From Burkholderiaceae bacterium (GTDB taxonomy: Bacteria; Pseudomonadota; Gammaproteobacteria; Burkholderiales; Burkholderiaceae_E): DNA of 64,000 nt. Shown here in pieces: positions 1 to 64,000 of the stretch (the first letter of the stretch is position 1; each line of letters starts with the position of its first letter). The stretch is from assembly GCA_023954045.1 (NCBI GenBank), contig JAMLIR010000002.1, positions 124,001-188,000 on the forward strand, read 5' to 3'. The notes beneath the pieces were generated by a model that was not told where the DNA came from, made no database searches, and was given only the letters and a program-made list of their open reading frames with translations. A program made the translations under genes and the position numbers.

Positions 1-2126
1 TGGTGTTCCTGTTCCTGCGCAGCGCCGCCGCGACGCTGGTCCCGGCGGTGGCGGTGCCGGCCTCGCTGATCGGCACCTTCGGCGTCATGTATCTGGCCGG
101 CTACAGCGTCGACAACCTGTCGCTGATGGCGCTCACGATCGCCACCGGCTTCGTCGTCGACGACGCGATCGTCGTGCTCGAGAACATCGCGCGGCGCCGC
201 GAGGCCGGCGAGCCGCCGCTCGCGGCGGCGATCGCCGGCGCGCGCGAAGTCGGCTTCACCGTCGTCGCGATCAGCCTGTCGCTGATCGCGGTGTTCATCC
301 CGATCCTGGCGATGGGCGGCGTCGTCGGCCGGCTGTTCCGCGAATTCGCGGTGGTGCTGTCGGTGGCGATCCTGATCTCGCTGCTGGTGTCGCTGACGAC
401 GACGCCGATGCTGTGCGCGCGCTTCCTCGGCGGGCGAGGGGGCGGTGCGCGCGGCGGCGCGGGCGCCGACGGGAGCGGCGCGGGTGCCGGCGACGGCGCG
501 CCCGCCGAGGGACGGCTCGCGCGGGCCGCACGGCGCGCGCTCGAGCGGGTCGTCGACGGCTATTCGCGCAGCGTCGGCTGGGCGCTCGACCACGGCTGGC
601 TGATGCTCACGGTGCTGGCCGGCACGATCGCGCTCAACGTCTGGCTCTACGCGATCGTGCCCAAGGGCTTCTTCCCGGCGCAGGACACCGGGCGCCTGTT
701 CATGTCGATCCGCGGCGACCAGAGCATCTCGTTCCAGTCGATGCAGCAGAAGCTCGCCGAGTTCATCGAGATCGTCCGCGCCGACCCTGCAGTCACGATC
801 GTCACCGCCTTCACCGGCGGCTCGCGGGTCAACAGCGGCTGGGGGTTCGTCACGCTCAAGCCGCTGAACGAGCGCAAGGAGAGCGCCGAGCAGGTCGTCG
901 CGCGGCTGCGAGCCGCAACCGCGCGGGTGCCGGGCGCGCGCGTGTTCATGGTGCCGGTGCGCGAGATCCGCATCGGCGGACGGCAGAGCAGCTCGGAATT
1001 CCAGTACACGCTGCTCGCCGACGACCTCGAGGTTCTGCGCACCTGGGAGCCGCGGATCCGCAACGCGCTGAGCCGGCTGCCGCAGCTCACCGACATCGAC
1101 ACCGACCAGGAGGACAAGGGCCGGCAGGTGTCGCTGACGATCGACCGCGACGCCGCCGCGCGGCTCGGCATCCCGACCCGGCTGGTCACCAGCCTGCTCA
1201 ACGACGCCTACGGCCAGCGGCAGGTCTCGACGATCTACCAGCCGCTGAACCAGTACCACGTGGTGCTCGAAGTCGGCCCGCAGTTCCGCGACAGCCCCGA
1301 AGACCTGCGCCTCTTCAGCGTGCCGAACGCGAGCGGCGTCGCAGTGCCGCTGTCGCAGTTCTCGAGCTGGACGACGACGCCAGCGCCGCTGGGCGTGAGC
1401 CACCAGGGCCAGTTCGCCGCGTCGACGATCTCGTTCAGCCTGCCCGAGGGCGTGTCGCTGTCGGAGGCGACCGCCGCGATCGAGGACGCGGTCGCGCGCC
1501 TCGGCGTGCCGACCAGCCTCTACGGCAGCTTCGAGGGCACGGCCGGCGCGTTCCAGCGCTCGCTCCAGAGCCAGCCGCTGCTGATCCTCGCCGCGCTGAT
1601 CACGGTCTACCTGGTGCTGGGCATCCTCTACGAGAGCCTGGTGCACCCGATCACGATCCTGTCGACGCTGCCGTCGGCCGGCGTCGGCGCGCTGCTCGCG
1701 CTGATGGCCACCGGCACCGAGTTCAGCATCATCGCGCTGATCGGCGTGCTGCTCCTGATCGGCATCGTGAAGAAGAACGCGATCATCATGATCGACTTCG
1801 CGCTCGCCGCCGAGCGCGAGCAGGGCCTCGCGCCGCGCGAGGCGATCCACCGCGCCTGCCGGCTGCGCGTGCGGCCGATCCTGATGACGACGATGGCGGC
1901 GATGCTGGGCGCCGTGCCGCTCGCGATCGGCACCGGCAACGGCGCCGAATTGCGCCAGCCGCTCGGCATCGCGATCGTCGGCGGGCTGGCGCTCAGCCAG
2001 TTGCTGACGCTGTACACGACGCCGGTCGTCTACCTGTACCTGAACCGGCTCGCCGCGTGGGTGCACGGCATGCGGCGACGGCCGCCGCCGAGCACGATTC
2101 GACCCTCGACCCCGGACGCCGCATGA
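1..2126 (+). CDS. RND efflux pump inner-membrane permease (HAE1/MdtC-like), 5' end missing
   Basis: This is the C-terminal two thirds of a proton-driven drug efflux permease; the reading frame is already open at the window edge. The visible part starts in the transmembrane bundle, carries the TM4 motif [10 protein letters not shown] with the paired aspartates of the proton relay, and includes the second porter domain and the last transmembrane block. An Ala/Gly-rich segment of about 35 residues lies in the cytoplasmic loop before TM7, where homologues usually have a short linker. The stop overlaps the start of the outer-membrane channel gene (ATGA), so both are translated together. The pocket region resembles MdtC/MuxC more than AcrB, but the substrate cannot be read from sequence. 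Confidence 0.93.
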
Positions 2127-3562
2127 ACCGGAATCCCCGACCCGATCGAGCGACTCATCGGCCGTCCCGGCTGGTCACCCCGCAGCGCTTCCCGCGGCTG
2201 TTCCCGCGGCTCCTCGCGCTGCCTTTCGCGCTGCTGGCCGGCTGCACGAGCCCGCCCGCCTACGTCCGACCGGATGTCGCGGTGCCGGCCGCCTACAAGG
2301 AGCAGCCGCCGCAAGGCTGGCAGGCCGCGCGCCCGGCCGACCTGCACCGCAGCGCCTGGTGGACCGTGTTCGGCGACTCGGGGCTCGACGCGCTGATCGC
2401 CGACGTCGACGCCGGCAACCAGGATCTGCGCCGCGCCGAGGCGTTGCTGCGGCAGGCGCGCGCCGCCACCGACGCCGCGCGCGCGAGCCTGTATCCGTCG
2501 ATCTCGGGCGGCGCGGCCGCGAGCCGCGCCCACCAGGCCGGCTCGACCTTCAGCGCGTTCAGCCTCGACGTCGCCGCAGGTTGGGAACTCGACCTCTGGG
2601 GACGCGTGCGCAGCAGCGTCGCCGCGGCCGAGGCCGCCGCGAGCGCCAGCGAAGCCGACCTCGCGGCGGCGCGGCTGTCGCTGCAGGCGCAACTTGCGCA
2701 GAGCTACCACCAGCTGCGGATCGCCGACGCGCAGCGCAAGCTGCTCGGCGAGACGGTCGAGTCGTACCAGCGCTCGCTCGAGCTCACCCGCAACCGACTG
2801 GCCGCCGGCGTCGCCACGCGCGCCGACGTCGCGCAGGCCGAGTCGCAGCTGAAGGGCGCCGAAGCGCAGCGGCTCGAGGTCGGCATCGCGCGCGCGCAGC
2901 TCGAGCACGCGATCGCGCTGCTGACCGGCCGCGCGCCGTCCGCGCTCGCGCTCGCCGAGGCCCCGATGCCCGCCGAAGTGCCAGCGGTGCCGGCAGGCGT
3001 CCCGTCGCAACTGCTCGAGCGGCGTCCGGACATCGCCGCGGCCGAGCGCCGCGTCGCGGCCGCCAACGCGCAGATCGGCGTGGCGCGCGCCGCGTACTTC
3101 CCGACGCTGACGCTGTCGGCCGACGGGGGCTTCCGCTCGAACCGGCTCGGCGAACTGCTCTCGCTGCCGAACCGCTTCTGGTCGCTGGGCCCGTCGCTGG
3201 CCGCGGCGCTGTTCGACGGCGGCGCGCGCGCCGCCGCGAGCGCGCAGGCGGCAGCGGCCTACGACGCGACCGTCGCCGCCTACCGGCAGGCCGTGCTGAC
3301 GGCGTTCGGCGAGGTCGAGGACAACCTGGTGGCGCTGTCCGTGCTGGCCGACCAGGAGCGCGTGCAGCGCGAAGCGCTGGCCGCGGCGCGCACCGCGCTC
3401 GAGATCGCGACGCTGCAGTACAAGGCGGGAACGGTGTCGTACCTGAACGTGATCGTCGCGCAGACCGCGGTGCTGCAAAGCGAGCGCGCGGTGCTCGACC
3501 TGCGCGGCCGGCGGCTGACCGCCACCGTGGCCCTGATCAAGGCGACCGGCGGCGGCTGGTGA
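2123..3562 (+). CDS. NodT-family outer-membrane efflux lipoprotein
   Basis: This TolC-like channel would complete the RND pump encoded directly upstream. The N-terminus has a long basic leader and a lipobox ending at Cys41 (LLAGC), so the protein should be lipidated and anchored in the outer membrane. Two alpha-helical OEP repeats follow, rich in Ala-Gln-Arg heptads, with the typical motifs LERRPDI and EVEDNL. Length (479 residues) is normal for OprM/NodT proteins. The start was chosen at the ATG that overlaps the permease stop. No membrane-fusion protein is visible; it would lie left of the window. Confidence 0.92.
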
Positions 3563-3735
3563 CTGCGGTCGCCGTCCTGGCGTCGAGACTGCCGCGGCGG
3601 CATCGCGGCGATCAGGGTCTCGGTTGACGCGCGCGCCCGCGACGCCGAAGCTGCGGGCATGTCCCGGAATCCCGGCCGGCGCGGTGTCGTGCGGCCCCGC
3701 TCCGGCGAACGACGACACGGCTACGGACTCGATCG

Positions 3736-4113
3736 ATGCGACTCCTTCGCCCTCTCCTCGTGATCGTTGCGCTGCTCTTCGGTCTCGCGACGATCGTCGC
3801 GGGCACGCGCGTCCTGGCGGGATCCGATCCGGGATACGTCGTGTTCAAGCCGCTACTGTTCTACAACGTCGCGATGGGCGTGGCCTACGTCGCTGCCGGC
3901 GTCCTCGCGTGGCGCGACCTCGGGCGCGGCAAGCGCGCGGCGGCGGCGATCTTCGTGCTCAATCTCGTCGTGCTGGCGGCGATCGCCTGGCTGTACTCGA
4001 GCGGCGGCGCGGTCGCCATCGAGAGCGTGCGCGCGATGATCCTCCGGACCGTGGTGTGGCTGCTGCTGTTCCTCGGCTTCGCGTGGGTCCATCGCCGCAC
4101 GGCCCCGGCATGA
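3736..4113 (+). CDS. Four-helix membrane protein of unknown function
   Basis: A 125-residue hydrophobic protein with four predicted transmembrane helices (about residues 5-25, 40-58, 68-86 and 98-116) and a short basic tail. I do not recognise a characterised family. Its stop overlaps an upstream in-frame ATG of the following SRPBCC gene, so the three genes from here to 5.03 kb look like one transcription unit. It may be a small membrane partner of that unit, but this is context only. Confidence 0.72.
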   Translation: MRLLRPLLVIVALLFGLATIVAGTRVLAGSDPGYVVFKPLLFYNVAMGVAYVAAGVLAWRDLGRGKRAAAAIFVLNLVVLAAIAWLYSSGGAVAIESVRAMILRTVVWLLLFLGFAWVHRRTAPA

Positions 4114-4130
4114 GCGAAAGGAGCACGCAG

Positions 4131-4577
4131 ATGGCCACCGGCACCGTGCACCTTCACCGCGTCCTGCGGGCGCCCCCGGAGCGCGTCTATCGGGCCTTTC
4201 TCACCGCCGAAGCGATGGCCAAGTGGCTGCCGCCGAACGGCTTCACCGGCAGCGTCCACCACCTGGACGCCAAGGTCGGGGGCACGTTCAGGATGTCGTT
4301 CACGAACTTCACGACCGGGCAGAGCCACGCGTTCGGCGGCGAGTACCTCGAGCTCGTCGAGAACGCGCGGCTTCGCTACACCGACCGGTTCGACGACCCG
4401 AACCTTCCCGGCGTCATGACGACCACGGTGACGCTGAAGGCGGTGTCCTGCGGCACCGAGCTGGACGTCGTCCAGGAGGGAATCCCCGACGTCATTCCCG
4501 TCGAATCGTGCTACCTCGGCTGGCAGGAGTCGCTGGTGCTGCTGGCGAAGCTGGTCGAGGCCGAGATCCGCGAATGA
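4131..4577 (+). CDS. SRPBCC (AHSA1-like) domain protein
   Basis: A 148-residue START/Bet v1-fold protein. The motif PPERVYRAFLTAEAMAKWLPP near the N-terminus and the GGTFRMSF strand are typical of the Aha1-like branch, which binds small hydrophobic ligands; the ligand is unknown. The ATG at 4131 was preferred over the in-frame ATG at 4110 because it has a good Shine-Dalgarno (AAGGAG) at the right distance. The stop overlaps the start of a second SRPBCC gene; the two share fold and likely arose by duplication, though they have diverged. Confidence 0.85.
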   Translation: MATGTVHLHRVLRAPPERVYRAFLTAEAMAKWLPPNGFTGSVHHLDAKVGGTFRMSFTNFTTGQSHAFGGEYLELVENARLRYTDRFDDPNLPGVMTTTVTLKAVSCGTELDVVQEGIPDVIPVESCYLGWQESLVLLAKLVEAEIRE

Positions 4578-5029
4578 TGCCGCCTGCCGGATCCGCGGAC
4601 GATCGAGAGTTCGTCCATTCGCGCCTCATCGACGCGCCGCAGGCGCGCGTCTTTCGCGCGTTCGCGGAGCCGACCCACCTCGCGCGCTGGTGGGGCCCGG
4701 ACGGCTTCTCGAGCACGTTCGAGGTCTTCGAATTCCGCGCCGGCGGAACCTGGCGCTTCGTGATGCACGGGCCCGACGGGACGGACTATCCGAACGAGAA
4801 CGCGTTCCGGGAGATCGTGACGCCCGAGCGCGTGGTCCTCGAGCACCTCTCGGACACGCACCACTTCTTCCTGACGATCACCTTCGCCGCCCAGGGCGAC
4901 CAGACGCTGGTCGGCTGGCGCCAGGTCTTCGACACCGCGGAGCACAAGGAGAAGGTCGCGAGGTTCGTGCTGGAAGCGAACGAGCAGAACCTCGACCGCC
5001 TCGCGGCCGAGGTCCGCAATGTCTTGTAG
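4574..5029 (+). CDS. Second SRPBCC (AHSA1-like) domain protein
   Basis: A 151-residue protein of the same fold as its upstream neighbour, with LARWWGPDGF and a GGTWRF strand. It begins at ATGATG overlapping the previous stop, so the two are translationally coupled. Tandem SRPBCC pairs often accompany ArsR-type regulators, but none is visible here. The C-terminal helix covers the ligand cavity in this family. No enzymatic residues can be assigned. Confidence 0.85.
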   Translation: MMPPAGSADDREFVHSRLIDAPQARVFRAFAEPTHLARWWGPDGFSSTFEVFEFRAGGTWRFVMHGPDGTDYPNENAFREIVTPERVVLEHLSDTHHFFLTITFAAQGDQTLVGWRQVFDTAEHKEKVARFVLEANEQNLDRLAAEVRNVL

Positions 5030-5094
5030 GTGAAGACCGGCAGCGCCCACCGACCTATCATTGGCGGACGTCCCCGACCCGCCGAGCCGCAACG

Positions 5095-6249
5095 ATGAGC
5101 GACGAACGCAAGCCGGACTGGGATCCGCGATCCGCCGAAGTCCTTCGCGACCAGCGCGCCGCCTACGACGCGATGCGCGAGCGCTGCCCGGTCGCCTGGA
5201 GCGACTACCTGCAATGGTCGCTGTTCCGGCACGAGGACGTCGTGCGCGTGCTGCACGACCACGAAACGTTCAGCAGCGCGGCGTCGCGGCACCTCTCGGT
5301 GCCCAACGGAATGGATCCGCCCGAGCACACCGTGTATCGCCGTCTCGTCGAGCCGTACTTTGCCGCGGCGCGCGTCGATGCGTTCGAACCCTCGTGCCGG
5401 CAGCTCGCCGCCGATCTCGTCGGCCGGGTGCTGGCGCGCGGCGAGGTCGAGTTCATGGCCGAGTTCGCGCGGCCATTCGCGGTCGCGGTCCAGTGCGCGT
5501 TCCTCGGCTGGCCGCCGGCGCTGCACGAGCCGCTCGCGCGCTGGACGCGCAAGAACCACGAGGCCACGCTGGCCCGCGACCAGGCTGCGATGGCGGACAT
5601 CGCGCGCGAGTTCGAAGGCTTCATCGACCAGATGCTCGAAGCGCGGCGGCAAGCCGGCGCGAAGCCCGGCGACGACGTCACGGCCGCGCTGATGGACGAG
5701 ACGGTCGGCGGGCGGCCGCTGGGCGACGAGGCGATCGCCAGCATCCTGCGCAACTGGACCGTCGGCGAGATCGGCACGATCGCGGCGGCCATCGGCATCC
5801 TGGTCGAGTACCTGTCGCGGCACGAAGATCTCCGGGATCGGCTGCGCGGCCGGCCGGAGCTGCTGCCCGCGGCCATCGACGAGATCCTGCGGATCCACGG
5901 ACCGCTGGTCGCGAACCGGCGCACCGCGACCCGCGCGGTCGAGATCGGCGGCCGCAGCATCGCGGCCGGCGAGCGGCTCTCGCTGATCTGGATCTCGGCG
6001 AACCGCGACGGACGCGTCTTCGACGATCCGGATGCGTTCAGGCTCGATCGCGACCCGGCGGCGAACCTGCTCTACGGGGCGGGCATCCACGTGTGTCCCG
6101 GTGCGCCGCTGGCCCGGATGGAGCTGCGCGTGGCGATGGAGGAGCTGCTCGGGCATGCGGTCGGGATCGAACCGGTGCCGGGCAATCCGGCGACCAGGGC
6201 CACGTACCCGGCGAGCGGGTATTCCACGCTGCCGCTGCTGATCCGCTAG
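5095..6249 (+). CDS. Cytochrome P450
   Basis: A soluble bacterial P450 of 384 residues, catalysing a monooxygenation of unknown substrate. The heme-binding loop YGAGIHVCPGAPLAR has the axial Cys at about residue 334, and the ExxR motif EILR is at 263-266. The I-helix is unusual: residues 223-228 read VGEIGT where most P450s have AGxDT/ET, so the acid-alcohol pair used for oxygen activation is missing or displaced. No ferredoxin or reductase gene is adjacent, so redox partners must come from elsewhere. The start is the first ATG after a 65-base gap. Confidence 0.92.
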   Translation: MSDERKPDWDPRSAEVLRDQRAAYDAMRERCPVAWSDYLQWSLFRHEDVVRVLHDHETFSSAASRHLSVPNGMDPPEHTVYRRLVEPYFAAARVDAFEPSCRQLAADLVGRVLARGEVEFMAEFARPFAVAVQCAFLGWPPALHEPLARWTRKNHEATLARDQAAMADIAREFEGFIDQMLEARRQAGAKPGDDVTAALMDETVGGRPLGDEAIASILRNWTVGEIGTIAAAIGILVEYLSRHEDLRDRLRGRPELLPAAIDEILRIHGPLVANRRTATRAVEIGGRSIAAGERLSLIWISANRDGRVFDDPDAFRLDRDPAANLLYGAGIHVCPGAPLARMELRVAMEELLGHAVGIEPVPGNPATRATYPASGYSTLPLLIR

Positions 6250-6333
6250 CCTCGACGCGAAGCGACCGATGCGGCCGGCAGGCACTCCCGGCAACCATCG
6301 TGGTCAACACGGGGCAACCCACAGGAGGTCGAG

Positions 6334-6642
6334 ATGATCGTCACCGTCTTTCGCTCGCGACTCAGACCCGAGGCGCGCGACGAGTACATGGCCCTGGCCC
6401 CGAGGATGGCCGAGCTTGCGCGCACGACGCCGGGCTACCTGTCGCACAAGAGCTTCGTCGCCGACGATGGCGAGCGCGTGACCATCGTCGAATTCGAATC
6501 CGAAGAAGCCCAGCGCGCCTGGTCGATGAATGCCGAGCACGTCGCGGCGAAGAAGAAGGGACGCGAGTCGTTCTACAGCGAGTACAGCATCCAGGTCTGC
6601 ACCGTCGCGCGGGAGTCGCGCTTCCCGGCGAAACGCGCGTAG
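6334..6642 (+). CDS. Antibiotic biosynthesis monooxygenase (ABM)-fold protein
   Basis: A 102-residue dimeric alpha/beta-barrel protein. It begins with the beta strand IVTVFRSRL, contains PGYLSHKSF and ends the domain with FESEEAQRAW, the usual order in ABM proteins. A strong Shine-Dalgarno (AGGAGG) sits 6 bases before the ATG. These small proteins include quinol monooxygenases and heme-degrading enzymes, but many are uncharacterised; a specific reaction cannot be assigned. Confidence 0.82.
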   Translation: MIVTVFRSRLRPEARDEYMALAPRMAELARTTPGYLSHKSFVADDGERVTIVEFESEEAQRAWSMNAEHVAAKKKGRESFYSEYSIQVCTVARESRFPAKRA

Positions 6643-6668
6643 CGCGCGTCCACGAAGAGGCATCCCCC

Positions 6669-7523
6669 ATGGCTCCAACGCGCCCCAGCGTCGCCGACAA
6701 GCGGCGCACGTTTCGCCAGCTGCACGATTCCGGCTGCTTCGTCATTCCCAACCCCTGGGACATCGGCAGCGCGCGCTACCTGCAGGGGCTCGGCTTCCAG
6801 GCGCTCGCGACCACCAGCTCCGGCTTCGCGTGGAGCCAGGGGCGCGCGGACGGATCGATGTCGCGCGACAGGGTGCTCGAGCACCTGTCGGCGCTCGTCG
6901 CCGCGACCGACCTGCCGGTCAACGCCGACTTCGAGAGCGGCTTCGCGACCGATCCGGCCGGCGTAGCCGAGAGCGTGCGCCTCGCCATCGAAACCGGCGT
7001 CGCCGGCGTGTCGATCGAGGACTCGACCGGCGATGCGGCCCATCCGCTGCGCGGCCTCGACGAATCGGTCGCCCGGATCCGCGCGGCGCGCGGCGCGATC
7101 GACCGCGCGGGCGGCGACACCCTGCTGGTCGGGCGCGCGGAGTGCTTCATCGTCGGGCGTCCGGATCTCGACGAGACGATCGCCCGGCTGAAGGCCTACG
7201 CGAACGCCGGGGCCGACTGCCTCTACGCCCCGGGGATTCGCACGCGCGAGCAGATCGCCGCGGTCGTCGCCGCTGTGGCGCCGAGGCCGGTCAACCTGCT
7301 CGTCGGCGCGGCGACCGAGCTCACGGTGCGCGACGTCGCCGAACTCGGCGTGCGACGCATCAGCGTCGGCGGCGCGCTGGCCCGCGCGGCCTGGGCGGGC
7401 CTGATGAACGCGGCGCGGTCGATCGTCGAGGACGGGCGCTTCGACGGCTTCGCGAGCGCCGCGTCGGGCGGCGAGCTCAATGCGCTGTTTCGCGGGGAGG
7501 CGAAGGCTCCGGGCGGCGGGTGA
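6669..7523 (+). CDS. Isocitrate lyase/PEP mutase superfamily enzyme
   Basis: A 284-residue TIM-barrel enzyme of the carboxyphosphonoenolpyruvate mutase type. Visible landmarks are the entry strand IPNPWDIGSARYL, the metal-site region NADFESGF and the strand SIEDSTGD. The isocitrate-lyase KKCGH catalytic loop is absent, so C-C lyase activity on isocitrate is unlikely. Members act on 2-methylisocitrate, oxaloacetate or phosphonopyruvate; which applies here is unknown. The gene follows the ABM gene by 26 bases and is probably co-transcribed. Confidence 0.88.
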   Translation: MAPTRPSVADKRRTFRQLHDSGCFVIPNPWDIGSARYLQGLGFQALATTSSGFAWSQGRADGSMSRDRVLEHLSALVAATDLPVNADFESGFATDPAGVAESVRLAIETGVAGVSIEDSTGDAAHPLRGLDESVARIRAARGAIDRAGGDTLLVGRAECFIVGRPDLDETIARLKAYANAGADCLYAPGIRTREQIAAVVAAVAPRPVNLLVGAATELTVRDVAELGVRRISVGGALARAAWAGLMNAARSIVEDGRFDGFASAASGGELNALFRGEAKAPGGG

Positions 7524-7595
7524 CCGGAGTCTGGACCGCTCGTCGTCGGCGGCGTAGCCTGATGTGCGGCGCACCCCTTCCAGACGGAGACCTCC

Positions 7596-8111
7596 ATGTC
7601 GACACCGCAGGTTCGCGAAGCCATCCAGACGCTCGCCAAGGTGCTCACCGAGCAACCGCACAGGGCGCGCGCGAAGAATCCCGCCGCCACCGCCGAGCTG
7701 GAGGGGGGATTGCGGTTCCGGATCTCGGGCCCGAACGGCGAGACGGCGTCGACCGACATGCCGGTCGCGCTGGGCGGCACGGCGTCGGCGCCGGCCCCGA
7801 GCTGGCTGTTCCGCGCTTCGCTCGCATCGTGCACCGCCACGGTCATCGCCATGCGCGCCGCGCAGCTCGGCCTCACGCTCGATACGCTGAAGGTCTCGGT
7901 GTCGAGCGAATCCGACGTCCGCGGCCTGCTCGGCACCGACGACAAGGTCTCTGCGGGGCTGGACGGCCTGCGCTTGCACGTCCAGATCGGTGCTGCGGGC
8001 GCCATTCCCGAGCAACTCCGGGAGATCGTGTCCTGGGCGGATTCGCACTCACCGATCGGCTGCACGGCCCGGGGCGCCCAGAGCACCGCTCTCGACGTCG
8101 AGGTGCTCTGA
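7596..8111 (+). CDS. OsmC family peroxidase-like protein
   Basis: A 171-residue OsmC/Ohr-fold protein. The domain has one Cys in the central helix (ASLASCTATVIAMRAAQLG) and a second Cys in the C-terminal SPIGCTARG, the pair that reduces organic hydroperoxides in this family. Its last codon overlaps the ATG of the following lipoprotein gene. A second, unrelated OsmC gene lies at 36.5 kb in the accessory region. Confidence 0.88.
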   Translation: MSTPQVREAIQTLAKVLTEQPHRARAKNPAATAELEGGLRFRISGPNGETASTDMPVALGGTASAPAPSWLFRASLASCTATVIAMRAAQLGLTLDTLKVSVSSESDVRGLLGTDDKVSAGLDGLRLHVQIGAAGAIPEQLREIVSWADSHSPIGCTARGAQSTALDVEVL

Positions 8112-8488
8112 TGCGAAGTCGCGCGACGCTGCGTCTGGCGGCGTGGGCATTGCTCGCTGCGCTGGCCGGCGGCTGCGCCTCCACGACGCCGATCAGTCGC
8201 GTTGCGTTGCCGCCGGTCACGACGATCGAGGGAGTCGTCACGCAGCCGGGCGAGGGCGGCTTCACCCTCACCGACGACACCGGCTCGATCTTCGTCAGGG
8301 CCAGGCTGCCGGGCGGCGCCGCGGCCGGCCCGTCTGCCGGCGAGCGGGTGAAGGTGTACGGCAACCTGCAAGGCGGGCAGGAGCGGATCTTCGACGGCTA
8401 CGTGATCAGGCGACCGAACGGGGAACAGATCGTCGTGACGAAACCGACGCCCCACTTCGGCTTCGTCATCCAGGGCGAGTTCCGGTAG
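8111..8488 (+). CDS. Small lipoprotein with OB-fold-like domain
   Basis: A 125-residue secreted protein. Residues 1-22 form a lipoprotein signal ending in LAGGCAS, so it should be lipidated at the Cys. The rest is beta-rich (TIEGVVTQ, GGFTLTDDTGSIFV, ERVKVYGNL), a pattern seen in small OB-fold periplasmic proteins. It overlaps the OsmC stop codon (TGATG), which suggests co-expression. Function unknown. Confidence 0.78.
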   Translation: MRSRATLRLAAWALLAALAGGCASTTPISRVALPPVTTIEGVVTQPGEGGFTLTDDTGSIFVRARLPGGAAAGPSAGERVKVYGNLQGGQERIFDGYVIRRPNGEQIVVTKPTPHFGFVIQGEFR

Positions 8489-8517
8489 CCGGCCCGCCGC
8501 ATCTCGCGGCCCGGCGG

Positions 8518-8886
8518 CTACAGATCGGTGTACTTGCGGCTCGAACCGCGCGCGCGATCGACCGGATACTTCTGCGCATTGAGCTGCATCTTGCGCTTCG
8601 CCGCCTGCACGAGGTCGACGTCGAGCTTGTCGGCGAGCCGCACGAGATAGAGCAGCACGTCGGCCATCTCTTCGCCGACCTTCGCGAGCGTCTCGGGCGG
8701 CAGCCTGCGCGACGCGTCCTCGCCCATCCACTGGAAGTGCTCGAGCAGCTCGGCCGCTTCGACCGACAGCGCCGTCGCGAGGTTCTTCGGTGCGTGAAAC
8801 TGGTCCCAGTCGCGCTCGTCGGCGAAGCGGCGCAACGCCTGCGCAAGCTCGCGCAGCGGGTCGGCGGCGTCCGGTCGTTCGTGCAT
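8518..8886 (-). CDS. MazG-like nucleotide pyrophosphohydrolase
   Basis: A 122-residue all-alpha NTP pyrophosphohydrolase. It has the EAAELLEHFQW and EEMADVLLYLVRLAD motifs whose acidic residues bind Mg2+ in MazG/RS21-C6 (DCTPP1-like) enzymes, which remove modified nucleotides. The ATG at 8886 was chosen because conservation begins a few residues later; the frame stays open further upstream without a plausible signal. It is convergent with the lipoprotein gene. Confidence 0.88.
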   Translation of the reverse strand: MHERPDAADPLRELAQALRRFADERDWDQFHAPKNLATALSVEAAELLEHFQWMGEDASRRLPPETLAKVGEEMADVLLYLVRLADKLDVDLVQAAKRKMQLNAQKYPVDRARGSSRKYTDL

Positions 8887-9012
8887 CGTGGCGGCGAGGT
8901 CGAGCGTGAGGGTCGGCTGGCAGCCTGCATGATAGTCCGTTCCGGAAGCGGGGCCGGGCTGCGCGTCGCCACCGGGCGCGCGACAATACGCCGCACCACC
9001 ACGGAGGAAGCC

Positions 9013-9396
9013 ATGGTCGTCCGCGTCGTCCGTCTCGGGACCGACAGGGCCGTCGACGAGGGCCTGCGCATCGGCACGGTGCGGCGCCCGCCGCGCGGCG
9101 TGCCGAAGTCGGAATTCGCGTCGCGCAACTGGTACGACGTCTGGTTTCCGAACCTGGCGCCGAGCGTCGAGACGATGAAGCAGGCGCAGCAGGCCACGAC
9201 GCCTGCCCAGTGGGCGGCGTTCGCCAGGAAGTACCGCGCCGAGATGGCGCAGCCGGACCACGCGCACGCGATCGAGCTGCTTGCCACGCTGTCGCATCAC
9301 ACGAACTTCTCGGTGGGCTGTTACTGCGAGAACGAGGCGCACTGCCACCGCTCGGTGCTTCGGGAGCTGCTGCGCGAGAAGGGCGCCCGCTTCTAG
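9013..9396 (+). CDS. DUF488 family protein
   Basis: A 127-residue protein with the DUF488 signature, including ASRNWYDVWFPNLAPS and the C-terminal metal- or nucleotide-binding-like motif CYCENEAHCHRSVL. Members are widespread cytosolic proteins of unknown activity. The start ATG is preceded by an AGGAAG-type ribosome-binding site. It is divergent from the MazG-like gene. Confidence 0.82.
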   Translation: MVVRVVRLGTDRAVDEGLRIGTVRRPPRGVPKSEFASRNWYDVWFPNLAPSVETMKQAQQATTPAQWAAFARKYRAEMAQPDHAHAIELLATLSHHTNFSVGCYCENEAHCHRSVLRELLREKGARF

Positions 9397-9425
9397 TGGG
9401 GCAGTCCTTCACAGGGAGGCCGTCC

Positions 9426-9494
9426 ATGTCGAAGCCATCCGAATGCCTCGTCGTCGCCCCGCGCGACTCGAAACGGCTCGACCCCGGGGCTTGA
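9426..9494 (+). CDS. Possible 22-codon small ORF
   Basis: A very short ORF that begins with ATG after a good Shine-Dalgarno (AGGGAGG, 7 bases upstream) and ends 93 bases before the next gene. The peptide has no recognisable motif. Either a real microprotein or leader, or chance in GC-rich DNA. The only support is the ribosome-binding site. Confidence 0.2.
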   Translation: MSKPSECLVVAPRDSKRLDPGA

Positions 9495-9587
9495 TCGCAG
9501 CCGCAAACGGGATCACGCTGCAGTGCTGCGCCCTTGCCGACCGGCTCGCGCCCGTCGCGACGCGGCGGCAACCTGGGGAGGGATCGC

Positions 9588-10097
9588 ATGTCGGCCGACC
9601 TGAACTTCGTGCGACAGCAGGGATTGCGGGAGGCGACGCCCGAGTCCTGTGCCTACCAGTACCCGGCCCTGATGTGGCAGCCGCGGGTCATCGGTCTCCT
9701 GGTCCTGGTCGGACTGGCGACGCAGTCCCCGGCGTGGTTCCTCGCCCTGTCGGCGCTGCTGTGGTGGAACGTGGTCCTGCCGCGGCTCAACCCGTTCGAC
9801 GCCGCCTACAACGCGCTCGTCGCGACGCCGAAGGGCCGGCCCCGGCTCGGCCCCGCGCCCGGCCCGCGCCGGTTCGCGCAGGCGATGGCGGGCACGTTCA
9901 TGCTGGCGATCGGGTTGTCGCTGCTCCTGGGCTGGGCGAAGCTCGCGTGGACGCTGGAGGGGTTGCTGCTCGCCGCGCTGGCGGCGTTGATCTTCGGGCG
10001 CTTCTGCCTCGGGTCGTACCTCTTCCTGCTCTTCACCGGCCAGGCCGGGTTCGCGAAGCGCACGCTCCCGTGGGCCGAAGGCGAGCAGTCCCGCTAG
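9588..10097 (+). CDS. DUF4395-like membrane protein
   Basis: A 169-residue protein with about four transmembrane helices. It has the features of DUF4395-type proteins: an N-terminal VRQQG helix, the NPFDAAYN segment between helices, and RFCLGSYLF near the C-terminus. The start follows a strong GGGGAGGG ribosome-binding site. Function unknown. Confidence 0.72.
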   Translation: MSADLNFVRQQGLREATPESCAYQYPALMWQPRVIGLLVLVGLATQSPAWFLALSALLWWNVVLPRLNPFDAAYNALVATPKGRPRLGPAPGPRRFAQAMAGTFMLAIGLSLLLGWAKLAWTLEGLLLAALAALIFGRFCLGSYLFLLFTGQAGFAKRTLPWAEGEQSR

Positions 10098-10261
10098 GAA
10101 CCCACTTGGGGAGCGGGCCCTGAGCAGCACTCGCGCCCCGCGAAGGCGCGGCCGCTGGCGTCGCGCGCTGGTGGTGCGAAGGGGCACTGCGAAAGGCCGA
10201 ATGCATCGCGCCGGGTGCGGTAAAGTCCGCGGACGAGCAGCGACAGCCGACCCCGGACGTC

Positions 10262-10888
10262 ATGCGCCTCACCCGCTTCGCAGCCCTCGTAGCCCTCTCG
10301 CTCGGCGTCGCCTCGTACGCGGTGATCGCCTACGGATTCCTCCCGCTCGGGGCGGCGGTGCACCCGGACATGCGCACGACGTTCGCGACGGCCGGCGCGC
10401 AGCGCGTCGGCCTCTACGTGCACGTCTTCGCCGCCTCGGCCGCGCTGATCATCGGGCCGTTGCAGTTCTCGGCGCGCCTGCGCGCCGCACGCCCTGCCCT
10501 GCATCGCTGGCTGGGCCGCTGCTACCTGGGCATCGGCGTCCTGATCGGCGGCGTGGCCGGACTGTTCGTCGCCCTGCACGCCTATGGCGGGCCCGCCGCC
10601 CGGCTCGGCTTCGCCTGCCTGGCGCTTGCGTGGCTGTATACGGGGCTGCGCGCGTACCGCGCGATACGCGCCCGCGACACCGCCGCGCACCGCCGCTGGA
10701 TGATCCGCAACTTCGCGCTGACGTTCGCCGCGGTGACCTTGCGGCTCTGGCTGCCCGCTTCCGTGGTGTCCGGCGTGCCGTTCGGAGTCGCCTATGCGAT
10801 CGTTGCGTGGCTCTGCTGGGTGCCGAACCTCGCGGTGGCGGAGTGGATGCTCGACCGGGAGGCTCCGCCGACCGCGGTACCGGGCTGA
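10262..10888 (+). CDS. DUF2306 integral membrane protein
   Basis: A 208-residue protein with about six transmembrane helices, beginning with a signal-anchor-like helix. Histidines at helix ends (LYVHVF, LHRWLGR, AHRRWMIRNF) match the DUF2306 pattern, which resembles heme-binding membrane proteins, although no activity is established. It stands alone between two small genes. Confidence 0.8.
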   Translation: MRLTRFAALVALSLGVASYAVIAYGFLPLGAAVHPDMRTTFATAGAQRVGLYVHVFAASAALIIGPLQFSARLRAARPALHRWLGRCYLGIGVLIGGVAGLFVALHAYGGPAARLGFACLALAWLYTGLRAYRAIRARDTAAHRRWMIRNFALTFAAVTLRLWLPASVVSGVPFGVAYAIVAWLCWVPNLAVAEWMLDREAPPTAVPG

Positions 10889-10935
10889 TCCGGTCCCGGG
10901 GCGCACAATGCCGCTCGATCCCTCTCGACCCCGCC

Positions 10936-11211
10936 ATGTCCAGATCGCACGTCGTCACCGCCGTCGTTACCGCCCTCGTCGTCGCCTCGGCCTTCGCGCT
11001 CAATCCGTCTCCCGAGCAGCACCGGGCCAGGATCCGGGAGGCCATTGCCGAGCGCAGCCCGCTCGCCGCCGCGCTCGGCGTCGGGGCGCTGGCGGCATTC
11101 GCGTCGACCTACCACCCGCTCGGCGTCGCCTCGTACACGACGGTGAACGACCGGACGGTCTCGATCGGCGCATTCGGCATGGTCCTCGTCATCCAGCCGT
11201 CGAAGGAGTGA
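10936..11211 (+). CDS. Small exported DUF4359-like protein
   Basis: A 91-residue protein with an N-terminal hydrophobic helix (VVTAVVTALVVASAFA) followed by NPSPEQHRARI, as in DUF4359 proteins. The C-terminal half forms short beta strands ending FGMVLVIQP. Probably anchored in the inner membrane facing the periplasm. The 115-base gap after it contains a short open stretch (DWQKILLDQIDVELKARK, then stop) without a start codon, perhaps a decayed small gene. Confidence 0.6.
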   Translation: MSRSHVVTAVVTALVVASAFALNPSPEQHRARIREAIAERSPLAAALGVGALAAFASTYHPLGVASYTTVNDRTVSIGAFGMVLVIQPSKE

Positions 11212-11326
11212 ACATGGCTCCCCGCCCGACTGGCAGAAGATCCTGCTCGACCAGATCGACGTCGAACTGAAGGCACGCAAGTAACCCTGCGCACGGATTT
11301 TCGCAACCCTCCTCGAGGAGCCACCC

Positions 11327-11746
11327 ATGCCGCATCCTGATGCCGAAGTGATCCGCGTCGTCGAGGCGTTTGCCGAGTGCTGGAACCGGCACGACATGGC
11401 GTCGTTCGCCGAGCTGTTCGCGCCCGACGCCGAATTCGTCAACGTCGTCGGCCTGTGGTGGAAGGGGCGCGACGAGATCCGCAAGGCGCACGAGTTCTCG
11501 CATGCGACGATGTTCAGCAACAGCCGGCTGACCCTGCTGGACCGTTCCGTCCGCTTTCCGGTCGCGCAGGTCGCGATCGCGCGCGCGCGCTGGTCGCTCG
11601 AGGGCCACGTCGCCCCGGACGGCGCCGCGCTTCCCCCGCGCACCGGCGTCCTGCTCAACGTGCTGTCGAACGTCTCGGGCAGGTGGCAGATCATCGACTC
11701 GCAGAACACCGACATCATCGAGGGGGTGCTGTCGCGACCGCAGTGA
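11327..11746 (+). CDS. SnoaL-like/SgcJ family protein
   Basis: A 139-residue NTF2-fold protein. The opening VIRVVEAFAECWNRHDMASFAELFAPDAEF is typical of the SgcJ/EcaC branch, a cone-shaped small-molecule binding fold that sometimes has isomerase or cyclase activity. A GAGGAG ribosome-binding site precedes the start. Its stop overlaps a GTG that opens the next gene, indicating coupling. Confidence 0.83.
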   Translation: MPHPDAEVIRVVEAFAECWNRHDMASFAELFAPDAEFVNVVGLWWKGRDEIRKAHEFSHATMFSNSRLTLLDRSVRFPVAQVAIARARWSLEGHVAPDGAALPPRTGVLLNVLSNVSGRWQIIDSQNTDIIEGVLSRPQ

Positions 11747-12084
11747 GGTCACGCACGGGCACGGCGCGAGCGCAGCGAGTCGCCGGAGATCCGGCCGCGC
11801 CGCGGTGGTCGCAGCGGGTCACCGAAACCAGCAGCGCGCTGGACCTCGAGCCGGGCGTCTTCGCGCTGCGCGATCCGCGCCGGATCGCCCGGTCGCTGAA
11901 GCGTTCCGCCGAGGCAAGCACGCGGCGCAAGGCCGATCCGTTCCGCTCGGCGATGTCGATGCTCACCTTCTACATCAACCGGGCCGGCCGCAAGCTGCCG
12001 GCGGAGCGTCGCGCCTGCCTCGAGCGCGCCAAGGACGAGCTCAGGGCGCTCTACGGGCGCCCGCGCCGCGGCGCGCCGCCGTAG
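11743..12084 (+). CDS. DUF3175 family protein
   Basis: A 113-residue basic protein. The conserved DUF3175 core is visible: WSQRVTETSSALDLEPGVF, then DPRRIARSLKRSAE, and AMSMLTFYINRAGRKLP. The start is the GTG overlapping the previous stop (GTGA); a later start would cut into the conserved Trp motif. The abundance of Arg/Lys suggests nucleic-acid or ribosome association, but no function is known. Confidence 0.8.
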   Translation: MRSRTGTARAQRVAGDPAAPRWSQRVTETSSALDLEPGVFALRDPRRIARSLKRSAEASTRRKADPFRSAMSMLTFYINRAGRKLPAERRACLERAKDELRALYGRPRRGAPP

Positions 12085-12141
12085 CCCCGACGGAAGCAGC
12101 GCCGGATGCGAAAATGAGCGCCCACCCGTCGGAGACTCGCG

Positions 12142-12690
12142 ATGACCCAGGCCCTGCTGCTGATCGACATCCAGAACGACTACTTCCCCGGCGGTGCGAT
12201 GGAACTCGTCGGCAGCGAGCAGGCGGGGCGCCGCGCCGCCGCGCTGCTCGCGAGGTTCAGGGAGAGGGGCCTGCCCGTCGTCCACGTCCAGCACGTCTCG
12301 ACGCGTCCAGGGGCCACCTTCTTCCTGCCCGACACGCCCGGCGTCCAGATCCACGAGTGCGTCGCGCCCGTCGAGGGCGAGACCGTCGTCCGCAAGCACT
12401 ACCCGAACAGCTTCCGCGAGACGCCGCTGCTCGAGCACCTGCGGCGGCTGCAGGTCGGGCAGCTGCTGATCGCGGGGATGATGACCCACATGTGCGTCGA
12501 TTCGACGACGCGCGCGGCGGCGGACCTCGGTTTCCAGTGCCTGCTGGCGCACGACGCCTGCGCCACCCGCGCGCTGGCCTTCTCCGGCAAGACGATCCCC
12601 GCCGAGCAGGTGCACACCGCGTTCGTCGCTGCGCTCAACGGCCTGTTCGCGCGCGTGCTGTCCGTGGACGAGGCCTGCGCGTTGCCCTGA
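12142..12690 (+). CDS. Isochorismatase family cysteine hydrolase
   Basis: A 182-residue hydrolase. The catalytic triad of the family is visible: Asp in LLIDIQNDYFPGG near the N-terminus, Lys in VRKHYPNSF, and Cys in GMMTHMCVDSTTRAA. The length is standard. Relatives include nicotinamidases and N-carbamoyl hydrolases, and the substrate cannot be decided. It converges on the MFS gene with only 9 bases between stops. Confidence 0.9.
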   Translation: MTQALLLIDIQNDYFPGGAMELVGSEQAGRRAAALLARFRERGLPVVHVQHVSTRPGATFFLPDTPGVQIHECVAPVEGETVVRKHYPNSFRETPLLEHLRRLQVGQLLIAGMMTHMCVDSTTRAAADLGFQCLLAHDACATRALAFSGKTIPAEQVHTAFVAALNGLFARVLSVDEACALP

Positions 12691-12699
12691 ACGACACGG

Positions 12700-14001
12700 T
12701 CATGCCGAGGCGCGCGCCGCGTCCGGCAGCGGCCTGGCGGAACCGCCCTCGCGCAACGGCAGGTGCACCGCCACCGCCGCCAGCGCCAGTGCGATGTCGA
12801 GCCTCCACATCCAGTCGTAGTGGCCGCTGGCCTCGAACGCGACGCCGCCGAGCCAGACGCCGAGGAAGCTGCCGACCTGGTGGAACAGCATCGTGAGGCC
12901 CAGCAAGGTCGACAGGTTGGCGGCGCCGTACCTGCGCGCGATCAACCCGGCAGTCGGCGGCAGCGCCGCCATGTAGCTCACGCCCATCCACACCGCGAAC
13001 AGCAGCATGACGGCGGGCGTCTTCGGAGCGAGCAGGAAGCACAACACGCCGGCCGCGCGCGCCGCATAGAGGGCCATCAGCATGTGCGGCATCGAGCGCC
13101 TCTGGATCAGCATGCCCGACACGAGGCTGCCCACGATGTTGCAGCCGCCGACGATCGCGAGCCACGTGCCGGCCAGCGACGCGGGCATGCCGCAGGCCTC
13201 GATGACGCCGGGCATGTGCGTCGCCAGGAAGCTCACGTGGAAGCCGCAGATCGAGAAGCCGGCCGTCACCAGCCAGTAGTGGGGGTCGCGCAGCGCGGCG
13301 CGGCGGACGGCTGCGCGCGAGGCGGGCGACAGCGGCGCGCGGGCCGTCGCGCCCGGCGCCCCTTCGTCGCCGCTGCGCGCGCGGAATGCGCGCGCCAGCG
13401 GGATCACCGCGAGCGTCAGCAGCGCGCCGATCAGCATCGCGTTCATCCAGCCCGTCGCGGCGATCGCCGCCTGCGACGCGGGCGCAAGGGTGAGCTGGCC
13501 GGCCGAGCCGCCCGCACTCACGATGCCGGTCGCCAGCCCGCGGCGCGTCGGCGAGACGCGCTGGCTGACGGCGCCCAGCAGCAGCGGCGCGCCGCCCGCC
13601 GCGGCGCCGACCGCGCCGCCGAACGCCAGCGCGACGAGGAAGCTCGGCGCGTTCGGCGCGACCACGATCGCCACGTTGCCCAGCGCGAGCAGGGCGGCGC
13701 CGATGGCGATGACGCGCGCCGGCCCGTAGCGATCGGCCAGCATGCCGGCCACCGGTTGCGCGAGGCCCCAGGTCAGCTGCCCGGCGGCGGCGGCCAGGCT
13801 CAGCGTCGCCAGCCCGATCGCCGTGCTCGAGTTGATCGGCGACAGGAACAGCCCGAACGACGAGCGCTGTCCCATGACGATGGCCAGCAGCACCGCCGCC
13901 GGCAGCGCGTAGGCGCCGATGCCCTCGCCGAGGAACCGCCGGGCGATCGAGGCGATGCGCTGCGTGGCGCGCTCCCGTTGCGTCGGTCGCACGCTCAGCA
14001 C
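12700..14001 (-). CDS. MFS transporter
   Basis: A 433-residue major facilitator superfamily carrier with twelve predicted helices and the motif ADRYGPARV between TM2 and TM3. The two halves are separated by a charged loop (FRARSGDEGAPG). It resembles OFA/monocarboxylate-type carriers. The start was placed at a GTG that overlaps the stop of the GNAT gene upstream; a second GTG three codons on is also possible. Substrate unknown. Confidence 0.87.
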   Translation of the reverse strand: MLSVRPTQRERATQRIASIARRFLGEGIGAYALPAAVLLAIVMGQRSSFGLFLSPINSSTAIGLATLSLAAAAGQLTWGLAQPVAGMLADRYGPARVIAIGAALLALGNVAIVVAPNAPSFLVALAFGGAVGAAAGGAPLLLGAVSQRVSPTRRGLATGIVSAGGSAGQLTLAPASQAAIAATGWMNAMLIGALLTLAVIPLARAFRARSGDEGAPGATARAPLSPASRAAVRRAALRDPHYWLVTAGFSICGFHVSFLATHMPGVIEACGMPASLAGTWLAIVGGCNIVGSLVSGMLIQRRSMPHMLMALYAARAAGVLCFLLAPKTPAVMLLFAVWMGVSYMAALPPTAGLIARRYGAANLSTLLGLTMLFHQVGSFLGVWLGGVAFEASGHYDWMWRLDIALALAAVAVHLPLREGGSARPLPDAARASA

Positions 14002-14636
14002 GGCGCCACCTCGAGGGCGGGCGCAATCGCGGGCGCAATCGCAGACGCAATGGCGGGCGCGGGCACCGCAGCGAGCTCGAGCCGGGCGACCAGCAGCCGC
14101 CCGTCGTCCGGGTCGATGCGCAGCCGCCACCCGTGCCGCCGAAGCAACGAACACATCGGCTCGTTGTCGGCGAGCACGCTGCCCTCGAGCCGGCGAACGC
14201 CGCCACGGCGCGCGCCGTGGACCAGCGCCGCGAGCATCTGCCTGCCCAGCCCCAGCCCCTGCCAGCGGTCGGCGACCGCCAGCGCGAAGTCGGCGACGTC
14301 GGCCTCGTCCGCGTCGGTGCGCCGCACGTAGCGCGCCTCGGCCACCTGGACCTCGTCGCCGCGCTCGTCGAAGGCCTCGCCCAGCAGCGCGAGGTGCGAC
14401 GCGTAGTCGACCTTCGTCAGGTAGTCGAGCGTCGAATCCGGCAGCTCGCTCAACGCGAAGTGGAAGCGACGATAACGGCTGGCCGGCGACAGCTCGCGCA
14501 CGAAGCGCCGGTGCAGCTCGCCGTCCTGCGGCAGCACCGGCCGCACCAGCACGCTGCGGCCGTCGGCCAGCATCACCCGGTCGATCAGCGCGGTCGGGTA
14601 GCGGTGGATCCGGAAGGTCGACGAAAGTTCGAGCAT
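13995..14636 (-). CDS. GNAT family N-acetyltransferase
   Basis: A 213-residue acetyltransferase. The acetyl-CoA site is QGLGLGRQML, matching Q/RxxGxG/A, and the N-terminal part carries LSPASRYRRFHF, which recurs in a second GNAT at 31.9-32.4 kb. The C-terminus is a low-complexity Ala/Pro tail (APAIASAIAPAIAPA) encoded by short imperfect DNA repeats. It overlaps the MFS gene and follows an alpha/beta hydrolase by 23 bases, so the three probably form an operon. Confidence 0.87.
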   Translation of the reverse strand: MLELSSTFRIHRYPTALIDRVMLADGRSVLVRPVLPQDGELHRRFVRELSPASRYRRFHFALSELPDSTLDYLTKVDYASHLALLGEAFDERGDEVQVAEARYVRRTDADEADVADFALAVADRWQGLGLGRQMLAALVHGARRGGVRRLEGSVLADNEPMCSLLRRHGWRLRIDPDDGRLLVARLELAAVPAPAIASAIAPAIAPALEVAPC

Positions 14637-14659
14637 GGCGGTTCTCCCTGCGAACGGAG

Positions 14660-15640
14660 TCAGGCGGCCTTGCGCCAGGCAGCAGCGGATTGCCGCGGCC
14701 GTTGCGCGTCGACGAAGCCCCTGACCAGCGAATTGACGAGCCCGGCGTGCGTGATCGGCCCCATGTGCCCGACCGCGGGCAGCGTGTAGCGGACCATCTG
14801 CGGCAGCGCCGCACCGAGCAGCTCGCCCAGGCGCTGCGGCGGCTCGCGCGACGCGGCGCCGCCGATCCACATCACCGGCATCGGCAGCTGCGCGATCGCC
14901 GCGAGCGGGACGCTCTCGGCCGACAGGCAATCGAAGTTGGCGAGCACGCCGGGCATGCGCTGCACGACGACCTGTCGCTGGCGCTCACCCATCGACGCCC
15001 AGGCGCCGGCGCCCGACCAGTAGTCGACGAAGTCGCGGGCCGCCCGCTCGGCACGCCCCGCGGCGAACTCGCTCGCGAGGCCGTCGGCCACCGACCGCAC
15101 CTCGCGCCAGGCCTGCGCGCTGCGCTCGCTGCCGACTCCGGCCCCGCGGGCGTCGTGCCGCAACAGCCAGAACGGCACGGGTTCGTACATCACGAGGCTC
15201 GCCACGGCGCGCGGGTTGCGCAACGCGGCCAGCAGCGCCACCGCGCCCCCGTAGGAGTGGCCCACCAGGTGCGCGGGTGCGCCGGCCGTGGCGAGTGCCG
15301 CCTCGGCGATCGCGACGTCCTCGTCGAGGCTGGCGCGCGTCGCGGCCCCGCCCAGGTCCGGGGCATGCACGGTGTAGCGGCCACCGAGTTCGCCGACCAA
15401 CGCGCCCCATTGCCGGCCGGACCCGGCCGAGGCATGCAGACAAACGATGGCGTTCGCGATGGCAGGCCGCCCCAGCCAGTGCTCGCGCGTCACCTCGAGC
15501 ACGCTGGCGCCGATGAGGCGCCGGCCACGAGTGCCGTCGCGGTCGACGTTCCGGCCGATCCGTGTCGGGACGTCGGTGCTTCCCGCCTCGCGCCCGGCCT
15601 CGGCTGCCGGCTGGCGCGGATGGTCCAGGGTCGTGTTCAT
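14660..15640 (-). CDS. Alpha/beta hydrolase
   Basis: A 326-residue hydrolase with oxyanion region LHASAGSGRQW, nucleophile elbow GHSYGG and a C-terminal histidine in VGHMGPITH. The first 60 residues are Arg/Pro/Ala-rich and may not belong to the fold. It is a paralogue of the hydrolase at 25.8-26.6 kb: both share HxxASxxxQW and GHM-PxTH and the same spacing. Divergent from the response regulator across a 250-base gap. Confidence 0.87.
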   Translation of the reverse strand: MNTTLDHPRQPAAEAGREAGSTDVPTRIGRNVDRDGTRGRRLIGASVLEVTREHWLGRPAIANAIVCLHASAGSGRQWGALVGELGGRYTVHAPDLGGAATRASLDEDVAIAEAALATAGAPAHLVGHSYGGAVALLAALRNPRAVASLVMYEPVPFWLLRHDARGAGVGSERSAQAWREVRSVADGLASEFAAGRAERAARDFVDYWSGAGAWASMGERQRQVVVQRMPGVLANFDCLSAESVPLAAIAQLPMPVMWIGGAASREPPQRLGELLGAALPQMVRYTLPAVGHMGPITHAGLVNSLVRGFVDAQRPRQSAAAWRKAA

Positions 15641-15892
15641 CGTGCTGACTCCGTTGGTTCGCGGTTCGAGTCGATCGGTCATCGCGCCGCATCGGCGAGG
15701 CCGTCGCGGCATGAGGCGCAGTCTGCGAAGCCGAGGTATTCGCGCGATTTCGGAGACGAAACGCGTTGTTGCCGCTTTGTATGGGCGGCCATGCGCGGCC
15801 GGTTACGCGCCGCCTGCGCGCGAACGCCGCGACGCTGGCGCGCCGGCGGCGGGGGCCGCTATACTCGAAAGCGCCCATCAGGAGCCGGACAC

Positions 15893-16636
15893 GTGGCAGA
15901 TGCAGGACGCGTCCTGGTCGTCGACGACGACGCCGCCGTGCGCGAGATGCTCACCGAGTACCTCGCGTCGCACGGCTACGAGGTCGGCGCGGCCGACAGC
16001 GGCCAGGCGATGCGCGCCGAGATCGAGCGCGCGCTCCCCGACGTGATCCTCCTCGACGTGCAGCTCCCCGGCGAAGACGGCCTGACGCTGGCGCGCTACC
16101 TGCGCGAGCGCTACGACGTCGGCATCATCATGGTCACCGGCGCCACCGACCCGGTCGATCGCGTCATCGGCCTGGAGGTCGGCGCCGACGACTACATCGG
16201 CAAGCCCTTCGATCCGCGCGAGCTGCGCGCGCGCGTCAAGAGCGTGCTGCGCCGCATGCAGGCGCGGCCCACGGGCGACGCGCGGGCTCCCGCCGGCGCG
16301 GCGCCGCCTTCGGGCGAACCTTCGCGACGCATCCCGATGGCCGGCTGCTCGCTCGACGTCGCCTCGCACCAATTGTTCGACCGCGAGGGCCGCGAGGTCC
16401 CGATCACGACGATGGAGTTCGACCTGCTCCGCGTGTTCGCCGCGCACCCGAACCAGGTACTGTCGCGCGACCGGCTGCTCACGCTGACGCGCAATCGCGA
16501 ATGGGAGCCGTTCGACCGCTCGATCGACATCCGCATCGCGCGGCTACGGCGCAAGATCGAGCCCGACCCCGAGAACCCGCAGGCGATCCGCACCGTGCGC
16601 GGCGTCGGCTACATGTACGTGCCGCCGGCTGTGTAA
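15893..16636 (+). CDS. OmpR-family response regulator
   Basis: A 247-residue two-component regulator. Residues 7-120 are a receiver with acidic pocket DDD at 11-13, phosphoacceptor Asp55 (ILLDVQLPG) and Lys in GKPFDP. A linker rich in Ala/Pro leads to a C-terminal winged helix with FDRSIDIRIARLRRKIE and VRGVGYMY. The start is a GTG 8 bases after AGGAG; no in-frame ATG fits. A hybrid kinase gene begins 80 bases downstream and is the likely partner. Confidence 0.93.
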   Translation: MADAGRVLVVDDDAAVREMLTEYLASHGYEVGAADSGQAMRAEIERALPDVILLDVQLPGEDGLTLARYLRERYDVGIIMVTGATDPVDRVIGLEVGADDYIGKPFDPRELRARVKSVLRRMQARPTGDARAPAGAAPPSGEPSRRIPMAGCSLDVASHQLFDREGREVPITTMEFDLLRVFAAHPNQVLSRDRLLTLTRNREWEPFDRSIDIRIARLRRKIEPDPENPQAIRTVRGVGYMYVPPAV

Positions 16637-16715
16637 CCGGCGTGTTTCGATGGTTTCGGCCGGGTAACGATCCGCCCGCGCCGCCCGGTTCGCCCCTAGA
16701 CTGGGGTCGTCTGCG

Positions 16716-19700
16716 ATGCCATCCCGGGTGCCGGCCATGACTCGATCCCTGCCCGTCTTCGACGACCTGCTCGTCAGCGACGCGCTGCCTGCCTTGGTGA
16801 TCGGGAACGACGCGATCGAAGGCTGCAACGCCGCGGCGCGCGCCCTGTTCGGCGCGGGCGCCGACCGGCTGTGCAGCCTGCCGCTCGCCTCGTTCCTGCC
16901 GGCCGTCCAGCCGGACGGCAGCGAATCGATGCGCGCCTGGCGCGAGCGCGTCGAGGCTGCGCGCGGCGACCTGGCGCAGTGGTTCCTGTGGCAGTTCGTG
17001 CGCGACGACGGCGGCCTGATCGACGCGCTGGTGCACCTCGAAGCCGAGCCGCCCGGAGACCACCCCGCCGGCACCGTGTTCCGCGCGCCGGTGCGCGCGC
17101 GCCTGCGCGACCTGACCCAGTTCCGCGGGATCGAGTGGTCGCGGATGCAGCAGGCGCTCGCCGGTACCGCGGCGATCGTCTTCGCGAAGGACTCCGAGGG
17201 CCGCTACCTGTTCGCGAACCGCCCGTTTGCCGAGATCACCGGTCGAACGCTCGACGAAATCCTCGGCCGCCGCGACATCGAAGTGCTCCCGCCGGACATG
17301 GCCGACGAGTGCGGCCGGCACGACTCGCAGGTGCTGGCCGAGCGCCGGCCGCTGGACTTCGAAGAGCACGGTGACCTGGCCGGCGAGCCGCGCACCTACC
17401 TGGCGCTGAAGTTCCCGTTGCTGCGCGCCGACGGCAGCGCCTACGGCGTCTGGGGCATCGCCACCGACATCACCGCGCGCAAGCGCACCGAGGAAGCCCT
17501 GCACCACGCGGCGCTGGCCGTTTCGCAGGCCGACGGCGAAGGGCTGGTGCAGGCGCTCACCCGCTACCTGGCCACGATCCTGAACGTGGACATCGCCCTG
17601 ATCGGCGTCATCGAGGGCGAAGGCGACGGCCAGGTGGTCCGCACGATCGGCCGCTTCGGGGACGGCGTCTATCTCGACAACTTCTCGTATCCGCTCAGCA
17701 CCACGCCTTGCCAGACGGTGCTCGAAGGGTTCCGCTGCTATCGCAGCGGGGTCCGCGAAGCCTTTCCCGATTCGCGCGGCCTGGGGCCGCAGGGGATCGA
17801 TGGCTACGCCGGCTATCCGCTACGCGGTTCGGACGGCCAGCTGCTGGGCGTGATCGCAGTGCTGTCCCGCACGCCGCTGGAGGACGAGGCGCTCATCGAA
17901 TCGGTGCTCAAGATCTTCGCGGGACGCGCCGCGGGCGAGATCGAGCGGCGCCGCGCCGAGGACGCGCTGCGCACGTCCGAGGCGAGCTATCGCGCCATGT
18001 TCGACGCCAGCGAGGATGCGATCCTCGTTCACGACTGGGACACCGGCGCGATCGTCGACGTCAACCCCAAGGCCTGCCGCGCATACGGCTACACGGCCGA
18101 CGAGATGCAGGGCCTGCTGCCGGCGCAGCTCAGCTCGGGCGAGTACCCGTTCACGAAGGAAACCGCGGACCGCCTGATCGAGCGTGCGAAGAGCGGCGTG
18201 CCGACCTCGCTCGAGTGGCACCGCAGGAACAAGGACGGATCGCTTCACTGGGACGAAGTGCACATCAAGCCGGCCGAAATCGCGGGCAAGCGCCGCGTTC
18301 TCGCCTTCACGCGCGAGATCACCGCACGCAAGCTGGCCGAGCAGGCGCTGCGCGAGAGCGAGGAACAGTATCGATCGATCTTCAATGCGTCGGTCGACGG
18401 CATGGTGCTGTTCAATTCGGCCGGCCAGGTGGTCGACGTCAACGAGGCCTTCGCCCGGATGCACGGATTCGAGATCGAGGCCCTGATCGGCGGCGACTGC
18501 GAGCGCTTCGTGCCCGAGGAGCGGCGCGCCGACTGCAAGCGGATGGTGCGCGCCGCGCTCGGCGGCAGCCCGGTGCGCGGCGAGACGGTCGCGTGCCGCT
18601 TCGGCGGATCGACGTTCGACGTCGAAGTGCACGCGGTGCCGATGCAGTACCGCAACGAGCCGCACGTGCTGGCGATCGTGCGCGACCTCACCGAGCGCAA
18701 GCGCGAGGAGGCGCGCCGCGCACAGCTCGAAGCGCAGCTGCGCCAGGCGCAGAAGATGGAGGCGATCGGCCACCTGACCGGCGGCATCGCGCACGACTTC
18801 AACAACCTGCTCGCGTCGATCATGGGGTACGTGGTGCTCGCTGCCGAGCGGCAGGCGACGCTCGGCGACGGCAGGCTCGGCCGCTACCTCGAGCAGGCGC
18901 AGACGTCGTGCGAGCGGGCGCGCGACCTGATCCGCCAGATGCTGACCTTCAGCCGCGGGCAGCGCGGCGAGCCCCGGCCGCTCGCCCTCGGTGCGGCCGT
19001 ACGCGACGCCACGAAGCTGCTGCGCGCGTCGTTTCCGTCGACCGTCGAGATGCACGCCGACCTCGGCACCGAGTTGCCAGCGGTGCTGATCGACCCGGTG
19101 CAACTCGAGCAGGTGCTGCTGAACCTGTGCATCAACGCCCGCGACGCGATGCAGGCCAGCGGCGCGGTGCGCGTGGCGACCGGCTGGCGGCGCGGCTACC
19201 GCGGCGTGTGCACTTCGTGCCGGCAGAGCCTGGAGGGCGACTTCGTCGAGCTTGCGGTGACCGACACCGGCCCCGGCATTCCGGCGCCGGTGCTCGACCG
19301 GATCTTCGAGCCGTTCTTCAGCACCAAGGAGGTCGGCAAGGGCAGCGGCATGGGTCTCGCGACCGTGCACGGCATCGTGCACGACCACCGCGGCCACGTG
19401 GTGGTCGAGAGCGCGGCCGGCGCGGGAACGACCTTCCGGGTGCTGCTCCCGCCGCTCGATCCGGCGATCGAGGGCGGCCGGGTCGGCGCTCGCCCGCCCG
19501 CCGCCGCGCGCAGCGCTCTCGGGCCGCTGCGCGGCCGCGTGCTGCTGGTCGACGACGAAGCGTCGGTCCTCGGCTTCATGCGCGAGCTGCTCGAGAACTG
19601 GGGATTGGAGGTGGTCGCGATCGGCGATCCCGTGGAAGCGCACCGTCGCGTCGCGAACGGCGAGATCGCGTTCGACGTGGTGCTGGCCGACCAGACGATG

Positions 19701-19919
19701 CCGCGCCTGACCGGCACCGAGCTGGCGCGCGCCGTCGCGACGCTGCGGCCCGGCGTGCCGATCCTCCTCTACACCGGCTACCGCGACGGCGTGCCGCAGG
19801 CCGAGCTGGGCGCCGGCGGGATCCGCGCAGTGCTCGACAAGCCGGTCGATCCCGCAGCGCTGCACGAGCAGCTGCGGCGGCACCTCGGCGGCCCGGGCGC
19901 GTCCGCGACGGCGGCGTGA
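16716..19919 (+). CDS. Hybrid sensor histidine kinase with PAS, GAF and receiver domains
   Basis: A 1067-residue soluble kinase with no obvious transmembrane helix. Order: a divergent N-terminal PAS-like segment, PAS (about 135-260), GAF (265-415), two PAS domains (425-540 and 550-665), a dimerisation domain with the phospho-His in GGIAHDFNNL, a HATPase with DTGPGIP and GSGMGLA, and a C-terminal receiver (LLVDDEASVLGF, VLADQTMP, LDKPVDP). Such NtrB-like hybrid kinases pass phosphate to a response regulator, probably the OmpR-type gene just upstream. The ligand is unknown. Start uncertain between 16716 and 16737. Confidence 0.92.
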   Translation: MPSRVPAMTRSLPVFDDLLVSDALPALVIGNDAIEGCNAAARALFGAGADRLCSLPLASFLPAVQPDGSESMRAWRERVEAARGDLAQWFLWQFVRDDGGLIDALVHLEAEPPGDHPAGTVFRAPVRARLRDLTQFRGIEWSRMQQALAGTAAIVFAKDSEGRYLFANRPFAEITGRTLDEILGRRDIEVLPPDMADECGRHDSQVLAERRPLDFEEHGDLAGEPRTYLALKFPLLRADGSAYGVWGIATDITARKRTEEALHHAALAVSQADGEGLVQALTRYLATILNVDIALIGVIEGEGDGQVVRTIGRFGDGVYLDNFSYPLSTTPCQTVLEGFRCYRSGVREAFPDSRGLGPQGIDGYAGYPLRGSDGQLLGVIAVLSRTPLEDEALIESVLKIFAGRAAGEIERRRAEDALRTSEASYRAMFDASEDAILVHDWDTGAIVDVNPKACRAYGYTADEMQGLLPAQLSSGEYPFTKETADRLIERAKSGVPTSLEWHRRNKDGSLHWDEVHIKPAEIAGKRRVLAFTREITARKLAEQALRESEEQYRSIFNASVDGMVLFNSAGQVVDVNEAFARMHGFEIEALIGGDCERFVPEERRADCKRMVRAALGGSPVRGETVACRFGGSTFDVEVHAVPMQYRNEPHVLAIVRDLTERKREEARRAQLEAQLRQAQKMEAIGHLTGGIAHDFNNLLASIMGYVVLAAERQATLGDGRLGRYLEQAQTSCERARDLIRQMLTFSRGQRGEPRPLALGAAVRDATKLLRASFPSTVEMHADLGTELPAVLIDPVQLEQVLLNLCINARDAMQASGAVRVATGWRRGYRGVCTSCRQSLEGDFVELAVTDTGPGIPAPVLDRIFEPFFSTKEVGKGSGMGLATVHGIVHDHRGHVVVESAAGAGTTFRVLLPPLDPAIEGGRVGARPPAAARSALGPLRGRVLLVDDEASVLGFMRELLENWGLEVVAIGDPVEAHRRVANGEIAFDVVLADQTMPRLTGTELARAVATLRPGVPILLYTGYRDGVPQAELGAGGIRAVLDKPVDPAALHEQLRRHLGGPGASATAA

Positions 19920-20174
19920 GCCGGCGCGGCACGCCTCCCGAGCGATCGGGCACCGAAGGCGCCGCGCGGTCTGCTGCATCGCCAAACGCGCTCACCGGCT
20001 CCGCGGGGGCTATTGCGCCGCGCAGGGTTCGGGTGCAACGTGTGTCTTCCGCGACGCGCCGACGAAGCATCGGGTGCTGGCGAGCGCTGGATTCGGCCAT
20101 GGCGGGCTCGAGGGCCGCGGCTGAGCCGGCCCGCTCGGCGAGCGCGCTGCATCCATTCATCCGGATTAGCCACC

Positions 20175-20570
20175 ATGCGTCACGTTAGTCCATCGCTGCT
20201 TCCGCTCGCGCTGATCGCCCTCGGCCTGCAGGGCGCCGACGCCTTCGCCCAAGCCGGTAATCCGCACAACGGAACCTGGAAGATGCAGTTCGACGCGACC
20301 GAGAGAGTCCGGGTGCAGGGCACCGTCGACGTGAAGGACGACAGCGGCGCGTGGAAAACGGTCGCCCGCGATTCGCGCGACCCCTGCACAGGCCGCGAGG
20401 CGCCGATCGCGGTCCGCAGGGCCACGGCCGAGCAGCTGGTGTTCCGCGTAATGCGCTCGAAGGTGCTCGCGGGCTGCCCCGACTTCACCGTCACGATGAA
20501 CCGCGTCGACGACAACAACCTCCAGGGCGCGATGGGCAACGGCTGGAAGGTGCAGATGACGCGGCAGTAG
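20175..20570 (+). CDS. Secreted protein of unknown function
   Basis: A 131-residue protein with a clear cleavable signal peptide ending near ADAFA-Q. The mature part begins NPHNGTWKMQFDA and has strands typical of a small beta-sandwich, with two Cys (DPCTGRE and LAGCPDF) that could form a periplasmic disulfide. It stands between the hybrid kinase and a convergent MetE-like gene. I do not recognise a characterised family. Confidence 0.68.
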   Translation: MRHVSPSLLPLALIALGLQGADAFAQAGNPHNGTWKMQFDATERVRVQGTVDVKDDSGAWKTVARDSRDPCTGREAPIAVRRATAEQLVFRVMRSKVLAGCPDFTVTMNRVDDNNLQGAMGNGWKVQMTRQ

Positions 20571-20594
20571 ACGTCGACCCGGCCGCCGCGGCGA

Positions 20595-21644
20595 CTACGG
20601 CCGCCGCAGCGACTGCCCGGGCGCCGCGCCTGCTCGTTCGCGCGCGAGCGCAGCGCCCGCCGCGAGCGCCCGCAGCTTCGCCAGCGCCACGTCGCGCTTC
20701 ATCGGCGCCATTCCGCAGTTGGTGCACGGAAAAAGCCGGTCGACCGGCACGTAGCGCACCGCGCGCCCGATCGTGTCGGCGACCTGCTCGGGCGTCTCGA
20801 CCGCGTCGGTCGCCACGTCGATCACGCCGACCAGAACGTCCTTGCCTTCGAGCAGCCCCATCAGGCGGTCGGGCACGTGCGAGTTCGCGCACTCGAGCGA
20901 GACCTGGTCGATGCGGCTCTTCGCGAGCGCCGGGAAGATCGCTTCGTACTGGCGCCACTCGCCGCCGAGCGAGGTCTTCCAGTCGATGTTCGCCTGGATG
21001 CCGTAGCCGTAGCAGATGTGCACGGCGGTGGTGCACGACAGCCCCTCGATCGCGCGGTGCAGCGCGTCGATGCCCCAGGTCTTCACGTCGTCCATGAAGA
21101 CGTTGAACGCGGGCTCGTCGAACTGGATCACGTCGACGCCGTCGGCCTGCAGCGCGCGCGCTTCCTGGTTCAGCAGTTCGGCGAACGCCATCGCCAGCTT
21201 CGCGCGGCTGCCGTAGTGCGCGTCGGCGACCGTGTCGACGATCGTCATCGGGCCCGGCAGCGTGAACTTGAGCTTCTTCGTCGTATAGGCGCGGGCGATC
21301 GTCGCCTCGGTCGCGTGCACGCGGCCCTTCAGCCGCAGCGGTCCGGTGACCTGCGGCACCATCGCCTCGTAGCGGTTGTCGCGGATCCCCATCTTTACCT
21401 TGTGCTCGAAGTCGATCCCCGCGACCGCCTCGAGGAAGCCGTGCACGAAGTGCTGCCGGCTCTGCTCGCCGTCGGTGACGATGTCCAGGCCGGCCTGCTC
21501 CTGCTCCTTCAGCCACAGCACGGTGGCGTCGCGCTTGGCCTCGGCGAGCGCCTCGCCCTGCTGCTTCCACGCGGGCCACAGCTGGTTGGTTTCGGCGAGC
21601 CAGCCCGGCTTCGGGAGGCTGCCGGCGACGGTGGTCGGGAACAT
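20595..21644 (-). CDS. Cobalamin-independent methionine synthase core (MetE C-terminal-like) enzyme
   Basis: A 349-residue protein covering only the catalytic C-terminal barrel of MetE. It starts TTVAGSLPKPGWL and retains zinc-ligand motifs: His and Cys in VHICYGYG, Glu in SLECANS and Cys in CTNCGM. Stand-alone barrels of this kind transfer methyl or alkyl groups between a corrinoid or thiol and another thiol; they are not always methionine synthases. Enoyl-CoA hydratase lies 19 bases upstream in the same direction, with AGGAG before this ATG. Confidence 0.88.
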   Translation of the reverse strand: MFPTTVAGSLPKPGWLAETNQLWPAWKQQGEALAEAKRDATVLWLKEQEQAGLDIVTDGEQSRQHFVHGFLEAVAGIDFEHKVKMGIRDNRYEAMVPQVTGPLRLKGRVHATEATIARAYTTKKLKFTLPGPMTIVDTVADAHYGSRAKLAMAFAELLNQEARALQADGVDVIQFDEPAFNVFMDDVKTWGIDALHRAIEGLSCTTAVHICYGYGIQANIDWKTSLGGEWRQYEAIFPALAKSRIDQVSLECANSHVPDRLMGLLEGKDVLVGVIDVATDAVETPEQVADTIGRAVRYVPVDRLFPCTNCGMAPMKRDVALAKLRALAAGAALARERAGAAPGQSLRRP

Positions 21645-21663
21645 CGCGAATCTCCTGAGGGAA

Positions 21664-22416
21664 TCAGCGCGGCCGCGCCGCGAGTTGCCGGTCGCGGTAC
21701 GCGAGCAGCCGCGCCTTGAGGCCGGGCCGCGCGGCCGAACGCACCAAGGCGGCGAGGTCGGCGTCGGCGGCGTCGTTGCACGCCGCCGCGCGCAGTGCGG
21801 CGAGCGTCGACGCATCGACCGCGGGAGTCGGCAGCGCAGCGATCGCGGCAGCGGCCTCGCCCGCTGCCGCCGATTCGTCCTGCGACGGTTCGACATCGAG
21901 CACGGCGGTCGCCAGGCCCGCAGCGAGCGCCTCGCGCGCATCGATCGTCGTCGCCTCCGACACCCAGCGCAGCGCGGTCGCCGGGCCGACGCGCGCCGCC
22001 AGCCTGCGCGTTCCGAGCACGATGCCGAAGCCCGCGCCGGGAAAGCGCAGGCTGGCGCCGGGCGCGAGCAACCGCCGGTCACAGGCGGCGAAGAGGTCTG
22101 CGCCCGCGCCCATCACGCGCCCCTGAGCGATCGCGACGGTGCGCAGCGGCGCGCGCCACAGCGCATCGAGCAACATTTCGATGCGAACGAAACGCTGCAG
22201 CAGCGTCGCATCGGTTTGCGTATCGAGGTCGGAGAGATCGAAGCCGGTGCAGAAGTGCCGGCCCTGCGCGCGCAGCACGAGTGTGTGCGCCGAGCCGTCG
22301 GCACAGGCCCGTTGCACCGCCTCGAGCATCGCCTCGACGAACTCGGCCGACAGCGCGTTGCCGCGCTCCGGCCGGTCGAGCACGATCGTGGCGACGGCGT
22401 TCGAGACTTTCAGCAT
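21664..22416 (-). CDS. Enoyl-CoA hydratase/isomerase family protein
   Basis: A 250-residue crotonase-fold protein. The N-terminal DRPERGNALS and the oxyanion-hole region GRHFCTGFDLSDL and GRVMGAGADLFAACD are visible. The catalytic glutamates of classical hydratases are not obvious, so it may be an isomerase, thioesterase or decarboxylase-type member. ATG 22416 was chosen; a GTG three codons upstream overlaps the stop of the next small gene. Probably co-transcribed with the MetE-core gene. Confidence 0.85.
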   Translation of the reverse strand: MLKVSNAVATIVLDRPERGNALSAEFVEAMLEAVQRACADGSAHTLVLRAQGRHFCTGFDLSDLDTQTDATLLQRFVRIEMLLDALWRAPLRTVAIAQGRVMGAGADLFAACDRRLLAPGASLRFPGAGFGIVLGTRRLAARVGPATALRWVSEATTIDAREALAAGLATAVLDVEPSQDESAAAGEAAAAIAALPTPAVDASTLAALRAAACNDAADADLAALVRSAARPGLKARLLAYRDRQLAARPR

Positions 22417-22421
22417 CGACT

Positions 22422-22646
22422 TCACGCCGGATTCCGCGCCTGCGGCGAATCGTCGGCCGACTTCCCGTCCGCGGCACGACGGGACACGTCTCCGGTCGAT
22501 GCGACCAGTTCGTCTCTCGCCTCGGCCAGGACGGCTTGCTGCGCCGTCATCCGCTCGACGCTCCAGAACTGCCTGCGGCCCTGTGGCCGAAGGTGCCGTG
22601 CCCATTCACCCGAAACGGTGAGCATTCCTTTCTTCTTCGTCGACAT
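22422..22646 (-). CDS. Small conserved-looking hypothetical protein
   Basis: A 74-residue protein. The first half (KKKGMLTVSGEWARHLRP, then RQFWSVER) has the composition of a structured small cytosolic protein; the second half is Ala/Asp/Arg-rich and likely disordered. It runs into the enoyl-CoA hydratase gene with no gap, supporting a real, coupled gene rather than a chance ORF. Function unknown. Confidence 0.5.
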   Translation of the reverse strand: MSTKKKGMLTVSGEWARHLRPQGRRQFWSVERMTAQQAVLAEARDELVASTGDVSRRAADGKSADDSPQARNPA

Positions 22647-22761
22647 GATCTCTCGCGCCGTGGACGAGCCGCGGCAGGTCGGGATGATAGCGCCGGACGA
22701 GGCAGCGGCTCAGCCGCGCACGTCCCTGACGAACTGCGCTGCGGAGCATCTTCGGGCGCCT

Positions 22762-23388
22762 TCAAGCGGCACGCCTCGCGAGCAACGCCCACACCCCCGC
22801 CAGCGACAGCAGCGACCCGCCGGCGAGGTTGAAGCCGCGCTGCGCCTTCGACGAAGCCAGCACACTGCGAGCCGCGCCCGCGAAAACCGCATACAGCGTG
22901 GCGTTGAGCGTGGCCATCGCCACGAACGTGACGGCCAGCAGCAGCAGTTGCGGCGGCACCGCACGGGCGGGGTCGATGAATTGCGGCAGGAAGGCGACGA
23001 AGAAGACGATGCCTTTCGGGTTCGAGGCCGTGACGAGATAGGTGTTCGCGAAGAGCCTCCACCGCGATCCGGGCACCTCGGGGGCGGGAAGCTGCCCGGG
23101 CGTCATGCCGGCGCGCAGCAGCCTGATTCCCAGGTACAGCAGGTACAGGCCTCCGACCCCCTTGACGAGGGTGAACCAGAACGAGGACGCCGCCAGCAAC
23201 GCGCCGAGCCCGAGCAGCGAGAAGATCAGCGCGGTCGAGTCGCCCAGGGCCACCGCTGCAACGAGCGGCACGTTCGCGCGACGTCCGTGAGCCAGCGAGT
23301 AGCTGATCACCGTGAGGATCGTCGGCCCGGGCAAGACGAGCAGGACAGCCGACGCCGCCACGAAAGCCAGCCAGAGTTCGATGGGCAC
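22762..23388 (-). CDS. LysE/RhtB family amino-acid exporter
   Basis: A 208-residue inner-membrane exporter with six predicted helices. It begins ELWLAFVAASAVLLVLPGPT, with the conserved PGPT motif, and has GIVFFVAFLPQFIDP in the middle, as in RhtB/LysE proteins. The start is GTG with GGGAG upstream. The substrate (amino acid or homoserine lactone) is not determinable. It follows the FAD monooxygenase gene by 25 bases. Confidence 0.92.
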   Translation of the reverse strand: MPIELWLAFVAASAVLLVLPGPTILTVISYSLAHGRRANVPLVAAVALGDSTALIFSLLGLGALLAASSFWFTLVKGVGGLYLLYLGIRLLRAGMTPGQLPAPEVPGSRWRLFANTYLVTASNPKGIVFFVAFLPQFIDPARAVPPQLLLLAVTFVAMATLNATLYAVFAGAARSVLASSKAQRGFNLAGGSLLSLAGVWALLARRAA

Positions 23389-23413
23389 GAAGGTCTCCCG
23401 TTCCTCTGATCGA

Positions 23414-24805
23414 CTACGAGACCCTGGCCCCGAGGAACTTCACCACGTTGCCCACCGCCGCGGCCCCGAAACGTTTGATGCGCTCGCGCGCCTCGACGAC
23501 GGTCGGCGCATCGCGATGCAGCCCGATCGCGCCGAGCGGATTGAGCCTTGTCTCCTTCGCCCAGCTCGCGAGCGCCGGATGGGCCGCCCGGGCCCGCTCG
23601 TTCGCGAGCGTCGCCAGGAACGCCGACAGGTAGTCGGTGTCCACGTCCCAGTAGGCGATCGGCGAACAGAGGCGGTTCTTCTCCTCGTCGCTCTCCACGG
23701 TGGCCTCGACCACGCCCAGCATCGCGAACTGGTAGCACGCGAAGCCCCACATGAACGGCTGGACCGTCACGCGTCCGGGCTCGAAGATCGGGCGCAGGGG
23801 CGGCCGCGCCAGCCCCCTCGACGCGCAGTGGACGTGCACCGTCGCCTCGCTCGTCGGCACACGGCCAGCGTCCAGGACGATCTCGTCGCGCTCGATCCTG
23901 CGCACGTGCCCCAGGCGGACGACGTCTTCGATCTGGCGCAGAAGCGCCAGCTCGGCCTCGCTGATCACCGCGCCGTGCAGCATCGTCGGCACGACGCCCG
24001 GATCGACCCTGAGATAGAACCCCTCGCCTTCGAGGCGCGCAAAGAGATCGTCGATCGAGGTCGCCTGCGCCATTGCCTCGAGCTGGATCGCCATGCCGCG
24101 ATAGAAGTCCGGGAGCAGCGTGTGCGGCTGGTTGAACCGGCGGTTCAGCCACCACGACTCGCGCGGCTTGATCCAGCCGATCGCCGAGGCGGGGACGCCC
24201 TGCTCGAGCAGCCACACGCAGGCGTCGAGCGCCGTCTTGCCGGCGCCGATGATCACGAAGCGCTCGGCGCGCTCCCCGATGCGCGCGATCTCGCCCGCGG
24301 GCACGCAGCGAACACCTTCGGCCACCTCGAACGGAGGCGGACTGGTCGCGGGAACGCTGCCTTCGAGATACGTGGTGTCGACGATCTTGCGCCGCACGCG
24401 CACGGTCCGCGACTGCTGCGAAAGCCGGGACACGAAGCGACCTTCGCCCAGGGACTCGCTGGAAGGGAAATACCGAACGCGGCCGCTGGGCAGGAAGCGG
24501 CGATCCATCACGTGCGCGAAGTAGGCCCGGATCTCGTCCGGGCCGGCGAGCTCGTAGTAGCCGGCATTCGTCCCCGCGACGTCGATCGCGTCCTGCCCCA
24601 GCGGCACCGAACTGACACCGTAGAACGCGGAAGGCTGATGCAGGCGGACGTAGGGATAGGCGTCGATCCAGTGTCCGCCGGGCGCGTGCCGGCGATCGAC
24701 GATCGTGACCGTCGCGTCGGAATGGTCGAGCAGCGCGTCGGTAAACGCCATCGCTGCGGCGCCGGCGCCGACCACGAGATAGTCCGTTTCGAGTTCTTCG
24801 TTCAT
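23414..24805 (-). CDS. FAD/NAD(P)-dependent oxidoreductase (monooxygenase-like)
   Basis: A 463-residue flavoprotein. The N-terminal dinucleotide motif VVGAGAAAMAF binds FAD, followed by PGGHWIDAYPYVRLHQ, a pattern shared with flavin monooxygenases. A second nucleotide-binding segment (FVIIGAGKTALDACVWL) around residue 190 fits NAD(P)H. Known relatives include Baeyer-Villiger-type enzymes, but the substrate is unclear. It starts 6 bases after an NTF2-like gene and ends close to LysE, forming a three-gene operon. Confidence 0.87.
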   Translation of the reverse strand: MNEELETDYLVVGAGAAAMAFTDALLDHSDATVTIVDRRHAPGGHWIDAYPYVRLHQPSAFYGVSSVPLGQDAIDVAGTNAGYYELAGPDEIRAYFAHVMDRRFLPSGRVRYFPSSESLGEGRFVSRLSQQSRTVRVRRKIVDTTYLEGSVPATSPPPFEVAEGVRCVPAGEIARIGERAERFVIIGAGKTALDACVWLLEQGVPASAIGWIKPRESWWLNRRFNQPHTLLPDFYRGMAIQLEAMAQATSIDDLFARLEGEGFYLRVDPGVVPTMLHGAVISEAELALLRQIEDVVRLGHVRRIERDEIVLDAGRVPTSEATVHVHCASRGLARPPLRPIFEPGRVTVQPFMWGFACYQFAMLGVVEATVESDEEKNRLCSPIAYWDVDTDYLSAFLATLANERARAAHPALASWAKETRLNPLGAIGLHRDAPTVVEARERIKRFGAAAVGNVVKFLGARVS

Positions 24806-24811
24806 GACTGT

Positions 24812-25207
24812 TTACCGGCCCGCAGGCTGACGGTTCTTGCGATAGGAGTTCTTAAGGGCGATCTTTCCGTCCCGAAACGTGAGCAGATCGCAACCGTGCA
24901 CTTCGACGCGAGTGCCGTCGGCGCGTGTTCCGGTGAACGTCCATTCCGATACGCCGCGGTCGCCCTGGACGAGATGCCGGGCGCCGCTCCAGTGGGCATC
25001 GGGGAAGGTCGCCCACACGTCCTCGAAGCCGGCGCGCACGGCGTCGCGGCCGGCATACCGGGTGCCGCAGACCTCGGGGCCTGCAGAGGCCTCGAAGACA
25101 CAGTCCTCGGCCATGAACGACATGAGGGCATCGATGTCGTGGCGATTCCACGCATCGGCGAAAGCTTGCAGAACCTCGGTGGTGACTTCGCGAATCACGT
25201 CCGCCAT
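24812..25207 (-). CDS. NTF2/SnoaL-like protein
   Basis: A 131-residue SnoaL-type protein (FADAWNRHDIDALMSFMAEDCVFE, split by turns, then RYAGRDAVRAGFEDVWATFPD). Likely a small-molecule binding or isomerase fold acting with the adjacent flavoprotein. GGAGG precedes the ATG at 25207. About 50 bases upstream, at 25257-25263, is an attC-like R' box (read GTTGGGC on the minus strand) preceded by the flank CGTCGAAC typical of such sites, so the gene may once have been a cassette. Confidence 0.82.
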   Translation of the reverse strand: MADVIREVTTEVLQAFADAWNRHDIDALMSFMAEDCVFEASAGPEVCGTRYAGRDAVRAGFEDVWATFPDAHWSGARHLVQGDRGVSEWTFTGTRADGTRVEVHGCDLLTFRDGKIALKNSYRKNRQPAGR

Positions 25208-25256
25208 GGTCCGGTCCCTCCTTCGGTCTGTTCGCCGATGCGCATGGGCCCCGACG

Positions 25257-25278
25257 CCCAACGTTCGACGCGAGCGGC
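25257..25278 (-). other. attC-like remnant (R' half-site)
   Basis: On the minus strand this reads CGCTCGCGTCGAAC followed by GTTGGGC, the same L'-R' flank as the sites in the main array. No matching R''/L'' half is found after the DUF4345 stop codon, so at most a truncated site remains. It lies between two minus-strand genes in the position a cassette boundary would take. Similarity could be accidental. Confidence 0.35.
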
Positions 25279-25296
25279 TTGCGACGCCCGGCCAGC

Positions 25297-25680
25297 CTAG
25301 GCGGAAGCGTAGTGCGCTACCGCGATGACAACGGGAAGTACGAGCTCGGGAACGAGGTATCCGAGCCAGACCGCAGCCGGCTCGGGAAGACCGACCTTGC
25401 CGATCGACACGAGCCGGCCCAGGCCCGCGAGCAGCACACCCAGGGCCAGCAGATAGACCAGGAAGCCTTGCTGGCGAATCGTGATTGCCGCCCAGAGCGA
25501 GATGAGGCCAGTCGAGAAGTACACCCCGGCCATGAACCGGTGAACGTTGTCCAGTCTCGGGGACGTGTCGGGCTGGCCGAGGAACATCTGGAGCGCCCCG
25601 CCGAACAGGGCGATGGCGGCGACGACGAACAGGCAGACCTGAACGACGATCTGGCTCGTGCTCAGTGCGGGTTCAACCAT
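25297..25680 (-). CDS. DUF4345 membrane protein
   Basis: A 127-residue protein with four transmembrane helices. The motif LDNVHRFMAGVYFSTGLISLW after helix 1 is typical of DUF4345. AAAGGAGG lies 9 bases before the ATG. The gene is flanked on both sides by attC-like half-sites (25257-25278 and 25702-25720), an arrangement resembling a decayed cassette. Function unknown. Confidence 0.82.
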   Translation of the reverse strand: MVEPALSTSQIVVQVCLFVVAAIALFGGALQMFLGQPDTSPRLDNVHRFMAGVYFSTGLISLWAAITIRQQGFLVYLLALGVLLAGLGRLVSIGKVGLPEPAAVWLGYLVPELVLPVVIAVAHYASA

Positions 25681-25701
25681 TTCGGGTGTCCCTCCTTTGC
25701 G

Positions 25702-25720
25702 GCCTGACGTTAGGGTCGAG
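25702..25720 (-). other. attC-like remnant (R' half-site)
   Basis: On the minus strand: CGGCTCGACCCTAAC followed by GTCAGGC, close to the L'-R' end of site 40727-40802, which also ends in GTCAGGC. It lies 21 bases before the DUF4345 start, where the preceding cassette boundary would be. No second half-site is evident toward the hydrolase gene. Confidence 0.3.
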
Positions 25721-25831
25721 CCGCGCGCGAGGGCATCGCGCCAGGCTTCCCCGGCACATGATGAGGCACGGCGCGTCGCCGGCCAAGTGCCGCGCCGTCT
25801 CGCGCCGTTTCGCGTCGGCCGCAGCAGCGGC

Positions 25832-26629
25832 TCAGGCCTCGCTCAGGAACCCGGCGATCTCTGCGTTGATGGGCTCAGGATGCGTGACCGGGGCCATGTG
25901 CCCGAGACCCGGGAACTCGACGACCCTGACGCGAGGCAAGGCAGGCACCAGGATCCGGGCCACCGCGTGCGCCGACTCTGGCGATTCGCTGCCGAGCATG
26001 TACAGCACCGGGATGTCCAGACGGGCGAAGGCGTCCGCCGGCGTCGCCTCCGTGAAGAGCGCGTGCGCCCACCGTCGAACGTTGGCGACCGAGTCTGCAA
26101 TGGCCGCCTTGCGCTGCGGCGGCGTCGCACTCCAGCTGCCGCGCCCCATCCAGAAGTCGATGAAGTGTCCGGCAGCCCCATCCCGGTCTCCGGCGTCCAG
26201 TGCGGCGGCAGCGGCAGCGACGGCATTGCGGATTCCGTCGACGCCGTTCGGCGGCGGCGACCGGGCGTCGACCACCGAGAACAGCGTGGGCTCGTACAGC
26301 GCCAGTGCGCGGACGCGGCCCGGATTGGCCAGGGCGGCAATCAAGGCCACGGCCGCGCCGTACGAGTGGCCCACCATTGCGAACGGCGCGTCGGCCATCG
26401 CCAGGATGGGCTCGATGAAATCGACTTCGTGCCGAAGCGCGATCTCGCGGTCGGAATGCCAGTCCGGGCTCTTCCCTGACCCGTACGAGTCAGGAGCGAG
26501 GACTCGATAGCGCGAGGACAGGAGGTCCATCAGGCCACGCCACTGCGCCGAGCTGCTGGCGTTCGAGTGAATGCAGACCACTCCCGGGCCCGATCCGGCT
26601 TCACGGAAGTGTGGTCTCGCGGCGTGCAT
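25832..26629 (-). CDS. Alpha/beta hydrolase
   Basis: A 265-residue hydrolase. It has VVCIHSNASSSAQW (oxyanion region), nucleophile elbow GHSYGAA and a terminal catalytic His in GLGHMAPVTHPEPI. It is a paralogue of the hydrolase at 14.7-15.6 kb. The frame extends to 26695, but ATG 26629 directly precedes the conserved region and avoids overlap with the regulator gene, so it was preferred. Substrate unknown. Confidence 0.85.
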   Translation of the reverse strand: MHAARPHFREAGSGPGVVCIHSNASSSAQWRGLMDLLSSRYRVLAPDSYGSGKSPDWHSDREIALRHEVDFIEPILAMADAPFAMVGHSYGAAVALIAALANPGRVRALALYEPTLFSVVDARSPPPNGVDGIRNAVAAAAAALDAGDRDGAAGHFIDFWMGRGSWSATPPQRKAAIADSVANVRRWAHALFTEATPADAFARLDIPVLYMLGSESPESAHAVARILVPALPRVRVVEFPGLGHMAPVTHPEPINAEIAGFLSEA

Positions 26630-26661
26630 GTCGAAACTCGTATCGATCAGCCATTCGCTGG

Positions 26662-28428
26662 TCAGGGCTCGAGGGTATCCCGCAGCGCAAGGCATCGGTC
26701 CAGGTATCCCCCGGCGCCGGCCGCCTGGAACACGTTTTCGGCCGCGCCCAGCTCCATGCGGGCGGCGCCGTGGTCGCCATGCCGTGCGAGCAGTTCGGCC
26801 AGGCGCAGCCGAATCCGCGCGGCCTCGATCACGGCGCCCTGCTGCTGCAGCACCTCCCGCGCCGCATGCATCCGACGCTGCGCTTCGTCCGTCTTGCCGT
26901 CCAGCCAGTCCAGTTCGGCGCGCGCCTGCAGGACCTGCCCGGCCGTCACGCCCGATTCCGGCACCCGGGATTCCGAGTCGAGATCCTGCAGCAGTGCCCG
27001 AGCCTTCTCGCGCTGCCCCAGCATGGCGGCGATCTGCGCCGCGTGGGCCAGGTAGCGGGCCTTGCGTTCTCCGGCCACCCAGTTGCTCATCGTGGCGGCG
27101 CGTTCGAGGCCACGGACGGCCTCTTCACCGCGCCCGCGCAGATGGAGCAGTTCCGCATAACCCGGATACGGATCCCATCCGTGCCGGTAGGCATGCTCGA
27201 AGCAGCGCTCCGCCTCGTCCAGGTCCCCGAGCGCCAGGTGCAGGTCTCCCGTCAGGCGATACGCATCGCCCAGCGCCCACGGCGCGCCGAGTCGAACGAG
27301 CGGATCGGCACGGCGGATCGTGTCGCGTGCGTGCTCGAGCTTGCCGGACATGGCGTAGATCTCCGCCTGGTGCACGAGGCAGGCGCCGGCGAACGTGTCG
27401 ATGTTGCTGCGCTCGCACCATCGGGTGAATCGATCGGTCCACTGGCCTGCTCGCTGCCAGTCGCCGACGTTGCAGCAGCTGGAGATCATCCCGCAATAGA
27501 CGATGCCGCCCACCAGCGGCGACACGTTGCCCGACACCACCGCGGCGGCCGCCTCGTCCTGCAGTGCCAGCCCCGCTTCGGCGTCACCACTTGCCTGCAG
27601 GCCAACGCCATGGATCATGATGCCCATGGATTCGATGTCCGCATTGCCCAACGCATGGCCGATGTCGCGCGCTTCCTGCGCAAGTTGGATGGCCTTGGAG
27701 AACTCGCCCTTGTTGAGGTGGTACCGCGCCGTCATCCAGGCGAGGTTGCCGTGCTGTTCGCCCTTGGGCAGGCCGCCGAGCAGACGCTCTGCGCGGCGCA
27801 GGCAACCTTGCGCAACGGCAAGCTCCAGCGATTCGATCTGGATGCGCGCGAGGCCGATCAGCACCCGGGCGGCGGCTTCGCGTTCACCGCGACTGGAATA
27901 GACCAGGGCGGCCCGCTCCAGCGGACCGACGGCGGCTGCCAGGTCGCCCGCACATTGCGCGGCAATGCTCCAGCGTTCCAGCGCGTCGGCATCCAATGGG
28001 CGCAGGCCGTCCGCCCGGGCGAAGGCCTTCACGGCGTCCTGCCATCGCGCATCGGCATAGGCCCGCTCGGCCTCGGCGTGCGCGGAGTCCCCTGTCGTTG
28101 CGGAACCGCCGGCTACCCCGGATTCCTCCGCCTGAAAGCGGTATCCCCGCCGCGAGTAGTTGCGGATGGCGTCCTCCAGTCCGCCCTGCTGCAGGGCGCT
28201 GCGCGCGAGACTCACCGCCCTCTGCAGTGAACTTTCGGTGACCACCATTCCGGGCCACAACGCGTCGAGCAGTTCCTCCTTGCTCACGACCCGATCGCGG
28301 TGCTCGACGAGATAGAGCAGCAGGTCGAACACGCGCGGCTGCAGCGGCACCTCGCGTCCTTCCAGATACAGGGCGCGCCGGCTCGGGTTCAGTTCGAAGG
28401 CTGCGAAGCAGTGGACGTCGGATGGCAT
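26662..28428 (-). CDS. Winged-helix regulator with C-terminal TPR-like repeats
   Basis: A 588-residue protein. Residues 1-100 are an OmpR/CadC-type winged helix (PLQPRVFDLLLYLVEHRD, LDALWPGMVVTESSLQRAV, YSRRGYRF). The remaining 480 residues are helical TPR-like repeats with many A/L/E heptads; there is no receiver, transmembrane helix or cyclase domain. It probably senses a ligand or partner through the repeats and regulates nearby genes. It is divergent from the DUF4242 gene across 190 bases. The start at 28428 is favoured over 28530 because the domain begins directly after it. Confidence 0.85.
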   Translation of the reverse strand: MPSDVHCFAAFELNPSRRALYLEGREVPLQPRVFDLLLYLVEHRDRVVSKEELLDALWPGMVVTESSLQRAVSLARSALQQGGLEDAIRNYSRRGYRFQAEESGVAGGSATTGDSAHAEAERAYADARWQDAVKAFARADGLRPLDADALERWSIAAQCAGDLAAAVGPLERAALVYSSRGEREAAARVLIGLARIQIESLELAVAQGCLRRAERLLGGLPKGEQHGNLAWMTARYHLNKGEFSKAIQLAQEARDIGHALGNADIESMGIMIHGVGLQASGDAEAGLALQDEAAAAVVSGNVSPLVGGIVYCGMISSCCNVGDWQRAGQWTDRFTRWCERSNIDTFAGACLVHQAEIYAMSGKLEHARDTIRRADPLVRLGAPWALGDAYRLTGDLHLALGDLDEAERCFEHAYRHGWDPYPGYAELLHLRGRGEEAVRGLERAATMSNWVAGERKARYLAHAAQIAAMLGQREKARALLQDLDSESRVPESGVTAGQVLQARAELDWLDGKTDEAQRRMHAAREVLQQQGAVIEAARIRLRLAELLARHGDHGAARMELGAAENVFQAAGAGGYLDRCLALRDTLEP

Positions 28429-28619
28429 CGGGTTCGGGGGCCACCCTGTGGGGAGGAGAGTGTCGGGAATGATAAGAAATTGATCAGGGCCCGGGAAGGA
28501 CTTCGACGGGCGCTTCTCGCAAGCTTGCACCGTCGACCCGCCGAGGAATGTCTCGGCGGCAGGACACGGGGCACCGAGGGTGCCGATCCACTCACTTCAC
28601 TGGCTACAGGAGCCTCATC

Positions 28620-28925
28620 ATGCAAACTTTCTTCATCCGTCGCAGGAGCAACTGGAAGGACGCGAACGAGCTGAGCGTCACCGCCGGGGTCTCGGCCCGG
28701 GTCGGCAACGAGGAGATGCCCGACCGGGTCCGCTGGATTCGTTCCTACGTGGTCCAAGAGGACGACGGGCGCCTGGGCACCGTCTGCATCTACCAGGGCA
28801 CGGACGAAGCGGCCATCCGCGAGCACGCCCGCCGGGCGGGCATGAGCGCCGACGAGATCGTGCCGATCGGGGACACCGTCGTGGTTCGCGACGACCCGGT
28901 CAAGGAACAGGCGATGGCCGCCTGA
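28620..28925 (+). CDS. DUF4242 family protein
   Basis: A 101-residue protein of the nickel-binding-like DUF4242 family. Typical features are VRWIRSYVVQEDDGRLGTVCIYQ and DEAAIREHARRAGMSADEI. It stands alone on the plus strand, directly opposite the winged-helix/TPR regulator, and is the best candidate for that regulator's target. Function is not established. Confidence 0.8.
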   Translation: MQTFFIRRRSNWKDANELSVTAGVSARVGNEEMPDRVRWIRSYVVQEDDGRLGTVCIYQGTDEAAIREHARRAGMSADEIVPIGDTVVVRDDPVKEQAMAA

Positions 28926-28996
28926 TCAGCACCGACCTTCCCGTGGCGGCAGTTTGGCAGACTGCCGCCACGTCGCTGTCGGCACGCTGCGCACGA

Positions 28997-29860
28997 TCAC
29001 TTCGTGGCCGCGGCGACCAGGCACTCGCCCGGCACCTCGAACCCACCCGGTGTTTCGAAGCCGCGCATCGAGCCTTCCACTTCGTTCCACACCGACTCGC
29101 GTTCTTCGGGGGGCAAATGAGCCATCATCGCGTTGAATCCGCCAAAGGCTTCCCGGGCGACCCGCACGTACTCGGCCGCACTGGCCGTCCTGTGGGGCAC
29201 CGGCACGGCGCGAATCTCGGCGTCGGCAAAGCCGGCCTCACGGAAGATGCCTTCGAGTACGCCCGGAGCGCCCAGGCCGAACGGCCCCGGTTGCCCCGGA
29301 GCGGGAGGCGGAAGTTGCGCGCGCCGGCGGATGATGGACGCCGGTATGGCCCCCCAACTGTTTCGCTCGGGCGTGGAGAAGACGACGACAGCGACCCGAC
29401 CGCCTGCTCTGAGCGCGCGGCGCCACTCGCGTAGCGCCGTCACGGGGTGCGGCATGTACATCAGGCCGAGCCGACACAGCACCGCATCGAACGAGGCGTC
29501 GGGAAGATCCAGCTTCTCGCCGTCCATGGCGCGGGTCTCGACCTGCTCGAGCCCGCGTTCACGGGCAACCTGGCGCGCCAGTTCGACGATGCCTTCCGAG
29601 ATGTCGGTCGCCAGCACGCGACCCCTCGGGCCCACGCGTTCGGCGGCGCTGACCGCCGGCTCGCCTGCGCCGGCGGCCACGTCCAGGATGCGCTGGCCGG
29701 GCTGAACGCGGGCCAGGTCGAGCATCTGGCGGGTGGCTTCGCCGTACCAGCGATCAAGAACGGGATTCCAGCGCCGCCACGCTGCGCCGTCCTTGTTCCA
29801 TTGCTCGCGCTGCGCGTTCTTGTACTTCGCGGCATCGAATGACGGTTGCTGTTCGTCCAC
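28997..29860 (-). CDS. SAM-dependent methyltransferase
   Basis: A 287-residue class I methyltransferase. Motif I is ILDVAAGAGEPAV and binds SAM; ALREWRRALRAGGRVAVVVF is the later beta strand of the Rossmann fold. The N-terminal YKNAQREQWNKDGAAWRRW resembles ubiquinone/menaquinone-type methyltransferases (UbiE-like), but the substrate is open. The start is a GTG 7 bases after GGAGG. It follows the BCCT carrier gene by about 50 bases. Confidence 0.88.
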   Translation of the reverse strand: MDEQQPSFDAAKYKNAQREQWNKDGAAWRRWNPVLDRWYGEATRQMLDLARVQPGQRILDVAAGAGEPAVSAAERVGPRGRVLATDISEGIVELARQVARERGLEQVETRAMDGEKLDLPDASFDAVLCRLGLMYMPHPVTALREWRRALRAGGRVAVVVFSTPERNSWGAIPASIIRRRAQLPPPAPGQPGPFGLGAPGVLEGIFREAGFADAEIRAVPVPHRTASAAEYVRVAREAFGGFNAMMAHLPPEERESVWNEVEGSMRGFETPGGFEVPGECLVAAATK

Positions 29861-29909
29861 GCAGATCCTCCGTTGGGTCAGACTGCAGCTGGATCGACCG
29901 CTTTCACAG

Positions 29910-31478
29910 TCACGGTTGGCCGCGCCGGTTCGCGCTGTCCCGCGCCAGACGGCGCATCGCGCGTTCCTCGCGGTCGCGTGCGCGCCACTCGCGCGCCAGC
30001 GCACGATGAAGCGACACGCAGAGCAGGACCACGACGACCGCGAACGGCAACGCCGCGACGATCGCCGCCGTCTGGATCCCCTTGAGCCCCCCGGCGAGCA
30101 GCAGGCTCACCGCGACCAGCGACACGAGCAGCCCCCAGACGAGCTGCATGCTCATCCCCGGGCTCGGATTCCCGCGCGAACTGAGGATCGACAGCACGAC
30201 CGTCGCCGAATCCGCCGAGGTGACGAAGAAGATCAGCACGAGCAAGGTCGCAGCGACGGACAGCACCGCACCCATCGGCAGGGCCTCGAAGACCCGGAAG
30301 ATCGCGGTCGAAGGGTCGGCCTGCGCCGCGGCCGCGAGCGGAATGCCCTCGAAGATCTCGAGGTTCAAGGCGGTGCCGCCGAAGACCGAGAACCACAGGA
30401 AGCAGGCCGCAGAGGGTACGAGCAGCGTGCCCGCCACGAACTCCCGGATCGTTCGTCCCTTGGAGACACGGGCGATGAAGAGCCCGACGAACGGCGACCA
30501 GGACAGCCACCACGCCCAGTAGAAGATCGTCCAGTCACCGACCCAGCTGCTCTCGCGGAATGGCGTGAGACGAAGGCTCATGCGCACGAACTCGCTCAGG
30601 TAGGCGCCCAGCGTCGTGGTCAGCGTGTCGAGAATCGCGCGGGTGGGCCCGAGGACGAAGATCGTCGCCGCGAGCAACCCCGCGAGTGCCAGGTTGAATG
30701 TCGACAGCCACTTGATGCCGCGTTCGATTCCCGACAACGCCGATGCCAGGAACAGCACGGTCGTCACTGCGATGATGCCGACCTGCGAAGCGACGCCGAT
30801 CGGCAGGCCGAAGACCGCGTTGAGCCCGCTGTTGATCTGCAGCGCTCCGAGTCCCAGCGACGTGGCGACGCCGAAGGCCGTGGCGACCACCGCGAAGAGA
30901 TCGATCAGCGCAAGCCAGCGCGCGTTCGGCTTCGCGCCCAGCCCCTGCATGGTGGCGCTGAAGGTCAGTCCGCCGCCGGTGCCGGACTGGAAGAAGGCGA
31001 TCGCCAGTGCCACCACGGTATAGATGGCCCAGGGATGCAGGCCCCAGTGGAAGAACGCATAACGCATCGCCGTGTTGGCCGCTTCGGCAGACATCGGCGC
31101 AATGCCCGGCGGCGGCGTCCGGAAGTGCGAGAGCGGCTCCGCGGCGCCCCAGAAGACCAGTCCGATCCCCATACCCGCTGCGAACAGCATCGCGAACCAC
31201 GCAACGACCGAGAAATCGGGCTCTTCGTCCTCGCCCCCGAGCTTCATGTTCCCGTAGCGGCTCATCGCCAGGAACAGGCAGAAGACGACCACGCCGAGCA
31301 CGACCCACAGGTAGAACCAGCCGAAGGACCGGGTGGTGAAGGCCAGCGTAGCGGCGGCCGCCGCACCGAGCCCCGCGGGCGACACCAATCCCCAGATCAC
31401 CACGCTGGCGACGATGGCGACCGCCGCGTACAGCAGCGTCGAGGGTCGTTTCGATTCGAGAGAGTCGTTGTTCACCAT
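29910..31478 (-). CDS. BCCT family betaine/choline/carnitine transporter
   Basis: A 522-residue secondary transporter with twelve helices. The signature GMGIGLVFWGAAEPLSHF and the TM8 motif FYWAWWLSWSPFVGLFIAR, with the aromatic cage for quaternary amines, are intact. The basic C-terminal tail (about 50 residues, Arg-rich) could act in osmotic regulation as in BetP, but its length does not decide this. Upstream lies an ABM-like protein gene; no choline oxidation genes are near. Confidence 0.95.
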   Translation of the reverse strand: MVNNDSLESKRPSTLLYAAVAIVASVVIWGLVSPAGLGAAAAATLAFTTRSFGWFYLWVVLGVVVFCLFLAMSRYGNMKLGGEDEEPDFSVVAWFAMLFAAGMGIGLVFWGAAEPLSHFRTPPPGIAPMSAEAANTAMRYAFFHWGLHPWAIYTVVALAIAFFQSGTGGGLTFSATMQGLGAKPNARWLALIDLFAVVATAFGVATSLGLGALQINSGLNAVFGLPIGVASQVGIIAVTTVLFLASALSGIERGIKWLSTFNLALAGLLAATIFVLGPTRAILDTLTTTLGAYLSEFVRMSLRLTPFRESSWVGDWTIFYWAWWLSWSPFVGLFIARVSKGRTIREFVAGTLLVPSAACFLWFSVFGGTALNLEIFEGIPLAAAAQADPSTAIFRVFEALPMGAVLSVAATLLVLIFFVTSADSATVVLSILSSRGNPSPGMSMQLVWGLLVSLVAVSLLLAGGLKGIQTAAIVAALPFAVVVVLLCVSLHRALAREWRARDREERAMRRLARDSANRRGQP

Positions 31479-31498
31479 GTCGTTCGATGGAACGAGTG

Positions 31499-31801
31499 TC
31501 AGCCTCTACCCGGCTCGACGAGCGCGTAGTGCTCGACGACCGGAAACGGCTCGTAGAAGTGATGCAGCAGGCGCTTCCACTCCCGGTACTGCGGTGATCG
31601 GCGAAAACCCTGCTCATGATCCTCCACACTGCGCCAGCGCACCAGCAGCACGTACTTGTCCGCGACCTCCAGGCAGCGCTGCAGCTCGTGGCCCAGGTAC
31701 CCCGGCATCGCCGCGATGAGAGACTGCGCCTCGGCAAAGGCTGCCTCGAATGAAGGCCCTTGCCCGGACCGGACATGGAGCATCGCAATTTCCAGAATCA
31801 T
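31499..31801 (-). CDS. ABM-fold antibiotic biosynthesis monooxygenase-like protein
   Basis: A 100-residue protein beginning ILEIAMLHVRSGQGPSFE with PGYLGHELQRC in the middle, matching the YqjZ-like ABM group. It is preceded by a GGGGGG-rich ribosome-binding site. It lies 20 bases before the BCCT gene and probably shares its transcript. No catalytic residue can be assigned. Confidence 0.82.
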   Translation of the reverse strand: MILEIAMLHVRSGQGPSFEAAFAEAQSLIAAMPGYLGHELQRCLEVADKYVLLVRWRSVEDHEQGFRRSPQYREWKRLLHHFYEPFPVVEHYALVEPGRG

Positions 31802-31827
31802 CGGACCCCCCTTCCTGTCTCGCGTGG

Positions 31828-31849
31828 GTGACGTTCGACGTCGCTCGCG
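31828..31849 (-). other. Possible degenerate attC remnant after a GNAT gene
   Basis: The minus strand reads GCGAGCGACGTCGAAC then GTCACCC. The GTCGAAC flank before a core-like GTCACCC resembles the R' ends at 41222 and 40727, but the core differs from GTTRRRY at two bases. The GNAT stop lies just to the right and an ABM gene starts 27 bases to the left. Weak evidence only. Confidence 0.22.
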
Positions 31850-31851
31850 AG

Positions 31852-32424
31852 TCAACGTGTGCGACTGCGCCTCGGGCCGTCCTGCAGCTCCCGCCGCACA
31901 CGAACCACGTCCGCTTCGTCCGGCACAGGATCGGCGCTGAAGCGCAGCTCACGTGCCAGCGCGAGCATCGGGGTGTTCGAAGCGAGCACCCAGCCTTCGA
32001 TCGTCTCGTAGCCGTCGCGCCGCGCGCGACGCAGCAGCCGCGACATCAATGCGGTGGCCAGTCCGTTGCCGCGCCAGTCTTCGGCGATCGTCACGGCGAA
32101 CTCGCAGACCCTGTCGTCGCCCGCCTGCGCACGCACGTATTGCACGGCGCCGACGATGTCGATTCCGTCGAGCGCGGGTATCGTCGCGACGAGCACGTAA
32201 TCGAGTCCGGGGCGCGGGTGCACGCCGCGTTCGAGCGCGCCGGCATCGAGTTGCTTCTTGTGCTGCATGAATCGCGAGTAGCGCGATTCAGCCGACAGCC
32301 GCTCGAAGGCCGCGACGATCTCGCTCGCATCGCCCTCCTCGATCTCGCGCAGCGTCACTTCACGACCGTCGCGCAGGCGGACGCGGCGCGGTCGGTAACG
32401 CGAGCGGGCGCGGACGGAGGCCAC
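31852..32424 (-). CDS. GNAT family N-acetyltransferase
   Basis: A 190-residue acetyltransferase with the acetyl-CoA motif DWRGNGLATALM. The N-terminal segment LSAESRYSRFMQHKKQL matches the pattern of the GNAT at 14 kb and of the C-terminal acetyltransferase domain in acyl-CoA-synthetase-type Pat proteins. It begins at GTG one base after the FadD stop codon, so it is translationally coupled to the CoA ligase; it could acetylate or otherwise regulate that enzyme, which is inference. Confidence 0.85.
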   Translation of the reverse strand: MASVRARSRYRPRRVRLRDGREVTLREIEEGDASEIVAAFERLSAESRYSRFMQHKKQLDAGALERGVHPRPGLDYVLVATIPALDGIDIVGAVQYVRAQAGDDRVCEFAVTIAEDWRGNGLATALMSRLLRRARRDGYETIEGWVLASNTPMLALARELRFSADPVPDEADVVRVRRELQDGPRRSRTR

Positions 32425-32425
32425 G

Positions 32426-34141
32426 TCAGGCGTCGGCAGCGGGGTGCGGCGGCGCGGCCGCCGTGCCGGCTCCGCCCAAGGCGTTCTCGCGAAGCTCCCG
32501 GCGCAGGACCTTGCCGATGTTCGTCTTCGGCAGCGGCTCGCCGCGGAACTCGACGAGACGCGGGACCTTGTAACTGGTCAGGTGCTGCCGGCAGTGCGCG
32601 AGCACTTCGTCTTCGGTGAGCGCAGGATCCCTGCGAACGACGATCGCCTTGACCGCCTCGCCCGAGCGCGCGTCGGGCACGCCGATCACTCCGGCCTCGA
32701 GCACGCCGGGGTGCCGGGTCAGGACGTCCTCGATCTCGTTCGGGAACACCTTGAACCCGGAGACGACGATCATGTCCTTCTTGCGATCGGTGATGCGGAC
32801 ATTGCCGCGCTCGTCCATCACGCCCATGTCGCCGGTGCGCAGCCAGCCGTCGCCCGTGAAGACCTTCGCGGTTTCATCAGGACGGTTCCAGTAGCCCTTC
32901 ATCACCTGCGGTCCGCGCAGGCAGATCTCGCCCACCGCGCCCGACGCGACGGGCCTGCCTTCGTCGTCGAGGATCGCAGCTTCGGTGCTCGGGAGCGGCA
33001 CGCCGATGCTGCCCGTCCATTCGCGGATGTCGACCGGATTCGCGATCGCCACCGGCGCGGTCTCGGTGAGGCCGTAACCCTCCACGAGCGGTACGCCCGC
33101 CCTCTGCATCCAGCGCTGCGCGACGGTTTGCTGTACCGCCATGCCGCCCGCCACCGCAAGCTTCAACGGGCGCAGGTCGACCTGCGCGAAACCGGGCGCG
33201 TCGAGAAGCGCGCGAAACAGCGTGTTCACGCCGATGATCGCGGTGAAGCGCGTGTGCCGCAGCACGTCGAGGAACGCAGGCATGTCGCGCGGGTTGGCGA
33301 CGAGCACCGCCCGCGCGCCGATGCTGAAGAAGGACAGGCAGCCGGTGAGCGCGAAGACATGGTAGAGGGGCAGCGGAATGACGATCGTTTCCTCGCCGGG
33401 CTTCAGGTTCGGCGAGACCCAGGCAGCCACCTGGAGCACGTTCGCGAGCATGTTGCCGTGCGTGAGCATCGCGCCCTTGGCCACGCCGGTGGTACCGCCC
33501 GTGTACTGGAGAAAGGCGAGGTCTTCGCGCGCGAGCGCCGCGTCGTCGAGGGCTTTCCCGCGCCCCGCGGCCAGCACGCGCTCGAAGCCGATCGCACCGC
33601 TCAGGCGCCACGGCGGCACGAGCTTCTTCACGTGCTTGACGACGAAGTTCGTCAACAGCCGCTTGACCGGCGGCAGCAGGTCGCCCACCTGGGTCGTGAC
33701 GACGGTGCGCACCGGCGTGGATCCGATCGCCTGCGCGAGCGTGTGCGCGAAGTTCTCCAGTACGACGATGGCCTTCGCTCCAGAGTCCTCGAGCTGATGC
33801 GCGAGCTCGCGAGGCGTGTAGAGCGGATTGACATTGACCACGACCATGCCGGCGCGGAGCGCACCGAACAACGCAACCGGGTACTGCAGCAGGTTGGGCA
33901 TCATCAGCGCCAGGCGATCGCCACGGCCCAGCCCGGCGTCGTGGCGCAACCAGGCCGCGAAGGCCCGGCTCGCCTCGTCGAGCTGCCGGTAGGACAACAC
34001 CGTGCCCATCGATTCGTATGCCGGAAGATCGGCGAAGCGCCGGCAGCACGAATCGAGGAGATCGGCGAGCGACTCGAACGCCCCGGGATCGATCTCGGCG
34101 GGGACGCCTCGCGGATATTGGTCCAGCCACGGCCGGTTCAT
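32426..34141 (-). CDS. fadD: Long-chain fatty-acid--CoA ligase
   Basis: A 571-residue AMP-forming acyl-CoA synthetase. The P-loop YTGGTTGVAKGAM binds ATP, GYGLTETAP is the A5 motif, and TGDMGVMDERGNVRITDRKK contains the A7/A8 hinge; the C-terminal catalytic Lys is in LPKTNIGKVLRREL. Length and motif order are those of FadD-type ligases that activate medium/long-chain fatty acids with CoA. A coupled GNAT gene follows. No other beta-oxidation gene is adjacent. Confidence 0.93.
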   Translation of the reverse strand: MNRPWLDQYPRGVPAEIDPGAFESLADLLDSCCRRFADLPAYESMGTVLSYRQLDEASRAFAAWLRHDAGLGRGDRLALMMPNLLQYPVALFGALRAGMVVVNVNPLYTPRELAHQLEDSGAKAIVVLENFAHTLAQAIGSTPVRTVVTTQVGDLLPPVKRLLTNFVVKHVKKLVPPWRLSGAIGFERVLAAGRGKALDDAALAREDLAFLQYTGGTTGVAKGAMLTHGNMLANVLQVAAWVSPNLKPGEETIVIPLPLYHVFALTGCLSFFSIGARAVLVANPRDMPAFLDVLRHTRFTAIIGVNTLFRALLDAPGFAQVDLRPLKLAVAGGMAVQQTVAQRWMQRAGVPLVEGYGLTETAPVAIANPVDIREWTGSIGVPLPSTEAAILDDEGRPVASGAVGEICLRGPQVMKGYWNRPDETAKVFTGDGWLRTGDMGVMDERGNVRITDRKKDMIVVSGFKVFPNEIEDVLTRHPGVLEAGVIGVPDARSGEAVKAIVVRRDPALTEDEVLAHCRQHLTSYKVPRLVEFRGEPLPKTNIGKVLRRELRENALGGAGTAAAPPHPAADA

Positions 34142-34344
34142 GGGAGCGCTCCGTAACGCCAATGCCCTGGGCGTTGACCGTCGCCACTTCGTCGGTCGCG
34201 GCAGACGGGCGGAAGGTGAAGTCTAGGGCGTGCGCGGCAACTTGATCAGAAACCGATGTCGAACAAGCATGTCACAGACCGCTGGCCTGTTCCGTCTCCT
34301 TCAGGCCGGTGATCCAGATCTGCACCCGAAAGGACCCTGCCATC

Positions 34345-35292
34345 ATGACGACGCCTGCCGAACGCGCCCTGCGCTACGACCGTGAGCATGCGCGCAGTCT
34401 GCGCGCCCTGGCCTACCGCATGCTCGGCTCGCGCACCGAGGCCGAGGACATCGTGCAGGACGCCTGGCTGCGCTGGGCCCAGGTGGACGAGAGCACTGTC
34501 CAGCACGCCGGCGCCTACCTCTCGCGCCTGGTCACCAACCTGTGCCTGGACAGGCTGCGCTCGGCCGCCGCGAAACGCGAACCGTATGTCGGCGTCTGGC
34601 TGCCGGAGCCGCTGCTGGACGAGGAAGCCGGCTGGGCGCCGGGCCCGGAAGCGCAGGCCGAGTTCGCGCAGGACGTGTCCGTGGCCTTCATGCTCGCGCT
34701 GGAGCGGCTCTCGCCGCTGGAGCGCGCAGCCTTCCTGCTGCACGAGGTGTTCGACCTGGACTTCGACGAGATCGGGCGGCGCCTGCAGCGCAGCCCGGCC
34801 GCCTGCCGCCAGCTGGCCAGCCGCGCGCGCAACCACGTCAAGGCCGACTACGCACGCCGCGAAGTGGAGCAGGAAGAACGCGAGCGCCTGTTCGCCGCGT
34901 TCGTCGAGGCGGTGCGCAGCGCCGACGTCGATGCCCTCGCCAGGGTATTGGCCGAAGACGCCGTGATGCTCGCCGACGGGGGCGGCAAGGTGAGCGCGGT
35001 GCCGCGCCCACTGCAGGGCGCCGCACTGATCGCCAAAACCTTCATCGGCTTCGCCACGCTGCCGACGAGCCGCGCCTGGCGGTTCGAGTCGGCGCGCATC
35101 AACGGACTGCCGGGTTGCCTGGTGTTCGACGACGCCTCGGGCCAACTGGTGCAGACCATCGCGCTGGCGCCGTCGGCCACCGAGCCGGGCCGGATCGGCG
35201 CGCTCTACATCCAGCGCAATCCCGACAAGCTGCAGGGCGTGCGGGCCGCGCTGGGCGGCGATGTCACGACGCGCGAGGCCGGATCGTCTTGA
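34345..35292 (+). CDS. SigJ-type ECF RNA polymerase sigma factor
   Basis: A 315-residue sigma factor of the ECF41-like/SigJ group. Region 2 is LAYRMLGSRTEAEDIVQDAWLRW, region 4 is LSPLERAAFLLHEVFDLDFDEI with the recognition helix RSPAACRQLASRAR, and a C-terminal NTF2/SnoaL-like domain (from about residue 190) replaces the anti-sigma factor. Members of this group often regulate an adjacent carboxymuconolactone decarboxylase-like gene, exactly the neighbour found here 28 bases downstream. Confidence 0.92.
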   Translation: MTTPAERALRYDREHARSLRALAYRMLGSRTEAEDIVQDAWLRWAQVDESTVQHAGAYLSRLVTNLCLDRLRSAAAKREPYVGVWLPEPLLDEEAGWAPGPEAQAEFAQDVSVAFMLALERLSPLERAAFLLHEVFDLDFDEIGRRLQRSPAACRQLASRARNHVKADYARREVEQEERERLFAAFVEAVRSADVDALARVLAEDAVMLADGGGKVSAVPRPLQGAALIAKTFIGFATLPTSRAWRFESARINGLPGCLVFDDASGQLVQTIALAPSATEPGRIGALYIQRNPDKLQGVRAALGGDVTTREAGSS

Positions 35293-35320
35293 GGGTGTCA
35301 TCACAGCAAGGAGAACGACC

Positions 35321-35818
35321 ATGAACCTCGCCGACACCCCATCGCGGCTGAACGCCGCCGCGCAGTCTCCCGAACTGGTCCGGAAGCTGCAGGACCTCAG
35401 CACCGCCATCGCCCGGAGCGGTCACATCGAACCGGGACTCTTGCACCTGGTGGATATCCGCGCCTCGCAGTTGAACGGCTGCGCCTTCTGCCTGGACATG
35501 CACGTCAAGGAGGCGAAGCTGCACGGCGAGCGCGAGCTGCGCCTGCACCACGTCGCCACCTGGCGCGAGTCGCCGCTCTTCACCGCCAGGGAACGCGCCG
35601 CGCTGGCCCTGACCGAGGCGCTGACCCGGATCGGGCCGACCGGCCTCTCCGACGAGCTCTATGCCGAGCTGCGCGGGCAGTTCAGCGAGAAGGAGCTCTC
35701 GACGCTGACCTTCCGCGTGATGGGCATCAATGCGTGGAACCGTCTCAACGTGGCCTTTCGCACGCCGCCCGGCGCGCTCGACAAGGCGTTCGGCCTGGAC
35801 AAGGCCGGGCTTGCGTGA
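35321..35818 (+). CDS. Carboxymuconolactone decarboxylase (AhpD-like) protein
   Basis: A 165-residue AhpD-fold protein with the redox motif CAFCLDMH, whose cysteine pair acts in alkylhydroperoxidase-type thiol chemistry. It lies in the standard position next to the SigJ-type sigma factor and has AAGGAG before its ATG. In known ECF41 systems this gene is the sigma factor's target, which suggests induction under the sigma factor's signal. Confidence 0.9.
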   Translation: MNLADTPSRLNAAAQSPELVRKLQDLSTAIARSGHIEPGLLHLVDIRASQLNGCAFCLDMHVKEAKLHGERELRLHHVATWRESPLFTARERAALALTEALTRIGPTGLSDELYAELRGQFSEKELSTLTFRVMGINAWNRLNVAFRTPPGALDKAFGLDKAGLA

Positions 35819-35822
35819 AGCG

Positions 35823-36161
35823 TCAGCCGTCGGCGCGCACCGCCTGCTCGAGTGCTTCGGTGGCCCACTGATTCAGGCTCTTGCCCATTGCCTGGGCCTT
35901 GACCAGCGCCCTGCTGTGCACCTCGGGCGGAACGCGGAGCAGCAACTTGCCCGAGGCCGGCTTCTCGGGCGAGATACCCTGCTCGTCGCAGTCCGCAAGA
36001 TAATCCTTGATCGCTGCTTTGAACTCACGCCGCAGTTCAGCCACGGTCTTTCCGTGAAAGCTGATGATGCTGCGAAGCCCAAGCACTCGACCGACGAAGA
36101 TGTCGTCGCGCTCGTCGTATTCGACCCGAGCAGTGTAGCCCTGGAAGGTCATGGTGTTCAT
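35823..36161 (-). CDS. hicB: HicB-family antitoxin
   Basis: A 112-residue antitoxin. The N-terminal partial RNase-H-like domain is visible (YTARVEYDERDDIFVGRVLG, DYLADCDEQG), followed by a ribbon-helix-helix domain (LLLRVPPEVHSRALVKAQ, SLNQWATEALEQAV) that would bind its operator. It starts inside the stop codon of the upstream ORF (ATGA), which is normally hicA. Here that ORF keeps only the end of HicA, so this antitoxin looks orphaned. Confidence 0.9.
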   Translation of the reverse strand: MNTMTFQGYTARVEYDERDDIFVGRVLGLRSIISFHGKTVAELRREFKAAIKDYLADCDEQGISPEKPASGKLLLRVPPEVHSRALVKAQAMGKSLNQWATEALEQAVRADG

Positions 36162-36415
36162 GGTTTGACTCCTGCGCGCTCGAGCAGCTCGCGTGCTTCT
36201 TCAACCTGGTAGCGCTTGGCCTCCTTGCCCGGGTGCGGACGATGACAGCGCCATTCGTACGTGGCGGAGCCCATCGCCAACGCGCCGACCTCGGCGATGA
36301 AGTCCGGGTAGCTCGTGTCGTTCACATCGCCCAGCGGGAACAACCAGTCGAGCGAGTCGTCTTCGGTGGCGATGAATCCGTCGAGGCTCGTGGCCGTGTA
36401 GTACTGGGTCTTCAT
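36158..36415 (-). pseudogene. Chimeric ORF: RibD/DHFR-like N-terminus fused to HicA C-terminus
   Basis: An 85-codon ORF made of two unrelated parts. Residues 1-55 (MKTQYYTATSLDGFIATED to GSATYEW) are the start of a RibD-C/dihydrofolate-reductase-like protein. Residues 56-85 (HRPHPGKEAKRYQVEEARE onward) are the C-terminal tail of a HicA toxin, which overlaps hicB as in intact hicAB operons. The fusion is in frame, with the junction near 36250. Neither half has a complete active site: the dsRBD-like HicA core and most of the RibD fold are missing. It looks like a deletion joining two genes. Confidence 0.75.
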
Positions 36416-36456
36416 GGGATGGGCTCGCGTGACGGGTCCCGACGTCATCGCAGCGC

Positions 36457-36969
36457 TCAGGCCTCGACGACCTGTCGCGTGACGGTCATCGTCGGCGGGC
36501 GCACGAGCGTCTGGTAGACCACGCAGTAGCGCTCGGTCAGGCGCAGCAATGTCTCCAACTGCTCATCGGACGCGTCGGTGTCCAGCGTGAACTTCAGGCG
36601 GATACCCTGGAAGCCGACCGGTGCGTCCTTCGACACGCCGAGGGTGCCGCGGAAGTCGAGGTCACCCTCGGCTTGAAGCAGCGCGTCGCGAAGCTCGATG
36701 CCCAGAGCCGTCGCCACCGCGTTGAGCGTGACGCCCGCGCAGGCAACCAGCGCCTCGAGCAGCATGTCGCCCGAGCAGGCGCCGAGCCCGCTGCCCCCCG
36801 TAGCCGGATGCAGGCCGGCCGTCACGAGGGCCTTGCCCGTTTCGATCTTGCAGCTCACGCCGTCGGCAAGCCGGCCTTGCGCCCGCAACGTGACCAGCGC
36901 CGCTTCGGGGGCCTGGCGGTAGAGGTCCTTCAGCGGAGCCTGGATGGAACGCAGGTCGTCGGCATTCAT
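36457..36969 (-). CDS. OsmC family protein
   Basis: A 170-residue OsmC-fold protein with Cys in SGDMLLEALVACAGVTLNAVA and in ERYCVVYQTL, the usual positions of the redox pair. It begins at an ATG 8 bases after GGAG; a second ATG two codons upstream is possible. It follows the attC-like remnant at 37000 and so sits like a cassette gene. It is not closely similar to the OsmC at 7.6 kb. Confidence 0.85.
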   Translation of the reverse strand: MNADDLRSIQAPLKDLYRQAPEAALVTLRAQGRLADGVSCKIETGKALVTAGLHPATGGSGLGACSGDMLLEALVACAGVTLNAVATALGIELRDALLQAEGDLDFRGTLGVSKDAPVGFQGIRLKFTLDTDASDEQLETLLRLTERYCVVYQTLVRPPTMTVTRQVVEA

Positions 36970-36999
36970 GGGCATTGCTCCTCGTGGCAGGACCGTGGC

Positions 37000-37018
37000 G
37001 TCCAAAGTTCGAGCTAAG
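37000..37018 (-). other. Degenerate attC remnant after brnA
   Basis: On the minus strand this reads GCTTAGCTCGAAC then TTTGGAC, which differs from the L'-R' end of array site 41738-41803 (CTCGAAC then GTTGGGC) at a few bases. The brnA stop codon lies inside it, as is common for cassettes here. The R'' half is not recognisable. A decayed cassette boundary is the best reading but is not proven. Confidence 0.4.
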
Positions 37019-37343
37019 CTGCAGACGCCCGCTTGCCGCTGGCTGTCCGCTTGGGCGAGGGGTTGGCTGCCTTCGCCCTGTAGGGAGCCAGTTCCTCGCG
37101 CAGTACATCCCTGAGGGCTCCCACCGTCAGCGGCCGCTCGTCAGCCGGCTTTAGTCTGGACGTTTCGATTGCGGCGCGAAGCGCCGCGTTGATCATTGTC
37201 TGGTACCCCGTTCCCTGCGCCTCTGCCCTGGCACGGAAGTACTCGATGACATCGTCGTCGAGCATGATGGTGATCCTCGTCTTGCCCGTCGAGGCAAGCA
37301 CTGGACCTCGCTTCCCTTTCGAAAAGTCGTACTCCTTACGCAT
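37014..37343 (-). CDS. brnA: BrnA antitoxin
   Basis: A 109-residue antitoxin with a ribbon-helix-helix segment (KTRITIMLDDDVIEYFRARA, then TGYQTMINAALRAAI) that represses the operon by binding its promoter. The C-terminus is a basic Pro/Lys/Ala-rich tail, longer than usual. It overlaps brnT by 8 bases and has GGAG 8 bases before its ATG. It neutralises the BrnT ribonuclease. Confidence 0.9.
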   Translation of the reverse strand: MRKEYDFSKGKRGPVLASTGKTRITIMLDDDVIEYFRARAEAQGTGYQTMINAALRAAIETSRLKPADERPLTVGALRDVLREELAPYRAKAANPSPKRTASGKRASAA

Positions 37344-37617
37344 GGTATTGCTCCGCTTCACTTCTGCTGCACTTGCGCGCGGAGATCAACCGGATGCGGT
37401 TGCCGCGCGTCGTATGGACAACGACAAGGATCCTCCCGAGCGCGTCCATGCCGAGCGTCACGTATCGCGCCTCCCCTTCCGAGTCGGGATCCTCGATGGT
37501 TACCGCGAATGGGTCACGAAGCGCTTGTTCGGCGTGCGCGAAGCTGACATTGTGCTTGGCCAGGTTTGCCTTGGCTTTGGCCGGATCGAACTCGATGTCC
37601 ACGAGACGAGTATGCAT
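37336..37617 (-). CDS. brnT: BrnT toxin (RelE-fold ribonuclease)
   Basis: A 93-residue toxin with the family markers EFDPAKAKANLAKHNVSF, DPFAVTIEDPD and the C-terminal RIRLISARKCSRSEAEQY. ATG 37617 was used; the GTG five codons on (VDIEFDP) aligns better with usual BrnT starts and would give an almost leaderless message from the promoter at 37608-37636. It is the first gene after the attC remnant at 37668, so brnTA looks like a self-promoted cassette at the old end of the array. Confidence 0.9.
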   Translation of the reverse strand: MHTRLVDIEFDPAKAKANLAKHNVSFAHAEQALRDPFAVTIEDPDSEGEARYVTLGMDALGRILVVVHTTRGNRIRLISARKCSRSEAEQYHA

Positions 37618-37636
37618 ATACTATGCATATTGTCAA
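37608..37636 (-). promoter_or_regulatory. brnTA promoter with twin palindromes
   Basis: The minus strand has a perfect -35 box TTGACA (37631-37636) and a CATACT-like -10 box 16 bases later. Between and around them lie two copies of the 8-base palindrome TATGCATA (37611-37618 and 37622-37629), spaced 11 bases centre to centre, about one helical turn. That is the layout expected for cooperative binding of the BrnA ribbon-helix-helix antitoxin. Toxin-antitoxin cassettes usually carry their own promoter, as here. Confidence 0.55.
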
Positions 37637-37667
37637 GCTCGCAGCTGTGCGCCGAGCTTCCCAACAC

Positions 37668-37692
37668 GGCTAACGCTCGAATCAAGCCGCCC
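37668..37692 (-). other. Truncated attC site (L'-R' half)
   Basis: The minus strand reads GGGCGGCTTGATTCGAGC then GTTAGCC: a well-conserved L' box and R' core. The R''-L'' half is missing; the methyltransferase stop lies only 14 bases further right. This is the leftmost boundary with a good core site, and it separates the methyltransferase gene from brnTA. Confidence 0.65.
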
Positions 37693-37705
37693 GGCAATCC
37701 CCTCT

Positions 37706-38452
37706 TCACCGTCTCATCAGCGCGAACACGCCCCAGCCCAGGTATTCGCGCGTGTAGGCGGCGTAGCGCTCGGGTTCCGAGGTCAGTTGGGCTCGAACCT
37801 CTATTGCGAACTCGTCGTCAGGATTGGCTTCCAGCCATCGGCGCATCGTGAGCCACTTGGCCGCCTCGTATCGGTCCCAGCTGTCCTGGTCGGCCAATAC
37901 CATCTCCACGACGTCGTAGCCGAGACGTCCGAACGACGCGAGAAGCTCCGGAAGCATCAGAAAGTCGGAGATCGAGCCGGCGAGACACCCCTTCGCAACC
38001 TCTTCCGTCGGCGGCAACTGCCGCCAGTACGGCTCGCCGATGAGGATGATCCCTCCGGGGCGGAGGCTCTGCGCCAGAAGAGCGATGGTGCCGGCGACGC
38101 CCCCACCGATCCACGTGGCACCGAGACAGGCGGCCACACCGACCTTCTCGTCGGAGACATAGCCGGCAGCATCGCCATGGATGAACTCGACTCGATCGGC
38201 GACACCGAGTTCTGCAGCGCGAAGTTTCGCTTGCTCGGTGAACAACCGGCTCAGGTCGATTCCGGTGCCGACGACTCCGTGATCGCGTGCCCAGGTGCAC
38301 AGCATCTCCCCCGAACCGCTGCCGAGATCGAGCACCCGGGTTCCCGTTTCCAGACGCAGCGCCGCCCCGAGCGTGGCGAGCTTTTCAGGGGTAAACGGAT
38401 TGTGGATGCGGTGAGCGCTTTCGGTGACGTTGAAGATGCGTGGAATGTCCAA
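37706..38452 (-). CDS. SAM-dependent methyltransferase (cassette-borne)
   Basis: A 248-residue class I methyltransferase. Motif I is VLDLGSGSGEMLCTWA, the acidic SAM-ribose residue is in GTGIDLSRLF, and RVEFIHGDAAGY is motif II. The N-terminal IFNVTESAHRIHNPFTPEKL is typical of a cyclopropane-synthase-like group common on mobile elements. The start is TTG with AGGAG 10-12 bases upstream; no ATG fits. It is followed by a truncated attC, so it is read as a cassette gene. Substrate unknown. Confidence 0.87.
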   Translation of the reverse strand: MDIPRIFNVTESAHRIHNPFTPEKLATLGAALRLETGTRVLDLGSGSGEMLCTWARDHGVVGTGIDLSRLFTEQAKLRAAELGVADRVEFIHGDAAGYVSDEKVGVAACLGATWIGGGVAGTIALLAQSLRPGGIILIGEPYWRQLPPTEEVAKGCLAGSISDFLMLPELLASFGRLGYDVVEMVLADQDSWDRYEAAKWLTMRRWLEANPDDEFAIEVRAQLTSEPERYAAYTREYLGWGVFALMRR

Positions 38453-38453
38453 T

Positions 38454-38620
38454 TCAGAAGATCTCCTGAAGGGCGTGAAGGCATTCGGTCACTGCCTGCT
38501 TCGGCGCATACCGCAGCACCACCGCCCGCCACGCTGCCTCCATCATTTCGTATGTCACCCGGCCCAAGAAGATCGCAGCACCCGTCCAGCGTGACGTCGA
38601 TGGAAGCAGGGACTATTTCC
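38454..38620 (-). pseudogene. Remnant of a RibD/DHFR-like gene
   Basis: Reading the minus strand gives SIDVTLDGCCD in one frame and then LGRVTYEMMEAAWR in another, both hallmark segments of RibD-C/dihydrofolate-reductase-like proteins that are normally separated by some 25 residues. The second frame ends in a stop just before the TTG start of the methyltransferase. So this is an internally deleted, frameshifted leftover. Two other members of the same family lie within 4 kb (36158-36415 chimera and 40035-40682). Confidence 0.6.
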
Positions 38621-39392
38621 TCGCGACGACTTGCCCGAGCGCGATCCGCCCCTCCTGAAGGTTTCGCCCCTGGTTTTGCGCCATCGCCTGAAAATCGGCG
38701 CCCATCAGCACGTGGAATCCAAGGGGTGGAAAGCCCTCTTTCCGGATCTTCTCGGCCAGCGCCACGAACCACGTGCGCGCCACCTCCGTCGTGTCCGACC
38801 AGTCTGAAATCGTGAATCCAGCGTCCTCGAGGAGCTTGCGCAACTCACCGGGCTGCACGAGGAAACTCGTATCCGGTGTGCGCGCCCACGGCACGGGAAA
38901 GATGACCGGGCCAGACGGACCGGCCAGTACGTCGTACACGGCCAGCGTGCCACCGGGCTTCAGAACGCGGTACATCTCCTTGTACAGCCGGGGCTTGTCC
39001 GGAATGTTCATGGCCACGTGCTCCGTCCAGACGACATCGAATTCTCCGTCTGCAAACGGCAGGGCAGTTGCGTCGCCTTGGCGATAGTCGACCAGATCCG
39101 TGAGCCCGACCTTGGCGGAAAGCATTGCTGCGGCGCGGCAGTACTCGTCCGTGAGGTCGATGCCCGTGACGTGGCAACCGAATTCCTTTGCGAGACAGCG
39201 CGAAGTCCCGCCCACGCCGCTGCCGATATCGAGAACGCGCTTGTTGGCATCGAGTCCGGCGGCCCGGGCAAGCTCGAGCGTCGCTGCCCGACCGCGGATG
39301 TGAAACTCGTCGATGGGCGCCAGGTCCTCCAGCGTGAGGCGGCTCAGGGTCACCGCGCTCTGAATGATGAAACGGATTGCCTCAGAAGTCAC
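38613..39392 (-). CDS. SAM-dependent methyltransferase (UbiE/CcoM-like)
   Basis: A 259-residue methyltransferase with motif I VLDIGSGVGGTSRCLA, GIDLTDEYCRAA, and the motif DGEFDVVWTEHVAMNI, close to sarcosine/dimethylglycine and cyclopropane-type enzymes. It starts at a GTG that overlaps the hemerythrin-like gene by 11 bases, giving a third coupled gene in this operon. Product methylation target unknown. Confidence 0.87.
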   Translation of the reverse strand: MTSEAIRFIIQSAVTLSRLTLEDLAPIDEFHIRGRAATLELARAAGLDANKRVLDIGSGVGGTSRCLAKEFGCHVTGIDLTDEYCRAAAMLSAKVGLTDLVDYRQGDATALPFADGEFDVVWTEHVAMNIPDKPRLYKEMYRVLKPGGTLAVYDVLAGPSGPVIFPVPWARTPDTSFLVQPGELRKLLEDAGFTISDWSDTTEVARTWFVALAEKIRKEGFPPLGFHVLMGADFQAMAQNQGRNLQEGRIALGQVVARK

Positions 39393-40038
39393 GATTGTGA
39401 AACTCTGCCCACTCGAGCTCGGTCCACCACTCGGCCTCGAGTCCGTCGCAGGTCTCGCCGTAGGCCCGGCACGCGAAACAACCGTCACCGCGAGCGAGCG
39501 CCGCGTCCTCCACCGGCGGGTAACGGACCAGCAGGGCCGGGGCGACCTCACGCGCGGCCGCCTCTGCCTCGCTCATCGGCCGATCCGGCAACTCGCGAAT
39601 GCCGCAGCGGCGAAGCCGCTCCGCACCCTCCGGGAACAGGACGGAGTTCTCCGCGTCGATGTGACGCCAGAGCGCGTGCGAGTAGCGAATTGCCAGCGCG
39701 CGAAGCTGGGCACGTTCGTGCTCGGACTGGGGCCTCCGTTGGAGAAGCGGCGTCATCTCGCGCAGCCACTCCTCCATCTGGGCGTGCTGGTGCGCGAGGG
39801 CGTGCACCGGTCCGCGGTCGCGCGGTAGCTCCGCCTCCGTCACGAGCGCATCGAAGAGCACCCGCTCCTCGCGATCGTGATGGAAGTGGCCGGCGAACTC
39901 GGTGAAGAACGCGGCGAACCGCCTGCCGTCATCCGGGTCCGCAGCCCCGTCGAGGAGCCTGCCGACGTACGTGCGAAACGATCCGAGCGCCTGATCGATC
40001 AGCACGTGCTCGTCCTGGAGCGTGTCGATCAGCTTCAT
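39382..40038 (-). CDS. Hemerythrin-like HHE domain protein
   Basis: A 218-residue helical protein. Iron-ligand-type residues are at the expected helix positions: LQDEHVLIDQAL (His near residue 9), FAGHFHHDREERVLF, ALAHQHAQMEEWL and LWRHIDAENSVLFPEG. The C-terminal 60 residues include CFACRAYGETCDGLE, a Cys cluster not part of the hemerythrin fold. It probably binds a di-iron centre and O2 or NO. ATGA overlap with the RibD-like gene upstream indicates coupled expression. Confidence 0.83.
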   Translation of the reverse strand: MKLIDTLQDEHVLIDQALGSFRTYVGRLLDGAADPDDGRRFAAFFTEFAGHFHHDREERVLFDALVTEAELPRDRGPVHALAHQHAQMEEWLREMTPLLQRRPQSEHERAQLRALAIRYSHALWRHIDAENSVLFPEGAERLRRCGIRELPDRPMSEAEAAAREVAPALLVRYPPVEDAALARGDGCFACRAYGETCDGLEAEWWTELEWAEFHNRDF

Positions 40039-40682
40039 CGTCGAGCAAGAACCACATGAGTGGCAAGCGGCGAGCTTTCATGCCTGGTGCACGCGTAGCC
40101 CAAGGCAGGAAGGTTGATGCCTTCGAAGAGTCTCTCTCCAGCGCCGAGCAGCACCGGCGAAATGGCGATGTGCATCTCGTCGATCAGGCGCTGGCGAAGA
40201 TACTGTTGAATGACGTTGACGCCACCACCAAGTCGAACGTCCTTGCCGTGGGCCGCTTCGCGGGCTTGCGCCAGGGCGGCTTCAATGCCTTCCGTAACGA
40301 AGTGGAAGGTCGTTCCCCCTTCCATGACCAGCGGTGCGCGTGCGTGGTGGGTCAGCACGAACACAGGGACGTGATAGACGGGGTTCTCGCCCCACCAACC
40401 CCGCCAGCTCTCGTCCGGCCAGGGTCCGCGAACCGGCCCGAACATGTTCCTGCCGAGAATCCAGGCCCCGATGTTCCGAAAGCCTCGGGCGGCGTAGTCC
40501 TCGTCGATGCCCACTGCTCCGCCGTCCCTGCCGAACAGGTGCTTCTGAAACGTTCGTGTGGGCAGGGCCCAACCATGAAGCGTGGTGCCGCCGACGCCGA
40601 GCGGGTTGTCGATGTCCTGGTTCGGGCCAGCGCCGAATCCGTCGAGCGAGACGGTGAAACTCTCTACACGAAGCCTGGACAT
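40035..40682 (-). CDS. RibD-C/dihydrofolate reductase-like protein
   Basis: A 215-residue protein with the dihydrofolate-reductase-like fold. Visible landmarks are SFTVSLDGFGAGP, GAWILGRNMFGP, VFVLTHHARAPL and the nucleotide-binding GGGVNVIQQYL. The family includes pyrimidine reductases and many stand-alone oxidoreductases; trimethoprim-resistant DHFRs are a different group. It starts 45 bases after the R' box of site 40727-40802, so it heads a three-gene cassette or the flank beyond the last intact attC. Confidence 0.85.
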   Translation of the reverse strand: MSRLRVESFTVSLDGFGAGPNQDIDNPLGVGGTTLHGWALPTRTFQKHLFGRDGGAVGIDEDYAARGFRNIGAWILGRNMFGPVRGPWPDESWRGWWGENPVYHVPVFVLTHHARAPLVMEGGTTFHFVTEGIEAALAQAREAAHGKDVRLGGGVNVIQQYLRQRLIDEMHIAISPVLLGAGERLFEGINLPALGYACTRHESSPLATHVVLARR

Positions 40683-40726
40683 GGTGCTTCTCCGGGCGCG
40701 AGTGGCTACGAAGGACGGCCTGTGAC

Positions 40727-40802
40727 GCCTGACGTTCGACGCAAGGGGCGGCTTGCGGCTTGCGGCTTGCCGAAAGACGTCCCCTTGACGGAGGGGTTAG
40801 AC
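40727..40802 (-). other. attC site of the VOC cassette (clear)
   Basis: Read on the minus strand: R'' GTCTAAC, L'' arm GTCAAGGGGACG, L' arm CCCCTTGCGTCGAAC, R' GTCAGGC (one base off consensus). The loop contains three tandem copies of a GGCTTGC-like heptamer. 76 bases. It terminates the cassette with the gene at 40837-41205. Confidence 0.85.
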
Positions 40803-40836
40803 GGCTGGGTGGCAAGCGCGCTCATGTATTGGGGAT

Positions 40837-41205
40837 TCAGAGCACCTGGCCGACACGCAGAAGATTGCCATCTTCGTCGACGACGGCGAACTCCCTCATG
40901 CCCCATGGCTTGTTTTCAATGACATCCATGCGAGGAATGCCGCGTTTGGGCAAACCTGCTACCAGGAATGCCTTGTACAAGGGCTCGACATCGGCCACCC
41001 TCAGGTAGCAGCCCGCCCAAGACTCGGCCGGATCCAGCTCGGTGTGAAGAAAGAAGTGAAGCTCAAGATCGCCCCGAGTGAGGATGGCATAGGCATCACC
41101 CTCCCCAAGGATTTCGCCCTCGAACCCAAGGCGTCCGTAGAACGCCAGGGTGCCTGGCAGTGACCTGCTTGGAAGGATTGGAATGGCGAGATCGTTGGAC
41201 TTCAT
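40837..41205 (-). CDS. VOC family (bleomycin-resistance-like) protein, cassette gene
   Basis: A 122-residue vicinal-oxygen-chelate protein: AIPILPSRSLPGTLAFYGRL opens the first beta-alpha-beta-beta-beta unit and DLELHFFLHTELDPAESWAG the second. It matches the BLMA/BLMT-like branch that sequesters bleomycin-type metallo-glycopeptides, but lacks experimental support here and may bind another ligand. The gene begins 16 bases after the R' box at 41228 and ends 34 bases before its attC. Confidence 0.85.
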   Translation of the reverse strand: MKSNDLAIPILPSRSLPGTLAFYGRLGFEGEILGEGDAYAILTRGDLELHFFLHTELDPAESWAGCYLRVADVEPLYKAFLVAGLPKRGIPRMDVIENKPWGMREFAVVDEDGNLLRVGQVL

Positions 41206-41221
41206 GGGCGGTGAATGTGCA

Positions 41222-41290
41222 GTCTAACGTTCGACATGAGCGGCATGACCCGGCTTGCCGGGGCATGTCCGCTCGATGGAATGGTTGGGC
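41222..41290 (-). other. attC site of the RidA cassette (clear)
   Basis: Minus strand: R'' GCCCAAC, CATTCCATCGAGCGGACATG, loop with CCCCGG/CCGGG arms, then CCGCTCATGTCGAAC and R' GTTAGAC. 69 bases with both cores matching consensus. It ends the cassette at 41307-41696. Confidence 0.9.
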
Positions 41291-41306
41291 GTCACCGTGC
41301 TCACCA

Positions 41307-41696
41307 TCAGACCACTGGCTTCTTCAACGCCGTGACCTCGATCTCGATTCGCATTCGTGGGTCAGACAACCCAGCGGAGATCATCATGGCAGCCGGTCGG
41401 ACTTCCCCAAAGTATTTGCGAAGCACAGGCCAACACTCGGGAAACTCTGCTGAGTTGGGCAGCACGTAAGTCACTCGAACAACGTCCTCGACGCTCGACC
41501 CTGCCTGCTCAAGCGCTGCCGAGATGTTCTTCAGACACTGCTCTGTCTGCTCCAGTAGCCCATCGGCAATGGTCATGCTCGAGTAGTCGAAGCCTGTGGT
41601 TCCAGAAACGAAGACCCAGTCGCCAACGACTACGGCGCGCGAGTAGCCAATCTCCTGCTCGAACGTAGATCCAGAGCTAATCAGTTTCCTGGTCAT
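41307..41696 (-). CDS. RidA family (YjgF/UK114) protein, cassette gene
   Basis: A 129-residue RidA-like protein. The N-terminal GSTFEQEIGYSRAVVVGDWVFVSGTTG and C-terminal MRIEIEVTALKK are typical; the conserved Arg that binds the imine carboxylate is in the second stretch. RidA proteins hydrolyse reactive enamine/imine products of PLP enzymes, though several subfamilies have other roles. It lies between degenerate site 41738-41803 and clear site 41222-41290. Confidence 0.88.
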   Translation of the reverse strand: MTRKLISSGSTFEQEIGYSRAVVVGDWVFVSGTTGFDYSSMTIADGLLEQTEQCLKNISAALEQAGSSVEDVVRVTYVLPNSAEFPECWPVLRKYFGEVRPAAMMISAGLSDPRMRIEIEVTALKKPVV

Positions 41697-41737
41697 TGAT
41701 GTTCCTCGGACGAGCGTTCGCGGATTCGATCAGTGAC

Positions 41738-41803
41738 GCCCAACGTTCGAGCTGAGCCGTGAGTGCCGTCCCGGTGCGAGTCGGCTCCGGCGAAGGCCTG
41801 GGC
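41738..41803 (-). other. attC site of the NTF2-like cassette (degenerate R'')
   Basis: Minus strand: GCCCAGG (R'' two bases off), CCTTCGCCGGAGCCGACTCG, loop, CACGGCTCAGCTCGAAC, R' GTTGGGC. The arms GGAGCCG/CGGCTC pair and R' is perfect. Excision from this site might be inefficient because of R''. Confidence 0.65.
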
Positions 41804-41822
41804 GACACCCTTTGGACTGGAC

Positions 41823-42212
41823 TCACCGGGTCGCCTGCAGAAGGGCCGCCATGCGCTGATGAACGAGATTGATCGCCTTGAGCGGGCGAAGCATGACTTT
41901 GAACTCAACGATGCGACCCGCCTCATTCCACCTGATGATGTCGACGCCGTTGACGAAGACGCCGTCGATTTCCGTTTCGAACTCGAGCATGGCATCCGTA
42001 GCGCCAATGATCTCGCGCACGTAGCGAAAGCTTGGGTTGAAAAAGACGCGGAAGGCCGCTGTCAGGTAGGCGGCGGTGATCTTCTTGCCGCGTTGCGGCG
42101 TGTGAACGACGGGGGAGAGGAACACGGCATCTTCAGCGAGCAGCGCGTCCAGCCCGCGTGGGCTTCTTTTCTTGACGAGACGATGCCAGACCTCGATTGG
42201 ATGCTCTGCCAT
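41823..42212 (-). CDS. NTF2/SnoaL-like protein, cassette gene
   Basis: A 129-residue protein (EHPIEVWHRLVKKRSPRGLD, AVFLSPVVHTPQRGKK, GVDIIRWNEAGRIVEFKVML) of the NTF2-like fold, whose members bind small molecules. The ATG at 42212 was chosen because the family pattern begins immediately after it. It starts 26 bases after R' of site 42238-42337. Function unknown. Confidence 0.82.
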   Translation of the reverse strand: MAEHPIEVWHRLVKKRSPRGLDALLAEDAVFLSPVVHTPQRGKKITAAYLTAAFRVFFNPSFRYVREIIGATDAMLEFETEIDGVFVNGVDIIRWNEAGRIVEFKVMLRPLKAINLVHQRMAALLQATR

Positions 42213-42237
42213 GCGCGTCTCCGAGGTTGTGCCTGCC

Positions 42238-42337
42238 GCCTGACACTCGAGTCGAGGGGCCCGACGCGGCATGGTGCCAGGCGCGCGCGACGGATGATAG
42301 ACCTCGCTCTGGCGTCCCCCATGTTCCGCGGTTGGCG
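42238..42337 (-). other. attC site of the PNPOx-like cassette (long, partly degenerate)
   Basis: Minus strand: R'' CGCCAAC, arm CATGGGGGACGCC, a long loop, arm CGGGCCCCTCGACTCGAGT, R' GTCAGGC. 100 bases, the longest site here. R'' starts with C and R' has one change, but arm pairing and position 24 bases after a stop codon support it. Confidence 0.6.
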
Positions 42338-42361
42338 GGTGACCCGCCGCGACTCGTTCCG

Positions 42362-42814
42362 TCAGCACGTGACGAGATCCGTATGGCCAAAGCCCTTCGA
42401 GTAGTCGAGCACCGAAATGACTGTCGGCGTTACGCGGAACAACCGGACTTCGTCCGGGCTCGGCATCTTCATCGGCAACGGAGGCGCATCGGGGTACTTC
42501 AGCGGAAGCATGCGCAGCACCTTTTCGGCTTCGGCCCGATCATCCACCGGGCGCGCGTGCGCTGCCATCGACAGACCGGTGATGGCCATCAGATCCGCGG
42601 TATCGTGATCGATCGTGAGCGAGATCCGATCATCTCGCGCCAGGTTCCTTGCCTTCTGGCTGTCGAGCCCGCATAGAAAGTAGAGGGTCAGCCCTTCGTT
42701 GACATAGCCAACGGTCGTCGCCTGGGGCCACCCGTCCGGCCGCAGCGTCGCCACCGTCATGATTCGATGCTGCTCGAGCAGCGCCAGGATCTTGCGTCGC
42801 GTTTCATCGTCCAT
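42362..42814 (-). CDS. Pyridoxamine 5'-phosphate oxidase-like FMN-binding protein, cassette gene
   Basis: A 150-residue split-barrel flavin-binding protein with MTVATLRPDGWPQATTVGY, LYFLCGLDSQKARNLARD and ISLTIDHDTADL. Many such proteins reduce F420- or FMN-linked substrates or are uncharacterised. GGAGG lies 6 bases before the chosen ATG (42814); the frame continues upstream without a start signal. 190 bases upstream of the start have no gene of their own and may be cassette leader. Confidence 0.85.
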   Translation of the reverse strand: MDDETRRKILALLEQHRIMTVATLRPDGWPQATTVGYVNEGLTLYFLCGLDSQKARNLARDDRISLTIDHDTADLMAITGLSMAAHARPVDDRAEAEKVLRMLPLKYPDAPPLPMKMPSPDEVRLFRVTPTVISVLDYSKGFGHTDLVTC

Positions 42815-43006
42815 GAGTCGCCTCCATTGGTCGCGGACGCGGCGAAGCGTGCCCTCCGGATTCCAGCACCGGCGCGGCGCCTGGCCCGCGGGACCGATGA
42901 TGAACCACACTGGCCGGCGGGCCAAATGGCAGCCGGTGCGATTGAAGCACCTGCGCGTGGACTGGCAGGATTCTGCTAGCGAAGGTGGTAGTGCCTCCGT
43001 TGTGCC

Positions 43007-43081
43007 GGCCAACGCGGAGTCAGCGGCGATGCGCCGCCTTTTGGCGCAGCGTCCGCCGCACCGCAGCGTCATGCGTCAACG
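43007..43081 (-). other. attC site of the VOC cassette at 43.1 kb (degenerate)
   Basis: Minus strand: CGTTGAC (R'' degenerate), GCGGTGCGGCGGACGC, loop CGCCAAAAGGCG, arm TCGCCGCTGACTCCGC, R' GTTGGCC. The central hairpin is strong, and the VOC stop codon overlaps R'' as in several other cassettes here, but both cores deviate from consensus. Confidence 0.5.
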
Positions 43082-43453
43082 GTTTCGTGGTTCCATCAAG
43101 TGTGCGACAGCCCCGGTGGGGTCTGCCACGATACAGATGCGGCCAACGTCCGGCACATCGTGAGGTGGAACGATAACGCTTCCGCCAAGCAAAGGCGCCT
43201 GCCTTGCGCAGTCATCGACGTTGTCCACGGCGATATAGGAATGCCAGTACGACGCCGTGCCCGGCGTATCCGGGGTCGGGTTCATCATTCCGGCAACGTC
43301 CCGGCCATCCTTCTGAAACAGTGTGTAGATGCCGAACGGCCCAGCGTCCACTTCCTTGCGTGCCCAGCCGAAGAGCCGGCTGAAGAATGCGCCGCTGCTC
43401 GTCTGATCCGGGGTGACCAGCTCGTGCCAAATGAACGGACTCCGATCAGTCAT
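43076..43453 (-). CDS. VOC family (glyoxalase-like) protein, cassette gene
   Basis: A 125-residue vicinal-oxygen-chelate protein: FIWHELVTPDQTSSGAFFSRLFGW with its His, and a second unit SYWHSYIAVDNVDDCARQ ending VADPTGAVAHLMEP. It may bind a divalent metal through His and Glu, but activity is unknown. ATG 43453 was chosen over 43474 because GGAGG lies 6 bases before it. It begins 25 bases after the R' box of the SIR2 cassette's attC. Confidence 0.83.
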   Translation of the reverse strand: MTDRSPFIWHELVTPDQTSSGAFFSRLFGWARKEVDAGPFGIYTLFQKDGRDVAGMMNPTPDTPGTASYWHSYIAVDNVDDCARQAPLLGGSVIVPPHDVPDVGRICIVADPTGAVAHLMEPRNR

Positions 43454-43477
43454 GGGGCCTCCTGCGTGGCTCATGAC

Positions 43478-43555
43478 GCATAACGTTTGACATGAGTGGC
43501 GACCGACAGACGGCAAAGCCGGCTGTTGGGCGTCCCCTCAATGGAAGAGTTAGCT
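43478..43555 (-). other. attC site of the SIR2 cassette (clear)
   Basis: Minus strand: R'' AGCTAAC, TCTTCCATTGAGGGGACGCC, a GC-rich loop, CGCCACTCATGTCAAAC, R' GTTATGC. 78 bases. The SIR2 stop codon (TAA) is inside R''. Confidence 0.82.
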
Positions 43556-44626
43556 GACCTCGTGTCGAATGTACTCATTGAAGTCTGAGAAGTAGCTCCA
43601 CTTCGCCGACGACGCAACCTTTTGCGGCACGAGGTCGCGATACCGTGCGAGGGCGAGAGCGTCTGGATCGACGATGATCACCCGCGATAGTTTCGCCGCC
43701 TCGAAGTGCGTGAACATTGTTCTGGCAAGGGTATCGGTCGGGGGGCACGAGTAGCCAACGACTACGAGCTCTTTGGCTTCGTGAAGGTACTCGTACGCTG
43801 TCGTCCAAAGGTGAAGAAAGATACTGGTGGCGGTGATCGGCTTGTTTGGCATTGGTGGGATGATGAGCGCTGATATGGAATCATCCGGATCAGGGCAGTT
43901 GTGATCCTCGCCCCAGATCTTCACCCGTTCTTCAGGATCAGCAGCTCCAGTGATCATCTTCTCGAAGTCGGCCCGGTCGCAGTGCCAGTTGACGGAGCCG
44001 TGTAGCTTGAGCAGCAGAGGATGCAGGAACTTCTCATCGGCATTGCGCCGAAGGCCGTCCTCGCGCCTATTGGCATGGCGATCGAAGTAGATCTTCTTCT
44101 TTGAGACCCCGCGTTCAAGCAGTGGGCGCTCGATCAGCGTGTCGTAATTGAAGGTAATGATGCGGTTCTTGTAGTCTTTGGGTTCGGTGCCTGGCGGGAA
44201 GACCCAGTTCGTGAAGCGCTTCGTATTGCCACTAACATTGGACTTGCAGCCGAGAAGGAAGTCGGTGATGAGGTGTGACAGAGTATTGACGTAGTCCGAG
44301 TTGGACGTCTTGCCGCGCGTCTTCTTAGGATGTAGCGAAGACAGAAATTCAAACTGACTCACGCGTTTGATGATAGAGCGCTCAAGGCCATTGGACACAA
44401 ACTCGTCCCGATCAAGCCATTGCGCTTCAAGCAAGTCGAACGATCTGCGCCGCCAACCCCTTCGGGGCCTAAAATGCTTGAGCCGTTGCAGGAAGTCCTT
44501 GTCCAGCGGCGTAACAGTGCGAGCGAAGTCTCGCTTGCGAACGTCGACCTCCGACAGCGCATAGCTTGCACCCGCCCCCAGCACAAAGAGCCGATCTACA
44601 GGTTGACGGTGGCGCTGGATCTTCAC
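43550..44626 (-). CDS. SIR2-like (NAD-dependent) protein, cassette gene
   Basis: A 358-residue SIR2-fold protein. The NAD-binding N-terminus is FVLGAGAS (14-21), followed by ITFNYDTLIE (157-166), the catalytic-type His in KLHGSVNWHC (His209) and VVVGYSCPPTD (288-298). These are the motifs of bacterial SIR2-like domains that cleave or bind NAD, often in anti-phage defence systems that kill the infected cell by NAD depletion; the classical sirtuin zinc cysteines are absent. Coding GC is clearly lower than nearby chromosomal genes. The GTG start lies 5 bases after an R' box, and the stop overlaps the next attC. Confidence 0.87.
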   Translation of the reverse strand: MKIQRHRQPVDRLFVLGAGASYALSEVDVRKRDFARTVTPLDKDFLQRLKHFRPRRGWRRRSFDLLEAQWLDRDEFVSNGLERSIIKRVSQFEFLSSLHPKKTRGKTSNSDYVNTLSHLITDFLLGCKSNVSGNTKRFTNWVFPPGTEPKDYKNRIITFNYDTLIERPLLERGVSKKKIYFDRHANRREDGLRRNADEKFLHPLLLKLHGSVNWHCDRADFEKMITGAADPEERVKIWGEDHNCPDPDDSISALIIPPMPNKPITATSIFLHLWTTAYEYLHEAKELVVVGYSCPPTDTLARTMFTHFEAAKLSRVIIVDPDALALARYRDLVPQKVASSAKWSYFSDFNEYIRHEVS

Positions 44627-44631
44627 AAGTC

Positions 44632-44709
44632 AGCTAACGTTGGATTTCACCCGCGGGCGGAGGCTGGCGAAGCCGGCCGTAGCCCGTCGGGTGCAATGAC
44701 GGGTTAGCG
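44632..44709 (-). other. attC site of the FRG cassette (clear arms)
   Basis: Minus strand: CGCTAAC (R'' first base off), CCGTCATTGCACCCGACGGG, long paired loop, CCCGCGGGTGAAATCCAAC, R' GTTAGCT. 78 bases. The FRG stop codon is directly next to R''. Confidence 0.82.
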
Positions 44710-45508
44710 TCACAGCGGGGGAGGCCACGAGTTGGCTGCCATCGCAGCACCCGCCAAGTCCGGAAAGAGAAGGCGATAGTCAATGCCGTGCAGATGCAGG
44801 TCCTTCAGCCCTCCCAGCAGGGCCTGATCAGACAAGACGACTTTCGTCAGAAGGTTGCCCCGGCCTGTGCTCTCCAAAAAACTCTGCAACTCAAAGAACT
44901 GCTCGGAGTCAAGCCACGTGAACATGCCGCGCTGTCCATGCATCCGGCCAAGCTCTTCGACAGTCGGACGAACAACGCGAAGGCCATCACCTTCGAGCTG
45001 CCCGTTATGGAACAAGCGGAAGCACCACTTGGCGCCCGGTGAACACCAAGCCGCTACCCTTCGACTCCAATCGCATCGATCTCTCAAGGTCGGTTAGAGC
45101 GAAGAAGGCCGCAACGAACGGTGAGGTTGTCCAATCCAGAAGTGGCGTGACCAAGCCGTAGTGGCGTCCGAGAGCCCACCACTGGTCGGTGGTGAGTGCT
45201 GCCGGATTCGAGCCGCGGAGCCCGGCCGCGGATTGCTGAAACCGCTGCAGGTAAGCGTCGCGCCAGCGCGAATATGTCCCTGGCTCCCAGATAGGACGTC
45301 CTTGCCGATGGTAGCGACCGTCATACGGGTAGAGCATTGCGGCCCCCGGTCGGCCGCCGCCAAATGACCCGAGGATTTCGCGCTCGAAACTCGACGCCAG
45401 GGGCCAAGCCGGTTCGCTTTGACCTCGCCAATAGGACTGCCCGTGGTTCAGATCTTTGTCAATCCACGACCTGAAGTCGGACCATGTTCCTAGTTCAATG
45501 AGCTCCAT
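44710..45508 (-). pseudogene. FRG-domain protein, frameshifted, cassette gene
   Basis: Two overlapping frames together make a complete FRG-domain protein of about 266 residues. The first half (MELIELGTWSDFRSW onward) has the name-giving motif SYWRGQ (25-30) and HYGLVTPLLDWTTSP (116-130); the second frame continues WCFRLFHNGQLEGDGLRV and ends next to the attC. A single-base shift near 45030 ends the first frame after QVVLPLVP. The domain is widespread in prophages and defence loci, with unknown activity. Either a real inactivating mutation, programmed shift or sequencing error. Confidence 0.8.
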
Positions 45509-45531
45509 AGTCAGAGAGGGGGTTGTGTAAG

Positions 45532-45594
45532 GCCTAACGTCGTAGCTCAGGGGCGCGCCGCTTGCGGCGCGTCCCCTGGAGCGCAGTGTTAGAC
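45532..45594 (-). other. attC site of the 249-residue-protein cassette (clear)
   Basis: Minus strand: R'' GTCTAAC, ACTGCGCTCCAGGGGACGCG, loop CCGCAAGCGG, GCGCGCCCCTGAGCTACGAC, R' GTTAGGC. 63 bases, both cores perfect, arms CCAGGGG/CCCCTG paired. Confidence 0.92.
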
Positions 45595-45598
45595 CGCA

Positions 45599-46348
45599 TT
45601 ACGCACCCTTCGACGACAGCCACGACTGTAAGACGTAGTTCAGGTAGGCCGCAGCTTCGTCAACCGACATCGGATGCTTGGGCGGTTGCTCAACTTCCTT
45701 TCCGTGCCGCGCAGAATCGCCCGCGACAGTGACAGAGTTGGCAGAGTGTTTGAACCGCTTGAGGTCCTGTGCGGAACCCCAGCCACGCTTCTTCAATGCG
45801 CTTTCGGTTCCTACATCCGCCTCAATGACCTCGTGAATTCGATACATACCTACCCACGACTTGTGATCCGGTGCTGCAAGCAGGCGCATTGCCTTGGCAA
45901 CGGAAGTATCGGTTGCGGCAAGCTGTGCAATCGTTACCGTCCTGGGCGGAGGTGCGGGCCTAGTGATGACTTTGCCGTCTGCGCCAGTGACCGCAACTGT
46001 AACCTCGCCAAATTCCGCACGAACTTGGAGTGTTTCTTGAATGTGAAGGAAGACGTCCCTTCCACCAGCTGCATTGCGTCGATACACGGCACCTGTGCGG
46101 AGTGGCTCAGGAGAATCGCGCATCATCTTCAGGACACCAGAAAGAACACATAGCTCATCGTTGGCGAGTTTCAGCACCTCCTCGGCGGTCTGGCAAGCCG
46201 CAAACGAATCTGACTCATAAAGGAAGCCACCATCTCGTTCATCTTTCGACACGCGGTATGGTGTTGATGCGAAATGGCGCACGAGATGTTCAAGGTCGGA
46301 CGACCAGCCTTGCACTTCCACCTGCCAGAGCTCGGGACTGTGGTTCAT
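45599..46348 (-). CDS. Unknown 249-residue cassette protein
   Basis: I do not recognise this protein. It starts NHSPELWQVEVQGWSSDLE, has a beta-rich first third, a central helical stretch (TVTIAQLAATDTSVAKAMRL, then SWVGMYRIHEVIEADVG) that could be a helix-turn-helix-like or coiled segment, and a C-terminal segment HPMSVDEAAAYLNYVLQSWL. No signal peptide or membrane helix. The start lies 3 bases after the R' box, so any ribosome-binding site must be inside the attC. It ends 4 bases before its own attC. Compact packing is typical of cassettes. Confidence 0.75.
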   Translation of the reverse strand: MNHSPELWQVEVQGWSSDLEHLVRHFASTPYRVSKDERDGGFLYESDSFAACQTAEEVLKLANDELCVLSGVLKMMRDSPEPLRTGAVYRRNAAGGRDVFLHIQETLQVRAEFGEVTVAVTGADGKVITRPAPPPRTVTIAQLAATDTSVAKAMRLLAAPDHKSWVGMYRIHEVIEADVGTESALKKRGWGSAQDLKRFKHSANSVTVAGDSARHGKEVEQPPKHPMSVDEAAAYLNYVLQSWLSSKGA

Positions 46349-46351
46349 GCG

Positions 46352-46412
46352 GTCTAACGTTTGAGCTCAGCGGCGGCCCGTCAGGGCCGTCCGCTGCAGC
46401 GAATGGTTAGGC
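46352..46412 (-). other. attC site of the repeat-protein cassette (clear)
   Basis: Minus strand: R'' GCCTAAC, CATTCGCTGCAGCGGACGGC, loop CCTGACGG, GCCGCCGCTGAGCTCAAAC, R' GTTAGAC. 61 bases with perfect cores and fully paired arms, the most compact textbook site in the array. Confidence 0.93.
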
Positions 46413-46416
46413 GGCA

Positions 46417-46707
46417 CTAGGTGATCTCGAACCATGGCAGCCCGTGATACCCCTTCGGGTGACTCACCGTGGTGTAAATTTTGTTCCCTTTGATCTGGAA
46501 CCACGGGAGTCCGTGATATCCGTCGGGGTGACTCACGGTGGTATAGATTTTGTCGCCCTTGATTTGAAACCACGGCAGCCCGTGATACCCATCGGGGTGA
46601 CTAACCGTTGTATAGATCTTGTCGCCCTTAATCTCAAACCACGGAAGTCCATGGTAGCCATCTGGGTGGCTCACAGTTGTTCTGATCTTGCTCACGGTCA
46701 CCTCCAT
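46417..46707 (-). CDS. Four-fold 23-residue repeat protein, cassette gene
   Basis: A 96-residue protein that is almost entirely four tandem repeats of 23 residues with consensus KIYTTVSHPDGYHGLPWF plus a short QIKGD linker (starting at residues 7, 30, 53 and 76; the first and last vary slightly). The pattern, with alternating beta-strand-like and Gly/Pro turns and conserved His, Tyr and Trp, suggests a closed four-bladed beta structure (small propeller or beta-flower). The DNA repeats differ mostly at third codon positions, so the amino-acid repeat is selected. Function unknown; possibly a binding protein. Confidence 0.88.
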   Translation of the reverse strand: MEVTVSKIRTTVSHPDGYHGLPWFEIKGDKIYTTVSHPDGYHGLPWFQIKGDKIYTTVSHPDGYHGLPWFQIKGNKIYTTVSHPKGYHGLPWFEIT

Positions 46708-46716
46708 TGTGCTGCC

Positions 46717-46794
46717 GCCTAACGTTTGAGTTCACCGGAAAACCGCAGCCGCCGAAGGCGGCTGTGGGTTTTCCGGTGCAACGAAGGGTTAGGC
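46717..46794 (-). other. attC site of the first cassette (clear)
   Basis: Minus strand: R'' GCCTAAC, CTTCGTTGCACCGGAAAACC, hairpin CAGCCGCC-TTCG-GGCGGCTG, GGTTTTCCGGTGAACTCAAAC split by one base, R' GTTAGGC. 78 bases with the longest perfect arms in the array. A second GTTAGGC follows 6 bases beyond R'' and overlaps the DUF1330 stop codon. Confidence 0.93.
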
Positions 46795-46801
46795 CGCACC
46801 G

Positions 46802-47098
46802 TTAGGCACCTTCGAGGGTGATCAGCATGTCGAGCTCGCTGGTGCATTGCTTTCTGAGTGCAATGAGCGGTTGATACTCCGATGAGGTGTACCAAGCGTT
46901 GAGCGCCTGCATGTCGGGGAACTCGATGATGACCACGCGCTCCGGCTTCCAGTGGCCACCCTCCGGAAACTTGTGCGTGCCGCCTTTGGTCAGGTAGCGA
47001 CCACCGTGTTTGGCGATCATTGGTGCAACCTTGGTCCTGTATTCCTCGAACTTCGCCGCATCGGTGATGATGTGCTCGACGACCAAGTAGGCTGGCAT
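46802..47098 (-). CDS. DUF1330 family protein, first cassette gene
   Basis: A 98-residue protein with the DUF1330 core AYLVVEHIITDAAKFEEYRT, GGRYLTKGGTHKFPEGGHW and RVVIIEFPDMQALNAWYTS, a ferredoxin-like dimeric alpha/beta barrel related to EthD and ABM proteins. It is the first cassette from the presumed attI, 24 bases after the R' box, the position with the strongest expression in known integrons. ATG 47098 was chosen: upstream in-frame codons come from the flank and do not belong to the fold. Confidence 0.88.
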   Translation of the reverse strand: MPAYLVVEHIITDAAKFEEYRTKVAPMIAKHGGRYLTKGGTHKFPEGGHWKPERVVIIEFPDMQALNAWYTSSEYQPLIALRKQCTSELDMLITLEGA

Positions 47099-47122
47099 CG
47101 CGACTTCAATGGTGGTTGTGCG

Positions 47123-47143
47123 GCCTAACGTGTTTTGGTTCTT
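47123..47143 (-). other. attI-like site at the outer end of the array
   Basis: The minus strand reads AAGAACCAAAACAC then GTTAGGC. The known class 1 attI ends CCTAAAACAAA then GTTAGGC, a closely similar flank, and no attC hairpin can be built here, so this is read as an attI-like or first-insertion boundary. The stop codon of the extended thiol-dioxygenase ORF lies inside the core site. No integrase gene adjoins; attI identity is tentative. Confidence 0.5.
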
Positions 47144-47988
47144 GGCGCGCAGCCGGATAGATCCGGATCTACCGGCGTAACCTGTCCACACCCGCACATG
47201 GATGTGCTTGTCGCCGCCGGATAACCCGGACACCCACCGCCGTGCAGCGCGCGCCAGCCCAGACTCAATCTATCTTGCATAGCGGCGTGTGGCCAGTAGT
47301 GCCGCCGGACGATGCGCGAAGACCGGATGCTGTGTAGATACATGGGCGCCATGCGCCCCGTTAACCGCCCCCAATCCCCCGCCCGCACCACCCCCGACCG
47401 ATCCCACAGGTTCGGGACCACCTCCGACGAATAGCCGGACACGAAGTCCTTCATCTCCCCGGTCTGCGCATCGAACACATGCCGCCGCACCGCCCCGATG
47501 TTCCCGCCGTAAACATGGATGCTGATCGACGGCTGGTCGCCCAGCGCGTTGGCCACGACGTGGATGTCGCCGATCGTCGGCGACACCGCGTCGACCTCGC
47601 CGGGGTGCAGGATCTCCTCGCCGCCGTGCGGCACGAGGCGGCCGTCGTCGGTGCGCCGGTAGCGCTGGCAGCGCTCGGCGCCGCGCAGCATGCCGATCAG
47701 TCCCCAGACCGTGTGGTCGTGGATCGGTGTGTGCTGCCCCGGTCCCCAGACGAAACTCACCACCGAGAAGCGTTCGAGCGGGTCGGCGTGCAGCAGGAAC
47801 TGCCGGTAGAACTGCGGATCGGGCCGGGTGAACGGTTCGGGCAGCCAGTCTTCGCGCGCGACCAGTTGCGCGAGCAGGCGCCGGCCTTCGACGATCAGCG
47901 TCGCCTCGTCGGCGCTGGCTTCGACGAGCCGTGTCATCGCGACGACGAAGTCGCGCAGCGGCGCGATCGGGTCCTGGGGTGCATTCAT
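47125..47988 (-). CDS. Cysteine/3-mercaptopropionate dioxygenase-like thiol dioxygenase with replaced 3' end
   Basis: A cupin-fold thiol dioxygenase that adds O2 to a thiol sulfur to give a sulfinate. Three Fe-ligand histidines are His90 and His92 in GQHTPIHDHTVWG and His143 in GDIHVV; SIHVYG contributes a fourth active-site His. The segment FYRQFLLHAD has Gln rather than Arg, which marks the Gln-type, 3-mercaptopropionate-like branch. The conserved part ends at PNLWDRS (192-198), where relatives stop within about ten residues; here 89 unrelated residues follow up to the array edge. The native 3' end has thus been replaced. ATGA overlap with the CoA-transferase gene. Confidence 0.87.
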   Translation of the reverse strand: MNAPQDPIAPLRDFVVAMTRLVEASADEATLIVEGRRLLAQLVAREDWLPEPFTRPDPQFYRQFLLHADPLERFSVVSFVWGPGQHTPIHDHTVWGLIGMLRGAERCQRYRRTDDGRLVPHGGEEILHPGEVDAVSPTIGDIHVVANALGDQPSISIHVYGGNIGAVRRHVFDAQTGEMKDFVSGYSSEVVPNLWDRSGVVRAGDWGRLTGRMAPMYLHSIRSSRIVRRHYWPHAAMQDRLSLGWRALHGGGCPGYPAATSTSMCGCGQVTPVDPDLSGCAPRTKTR

Positions 47989-49184
47989 CGGTCGTCCTCC
48001 TCGATGCGGGCTCGTTTGCCGGCGGCTCCCGCGACCTGCCGCGCGCGCTCGCGCAATTCGTGGTCGTGCTCGCCGAGCGCCGGCGCGCGCGCGTCCACCG
48101 GCACCGCGGCGCCGTCGATGCGCACCGGGCAGACCACGGTGCGCGTGTCGGTGCCGCCGGGCATCGTCATCGGCTGCACCAGGCCGAGGTGCAGCGCCTG
48201 CGGGTCGGCCAGCGCCTCGGCATAGCCGTTGATCGGCGCGCCCGGCACGCCGGCGTTGGCGAAGCGCGCGAGCCAGTCGCCGGCGTCGGCGTCGGCGAAG
48301 CGCGCTTCGAGCAGGTCCTTCAATTCGGCCTGGTGCGCGGCGCGCAGCGTCGTCGACGCGAAGCGCTCGTCGGCGAGCAGCTCGGGCATCGCGACCACCT
48401 CGCACACCGCGCGCCACAGCCGGTCGTTGCCGGCGGCGATCGCGAACCACGCGTCGCGCGCGCGATAGGCCTGGTAGGGCGCGTTGCGCGGGTGCGCGGA
48501 GCCCAGCTTGCGCGGATTGCGCCCGGTGCCGAAGTACTCGCTGGTCTGCAGCGCGGCGATCGCCAGCGTGGTCGCGAACATCGGCACGTCGAGCTGGCCG
48601 CCGGGGCCGCCGGCGCGCACGCGCGCGATCATCGACGCGATCGAGAACGCACCGTAGAGGCCCGCGGTGAAGTCGGCGAGCGGCACCCCGCACTTCACCG
48701 GCGCGCCGTCGGGCTCGCCGGTCACGCTCATCACGCCGGCGGCGGCCTGGATGGTCAGGTCGAAGCCGCCCTCGGCGGCGCGCGGGCCGCTCTGGCCGTA
48801 GGCCGAGATCGAGCAGTAGACGAGGCCCGGCTTGCGCGGGCCGAACCAGTCCCAGCCCAGGCCCAGCCGCTGCATTACGCCCGGCCGGTTGTTCTCGACC
48901 AGCACGTCGGCGTCGAGCACCAGCGCGCGCGCCACGTCGCGATCGGCGGGGTCCTTCAGGTCGAGCACCAGCGAGCGCTTGCCGCGATTGAGCGACGCGA
49001 AGTTCTCGGAGAAGCCGTTGCGGATCGGCGGCCACTGGCGCAGCGCGTCGCCTTCGCGCGGCTCGACCTTGATCACCTCGGCGCCGAAGTCGGCCAGCAG
49101 CATTCCGCAGAACGGCCCGGCTGCGACCTGGCAGAACTCGACGACGCGCACGCCGGCCAGCGGCAGCGATTCGCGGGCGTTCAT
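47985..49184 (-). CDS. CaiB/BaiF family III CoA-transferase
   Basis: A 399-residue CoA-transferase. It opens LPLAGVRVVEFCQVAAGPFCGMLLAD and has the catalytic-Asp region VPLADFTAGLYGAF after GDGL-type elements; relatives move CoA between acyl-CoA donors and carboxylic acids. It lies between the GrdB-like and thiol-dioxygenase genes, all with ATGA overlaps, so the three are one operon. In 3-mercaptopropionate catabolism a family III CoA-transferase activates the sulfinate made by the dioxygenase, which would fit this order; the acceptor is not proven. Confidence 0.92.
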   Translation of the reverse strand: MNARESLPLAGVRVVEFCQVAAGPFCGMLLADFGAEVIKVEPREGDALRQWPPIRNGFSENFASLNRGKRSLVLDLKDPADRDVARALVLDADVLVENNRPGVMQRLGLGWDWFGPRKPGLVYCSISAYGQSGPRAAEGGFDLTIQAAAGVMSVTGEPDGAPVKCGVPLADFTAGLYGAFSIASMIARVRAGGPGGQLDVPMFATTLAIAALQTSEYFGTGRNPRKLGSAHPRNAPYQAYRARDAWFAIAAGNDRLWRAVCEVVAMPELLADERFASTTLRAAHQAELKDLLEARFADADAGDWLARFANAGVPGAPINGYAEALADPQALHLGLVQPMTMPGGTDTRTVVCPVRIDGAAVPVDARAPALGEHDHELRERARQVAGAAGKRARIEEDDR

Positions 49185-50209
49185 CGTGCGGTCTCCGCGG
49201 CCGGCTCCGTCCCCAGCGCCGCGTCGCGCAGCGCCTGCGCGACCACCTTGTCGCGGTCGTTCTCGGCGCGCAGCCGCGCGAGGTCTTCCGGGGTCAGCCC
49301 TTCGAGGTTGCGGTAGTCGCGCTTCCAGCTCGCGTCGGCGCTCCAGCGCAGCGGCGACTGCATCGTCGTGCGCGGCCCCGGCGCCGATTCGAGCAACTTC
49401 AGCGCGAGCTCGAGCGTGACCGCCTGCGACTCGGGGTCGCGCGGCCGGCCGGCCGCGTTGCCGAGCGGGAAGTCGCTGAACAGGAAGCGCGGCACGCCGC
49501 AGTGCTCGACGATGTCCTTCGCGGCGCCCATCACGACGGTGGCGATGCCGTTGCGCTCGAGGTGCCGCGCGACCAGCGACAGCGTCTGGTGGCACACCGG
49601 GCAGTTCGGCACGAGGATCGCGGCGTCGACACCGTCCGCCTGGCAGCGCGCGAGGATCTCGGGCGCGTCGACGTCGATCGTGTGGCGCTGGCTGCGGTTG
49701 GTGGGTGCGCCATGAAAGCGCGGCGCCAGTTCGCCCACGCGCCCCGCGCGCACCGCCGCGCGCAGCGCCGGCAGCGGGAACCACGCGCCGGAGTCGTCCA
49801 GGTCGGCGTGCCGGCGGTCGATGCCGACGTGCGCGATGCGCAGGTCGTGGTCGCGGGCGGTGTCGCCGGAGTAGACGCGGTAGAACTTCGCCGCGGCGTT
49901 GTACGGGGCGCCGTTGCCCTGCGGCCCCTTGTCGGGCTGGTACGGCGCGGCGGTAGTCACGATCGTGACGCGGATGCGCGCCAGCGGTTTGCGCAATGGC
50001 TGGAACGGCACGTCGAGGTAGTGCGCGTAGACGTAGGGGTTGTCGTAGCCGAGCGCGAGATACCAGTCGCGCGTGCGCCGGATGTATTCGATCGGGGCGT
50101 CGTCGGCGGGGGCGAAATCGAGAGCGTCGCGGTCGTCGCGCTCGTCGCCGTCGCTGCGTTCGCCGCGGCCGTCGCGATCGACGGGGCCGGCGCGTTCGGG
50201 CTGGGGCAT
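49181..50209 (-). CDS. Glycine/sarcosine/betaine reductase B-like protein
   Basis: A 342-residue protein of the GrdB/PrdB-like family. Visible features are YIRRTRDWYLALGYDNPYVY, RIAHVGIDRRHADLDD and the Cys pair in VPNCPVCHQTLSLVARHLE, where clostridial homologues have selenocysteine or cysteine. In aerobic proteobacteria such proteins are not glycine reductases in the Stickland sense; their reaction is unknown but probably involves carbon-sulfur or carbon-nitrogen bond cleavage. The first 35 residues are an acidic/Arg-rich extension. It leads the operon with the CoA-transferase and thiol dioxygenase. Confidence 0.8.
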   Translation of the reverse strand: MPQPERAGPVDRDGRGERSDGDERDDRDALDFAPADDAPIEYIRRTRDWYLALGYDNPYVYAHYLDVPFQPLRKPLARIRVTIVTTAAPYQPDKGPQGNGAPYNAAAKFYRVYSGDTARDHDLRIAHVGIDRRHADLDDSGAWFPLPALRAAVRAGRVGELAPRFHGAPTNRSQRHTIDVDAPEILARCQADGVDAAILVPNCPVCHQTLSLVARHLERNGIATVVMGAAKDIVEHCGVPRFLFSDFPLGNAAGRPRDPESQAVTLELALKLLESAPGPRTTMQSPLRWSADASWKRDYRNLEGLTPEDLARLRAENDRDKVVAQALRDAALGTEPAAETAR

Positions 50210-50296
50210 CGGTTCTCCGGAAGGGGGCGCGTGTCGTCGGGGTCTCGACCCCGAGTTTAGGCCGGACAGCCGCCGGCCGACCCGCCGGCGTTCTCG

Positions 50297-51526
50297 CTAG
50301 GCCTTGCCCAGCGTCCCGAAATCCGGCCTTTCCAGCAGCCAGGAGACCAGGCAGCCGGCAACCAGCCCCCAGAACGCCGCGCCGACGTTCAGGATCGCGA
50401 TGTCGGCGACGGTGACCACGAAGGTCACCAGCGCGCCCAGCGTGAAGCGGCCACCGCCGAACGCGGTGACGAACGCGGTCTGCAGCACGCGCAGCATCGC
50501 CAGGCCCGCGAGCGTCGCGATGAACGCGGGCGGCGTGGCCAGCATCAGCCGCGTGAAGAACGGCGACAGCAGCCCGAAGGCCAGCGCCAGCACGCCGACG
50601 ACGAGGCCGCCGGTGTAGTGCCGCTCGCGCTCGCCCGAGGCGGCGATGATCGCGTTGGTGGGCCCGGTGAGGCAGGTCGACACGGTGCCGACGAAGGCGG
50701 TGACGATCGAGCCGATGCCGCAGGCCACCGTCGCCGCGTTGATCGGCGCCTCGTGGCCGACCGCCTTGAGCACCGCGACGCCCTGCCCGTTCTGCACGAC
50801 CAGCACGGTGATGACCAGCGGCACGACGAGCTCCACCATCGCCTGCAGCGACCACTCCGGCACGTAGAGGTTCGGGCGCGCGAGCACCGTGGCCGCCGAC
50901 AGCTCGGGCGCGAAGCGTCCCGACAGCGCGACCGCGATCGCGCCGACCAGCAATGCGCCCAGCATCGGCGGCATCCGGCGGCCGGCTGCGTGCCAGGCGT
51001 TGAGCAGCAGGAACGCGATGACCATCGGTGCGGCGATCGCCGCGTCGTCGTGCAGCGAGCGCACCAGGTCGACGCCGAAGCGCAGGAACACGCCGGCGAC
51101 CATGCCCATCACGATCGGCATCGGCACCACGGCCATCGCGCGCCGCACCCAGCCGCTCAGGCCCAGCAGCAGCATCACCACGCCCGACGCGACGAACGCG
51201 CCGATCACCTGCGGAAAGCTCAGGTGGCCGAGCGCGGGGCCGACCAGCACGGTGCCGGGAATCGTCCAGAAGAACGCCAGCGGCTGCCGGTAGAGCCAGC
51301 AGAACAGCAGCGTGATCAGGCCGTTGAGGAAGAACGAGCCGAAGATCCACGACGCGAGGTCGGATTCGGACAGGCCGCCGCGCGTGCCGACGGCGAGGAT
51401 CACGGCCACCGGGCCGGTCGACGCGAAGATGAAGCCGATCAAGCCGTTGACCGAATAGACGGTGCCCATGTCGCGCAGCACGGTGCGCAACCGGGTCGGC
51501 GGGCGGATCGGCGACTCGAGCGACAT
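50297..51526 (-). CDS. BenE-type benzoate/proton symporter
   Basis: A 409-residue membrane transporter with about twelve helices of the benzoate:H+ symporter (BenE) family. The landmarks FIFASTGPVAVILAVGTRGG, the broken helix FWTIPGTVLVGPALG and VPMPIVMGMVAGVFL are present. It is encoded downstream of oxyR in the same direction and before the GrdB-like gene. No benzoate catabolic gene is near, so the substrate could be another aromatic or organic acid. Confidence 0.92.
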   Translation of the reverse strand: MSLESPIRPPTRLRTVLRDMGTVYSVNGLIGFIFASTGPVAVILAVGTRGGLSESDLASWIFGSFFLNGLITLLFCWLYRQPLAFFWTIPGTVLVGPALGHLSFPQVIGAFVASGVVMLLLGLSGWVRRAMAVVPMPIVMGMVAGVFLRFGVDLVRSLHDDAAIAAPMVIAFLLLNAWHAAGRRMPPMLGALLVGAIAVALSGRFAPELSAATVLARPNLYVPEWSLQAMVELVVPLVITVLVVQNGQGVAVLKAVGHEAPINAATVACGIGSIVTAFVGTVSTCLTGPTNAIIAASGERERHYTGGLVVGVLALAFGLLSPFFTRLMLATPPAFIATLAGLAMLRVLQTAFVTAFGGGRFTLGALVTFVVTVADIAILNVGAAFWGLVAGCLVSWLLERPDFGTLGKA

Positions 51527-51615
51527 GACGCAGCGATCTTACGCGATGCGCGCGGCGCGAGTGCGTGGCTGCGCGCCGTCGGGCGCCGGGTGCGCCGGTC
51601 CGCGTGCGGGCCCGC

Positions 51616-52650
51616 TCAGGACGCGAGCCCGGCCAGGAACTCGAACTCGGCCATCCGCGTCGTGGTCTGGCGTGCGACCAGCGCGATGGTTCGCTTCGGC
51701 GCGGGCGGCGCGAAGCGCTGCGGCAGCACCGACGCGCGGCCGAGGAAGCCCGAGTCGATCGCCATCTGCGGCAGCAGCGCGTCGCCGAGCCCGGACTCGA
51801 CCATCTGCACCAGCGTCACCAGGCTGGTCGCCTCGATGCCCGACGGATTGGCGCGCTCGGCGAGCCCGCAGGCCTCGAGCGTGTGCTCGCGCAGGCAGTG
51901 GCCCTCCTCGAGCAGCAGCAATCGATCGGTGTCGAGCCCGCTGATCGTCAGGCGGCGCGGCGGGCTGGCCCGCTCGGGCATGCGGGTGATCAGCCACAGT
52001 TCCTCGGCGAACAGCTCGCGCACCAGCAGGCCCGTGGTGTCGTACGGCAGCGCGATCAGCGCGAAGTCGAGCTCGGCCGCGCGCAGCCGCTCGAGCAGCG
52101 TCGCGGTCTGGTCTTCGCGCAACGCGAGCTTCAGGTCGGGGTGCCGCGCGCGCGCCTCGCGCACCAGTTGCGGCAGCATGAACGGCGCGATGGTGGGGAT
52201 GGCGCCCAGCCTCACCAGCCCGGTCATCGGCGCGGCCGCGGCGCGGACCATGCCGACCAGGTCGCGCGCCGAGCCGAGCAGCTCGCGGCTGCGCTGGACG
52301 ACCGCGCGGCCCAGCGGCGTGACGAGCACGTGCTGGCGGTCGCGCTCGACCAGTGCGGCGCCCAGCGTGCGCTCGAGCTCCTTCAGGCCCGACGACAGCG
52401 TCGACTGCGTGACGAAACAGTCCTGCGCGGCCTGCGTGAAGTTCAGCCGCTCGGCGACGGCGACCAGGTACGAGAGCTGGCGCAGCGACGGCAGCGCGCT
52501 GGCCGACGGCAGCGGCGGGCGCGCGCCGGGCGAGGGTGGGTGCCCGCCGGGCCGCGGCGCCGCCCGGGCCCGGGCCGAGGACTCGGCCGGGGCTTGGGCC
52601 GCGGCGCCGGTCGGGCGCCGCCCGGCCTCGTTATCGATTTCTTCGTTCAC
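51616..52650 (-). CDS. oxyR: OxyR-type LysR regulator with N-terminal extension
   Basis: A 344-residue LysR regulator. The winged helix is SLRQLSYLVAVAERLNF to TQSTLSSGLKELE (55-92); the redox pair of OxyR is seen as Cys252 and Cys261 in EEGHCLREHTLEACG, with the same spacing as Cys199/Cys208 of E. coli. The first 50 residues (GTG start at 52650) are Pro/Ala/Arg-rich and not part of the fold. It is divergent from rubrerythrin, a standard peroxide-defence target, across a gap holding two GATTTTA repeats 19 bases apart. Peroxide oxidation would form the disulfide and activate transcription. Confidence 0.92.
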   Translation of the reverse strand: MNEEIDNEAGRRPTGAAAQAPAESSARARAAPRPGGHPPSPGARPPLPSASALPSLRQLSYLVAVAERLNFTQAAQDCFVTQSTLSSGLKELERTLGAALVERDRQHVLVTPLGRAVVQRSRELLGSARDLVGMVRAAAAPMTGLVRLGAIPTIAPFMLPQLVREARARHPDLKLALREDQTATLLERLRAAELDFALIALPYDTTGLLVRELFAEELWLITRMPERASPPRRLTISGLDTDRLLLLEEGHCLREHTLEACGLAERANPSGIEATSLVTLVQMVESGLGDALLPQMAIDSGFLGRASVLPQRFAPPAPKRTIALVARQTTTRMAEFEFLAGLAS

Positions 52651-52734
52651 GCTGATGATTTTAATTCGTTGGACCGATTTTAGCCCGGCGGGCAGACTGC
52701 GTCCATCGTCAACCGCAACCCAGGGAGCTGCGAC

Positions 52735-53223
52735 ATGGACAAGAAGTCGATCACCATCCAGAACCTCGAAGCCGCCTTTGCCGGCGAGTCGATGGCCCAC
52801 ATCAAGTACCGGTACTTCGCGAAGGCGGCCCGCGCCGCCGGCGACGAGGAGACCGCGCGCCACTTCGAGGCGACCGCCGACCAGGAAGTGCAGCACGCGT
52901 TCGGCCACCTCGACCTGCTGTACCCGAAGGACAAGCTGACCACCGCCCGCGCGCTCGAGCTGGCGATCGAGGGCGAAACCTACGAGTACACCGAGATGTA
53001 CCCGAAGTTCCGCCACCTCGCGGTCGAGGAAGGCAACCAGGCGGCCGTGGCCGAGTTCGACGAGCAGATCGCCGAATCGAAGGAGCACGCCGAGGCATTC
53101 CGCGCGGTGCTCGAGAAGGCCGCCAAGCGCTTCGCCGCGCTGGCCAAGGTCGAGGAGAAGCACGCCAACGCGTACAAGGAAGTCCTCGATCGCGTCAACG
53201 CAATGATGAAGAAGGCCGCCTGA
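52735..53223 (+). CDS. Rubrerythrin
   Basis: A 162-residue di-iron peroxidase. The helix-bundle motifs LEAAFAGESMAHIKYRYFA, FEATADQEVQHAFGHL, EGETYEYTEMYP and EQIAESKEHAEAF contain the Glu and His iron ligands. It lacks the C-terminal rubredoxin domain of classic rubrerythrin, but a rubredoxin gene follows 72 bases downstream. It reduces hydrogen peroxide to water using electrons from rubredoxin. AGGGAG precedes the ATG; OxyR is encoded on the other strand. Confidence 0.93.
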   Translation: MDKKSITIQNLEAAFAGESMAHIKYRYFAKAARAAGDEETARHFEATADQEVQHAFGHLDLLYPKDKLTTARALELAIEGETYEYTEMYPKFRHLAVEEGNQAAVAEFDEQIAESKEHAEAFRAVLEKAAKRFAALAKVEEKHANAYKEVLDRVNAMMKKAA

Positions 53224-53295
53224 GCGGCGACAATCAGCGCCGACATTCATCGACGACAATCGCATCAACCTGATCTGCAACACGGAGAAATCGAC

Positions 53296-53466
53296 ATGAA
53301 GAGCTATCAGTGCATCGTCTGCGGGTTCGTCTACGACGAAGCCAAGGGCCTGCCCGAGGACGGCATCGCGCCCGGCACCCGCTGGGAAGACATCCCCGCC
53401 GACTGGGCCTGCCCGGACTGCGGCGTGGCCAAGGCCGACTTCGAGATGGTCGAGATCACGGCCTGA
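53296..53466 (+). CDS. Rubredoxin
   Basis: A 56-residue iron-sulfur-less redox protein with two CxxC knuckles, [10 protein letters not shown] and [11 protein letters not shown], that bind one iron. It is the electron carrier between the reductase encoded downstream and rubrerythrin. GGAG lies 9 bases before the ATG. Size and spacing match standard rubredoxins. Confidence 0.95.
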
Positions 53467-53481
53467 ACGACGCGACGACCC

Positions 53482-54633
53482 ATGGCACCGATCGTGATCC
53501 TGGGCAGCGGACTCGCGGGCTACACGGTGGCCCGCGAGTTCCGCAAGCTCGACGCCGCGACGCCGCTCGTCATCGTCACGCGTGACGACGGCGCGGTGTA
53601 TTCGAAGCCGATGCTGTCGAACGCGCTGGCCGGCGGCCGCAGCGCCGCAGCGCTGCCCACGGCCGACGCGGCCACTGCGGCGGGCCAGCTGAACGCGACG
53701 GTGCTCGCGCAGCGCGAAGTCGCGTCGATCGACGCCGGCGCGCGCGCGCTGGTCTTCACCGACGGCGAAAGGCTCGAGTACTCGAAGCTCGTGCTCGCGC
53801 TGGGCGCCGACCCGATCCGCGTGCCGCTCGCGGGCGATGCGGCCGATGCGGTCATGCAGGTCAACGACCTGAACGACTACGCGCGCTTTCGCGACGCGAT
53901 CGAGGGCGCAGCGCACGTGACGATCCTCGGCGCCGGCCTGATCGGTTGCGAGTTCGCCAACGACCTGCGGGCCAGCGGCCGACAGGTCGACGCGATCGAC
54001 CTGGCGCCTTGGCCGCTCGGCCGGCTGGTGCCCGAGCGCGTCGGGCGCGCGTTCGCCGACAAGCTCGGCGCGGCCGGCGTGCGGCTGCGGCTGGGAACGT
54101 CTGCCACGTCGGTCGAACGGCGCGACGGCGGCCTGCGCGTGAAGCTCGCCGACGGCAGCGTCATCGACACCGACGTCGTGCTGTCGGCGATCGGCCTGCG
54201 GCCGCGCACGCAGCTCGCGCAAGCGGCCGGGCTGAAAGTGAACCGCGGCATCGTGGTCGACCGGCAATTGCGCACGAGCGCGCCCGAGGTCTACGCACTG
54301 GGCGATTGCGCCGAAGTCGACGGACAGGTGCTGCCGTTCGTGATGCCGCTGATGAACGCGGCGCGCGCCCTGGCGAAGACGCTGGCCGGCGAGCCGACCG
54401 ACGTGCGCTATCCGGCGATGCCGGTGGTGGTGAAGACGCCGGCCGCGCCGCTCACGGTGTCGCCGCCGGCCGCGGGGGCCGAAGGCAGCTGGCACTTCGA
54501 GGAAGGCGCCGACGGCAGCCTGGAAGCCACCTTCGTCGACGCGCAGGGCAACCTGCACGGCTTCGCGCTGCTGGGCGGCGCCCCGGCGACGCGCCAGGCG
54601 CTGACGAAGCGGCTGCCGGCGGTGCTCGGCTGA
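53482..54633 (+). CDS. Rubredoxin-NAD(P)+ reductase (FAD-dependent)
   Basis: A 383-residue flavoprotein. FAD-binding LGSGLAGYTVAREFRKL begins the protein, the NAD(P)-binding GAGLIGCEFANDL lies near residue 150, and the second FAD element VYALGDCAEVDG near residue 270. It passes electrons from NAD(P)H to rubredoxin, completing the NAD(P)H-reductase-rubredoxin-rubrerythrin chain for peroxide reduction. It begins 15 bases after the rubredoxin stop. Confidence 0.93.
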   Translation: MAPIVILGSGLAGYTVAREFRKLDAATPLVIVTRDDGAVYSKPMLSNALAGGRSAAALPTADAATAAGQLNATVLAQREVASIDAGARALVFTDGERLEYSKLVLALGADPIRVPLAGDAADAVMQVNDLNDYARFRDAIEGAAHVTILGAGLIGCEFANDLRASGRQVDAIDLAPWPLGRLVPERVGRAFADKLGAAGVRLRLGTSATSVERRDGGLRVKLADGSVIDTDVVLSAIGLRPRTQLAQAAGLKVNRGIVVDRQLRTSAPEVYALGDCAEVDGQVLPFVMPLMNAARALAKTLAGEPTDVRYPAMPVVVKTPAAPLTVSPPAAGAEGSWHFEEGADGSLEATFVDAQGNLHGFALLGGAPATRQALTKRLPAVLG

Positions 54634-54657
54634 AAACCCCGGGCCTTCGAGCGGACC

Positions 54658-56051
<1,394 letters not shown>

Positions 56052-56055
<4 letters not shown>

Positions 56056-57515
56056 GCGCGCGCGCGACCGAGATCGACCGCGGGCAGCGTGACGACGAAG
56101 CGCGCGCCGCCCGTGTAGTCGCCGTCGTACGCGATGAAGCCGCCGCGCCGCGTGACGATCGCATTGGAGATCGGCAGGCCCAGCCCGGTGCCCTGCCCGA
56201 CGGTCTTCGTGGTGAAGAAGGGATCGAACAGGCGGCTGCGCAACTCGGTCGGCACCCCGGGCCCGTTGTCGGACACGCTGATGCAGACGTTCGACCCTTC
56301 GCTCCAGGTGCGCACCACGATCAGCGGATCCGGCACCTTGTCGAGCGCGTGGATCGAATTGACGATCAGGTTGGTGAGGACGATGTCGAGCTGGCCGCAC
56401 CCTCCCTCGACGACCAGCGCGCCCGGAGCGAGGTCCATGCGGGCCTCGATCTGGTAGCGCCTGAGGCGGCAATCGACGAAGGTCTCGACCAGCTCCCGGA
56501 CCATCTGGTTGACGTCGCAGGTCTCGTCGCTGCACTCGTCCTTGCGCGCGTAGCCGAGCAATTCGTGCACCACCCGCGAGCAGCGCCGGGTCTCCTCGGC
56601 GATGATGCGCGCGTAGTCGGCCAGCTTCGGCTGGCCTTCGATGCCGCGCTCGAGCAGCTGCGCGTAGCCGAGCACGTTGCCCAGCGGCGTGTTGAGCTCG
56701 TGCGCAACCCCGGCAGCCAGCTGCCCCATCGCGACCAGCTTCTCGCGCATCGCCACCGTCTCCATCAGCGCGCGGTGCTCGGTGATGTCCTGCAGCGTCA
56801 GCACGCTGCCCATGTCGTTTTCCTCGTCGCTGTAGAACGCGAGGTTCAGGGCGATGTACCGCGTCCTGCCTTCGAGCTTCAGCCCGACCTCGTGGTTGCG
56901 AACCACGTACTTGTAGAGGAACGCGTCGCGCAGCACTGCCCGGTCGGGTTCGGGCAGGTCGAGCAGGTCGAACAGGTTCTGCCCGACCAGCTGCCCGGTG
57001 TCGACGCCGAACAGCGCGTCGGCCTGGCGATTGGCGACGCTGACGCGCAGGTCGTCGCCGATGCTCAGCAGCCCGACCGGCAGGCTCTGGAGAATGGTGT
57101 TGATGCGGTTGCGCTCGTCGAGGAAGCGGCCCTGGCACTCGACGACGCTCTGGAACGTGAGCCCGACCCGCGACACGGTCGTGTTGTACTCGGGGATCAG
57201 CCGGCCGGCGAGCGTGCCCGCGTGGGGTTCGGCCGGCACGGGCTCGAAGCGGCCTTCGGCGGCGAGGCGGATGCCCCGCCCCAGATCCCGGACTGCGGCA
57301 AGCTCGGCCGCGACCCGCGCCAGCAGCCAGCCCGGCGCGGCCACGAGCGCCGTGCCGATCGCCCACGCGGTGTAGTCCTCGTGCCAGAACGCTCCGGCGA
57401 CCGCGTACGCGATCGAGGCCAGCGCGGCCCAGCCGAACGGCATCCAGCGCCGGCGAAGCGCAAGAAAGGCAGGCGCCGTCCCACCGGATGCGCCCGTGAT
57501 CGGCAGCGATGCCAT
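56052..57515 (-). CDS. Membrane sensor histidine kinase (NtrB-like)
   Basis: A 487-residue kinase. Two N-terminal transmembrane helices (about 28-46 and 50-70) are followed by a HAMP-like stretch, a PAS domain (about 130-250), a phospho-His domain with His272 in MGQLAAGVAHELNTPLGN and a HATPase (DNGPGVP, GQGTGLGLPI). Three cysteines cluster after the H box (Cys312, Cys328 and Cys333 in KDECSDETCD), which could sense redox state or metal; this is inference. It overlaps the NtrC-type gene and lies 68 bases beyond the porin gene. Confidence 0.93.
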
Positions 57516-57583
57516 GTCGACACCTCGCGACCCGATCCCGGCCGGCGGAAGGGGCGGCGCGCGCCCCCGGGCAGGATCAGAAA

Positions 57584-58762
57584 TCAGAAGATGAACTGCA
57601 ACCCCAAGGTCAACTGATTATAGTCGCGCAGCGAGCGCACGGCGGGGTCGGGGGTGCCGAACTTCACCTTCGCATACTCGAGGCTCACCTTCAGCTTCTG
57701 CCCGTCGAGATACCAGTTCGCGCCGAGGCTGTTCCACGTCTGGTCGTAGTACTCGGCGTTGCCGACCTTCACGCCGTAGTCGGAGTTCTCGTGACGCGCG
57801 AAGAACTGCAGGCGACCCGGGCCGACCTTGCCGGGCAGCATGTAGCCGGCCTTCAGGTAGAAGCCCTTCAGGTCGCTGTTGACCGGCAACTCGGGGTCGG
57901 GCGACTGGTTGTACGCGCCGCCGGTGTCGTACTTGAACATGGCGCCCGACACGGTGTAGACGCCGCTGCGCGCCGGATACTCCATGAACGCGTCGACCGT
58001 CCAGGCCTTGTAGTCCTTGATGTCACGGCGCAGCAGCCAGTCGCCGTAGGCGACGTTCGACTGCGTGTCGTACGCCGCACCGATCGTCAGGACCTTGGCG
58101 GTGCCCAGATAGGTGCCGAGGTACCCGTAGTTCGACTCGGGATCCCAGAAGCTGTAGTGGACCCGCGCGGTGAGCCGCGGGTCCTTCTTCGGCACGTACG
58201 TGCCCTCGCGTCCGTCGGCCACCATGAGGCGGTACTGCAGGCGGGCGTCGAGCAGGTTGCCCCAGATTGCCAGCCCGGTGTCGCGGCTGCCGCCGAACGG
58301 CGTGTACGACAATACCTCGGCCCGGTCCATCGTCAGCGGCTCGAGGCAGGCCTCGAGGTTCTCGCGCGAGAACGTGTTCTTGAACCGGCCGACGATGAAG
58401 CGCAGGTCGTCCCGGTAATCGATCGTGACGTAGGCGTCGCGATAGTAGACGCTGCGGTTGTCCTGCCCGAAACGGCTGTCGTTGCCGGCCTCGAGTTGCG
58501 CGTAGAAGCCGACGTAGTCGTTGTACTGGCCGGAGAACGTGAGCCGGTTGCGGCGCAGGAACGCGTCGGTCGACGAACCCGTCTGCGTGTCCGACGTGAA
58601 GCTGCGGCGCTGCATCCAGCCCTGCAGCGCATAGGTGAACGTCACCGAGCCCTGGTCGCCGAACTGGATCGTCGGACCGGCGAGCGCCGGCAGCGGCAGC
58701 GCGCCGGCGACGAGCGCGGCGCAGCACGCGGCACGAACGAACATCCTGGTGGATTTTTTCAT
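57584..58762 (-). CDS. Outer-membrane porin (OprO/P- or ExtI-like beta-barrel)
   Basis: A 392-residue exported beta-barrel protein. The signal peptide ends ALPLPALAG, the mature part starts PTIQFGDQGSVTFTYALQGW and alternates charged and aromatic residues as in porins; it ends with a terminal aromatic residue (GLQFIF), needed for outer-membrane insertion. Position next to exported multiheme cytochromes suggests a porin-cytochrome conduit like those of Geobacter (ExtI) or Shewanella (MtrB). It starts 1 base after the three-heme cytochrome stop. Confidence 0.85.
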   Translation of the reverse strand: MKKSTRMFVRAACCAALVAGALPLPALAGPTIQFGDQGSVTFTYALQGWMQRRSFTSDTQTGSSTDAFLRRNRLTFSGQYNDYVGFYAQLEAGNDSRFGQDNRSVYYRDAYVTIDYRDDLRFIVGRFKNTFSRENLEACLEPLTMDRAEVLSYTPFGGSRDTGLAIWGNLLDARLQYRLMVADGREGTYVPKKDPRLTARVHYSFWDPESNYGYLGTYLGTAKVLTIGAAYDTQSNVAYGDWLLRRDIKDYKAWTVDAFMEYPARSGVYTVSGAMFKYDTGGAYNQSPDPELPVNSDLKGFYLKAGYMLPGKVGPGRLQFFARHENSDYGVKVGNAEYYDQTWNSLGANWYLDGQKLKVSLEYAKVKFGTPDPAVRSLRDYNQLTLGLQFIF

Positions 58763-58763
58763 T

Positions 58764-59255
58764 TCACTTCGCTCCGGCAGTTGCGGCGTAGGCGCCCTGG
58801 ACCTTCGACAGGTCGCTGGCATGGCAGCCGGCGCACGAGCCGGCGGAGTCGTCGCGCGGCTTCGCGACCATCTTCGCGTGCGCGAGGTCCTCTTTCATGA
58901 TCCTGGGGTTGCCCTTGTGACAGCCGGCGCACGAGTTGTTCACCTTCGCGTGCTGCGCGTGCCAGGGCGATTTCGTGTCGGGCGCTTTCGCCCGCGTGCC
59001 GTTGTGGCACTTGAAACAGCTCGACGCGCCCAGCCCGCAAGCGTTGGCCAGCGGAATCGGCGACACGCGCGAGGCGCTGTCTGCCAGCGCCGACACGGCC
59101 TCGGCGCCCCAGCCGGCTGCCGCTTGCGCATCCGGCTCGTCGCGCGCTGCGGTGCCCAGGCCGGCCAGAAGCGCCATGCCGATCGCCAGCGCGGACAGCA
59201 GTCCGCTGCGCCAGGCCCATCTCCTCCAGCCTGCCTTGTCGTGCCCGTGTCTCAT
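58764..59255 (-). CDS. Three-heme periplasmic c-type cytochrome
   Basis: A 163-residue exported protein with an N-terminal signal/anchor (LLSALAIGMALLAGLG) and three heme-binding motifs: CFKCH (80-84), CAGCH (109-113) and CAGCH (141-145). Heme-binding motifs lie far from the membrane segment, as in small periplasmic electron-transfer cytochromes. It overlaps the stop of the small gene upstream and runs into the porin gene, so all three form one transcript from the sigma-54 promoter. Confidence 0.9.
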   Translation of the reverse strand: MRHGHDKAGWRRWAWRSGLLSALAIGMALLAGLGTAARDEPDAQAAAGWGAEAVSALADSASRVSPIPLANACGLGASSCFKCHNGTRAKAPDTKSPWHAQHAKVNNSCAGCHKGNPRIMKEDLAHAKMVAKPRDDSAGSCAGCHASDLSKVQGAYAATAGAK

Positions 59256-59533
59256 TTGCCCTCCTCCCTCTGTTGTTCGTGCCGCCCGGGGGCCGGCCTC
59301 GCCGGGCCGGACCCGCCGCCCGGTGCGGGCGCGTCCGCCGCCTTCTGCTGCGATCCCGACCCGAACCGCGCCTCCCATGCCTTGCGGATCTCTTCCTCGC
59401 CCAGGCCCGATTCGCAGGAACAGACGGGCCCGCGCGAGCGGTACTTCAGCCGCGGCGGATCCGACGTCGCCGCCTGGGCGAGAGCCGCCGCAAGCAGCAA
59501 CGCGAGCGCGATCGAGACTCGAATCGAATTCAT
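59252..59533 (-). CDS. Small exported Cys-containing protein
   Basis: A 93-residue protein with a signal peptide (IRVSIALALLLAAALAQA) and a short core RGPVCSCESGLGEEEIRKAWEARFG. CSC could bind metal or form a disulfide; the C-terminal 30 residues are Gly/Pro/Ala-rich and likely disordered. No heme motif. In Geobacter Ext clusters a small periplasmic protein occupies a similar position. First gene after the sigma-54 promoter at 59574-59589. Confidence 0.75.
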   Translation of the reverse strand: MNSIRVSIALALLLAAALAQAATSDPPRLKYRSRGPVCSCESGLGEEEIRKAWEARFGSGSQQKAADAPAPGGGSGPARPAPGRHEQQREEGK

Positions 59534-59544
59534 GGTTCCGCGAT

Positions 59545-59560
59545 GCACGAAGCTTCGTGC
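59545..59560. promoter_or_regulatory. Perfect 16-base palindrome upstream of the porin unit
   Basis: GCACGAAGCTTCGTGC is a perfect inverted repeat ending 12 bases before the ATG at 59533 and just downstream of the sigma-54 promoter. It is not a terminator (no T-run). It could be an operator or mRNA hairpin affecting translation. Chance in GC-rich DNA is possible but a perfect 16-mer is rare. Confidence 0.4.
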
Positions 59561-59573
59561 CGATCGCGTTGAA

Positions 59574-59589
59574 CGCACACACCGTGCCA
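59574..59589 (-). promoter_or_regulatory. Sigma-54 (-24/-12) promoter
   Basis: The minus strand reads TGGCACG, four bases, then GTGCG: a perfect TGGCACG at -24 and GC at -12 with exact spacing to the consensus TGGCACGN4TTGCW (mismatches only at the T before TGC and the last base). Transcription would start near 59563, 30 bases before the ATG of the small exported protein, and continue through the three-heme cytochrome and porin genes. An NtrC-type activator is encoded in the same cluster. Confidence 0.75.
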
Positions 59590-59675
59590 GCATCGGGCCC
59601 TCGCCAAATCAATGGGTTATCGGATGCTCCGGCCGCGCGCCGAATTGCAGCGCGCGAGTTGGCCGAAGCAATGTT

Positions 59676-60911
59676 TCAATTTGCAATAGGTGCGGCGGCG
59701 GGCGGCGCGGCAACGACGCGGGCCAGGTCGTACTCGGCCGACAGCACGTCGGCGAGCGCCTGGCGCAGGTGCGAGACGGCCTGCGACGGCAGCTGCGCGT
59801 CGCGCGCGAGATGCTCGCGAAACATCCGCTCGTAGTGCTCGCCGGGCTTCACGCGCACGAGGAGTTCGACTTTCCAGCCCGCGGCACGGGGAGCCGGGAA
59901 GCGCACCGCGAAGTCGCGCGACTCTCCGGCGGGAATGCGCGTGTCCGCCAGCTCGCGGGTGAGTTGCGTGTCGACCGTCCAGCCGATCACCTGGCGCCCG
60001 AGCGTCCGTGTCGAACCGTCGGCGTCGCGGCGCACGAAATCGAGTTCGACCTTCGGCACCATGTACGTCGGGAAGTGGTGGCCCGCCCCGACGTTGCGCA
60101 CCCGGGCGCGCGCCTCGTAGCGGTCGCCGCCCAGCGCGACCACCTCGAGTCCGAGGTCGAGCGCGCTGCGCGTGGTCTCGGGATCGTGGATGCCGCGCCA
60201 CGAATGCTGCCGGCCCGGCATGTGGCAGGACTGGCAGGTCCGCTCCGGCGCCATCGGGCTTGCGGACCACTGGTTCCAGGTGTCTTCGAAGAGCTTGCCC
60301 GCGACGCTCGGGCCATCCGGCGGGAACTGGTGGCAGTGCGCGCAGAAGCGACTGTCCTCGAACGCCTTCGACGCGGTGAAGCCGCCGTGCGCGGTGCCGG
60401 GCTCGGCGCCCGGCCGTGCCGGCGGGCCGAAGCGCCGGTGGCCGCGCACGTGACACGCTGCGCAAACCAGGCCCTCGTGGCCGAGTCCCGGATCGACGTA
60501 GCCGGGCGGCGGCAGCGGCGGCGCGACCTGCCAGCCGTGCTCGATCGCAAGCAGCGCCTTCTGCTCGGCCAACGGAGCGTGACAGCGGAAGCATCGATTC
60601 GCCTGCGCCTGGTCCATCAGCGCGAGTTGCCAGAGCAGGCCCGGGCCGACGGTGCGGCTGTGCAGGCTGGTGCGCCACGCCTCGTACTGCTGCGCGTGGC
60701 ACTGCCCGCACGACTTCGGCGACAGCGACGCCTCGAGGGCCGAGAAGCCGGCGGGCGGCGGCCCCTGTGGAGGAAGGGGCTCCGCCCAGTGCCGCTCGAG
60801 GAAGGCTTCGACCGACGGCGCCGCCGCTCGCTCGCTGCAGCCGGCCGACAGCGCGGCCGCGGCGAGCAACAGCGACAGCGCCGCGCGCCGCGCGCCAGGC
60901 CGGCGCCTCAC
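59676..60911 (-). CDS. Five-heme c-type cytochrome lipoprotein
   Basis: A 411-residue secreted cytochrome. The N-terminus is a lipoprotein signal with Cys25 (LSAGCSERA). Heme motifs are CGQCH (68-72), CFRCH (107-111), CAACH (150-154), CAHCH (190-194) and CQSCH (226-230), with distal-type His elsewhere; the pattern is that of the cytochrome c554 family. The C-terminal 170 residues are a beta-rich domain without heme motifs. As a lipoprotein it could be outer-membrane anchored and exchange electrons with the porin-linked cytochrome. GTG start; it follows the rhodanese-like gene by 19 bases. Confidence 0.9.
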   Translation of the reverse strand: MRRRPGARRAALSLLLAAAALSAGCSERAAAPSVEAFLERHWAEPLPPQGPPPAGFSALEASLSPKSCGQCHAQQYEAWRTSLHSRTVGPGLLWQLALMDQAQANRCFRCHAPLAEQKALLAIEHGWQVAPPLPPPGYVDPGLGHEGLVCAACHVRGHRRFGPPARPGAEPGTAHGGFTASKAFEDSRFCAHCHQFPPDGPSVAGKLFEDTWNQWSASPMAPERTCQSCHMPGRQHSWRGIHDPETTRSALDLGLEVVALGGDRYEARARVRNVGAGHHFPTYMVPKVELDFVRRDADGSTRTLGRQVIGWTVDTQLTRELADTRIPAGESRDFAVRFPAPRAAGWKVELLVRVKPGEHYERMFREHLARDAQLPSQAVSHLRQALADVLSAEYDLARVVAAPPAAAPIAN

Positions 60912-60930
60912 CGCGACCGGCCGGCGCGCG

Positions 60931-62418
60931 TCAGCCGCCGCAGGGGTTCGACGGGGCGCCCGACCCGCCGGAGCGACCGGCGACCGGCGACTCGCCCGTC
61001 TTGTAGGCCGTGTCTTCCCGAACGATCACGTTGGCCGAGCGGGCATACGCGTCGACGACGGTGCGCGGCTCCACCAGCGAACTGTCGCTCGCTGCGCGGA
61101 AGAACGAGCGGACGTCGGTGCGCCATGGCGAGTCGGCAGGCAACAGGTAGGTGCCGTTGCGGTCCTTGATGTGCGAGAGCGAATTCCATTCGACCATGGC
61201 GCCGTCGTAGAAGCGCGTCGGCAGGCCGAGGACCACGGCGGAGGCGACGCCGGTGATCATCGCGCGGAAGGTCGTTTCGCAATAGCCATAGATCGTATCA
61301 CCGGGCTGGTACGCGTTGCCCTTGCCGACGAGCCGGTAGCTCCCGTCCATGAATCCGTAGCCGTTCGCGTCGGTCTCGCCCTCGAGGTAGGCCTTCAGGT
61401 CAGCCTTGGGTTTCCAGCTGAACCCCTTCGTACTGTCCAGCAGGTTGTTGAAGTTCAGCTGCAGCGCGCCCCACGGGTGCCCCTGGCGCGAGCCGTTGTT
61501 CTGGAACTTCTTCATGTAGTCGAACGACACGTTCGACGTGCAGTACGGCACGCCGGCCGTGATCGACGTGCAGTTCGCGTCCTTGACGTCGCCGCCCTCG
61601 AGGAACTCGCCGGCGCTGAACTGGCCGACCTCGCGCGCGTCCCAGATGAACACGCCGTCGGTGCGCTGGTTCACGTCGCTCGCCGGCAGGACCTTCAGCA
61701 TGTCCGCAAAGGTTGCCTGCAGCTGGGTGTTGTCCACCTGCAGCTGCTTGACCGACATCGTGCCGCTGTTCGGCGCGGTGCTCGCGGCCGCCTGGAAGTA
61801 GCTGGCGGCCGGCAGCAGCGCGCCGCCGCTGCCGTTCCACTGGTTGCTGCCGTTGAGCAGCGCCAGGTTCGCCTTGTCGACGCCCCAGTAGCGCAGCGTG
61901 TACCAGCAGCGGCCCTGCGTCATCACGTTGCTCGTGCTCGCCGCGCCCTGGGCGCAGACGATCATGTCGTTGCGCGGGTCGATGTTGTACTTCTTCAGCA
62001 GCGCGTCCACGCCCGGTCCGTCGAGCACCATGCTGCGCGTCTCGACGACGCCGTTGCTGCGCGTCTGGACCCAGCCGCCCTCGAGGTAGGTGAACACGTT
62101 CTTGCCGTCGGACTTCAGGTACTCGAAGCCGGCCGGACCCGCCGTAACCTGCAGGATCACCAGCTTGCCGGTGACACCGGCCGGCCGGTTGGCGGGCCAG
62201 TCGTCGATCCAGCGCTTCAGCGTCGCGCCCGAGATCACGCCGTTGACGTTGTCGTCGTAGCTGTCGGCGGACTCCTGGGCGATCGCCGCCGGCGAATTGA
62301 CCACCATCTTGGTCGCCACGGCACTCGTGTCCGCGCCGCCGCCACCACACCCCTGCAGGCCCAGCACGAGGCCCAACACGGCCGCCCCGCCCAGCGTCGT
62401 CTTCGTTCGCGTCCTCAT
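60931..62418 (-). CDS. Rhodanese-like lipoprotein (ExtH-like)
   Basis: A 495-residue lipoprotein with signal cleavage at LGLQGCGGGG (Cys24). It has two rhodanese-like regions: around residues 60-165, with VTGKLVILQVTAG, and 250-400, with TDGVFIWDAREVGQFS. Cysteine residues (IVCAQGAAST, YGYCETTFRA) are in loop positions of rhodanese active sites, although the second matches better. In Geobacter a rhodanese-like lipoprotein (ExtH) precedes the porin and cytochromes of the ExtH-L conduit, linked to selenite and metal reduction. Here it precedes a five-heme lipoprotein, so a sulfur- or selenium-handling role is plausible. Confidence 0.8.
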   Translation of the reverse strand: MRTRTKTTLGGAAVLGLVLGLQGCGGGGADTSAVATKMVVNSPAAIAQESADSYDDNVNGVISGATLKRWIDDWPANRPAGVTGKLVILQVTAGPAGFEYLKSDGKNVFTYLEGGWVQTRSNGVVETRSMVLDGPGVDALLKKYNIDPRNDMIVCAQGAASTSNVMTQGRCWYTLRYWGVDKANLALLNGSNQWNGSGGALLPAASYFQAAASTAPNSGTMSVKQLQVDNTQLQATFADMLKVLPASDVNQRTDGVFIWDAREVGQFSAGEFLEGGDVKDANCTSITAGVPYCTSNVSFDYMKKFQNNGSRQGHPWGALQLNFNNLLDSTKGFSWKPKADLKAYLEGETDANGYGFMDGSYRLVGKGNAYQPGDTIYGYCETTFRAMITGVASAVVLGLPTRFYDGAMVEWNSLSHIKDRNGTYLLPADSPWRTDVRSFFRAASDSSLVEPRTVVDAYARSANVIVREDTAYKTGESPVAGRSGGSGAPSNPCGG

Positions 62419-62473
62419 CCTGAGTCCCTCCTCGTTGTTCGTCCGTCGGCCGTCCGCCCCCGGGGCCGATCGA

Positions 62474-62677
62474 TCAGCCACTTGCCGGCACCTTCAGCAC
62501 GACCGGCATGAATCCCTCTTCCAGAGCATCGAGCAGCGCCGCGTAGTCGCCCGAGGGCGCCGGCGCCAGCTCGAGCTCGCGCACCTGCGCCCCCGCGCCG
62601 CGCAACGCCTCGCCCAGGCCGTCGATGGCGGGGACCCCCGCCGGCCTGACCAGGACCACCCGTTTCGCCGCGCTCAT
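62474..62677 (-). CDS. Small protein in the DsrE/TusA cluster
   Basis: A 67-residue protein (AAKRVVLVRPAGVPAIDGLG, then ALLDALEEGFMPVVLKVPASG) with a Rossmann-like first half. It has no cysteine. It begins within the stop of the DsrE-like gene (ATGA overlap) and ends 55 bases before the rhodanese-like gene. Probably part of the sulfur relay set, but function is unknown. Confidence 0.65.
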   Translation of the reverse strand: MSAAKRVVLVRPAGVPAIDGLGEALRGAGAQVRELELAPAPSGDYAALLDALEEGFMPVVLKVPASG

Positions 62678-62931
62678 ACGCAATACACCACGTCGCTTTC
62701 GAGAATCCGGGCGGCGAGTTGCGCCGCGCCGTCACCCTCGGCCAGGCCGGAGACGGGCACGTCGGCGAAGTCCAGCGCCTGGAGCTGCTCGTCGATCGCA
62801 GGCCCGGACGGGGTCGCGCCCCACACGGCCACTTCGATGCAGTCGTCGAGCAGCGTGAGGCCGGCGGCCATCCTCAGGGCCTCCGCCTTGTTGCGCACCG
62901 CGAGCATCAGGATGCGTTTCGGATCCGTCAT
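62674..62931 (-). CDS. DsrE/DsrF/DsrH-like sulfur-relay protein
   Basis: An 85-residue protein with the DsrE-like fold: RILMLAVRNKAEALRMAAGL, DDCIEVAVWG, and a terminal Cys in ILESDVVYCV, similar in place to the sulfur-carrying Cys of DsrE/TusB-type subunits. It follows a second DsrE-like gene by 10 bases. These proteins transfer persulfide sulfur in complexes with TusA, whose homologue is encoded three genes upstream. Confidence 0.75.
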   Translation of the reverse strand: MTDPKRILMLAVRNKAEALRMAAGLTLLDDCIEVAVWGATPSGPAIDEQLQALDFADVPVSGLAEGDGAAQLAARILESDVVYCV

Positions 62932-62941
62932 GCGCCGCCCC

Positions 62942-63253
62942 TCAGAACACCAGCACCCGGTCGCACAGGTGCGCGAGCTGGGCGTTCTGGTACTGGCCGC
63001 CGAACACGATCGGCCCCGCGAGCGCCTCGCGCCCGAAGCGCCCGGCCGCGTGGAGCTCGACGCTGTGCTCGCAGACCGTGACCGTGCCCGGGCGCGCGCG
63101 CGCACGCTCCAGGAACCCGGCGTCGGCGAGCAGGCTCACGCCGGTGTCGGTGAGGAAGCACTGCGCCTGCCAGCCGCGCGCGAACGCCGCGTCGAGCAGC
63201 CCGCTCGCGTGCGCGGCGAAGGCTTCGTCGGTGATCACGATTCCGAGCCGCAT
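62942..63253 (-). CDS. DsrE family protein
   Basis: A 103-residue DsrE-fold protein: GIVITDEAFAAHASGLLDAAFARG, then QCFLTDTGVSLL and TVTVCEHSVELHAAG with Cys in the position of the DsrE catalytic Cys, ending HLCDRVLVF. It is encoded 3 bases after the TusA-like gene and probably forms a sulfur-transfer complex with it and the following DsrE-like protein. Confidence 0.82.
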   Translation of the reverse strand: MRLGIVITDEAFAAHASGLLDAAFARGWQAQCFLTDTGVSLLADAGFLERARARPGTVTVCEHSVELHAAGRFGREALAGPIVFGGQYQNAQLAHLCDRVLVF

Positions 63254-63256
63254 CGA

Positions 63257-63508
63257 TCAGGCCTTGCGGATCTTCCACGCGAACGAGCCGCCTTCTTCGC
63301 GGCGCTCGAACAGTTCGTCGCCGTCGGTCTCGCACATGGCCATGATCGATTCGCCCGACGACGGGTTGTCGAACAGCACCGTGAGGACGTCGCCGCTCGC
63401 CATCTTCTGCAGGGCCTTCTTCGTGTACATCTGCGGGTGCGGACAGGTGTAGCCGCAGACATCGAGCTTCCACTCGTGCTCGCCGACCCGGTCGAAAGTC
63501 ATCGCCAT
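63257..63508 (-). CDS. TusA/SirA-family sulfur carrier protein
   Basis: An 83-residue TusA-like protein. The signature CPxP motif is visible as DVCGYTCPHPQMYTKKALQ (Cys22-Pro-His-Pro25), where the first Cys carries persulfide or selenide, plus a second Cys in MAMCETDGD. ATG 63508 was chosen because AAGGAG lies 8 bases upstream; further in-frame starts lie six bases on each side. It is encoded between a YeeE/YedE transporter and two DsrE-like proteins, a standard sulfur or selenium uptake arrangement. Confidence 0.9.
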   Translation of the reverse strand: MAMTFDRVGEHEWKLDVCGYTCPHPQMYTKKALQKMASGDVLTVLFDNPSSGESIMAMCETDGDELFERREEGGSFAWKIRKA

Positions 63509-63543
63509 CGCCAATCTCCTTCTCGTTCAGCAGGCGCGCGGCG

Positions 63544-64000
63544 TCAGAGCGCCGACGCCTCGTTGCGCGCCGCGCTCCATTCCATCCACCAGGCAAACAC
63601 CTTGACGCCGACCCAGGAGCCCGCGGCCATGCCGAACAGGAACACCCAGCCGCTCGGGTCGCCGTTGGTGACCGTGGCGAAGAAGGCGCCGATGTTGCAG
63701 CCCATGCCGATGCGCGCGCCGATCCCCATCAGCGTGCCGCCGGCCAGCGCGAACACCGCCGATTCCAGGTTCGGGAACTTCCACTTGAATTCGCGGCGGG
63801 ACAGCGCCATCGCCGCGGCGCCCAGGATGATGCCGATCGACATGAACCCGGGCGCGTTGAGCAGCGGATTGGGCAGGCCGTTGTCCAGGCCGAAGAAGAT
63901 GTTGTCGGTGCCCATCAGGCCGAGCTTGTGCAGCAGCCAGCCGCCCCACTGCGCCTCCTGCGTGGTGATGTACCAGTAGCCGGGGTCGAACACCGTGTCC
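63544..64000 (-). CDS. YeeE/YedE family transporter, 5' end missing
   Basis: The C-terminal part of a membrane transporter; the frame runs open through the window edge, and a GTG at 63993 inside it is unlikely to be the true start. The strongly conserved helix GARIGMGCNIGAFFATVTNG, with its Cys, is typical of YeeE/YedE (thiosulfate or selenium-related) transporters. Partners TusA and DsrE follow immediately, as in known thiosulfate uptake (YeeE-TusA) and selenium (YedE-YedF) systems. The operon therefore begins to the right of the window. Confidence 0.87.
   Translation of the reverse strand, partial: DTVFDPGYWYITTQEAQWGGWLLHKLGLMGTDNIFFGLDNGLPNPLLNAPGFMSIGIILGAAAMALSRREFKWKFPNLESAVFALAGGTLMGIGARIGMGCNIGAFFATVTNGDPSGWVFLFGMAAGSWVGVKVFAWWMEWSAARNEASAL

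What the first reader, a model, noticed from the sequence alone, without database searches (positions are those of the whole stretch)
40727..47129. Integron cassette array without integrase
Ten attC sites alternate with ten minus-strand genes; seven sites match the RYYYAAC ... GTTRRRY consensus closely and have strong central hairpins, and flank orientation agrees with gene direction in every case. The GC drop relative to both neighbours supports a foreign source. No tyrosine recombinase is encoded in the window, so this is a CALIN or the outer part of a broken chromosomal integron. Mobility would need an integrase from elsewhere in the cell.
Basis: partly seen in the sequence, partly recalled or inferred. 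Interest (0 to 1): 0.85.

Follow-up and report, generated by a model that had tools for sequence, protein, structure and literature searches.

The report
Integron array that lost its integrase
This stretch is an old bacterial gene-collecting platform (an integron) whose docking site and stored gene cassettes remain but whose recombinase gene has been deleted; it is a clear example of a known kind of decay.

Summary
In detail: seven strong attC sites lie between minus-strand genes at 40724-46797 (67-89 bits). A model built only from relatives' sites still finds all seven at E 4e-13 to 1.3e-9. Two corrections: the rightmost "site" (47123-47129) is the core of attI, the docking site; and a further attC lies at 36997, ending a BrnT/BrnA toxin-antitoxin cassette outside the stated interval.

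Calling it a CALIN is formally right (no IntI over the cut-off in the 97%-complete genome), but its origin can now be stated. Four same-genus genomes carry intI exactly here, between a cysteine-dioxygenase-like gene and the same attI leader. The window keeps that gene, the leader and attI, but intI is cut to a 40-codon stub. The nearest relative found (95% DNA identity) has a different intI deletion that removes the catalytic half. Against a sister species, cassettes are swapped with breaks at attC cores, so the integrase was active after the two lineages split, in one or both.

Best reading: a sedentary chromosomal integron beheaded by deletion, now frozen unless an integrase acts in trans. 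Precedents are in print (Treponema phagedenis, Xanthomonas): a new member of a known kind.

The parts
47364..47988 (-). Cysteine-dioxygenase-like gene that flanks intI in relatives (its end is approximate); in the window its frame runs on through the leader to 47125
   Evidence: CDO_I weak match, 21.6 bits, just under the cut-off of 23; 89-93% protein identity in G005, G008, G014 and G015, where intI follows directly
47312..47434 (+). 40-codon remnant of intI: first ~17 and last ~19-21 codons joined, middle (~360 codons, about 1.07 kb) deleted
   Evidence: tblastn of the G015 IntI: residues 377-397 at 90% and the N-terminal MREDRMLCRYMGAMRPV; translation as it stands; size from the coordinates
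47141..47311 (-). attI leader between the intI start and the attI core; lacks two segments (about 67 and 127 bp) that relatives keep
   Evidence: blastn pieces and alignment with L036, L033, L034, L035, L090; sizes from the coordinates
47123..47140 (-). attI core region, AACCAAAACACGTTAGGC
   Evidence: AACCAAAACACGTT identical in L036, L033, L034, L035 and L090 at the same place
46802..47101 (-). cassette 1: DUF1330 protein
   Evidence: PF07045, 98.4 bits
46714..46797 (-). attC
   Evidence: R1 86.5 bits, R2 66.0 bits
46417..46707 (-). cassette 2: 96-aa protein of four ~22-residue repeats, no family
   Evidence: ORF; best Pfam E-value 0.032, below every cut-off; 60-65% identical places in 5 small enterobacterial plasmids
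46349..46415 (-). attC
   Evidence: R1 73.4 bits, R2 67.9 bits
45599..46348 (-). cassette 3: 249-aa protein, no family
   Evidence: no Pfam, NCBIfam or PADLOC match
45529..45597 (-). attC
   Evidence: R1 67.5 bits, R2 52.1 bits
44710..45508 (-). cassette 4: FRG-domain gene split into two overlapping frames (45005-45508 and 44710-45087)
   Evidence: PF08867 68.7 bits for the first piece; the pieces match successive parts of PADLOC PDC-S15
44629..44711 (-). attC
   Evidence: R1 78.6 bits, R2 60.5 bits
43550..44626 (-). cassette 5: SIR2-like protein, weak similarity to SIR2 defence proteins
   Evidence: PF13289 25.9 bits, cut-off 24.5; PADLOC SIR2 families up to 31 bits
43475..43558 (-). attC
   Evidence: R1 80.5 bits, R2 64.8 bits
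43076..43456 (-). cassette 6: glyoxalase/VOC protein
   Evidence: PF00903 40 bits
43004..43077 (-). marginal attC-like site
   Evidence: R1 28.4 bits, R2 20.7 bits E 0.013
42362..42817 (-). PPOX-class oxidoreductase, shared with sister species G015 (98.7% protein identity)
   Evidence: PF01243 73.3 bits
41823..42215 (-). SnoaL-like protein, shared with G015 (92%)
   Evidence: PF12680 36.2 bits
41735..41806 (-). degenerate attC; its core is the upstream break point of the swapped block
   Evidence: R1 32.3 bits, R2 34.6 bits
41307..41696 (-). cassette: RidA/L-PSP family
   Evidence: PF01042 87 bits
41219..41293 (-). attC
   Evidence: R1 76 bits, R2 62.5 bits
40837..41205 (-). cassette: bleomycin-binding-like VOC protein, far below the curated cut-offs
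   Evidence: NCBIfam ble_BLMT 84.5 bits, cut-off 210
40724..40805 (-). attC; its core is the downstream break point of the swapped block
   Evidence: R1 88.9 bits, R2 56.9 bits
37014..37617 (-). BrnT/BrnA toxin-antitoxin cassette, outside the stated interval; absent at this place in G015 and at another array position in G005
   Evidence: PF04365 and PF14384; 87.8% DNA identity to G005; core-like sequence at both ends
36997..37071 (-). attC of the BrnT/BrnA cassette
   Evidence: R1 42.1 bits, R2 38.6 bits

Best explanation
This is a sedentary chromosomal integron of a Burkholderiales genus that has lost its integrase gene by deletion. Ancestrally the order was cysteine-dioxygenase-like gene, intI, attI, cassettes (shown in four same-genus genomes). 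In the window the gene, leader, attI and cassettes remain, while intI is reduced to a 40-codon remnant and two short pieces of the leader are gone (shown by alignment). The integrase once inserted cassettes by recombining folded single-strand attC with attI or other attC (standard mechanism, inferred here); the fingerprint is that a two-cassette block differs from a sister species with breaks at the two attC cores (shown). Without IntI the array should now be fixed apart from ordinary mutation and homologous recombination, but the attI core and at least seven attC look intact, so an IntI supplied in trans could move cassettes again (inferred).
For: attC by two models. No IntI over the cut-off in the genome. 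intI next to the same flanking gene and leader in G005, G008, G014 and G015. Residual intI ends in the window at the expected place. attI core conserved. Swapped block 40735-41743 against one 444-bp unit in G015, breaks at the core crossover points. A BrnT/BrnA cassette 87.8% identical at different array positions in the window and G005. G005 has a full integron of about 25 kb with 23 minus-strand attC matches (8, 15). Cassettes near attI are lineage-specific in the two tested: SIR2-like protein in 1 of 18 genus genomes, the own one; cassette-3 protein full length only in the own genome, with a 53-residue partial match in 1 of the other 17. Distal genes are shared with G015.
Against: The genome is a 50-contig assembly, 97.16% complete, so an intI copy in a gap or on an unassembled plasmid is not excluded. 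Several distal genes (RibD_C, hemerythrin, two methyltransferases) have no attC match between them in the window, so the true array boundary is unclear. Whether the swaps happened in the window's lineage or in G015's, and before or after the intI loss, is not known. No promoter-like match was found in 47050-47500, so whether cassettes are expressed is open.
Confidence: 0.92

Rival explanations
1. Assembly artefact: intI is present in the organism but was collapsed out of the contig.
For: The genome is a draft in 50 contigs, and the six relatives' records named are all metagenome assemblies. Similar attC sites are said to complicate assembly (PMC9024848, passages seen).
Against: The missing stretch is a single gene, not a repeat. 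The junction is inside a 246-kb contig. G015 matches at 93.8% on the left side and at 82.5-97.8% in the three leader pieces on the right. Start and end pieces of intI remain joined, and two further leader deletions accompany it. No IntI match over the cut-off is found on other contigs. Reads were not available.
Confidence: 0.04
2. A CALIN seeded by off-site cassette insertion or by transfer of an array fragment, which never had an intI here.
For: A CALIN is defined only by attC without intI, and such origins are possible in principle.
Against: attI core, leader and both ends of intI are present in place.
Confidence: 0.01
3. The array is not fixed: an integrase supplied in trans by a plasmid, phage or co-resident strain still moves cassettes.
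For: attI core and seven attC look intact. The two attI-side cassette proteins tested are specific to this lineage within the genus.
Against: No IntI over the cut-off in this genome. The lineage-specific cassettes may predate the loss.
Confidence: 0.15

Closest known systems
Treponema phagedenis chromosomal integron remnant (PMC3607928, abstract and section 10 read)
   Same: attC sites and cassettes at the syntenic place of relatives' integrons, with no intI
   Different: Different phylum and locus. The section read does not describe a retained attI or an intI remnant; here both are seen at base level.
Xanthomonas integrons with truncated or deleted intI (PMC12444791, abstract and section 11 read)
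   Same: Repeated lineage-specific loss of intI with persisting cassette arrays, including CALINs
   Different: Another genus; mostly at ilvD (beside secD in X. citri pv. citri). Here the locus lies next to a cysteine-dioxygenase-like gene.
CALIN as defined by IntegronFinder (PMC9024848, passages seen)
   Same: Cluster of at least two attC without an integrase; proposed there to be degraded integrons
   Different: The label is a matter of attC and integrase only; here attI and the intI scar are identified too.
Complete integrons of the same genus (G005, G008, G014, G015)
   Same: Same flank, leader, attI core and attC type
   Different: They keep an IntI of 434-438 bits

Membership tests
CALIN (IntegronFinder definition) | At least two attC sites clustered | tested here: met
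   Seven strong attC over 6.1 kb plus two supported degenerate ones
CALIN (IntegronFinder definition) | No integron integrase nearby | tested here: met
   No PF00589 match in the window; best TIGR02249 in the genome is 84 bits against a cut-off of 265
CALIN (IntegronFinder definition) | Detected by IntegronFinder itself | not testable with these tools
   The program and its attC model are not on hand; own covariance models were used instead
Complete (functional) integron | Full-length intI | tested here: not met
   Only a 40-codon remnant
Complete (functional) integron | attI next to the first cassette | tested here: met
   Core and leader aligned to relatives; recombination not tested
Complete (functional) integron | Cassettes exchanged at the crossover point of the core | tested here: met
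   Swap against G015 with breaks at both cores: past activity in one of the two lineages or both
Sedentary chromosomal integron | Fixed chromosomal locus shared by relatives | tested here: met
   4 genus genomes, plus two other public contigs, L090 with a truncated intI and L095
Sedentary chromosomal integron | Not on a transposon or plasmid | tested here: inconclusive
   246-kb contig; right flank collinear with relatives' contigs, one of 3.7 Mb; an IS3-like transposase lies in the G015 array (family judged by eye)

The most novel reading that the evidence does not exclude
Loss of intI recurs at this locus: the window and its nearest found relative carry two different deletions that share one end, a GC-rich spot at the 3' end of the cysteine-dioxygenase-like gene, while the attI core and attC sites are spared. 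That would point to selection for locking useful arrays rather than simple decay, and would leave the arrays open to remobilisation by a foreign integrase.
Probability: 0.25. Interest if true: 0.55.

Novelty: new member of a known kind. Interest (0 to 1): 0.33.

Why it matters
CALINs are often counted without knowing how each arose. Here the ancestral state, the deletion scar, the surviving docking site and a near relative with a different deletion are all visible at base level, so the locus documents how a chromosomal integron becomes a CALIN. It also gives a natural test of how cassette arrays age once the integrase is gone. The array carries SIR2-like, FRG-domain and BrnT/BrnA genes, in line with integrons as stores of stress or defence genes (function not tested).

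Tried and rejected
Rfam scan of the window gave nothing; Rfam was not expected to hold attC (recalled). Strict consensus pairs RYYYAAC...GTTRRRY (motif recalled) at 40-160 bp spacing found only four of the seven clear sites plus one chance pair at 27646, so covariance models were used. The two genes that score best with TIGR02249 in the own genome (best pieces 84 and 64 bits) were rejected as IntI because they are below the cut-off of 265. Two isolated attC-like matches elsewhere in the genome with R1 (C45, C47) are not in the R2 list, and one with R2 (C19, 29.8 bits) is not in the R1 list, so none is counted; each of these two searches scored only 150 first-look candidates. An attC search around two of the six plasmid relatives of the repeat protein was negative. 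A promoter scan of the leader was negative, which says little.

Results against a tidy picture: no attC match lies between the RibD_C, hemerythrin and methyltransferase genes in the window; G013 carries related distal genes in a different order and an attC, but no match to the flanking gene and no IntI over the cut-off; G002 carries a partial IntI with one internal stop on another contig than its flanking gene; G004 has an IntI but no match to the flanking gene.
Full report
What was checked. The window is C12:124001-188000 of a 4.02-Mb, 50-contig genome, 97.16% complete. Reading the region showed regularly spaced imperfect palindromes between minus-strand genes. A covariance model R1 from seven of them scores those seven at 67.5-88.9 bits, which is circular. 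It does, however, find many sites in the loci fetched around relatives' IntI genes: 36 matches with E<=0.1 in six loci, of which 5 are the opposite strand of a site already listed. A second model R2, built from 22 of those relatives' sites and no window site (22 of the 36 rows were used), finds all seven window sites at E 4e-13 to 1.3e-9. It also finds 36997-37071 (E 1.3e-6), 41735-41806 (E 1.1e-5) and, marginally, 43004-43077 (E 0.013). R2's training sites were themselves found with R1, so the two are not fully independent; the position of those sites beside intI is the independent support. In the whole genome 9 of 10 R2 matches with E<=1 lie in this region (150 of 6715 first-look candidates scored).

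The integrase. TIGR02249 (integron integrase) gives four matches in the own genome, the best 84 bits against a cut-off of 265; the same search also matches all 14 control genomes, none over the cut-off. PF00589 gives 12 matches in the genome, none in the window. Of 101 genomes searched (own plus 100 relatives), 35 have a match over the IntI cut-off. In the genus (18 genomes with the own one) these are G002 (partial, one internal stop), G004, G005, G008, G014 and G015.

Where intI should be. The gene right of the array, cysteine-dioxygenase-like (weak Pfam match, 21.6 bits against 23), matches 12 of 18 genus genomes, the own one included. In G005, G008, G014 and G015 (89-93% identity) it is followed at once by intI and then by a leader and an attI-like core. 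The window's long frame 47125-47988 matches the gene with its first ~208 residues and sequence beyond intI with the rest: the two sides of intI have been brought together. A translated search with the G015 IntI finds its last 21 residues at 47369-47431 and its first residues from 47312. Read as it stands, this is a 40-codon frame. From the coordinates the window lacks about 1.07 kb here relative to G015 and G005, and two more segments of about 67 and 127 bp in the leader. The matching pieces overlap by roughly 1-17 bases at the breaks, depending on the relative, consistent with deletion at short repeats, though this was not tested further. The core AACCAAAACACGTT is the same in the window, L036, L033, L034, L035 and L090.

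A second deletion in the nearest relative. One scan of genome contigs gave 6 loci. The nearest, L090 (JAKOVA010000141.1, 95% DNA identity over 3.2 kb), has IntI residues 2-185 and 369-397 only, so the catalytic half is gone, while it keeps the two leader segments that the window lacks. Its break points differ from the window's, except that one end of both deletions lies at the end of the cysteine-dioxygenase-like gene. The window's state could be independent or a further step from such a state; the data do not decide. L091-L094 are the public records of G005, G015, G014 and G008 (inferred from equal contig lengths) and are labelled Burkholderiaceae or Burkholderiales.

Evidence that the integrase worked. 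G015 contig C1 (L074) is collinear with the distal part. Between the SnoaL-like and RibD_C genes the window has RidA and a bleomycin-binding-like gene (40735-41743), where G015 has a 444-bp unit with an HTH-like reading frame (judged by eye, no search). Both breaks fall, to within a base, at the crossover points (G|TT or G|TC) of attC cores. So IntI acted after the two lineages split, in one or both. A third difference, about 1.2 kb present in G015 next to the PPOX gene, does not show such cores in the sequence read. The BrnT/BrnA cassette (36996-37674) is missing at that place in G015 and is found at another array position in G005, 87.8% identical, with core sequences at its ends in both genomes, the window's right-hand core being degenerate. 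In 15 relative loci tested by tblastn, none matched the six attI-side cassette units (43076-47101) or the RidA and bleomycin-like cassettes at E<=1e-4; five further loci were compared by blastn only, with no match in 40.1-47.1 kb. The SIR2-like protein is in 1 of 18 genus genomes, the own one; the 249-aa protein is full-length only in the own genome, with one 53-residue match in another; the repeat protein is in 1 of 74 genomes of the family, the own one. New cassettes near attI and shared ones far from it is the usual polarity of integrons (established knowledge). G005 has the complete form: 23 minus-strand attC matches in about 25 kb (8, 15).

Flank comparison. In seven other genus genomes (L075-L081) the cysteine-dioxygenase-like gene lies beside a homologue of the window's enoyl-CoA hydratase gene (about 21660-22400), and no attC match with E<=1 was found in these seven loci. 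The integron therefore sits in a 25-kb stretch that is absent at that junction in those seven.

How it works now. Shown: no integrase gene over the cut-off, a conserved attI core, seven well-formed attC. Inferred: no cassette movement from within; possible movement if an IntI is supplied; gradual decay. The FRG-domain cassette is split into two frames that match successive parts of one profile; it may be a decayed gene or a sequencing error.

Comparison with the literature. Treponema phagedenis keeps attC sites and cassettes without intI at the syntenic place (PMC3607928, section 10 read). Xanthomonas species show repeated truncation or loss of intI with lasting arrays (PMC12444791, section 11 read). 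CALINs have been proposed to be degraded integrons (PMC9024848, passages seen). The kind is therefore known. I did not see this locus in the listings of the four paper searches made, none of which used this organism's name, so nothing is claimed about its absence from print.

Verdict.

Noticed in passing
window 46417-46707 (-); NZ_CP075744.1 2187-2486 (L096): The 96-aa cassette protein of four ~22-residue repeats has 60-65% identical places in 5 small enterobacterial plasmids (of 6 plasmid records matched; the sixth, Cupriavidus, 47%). In the E. coli record the listed gene is on the opposite strand. The shared frame aligns much better (56 of 90 identical) than the opposite one (25 of 78), so the listed gene may be on the wrong strand.
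   Followed up: partly
window 47125-47988 (-): In the window the frame of the cysteine-dioxygenase-like gene runs on for about 75-80 residues into the attI leader and stops at the attI core, whereas in relatives it stops before intI.
   Followed up: partly
window 44710-45508 (-): FRG-domain gene (PADLOC PDC-S15 candidate defence family) split into two overlapping frames. Described only.
   Followed up: partly
L090 and L095: Contigs labelled Actinomycetes and Fimbriimonadaceae match this Burkholderiales locus at about 82-98% DNA identity over most matching pieces; probably misbinned or mislabelled.
   Followed up: no
window 22400-36500: Pieces of the stretch left of the array, up to the enoyl-CoA hydratase gene, occur in G005, G013 and G015 with gaps, and it is missing next to the flanking gene in seven other genus genomes.
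   Followed up: partly
L036 14832-15955: An IS3-like transposase gene pair lies in the G015 array near the contig end, which may explain why that array is split between two contigs (family judged by eye from the translation, not from a search).
   Followed up: no
window 35823-36161 (-): A HicB-family gene (PF05534) left of the BrnT/BrnA cassette; the DNA around it (35822-36258) recurs in the G005 array next to an attC match, so it may be another old cassette.
   Followed up: no
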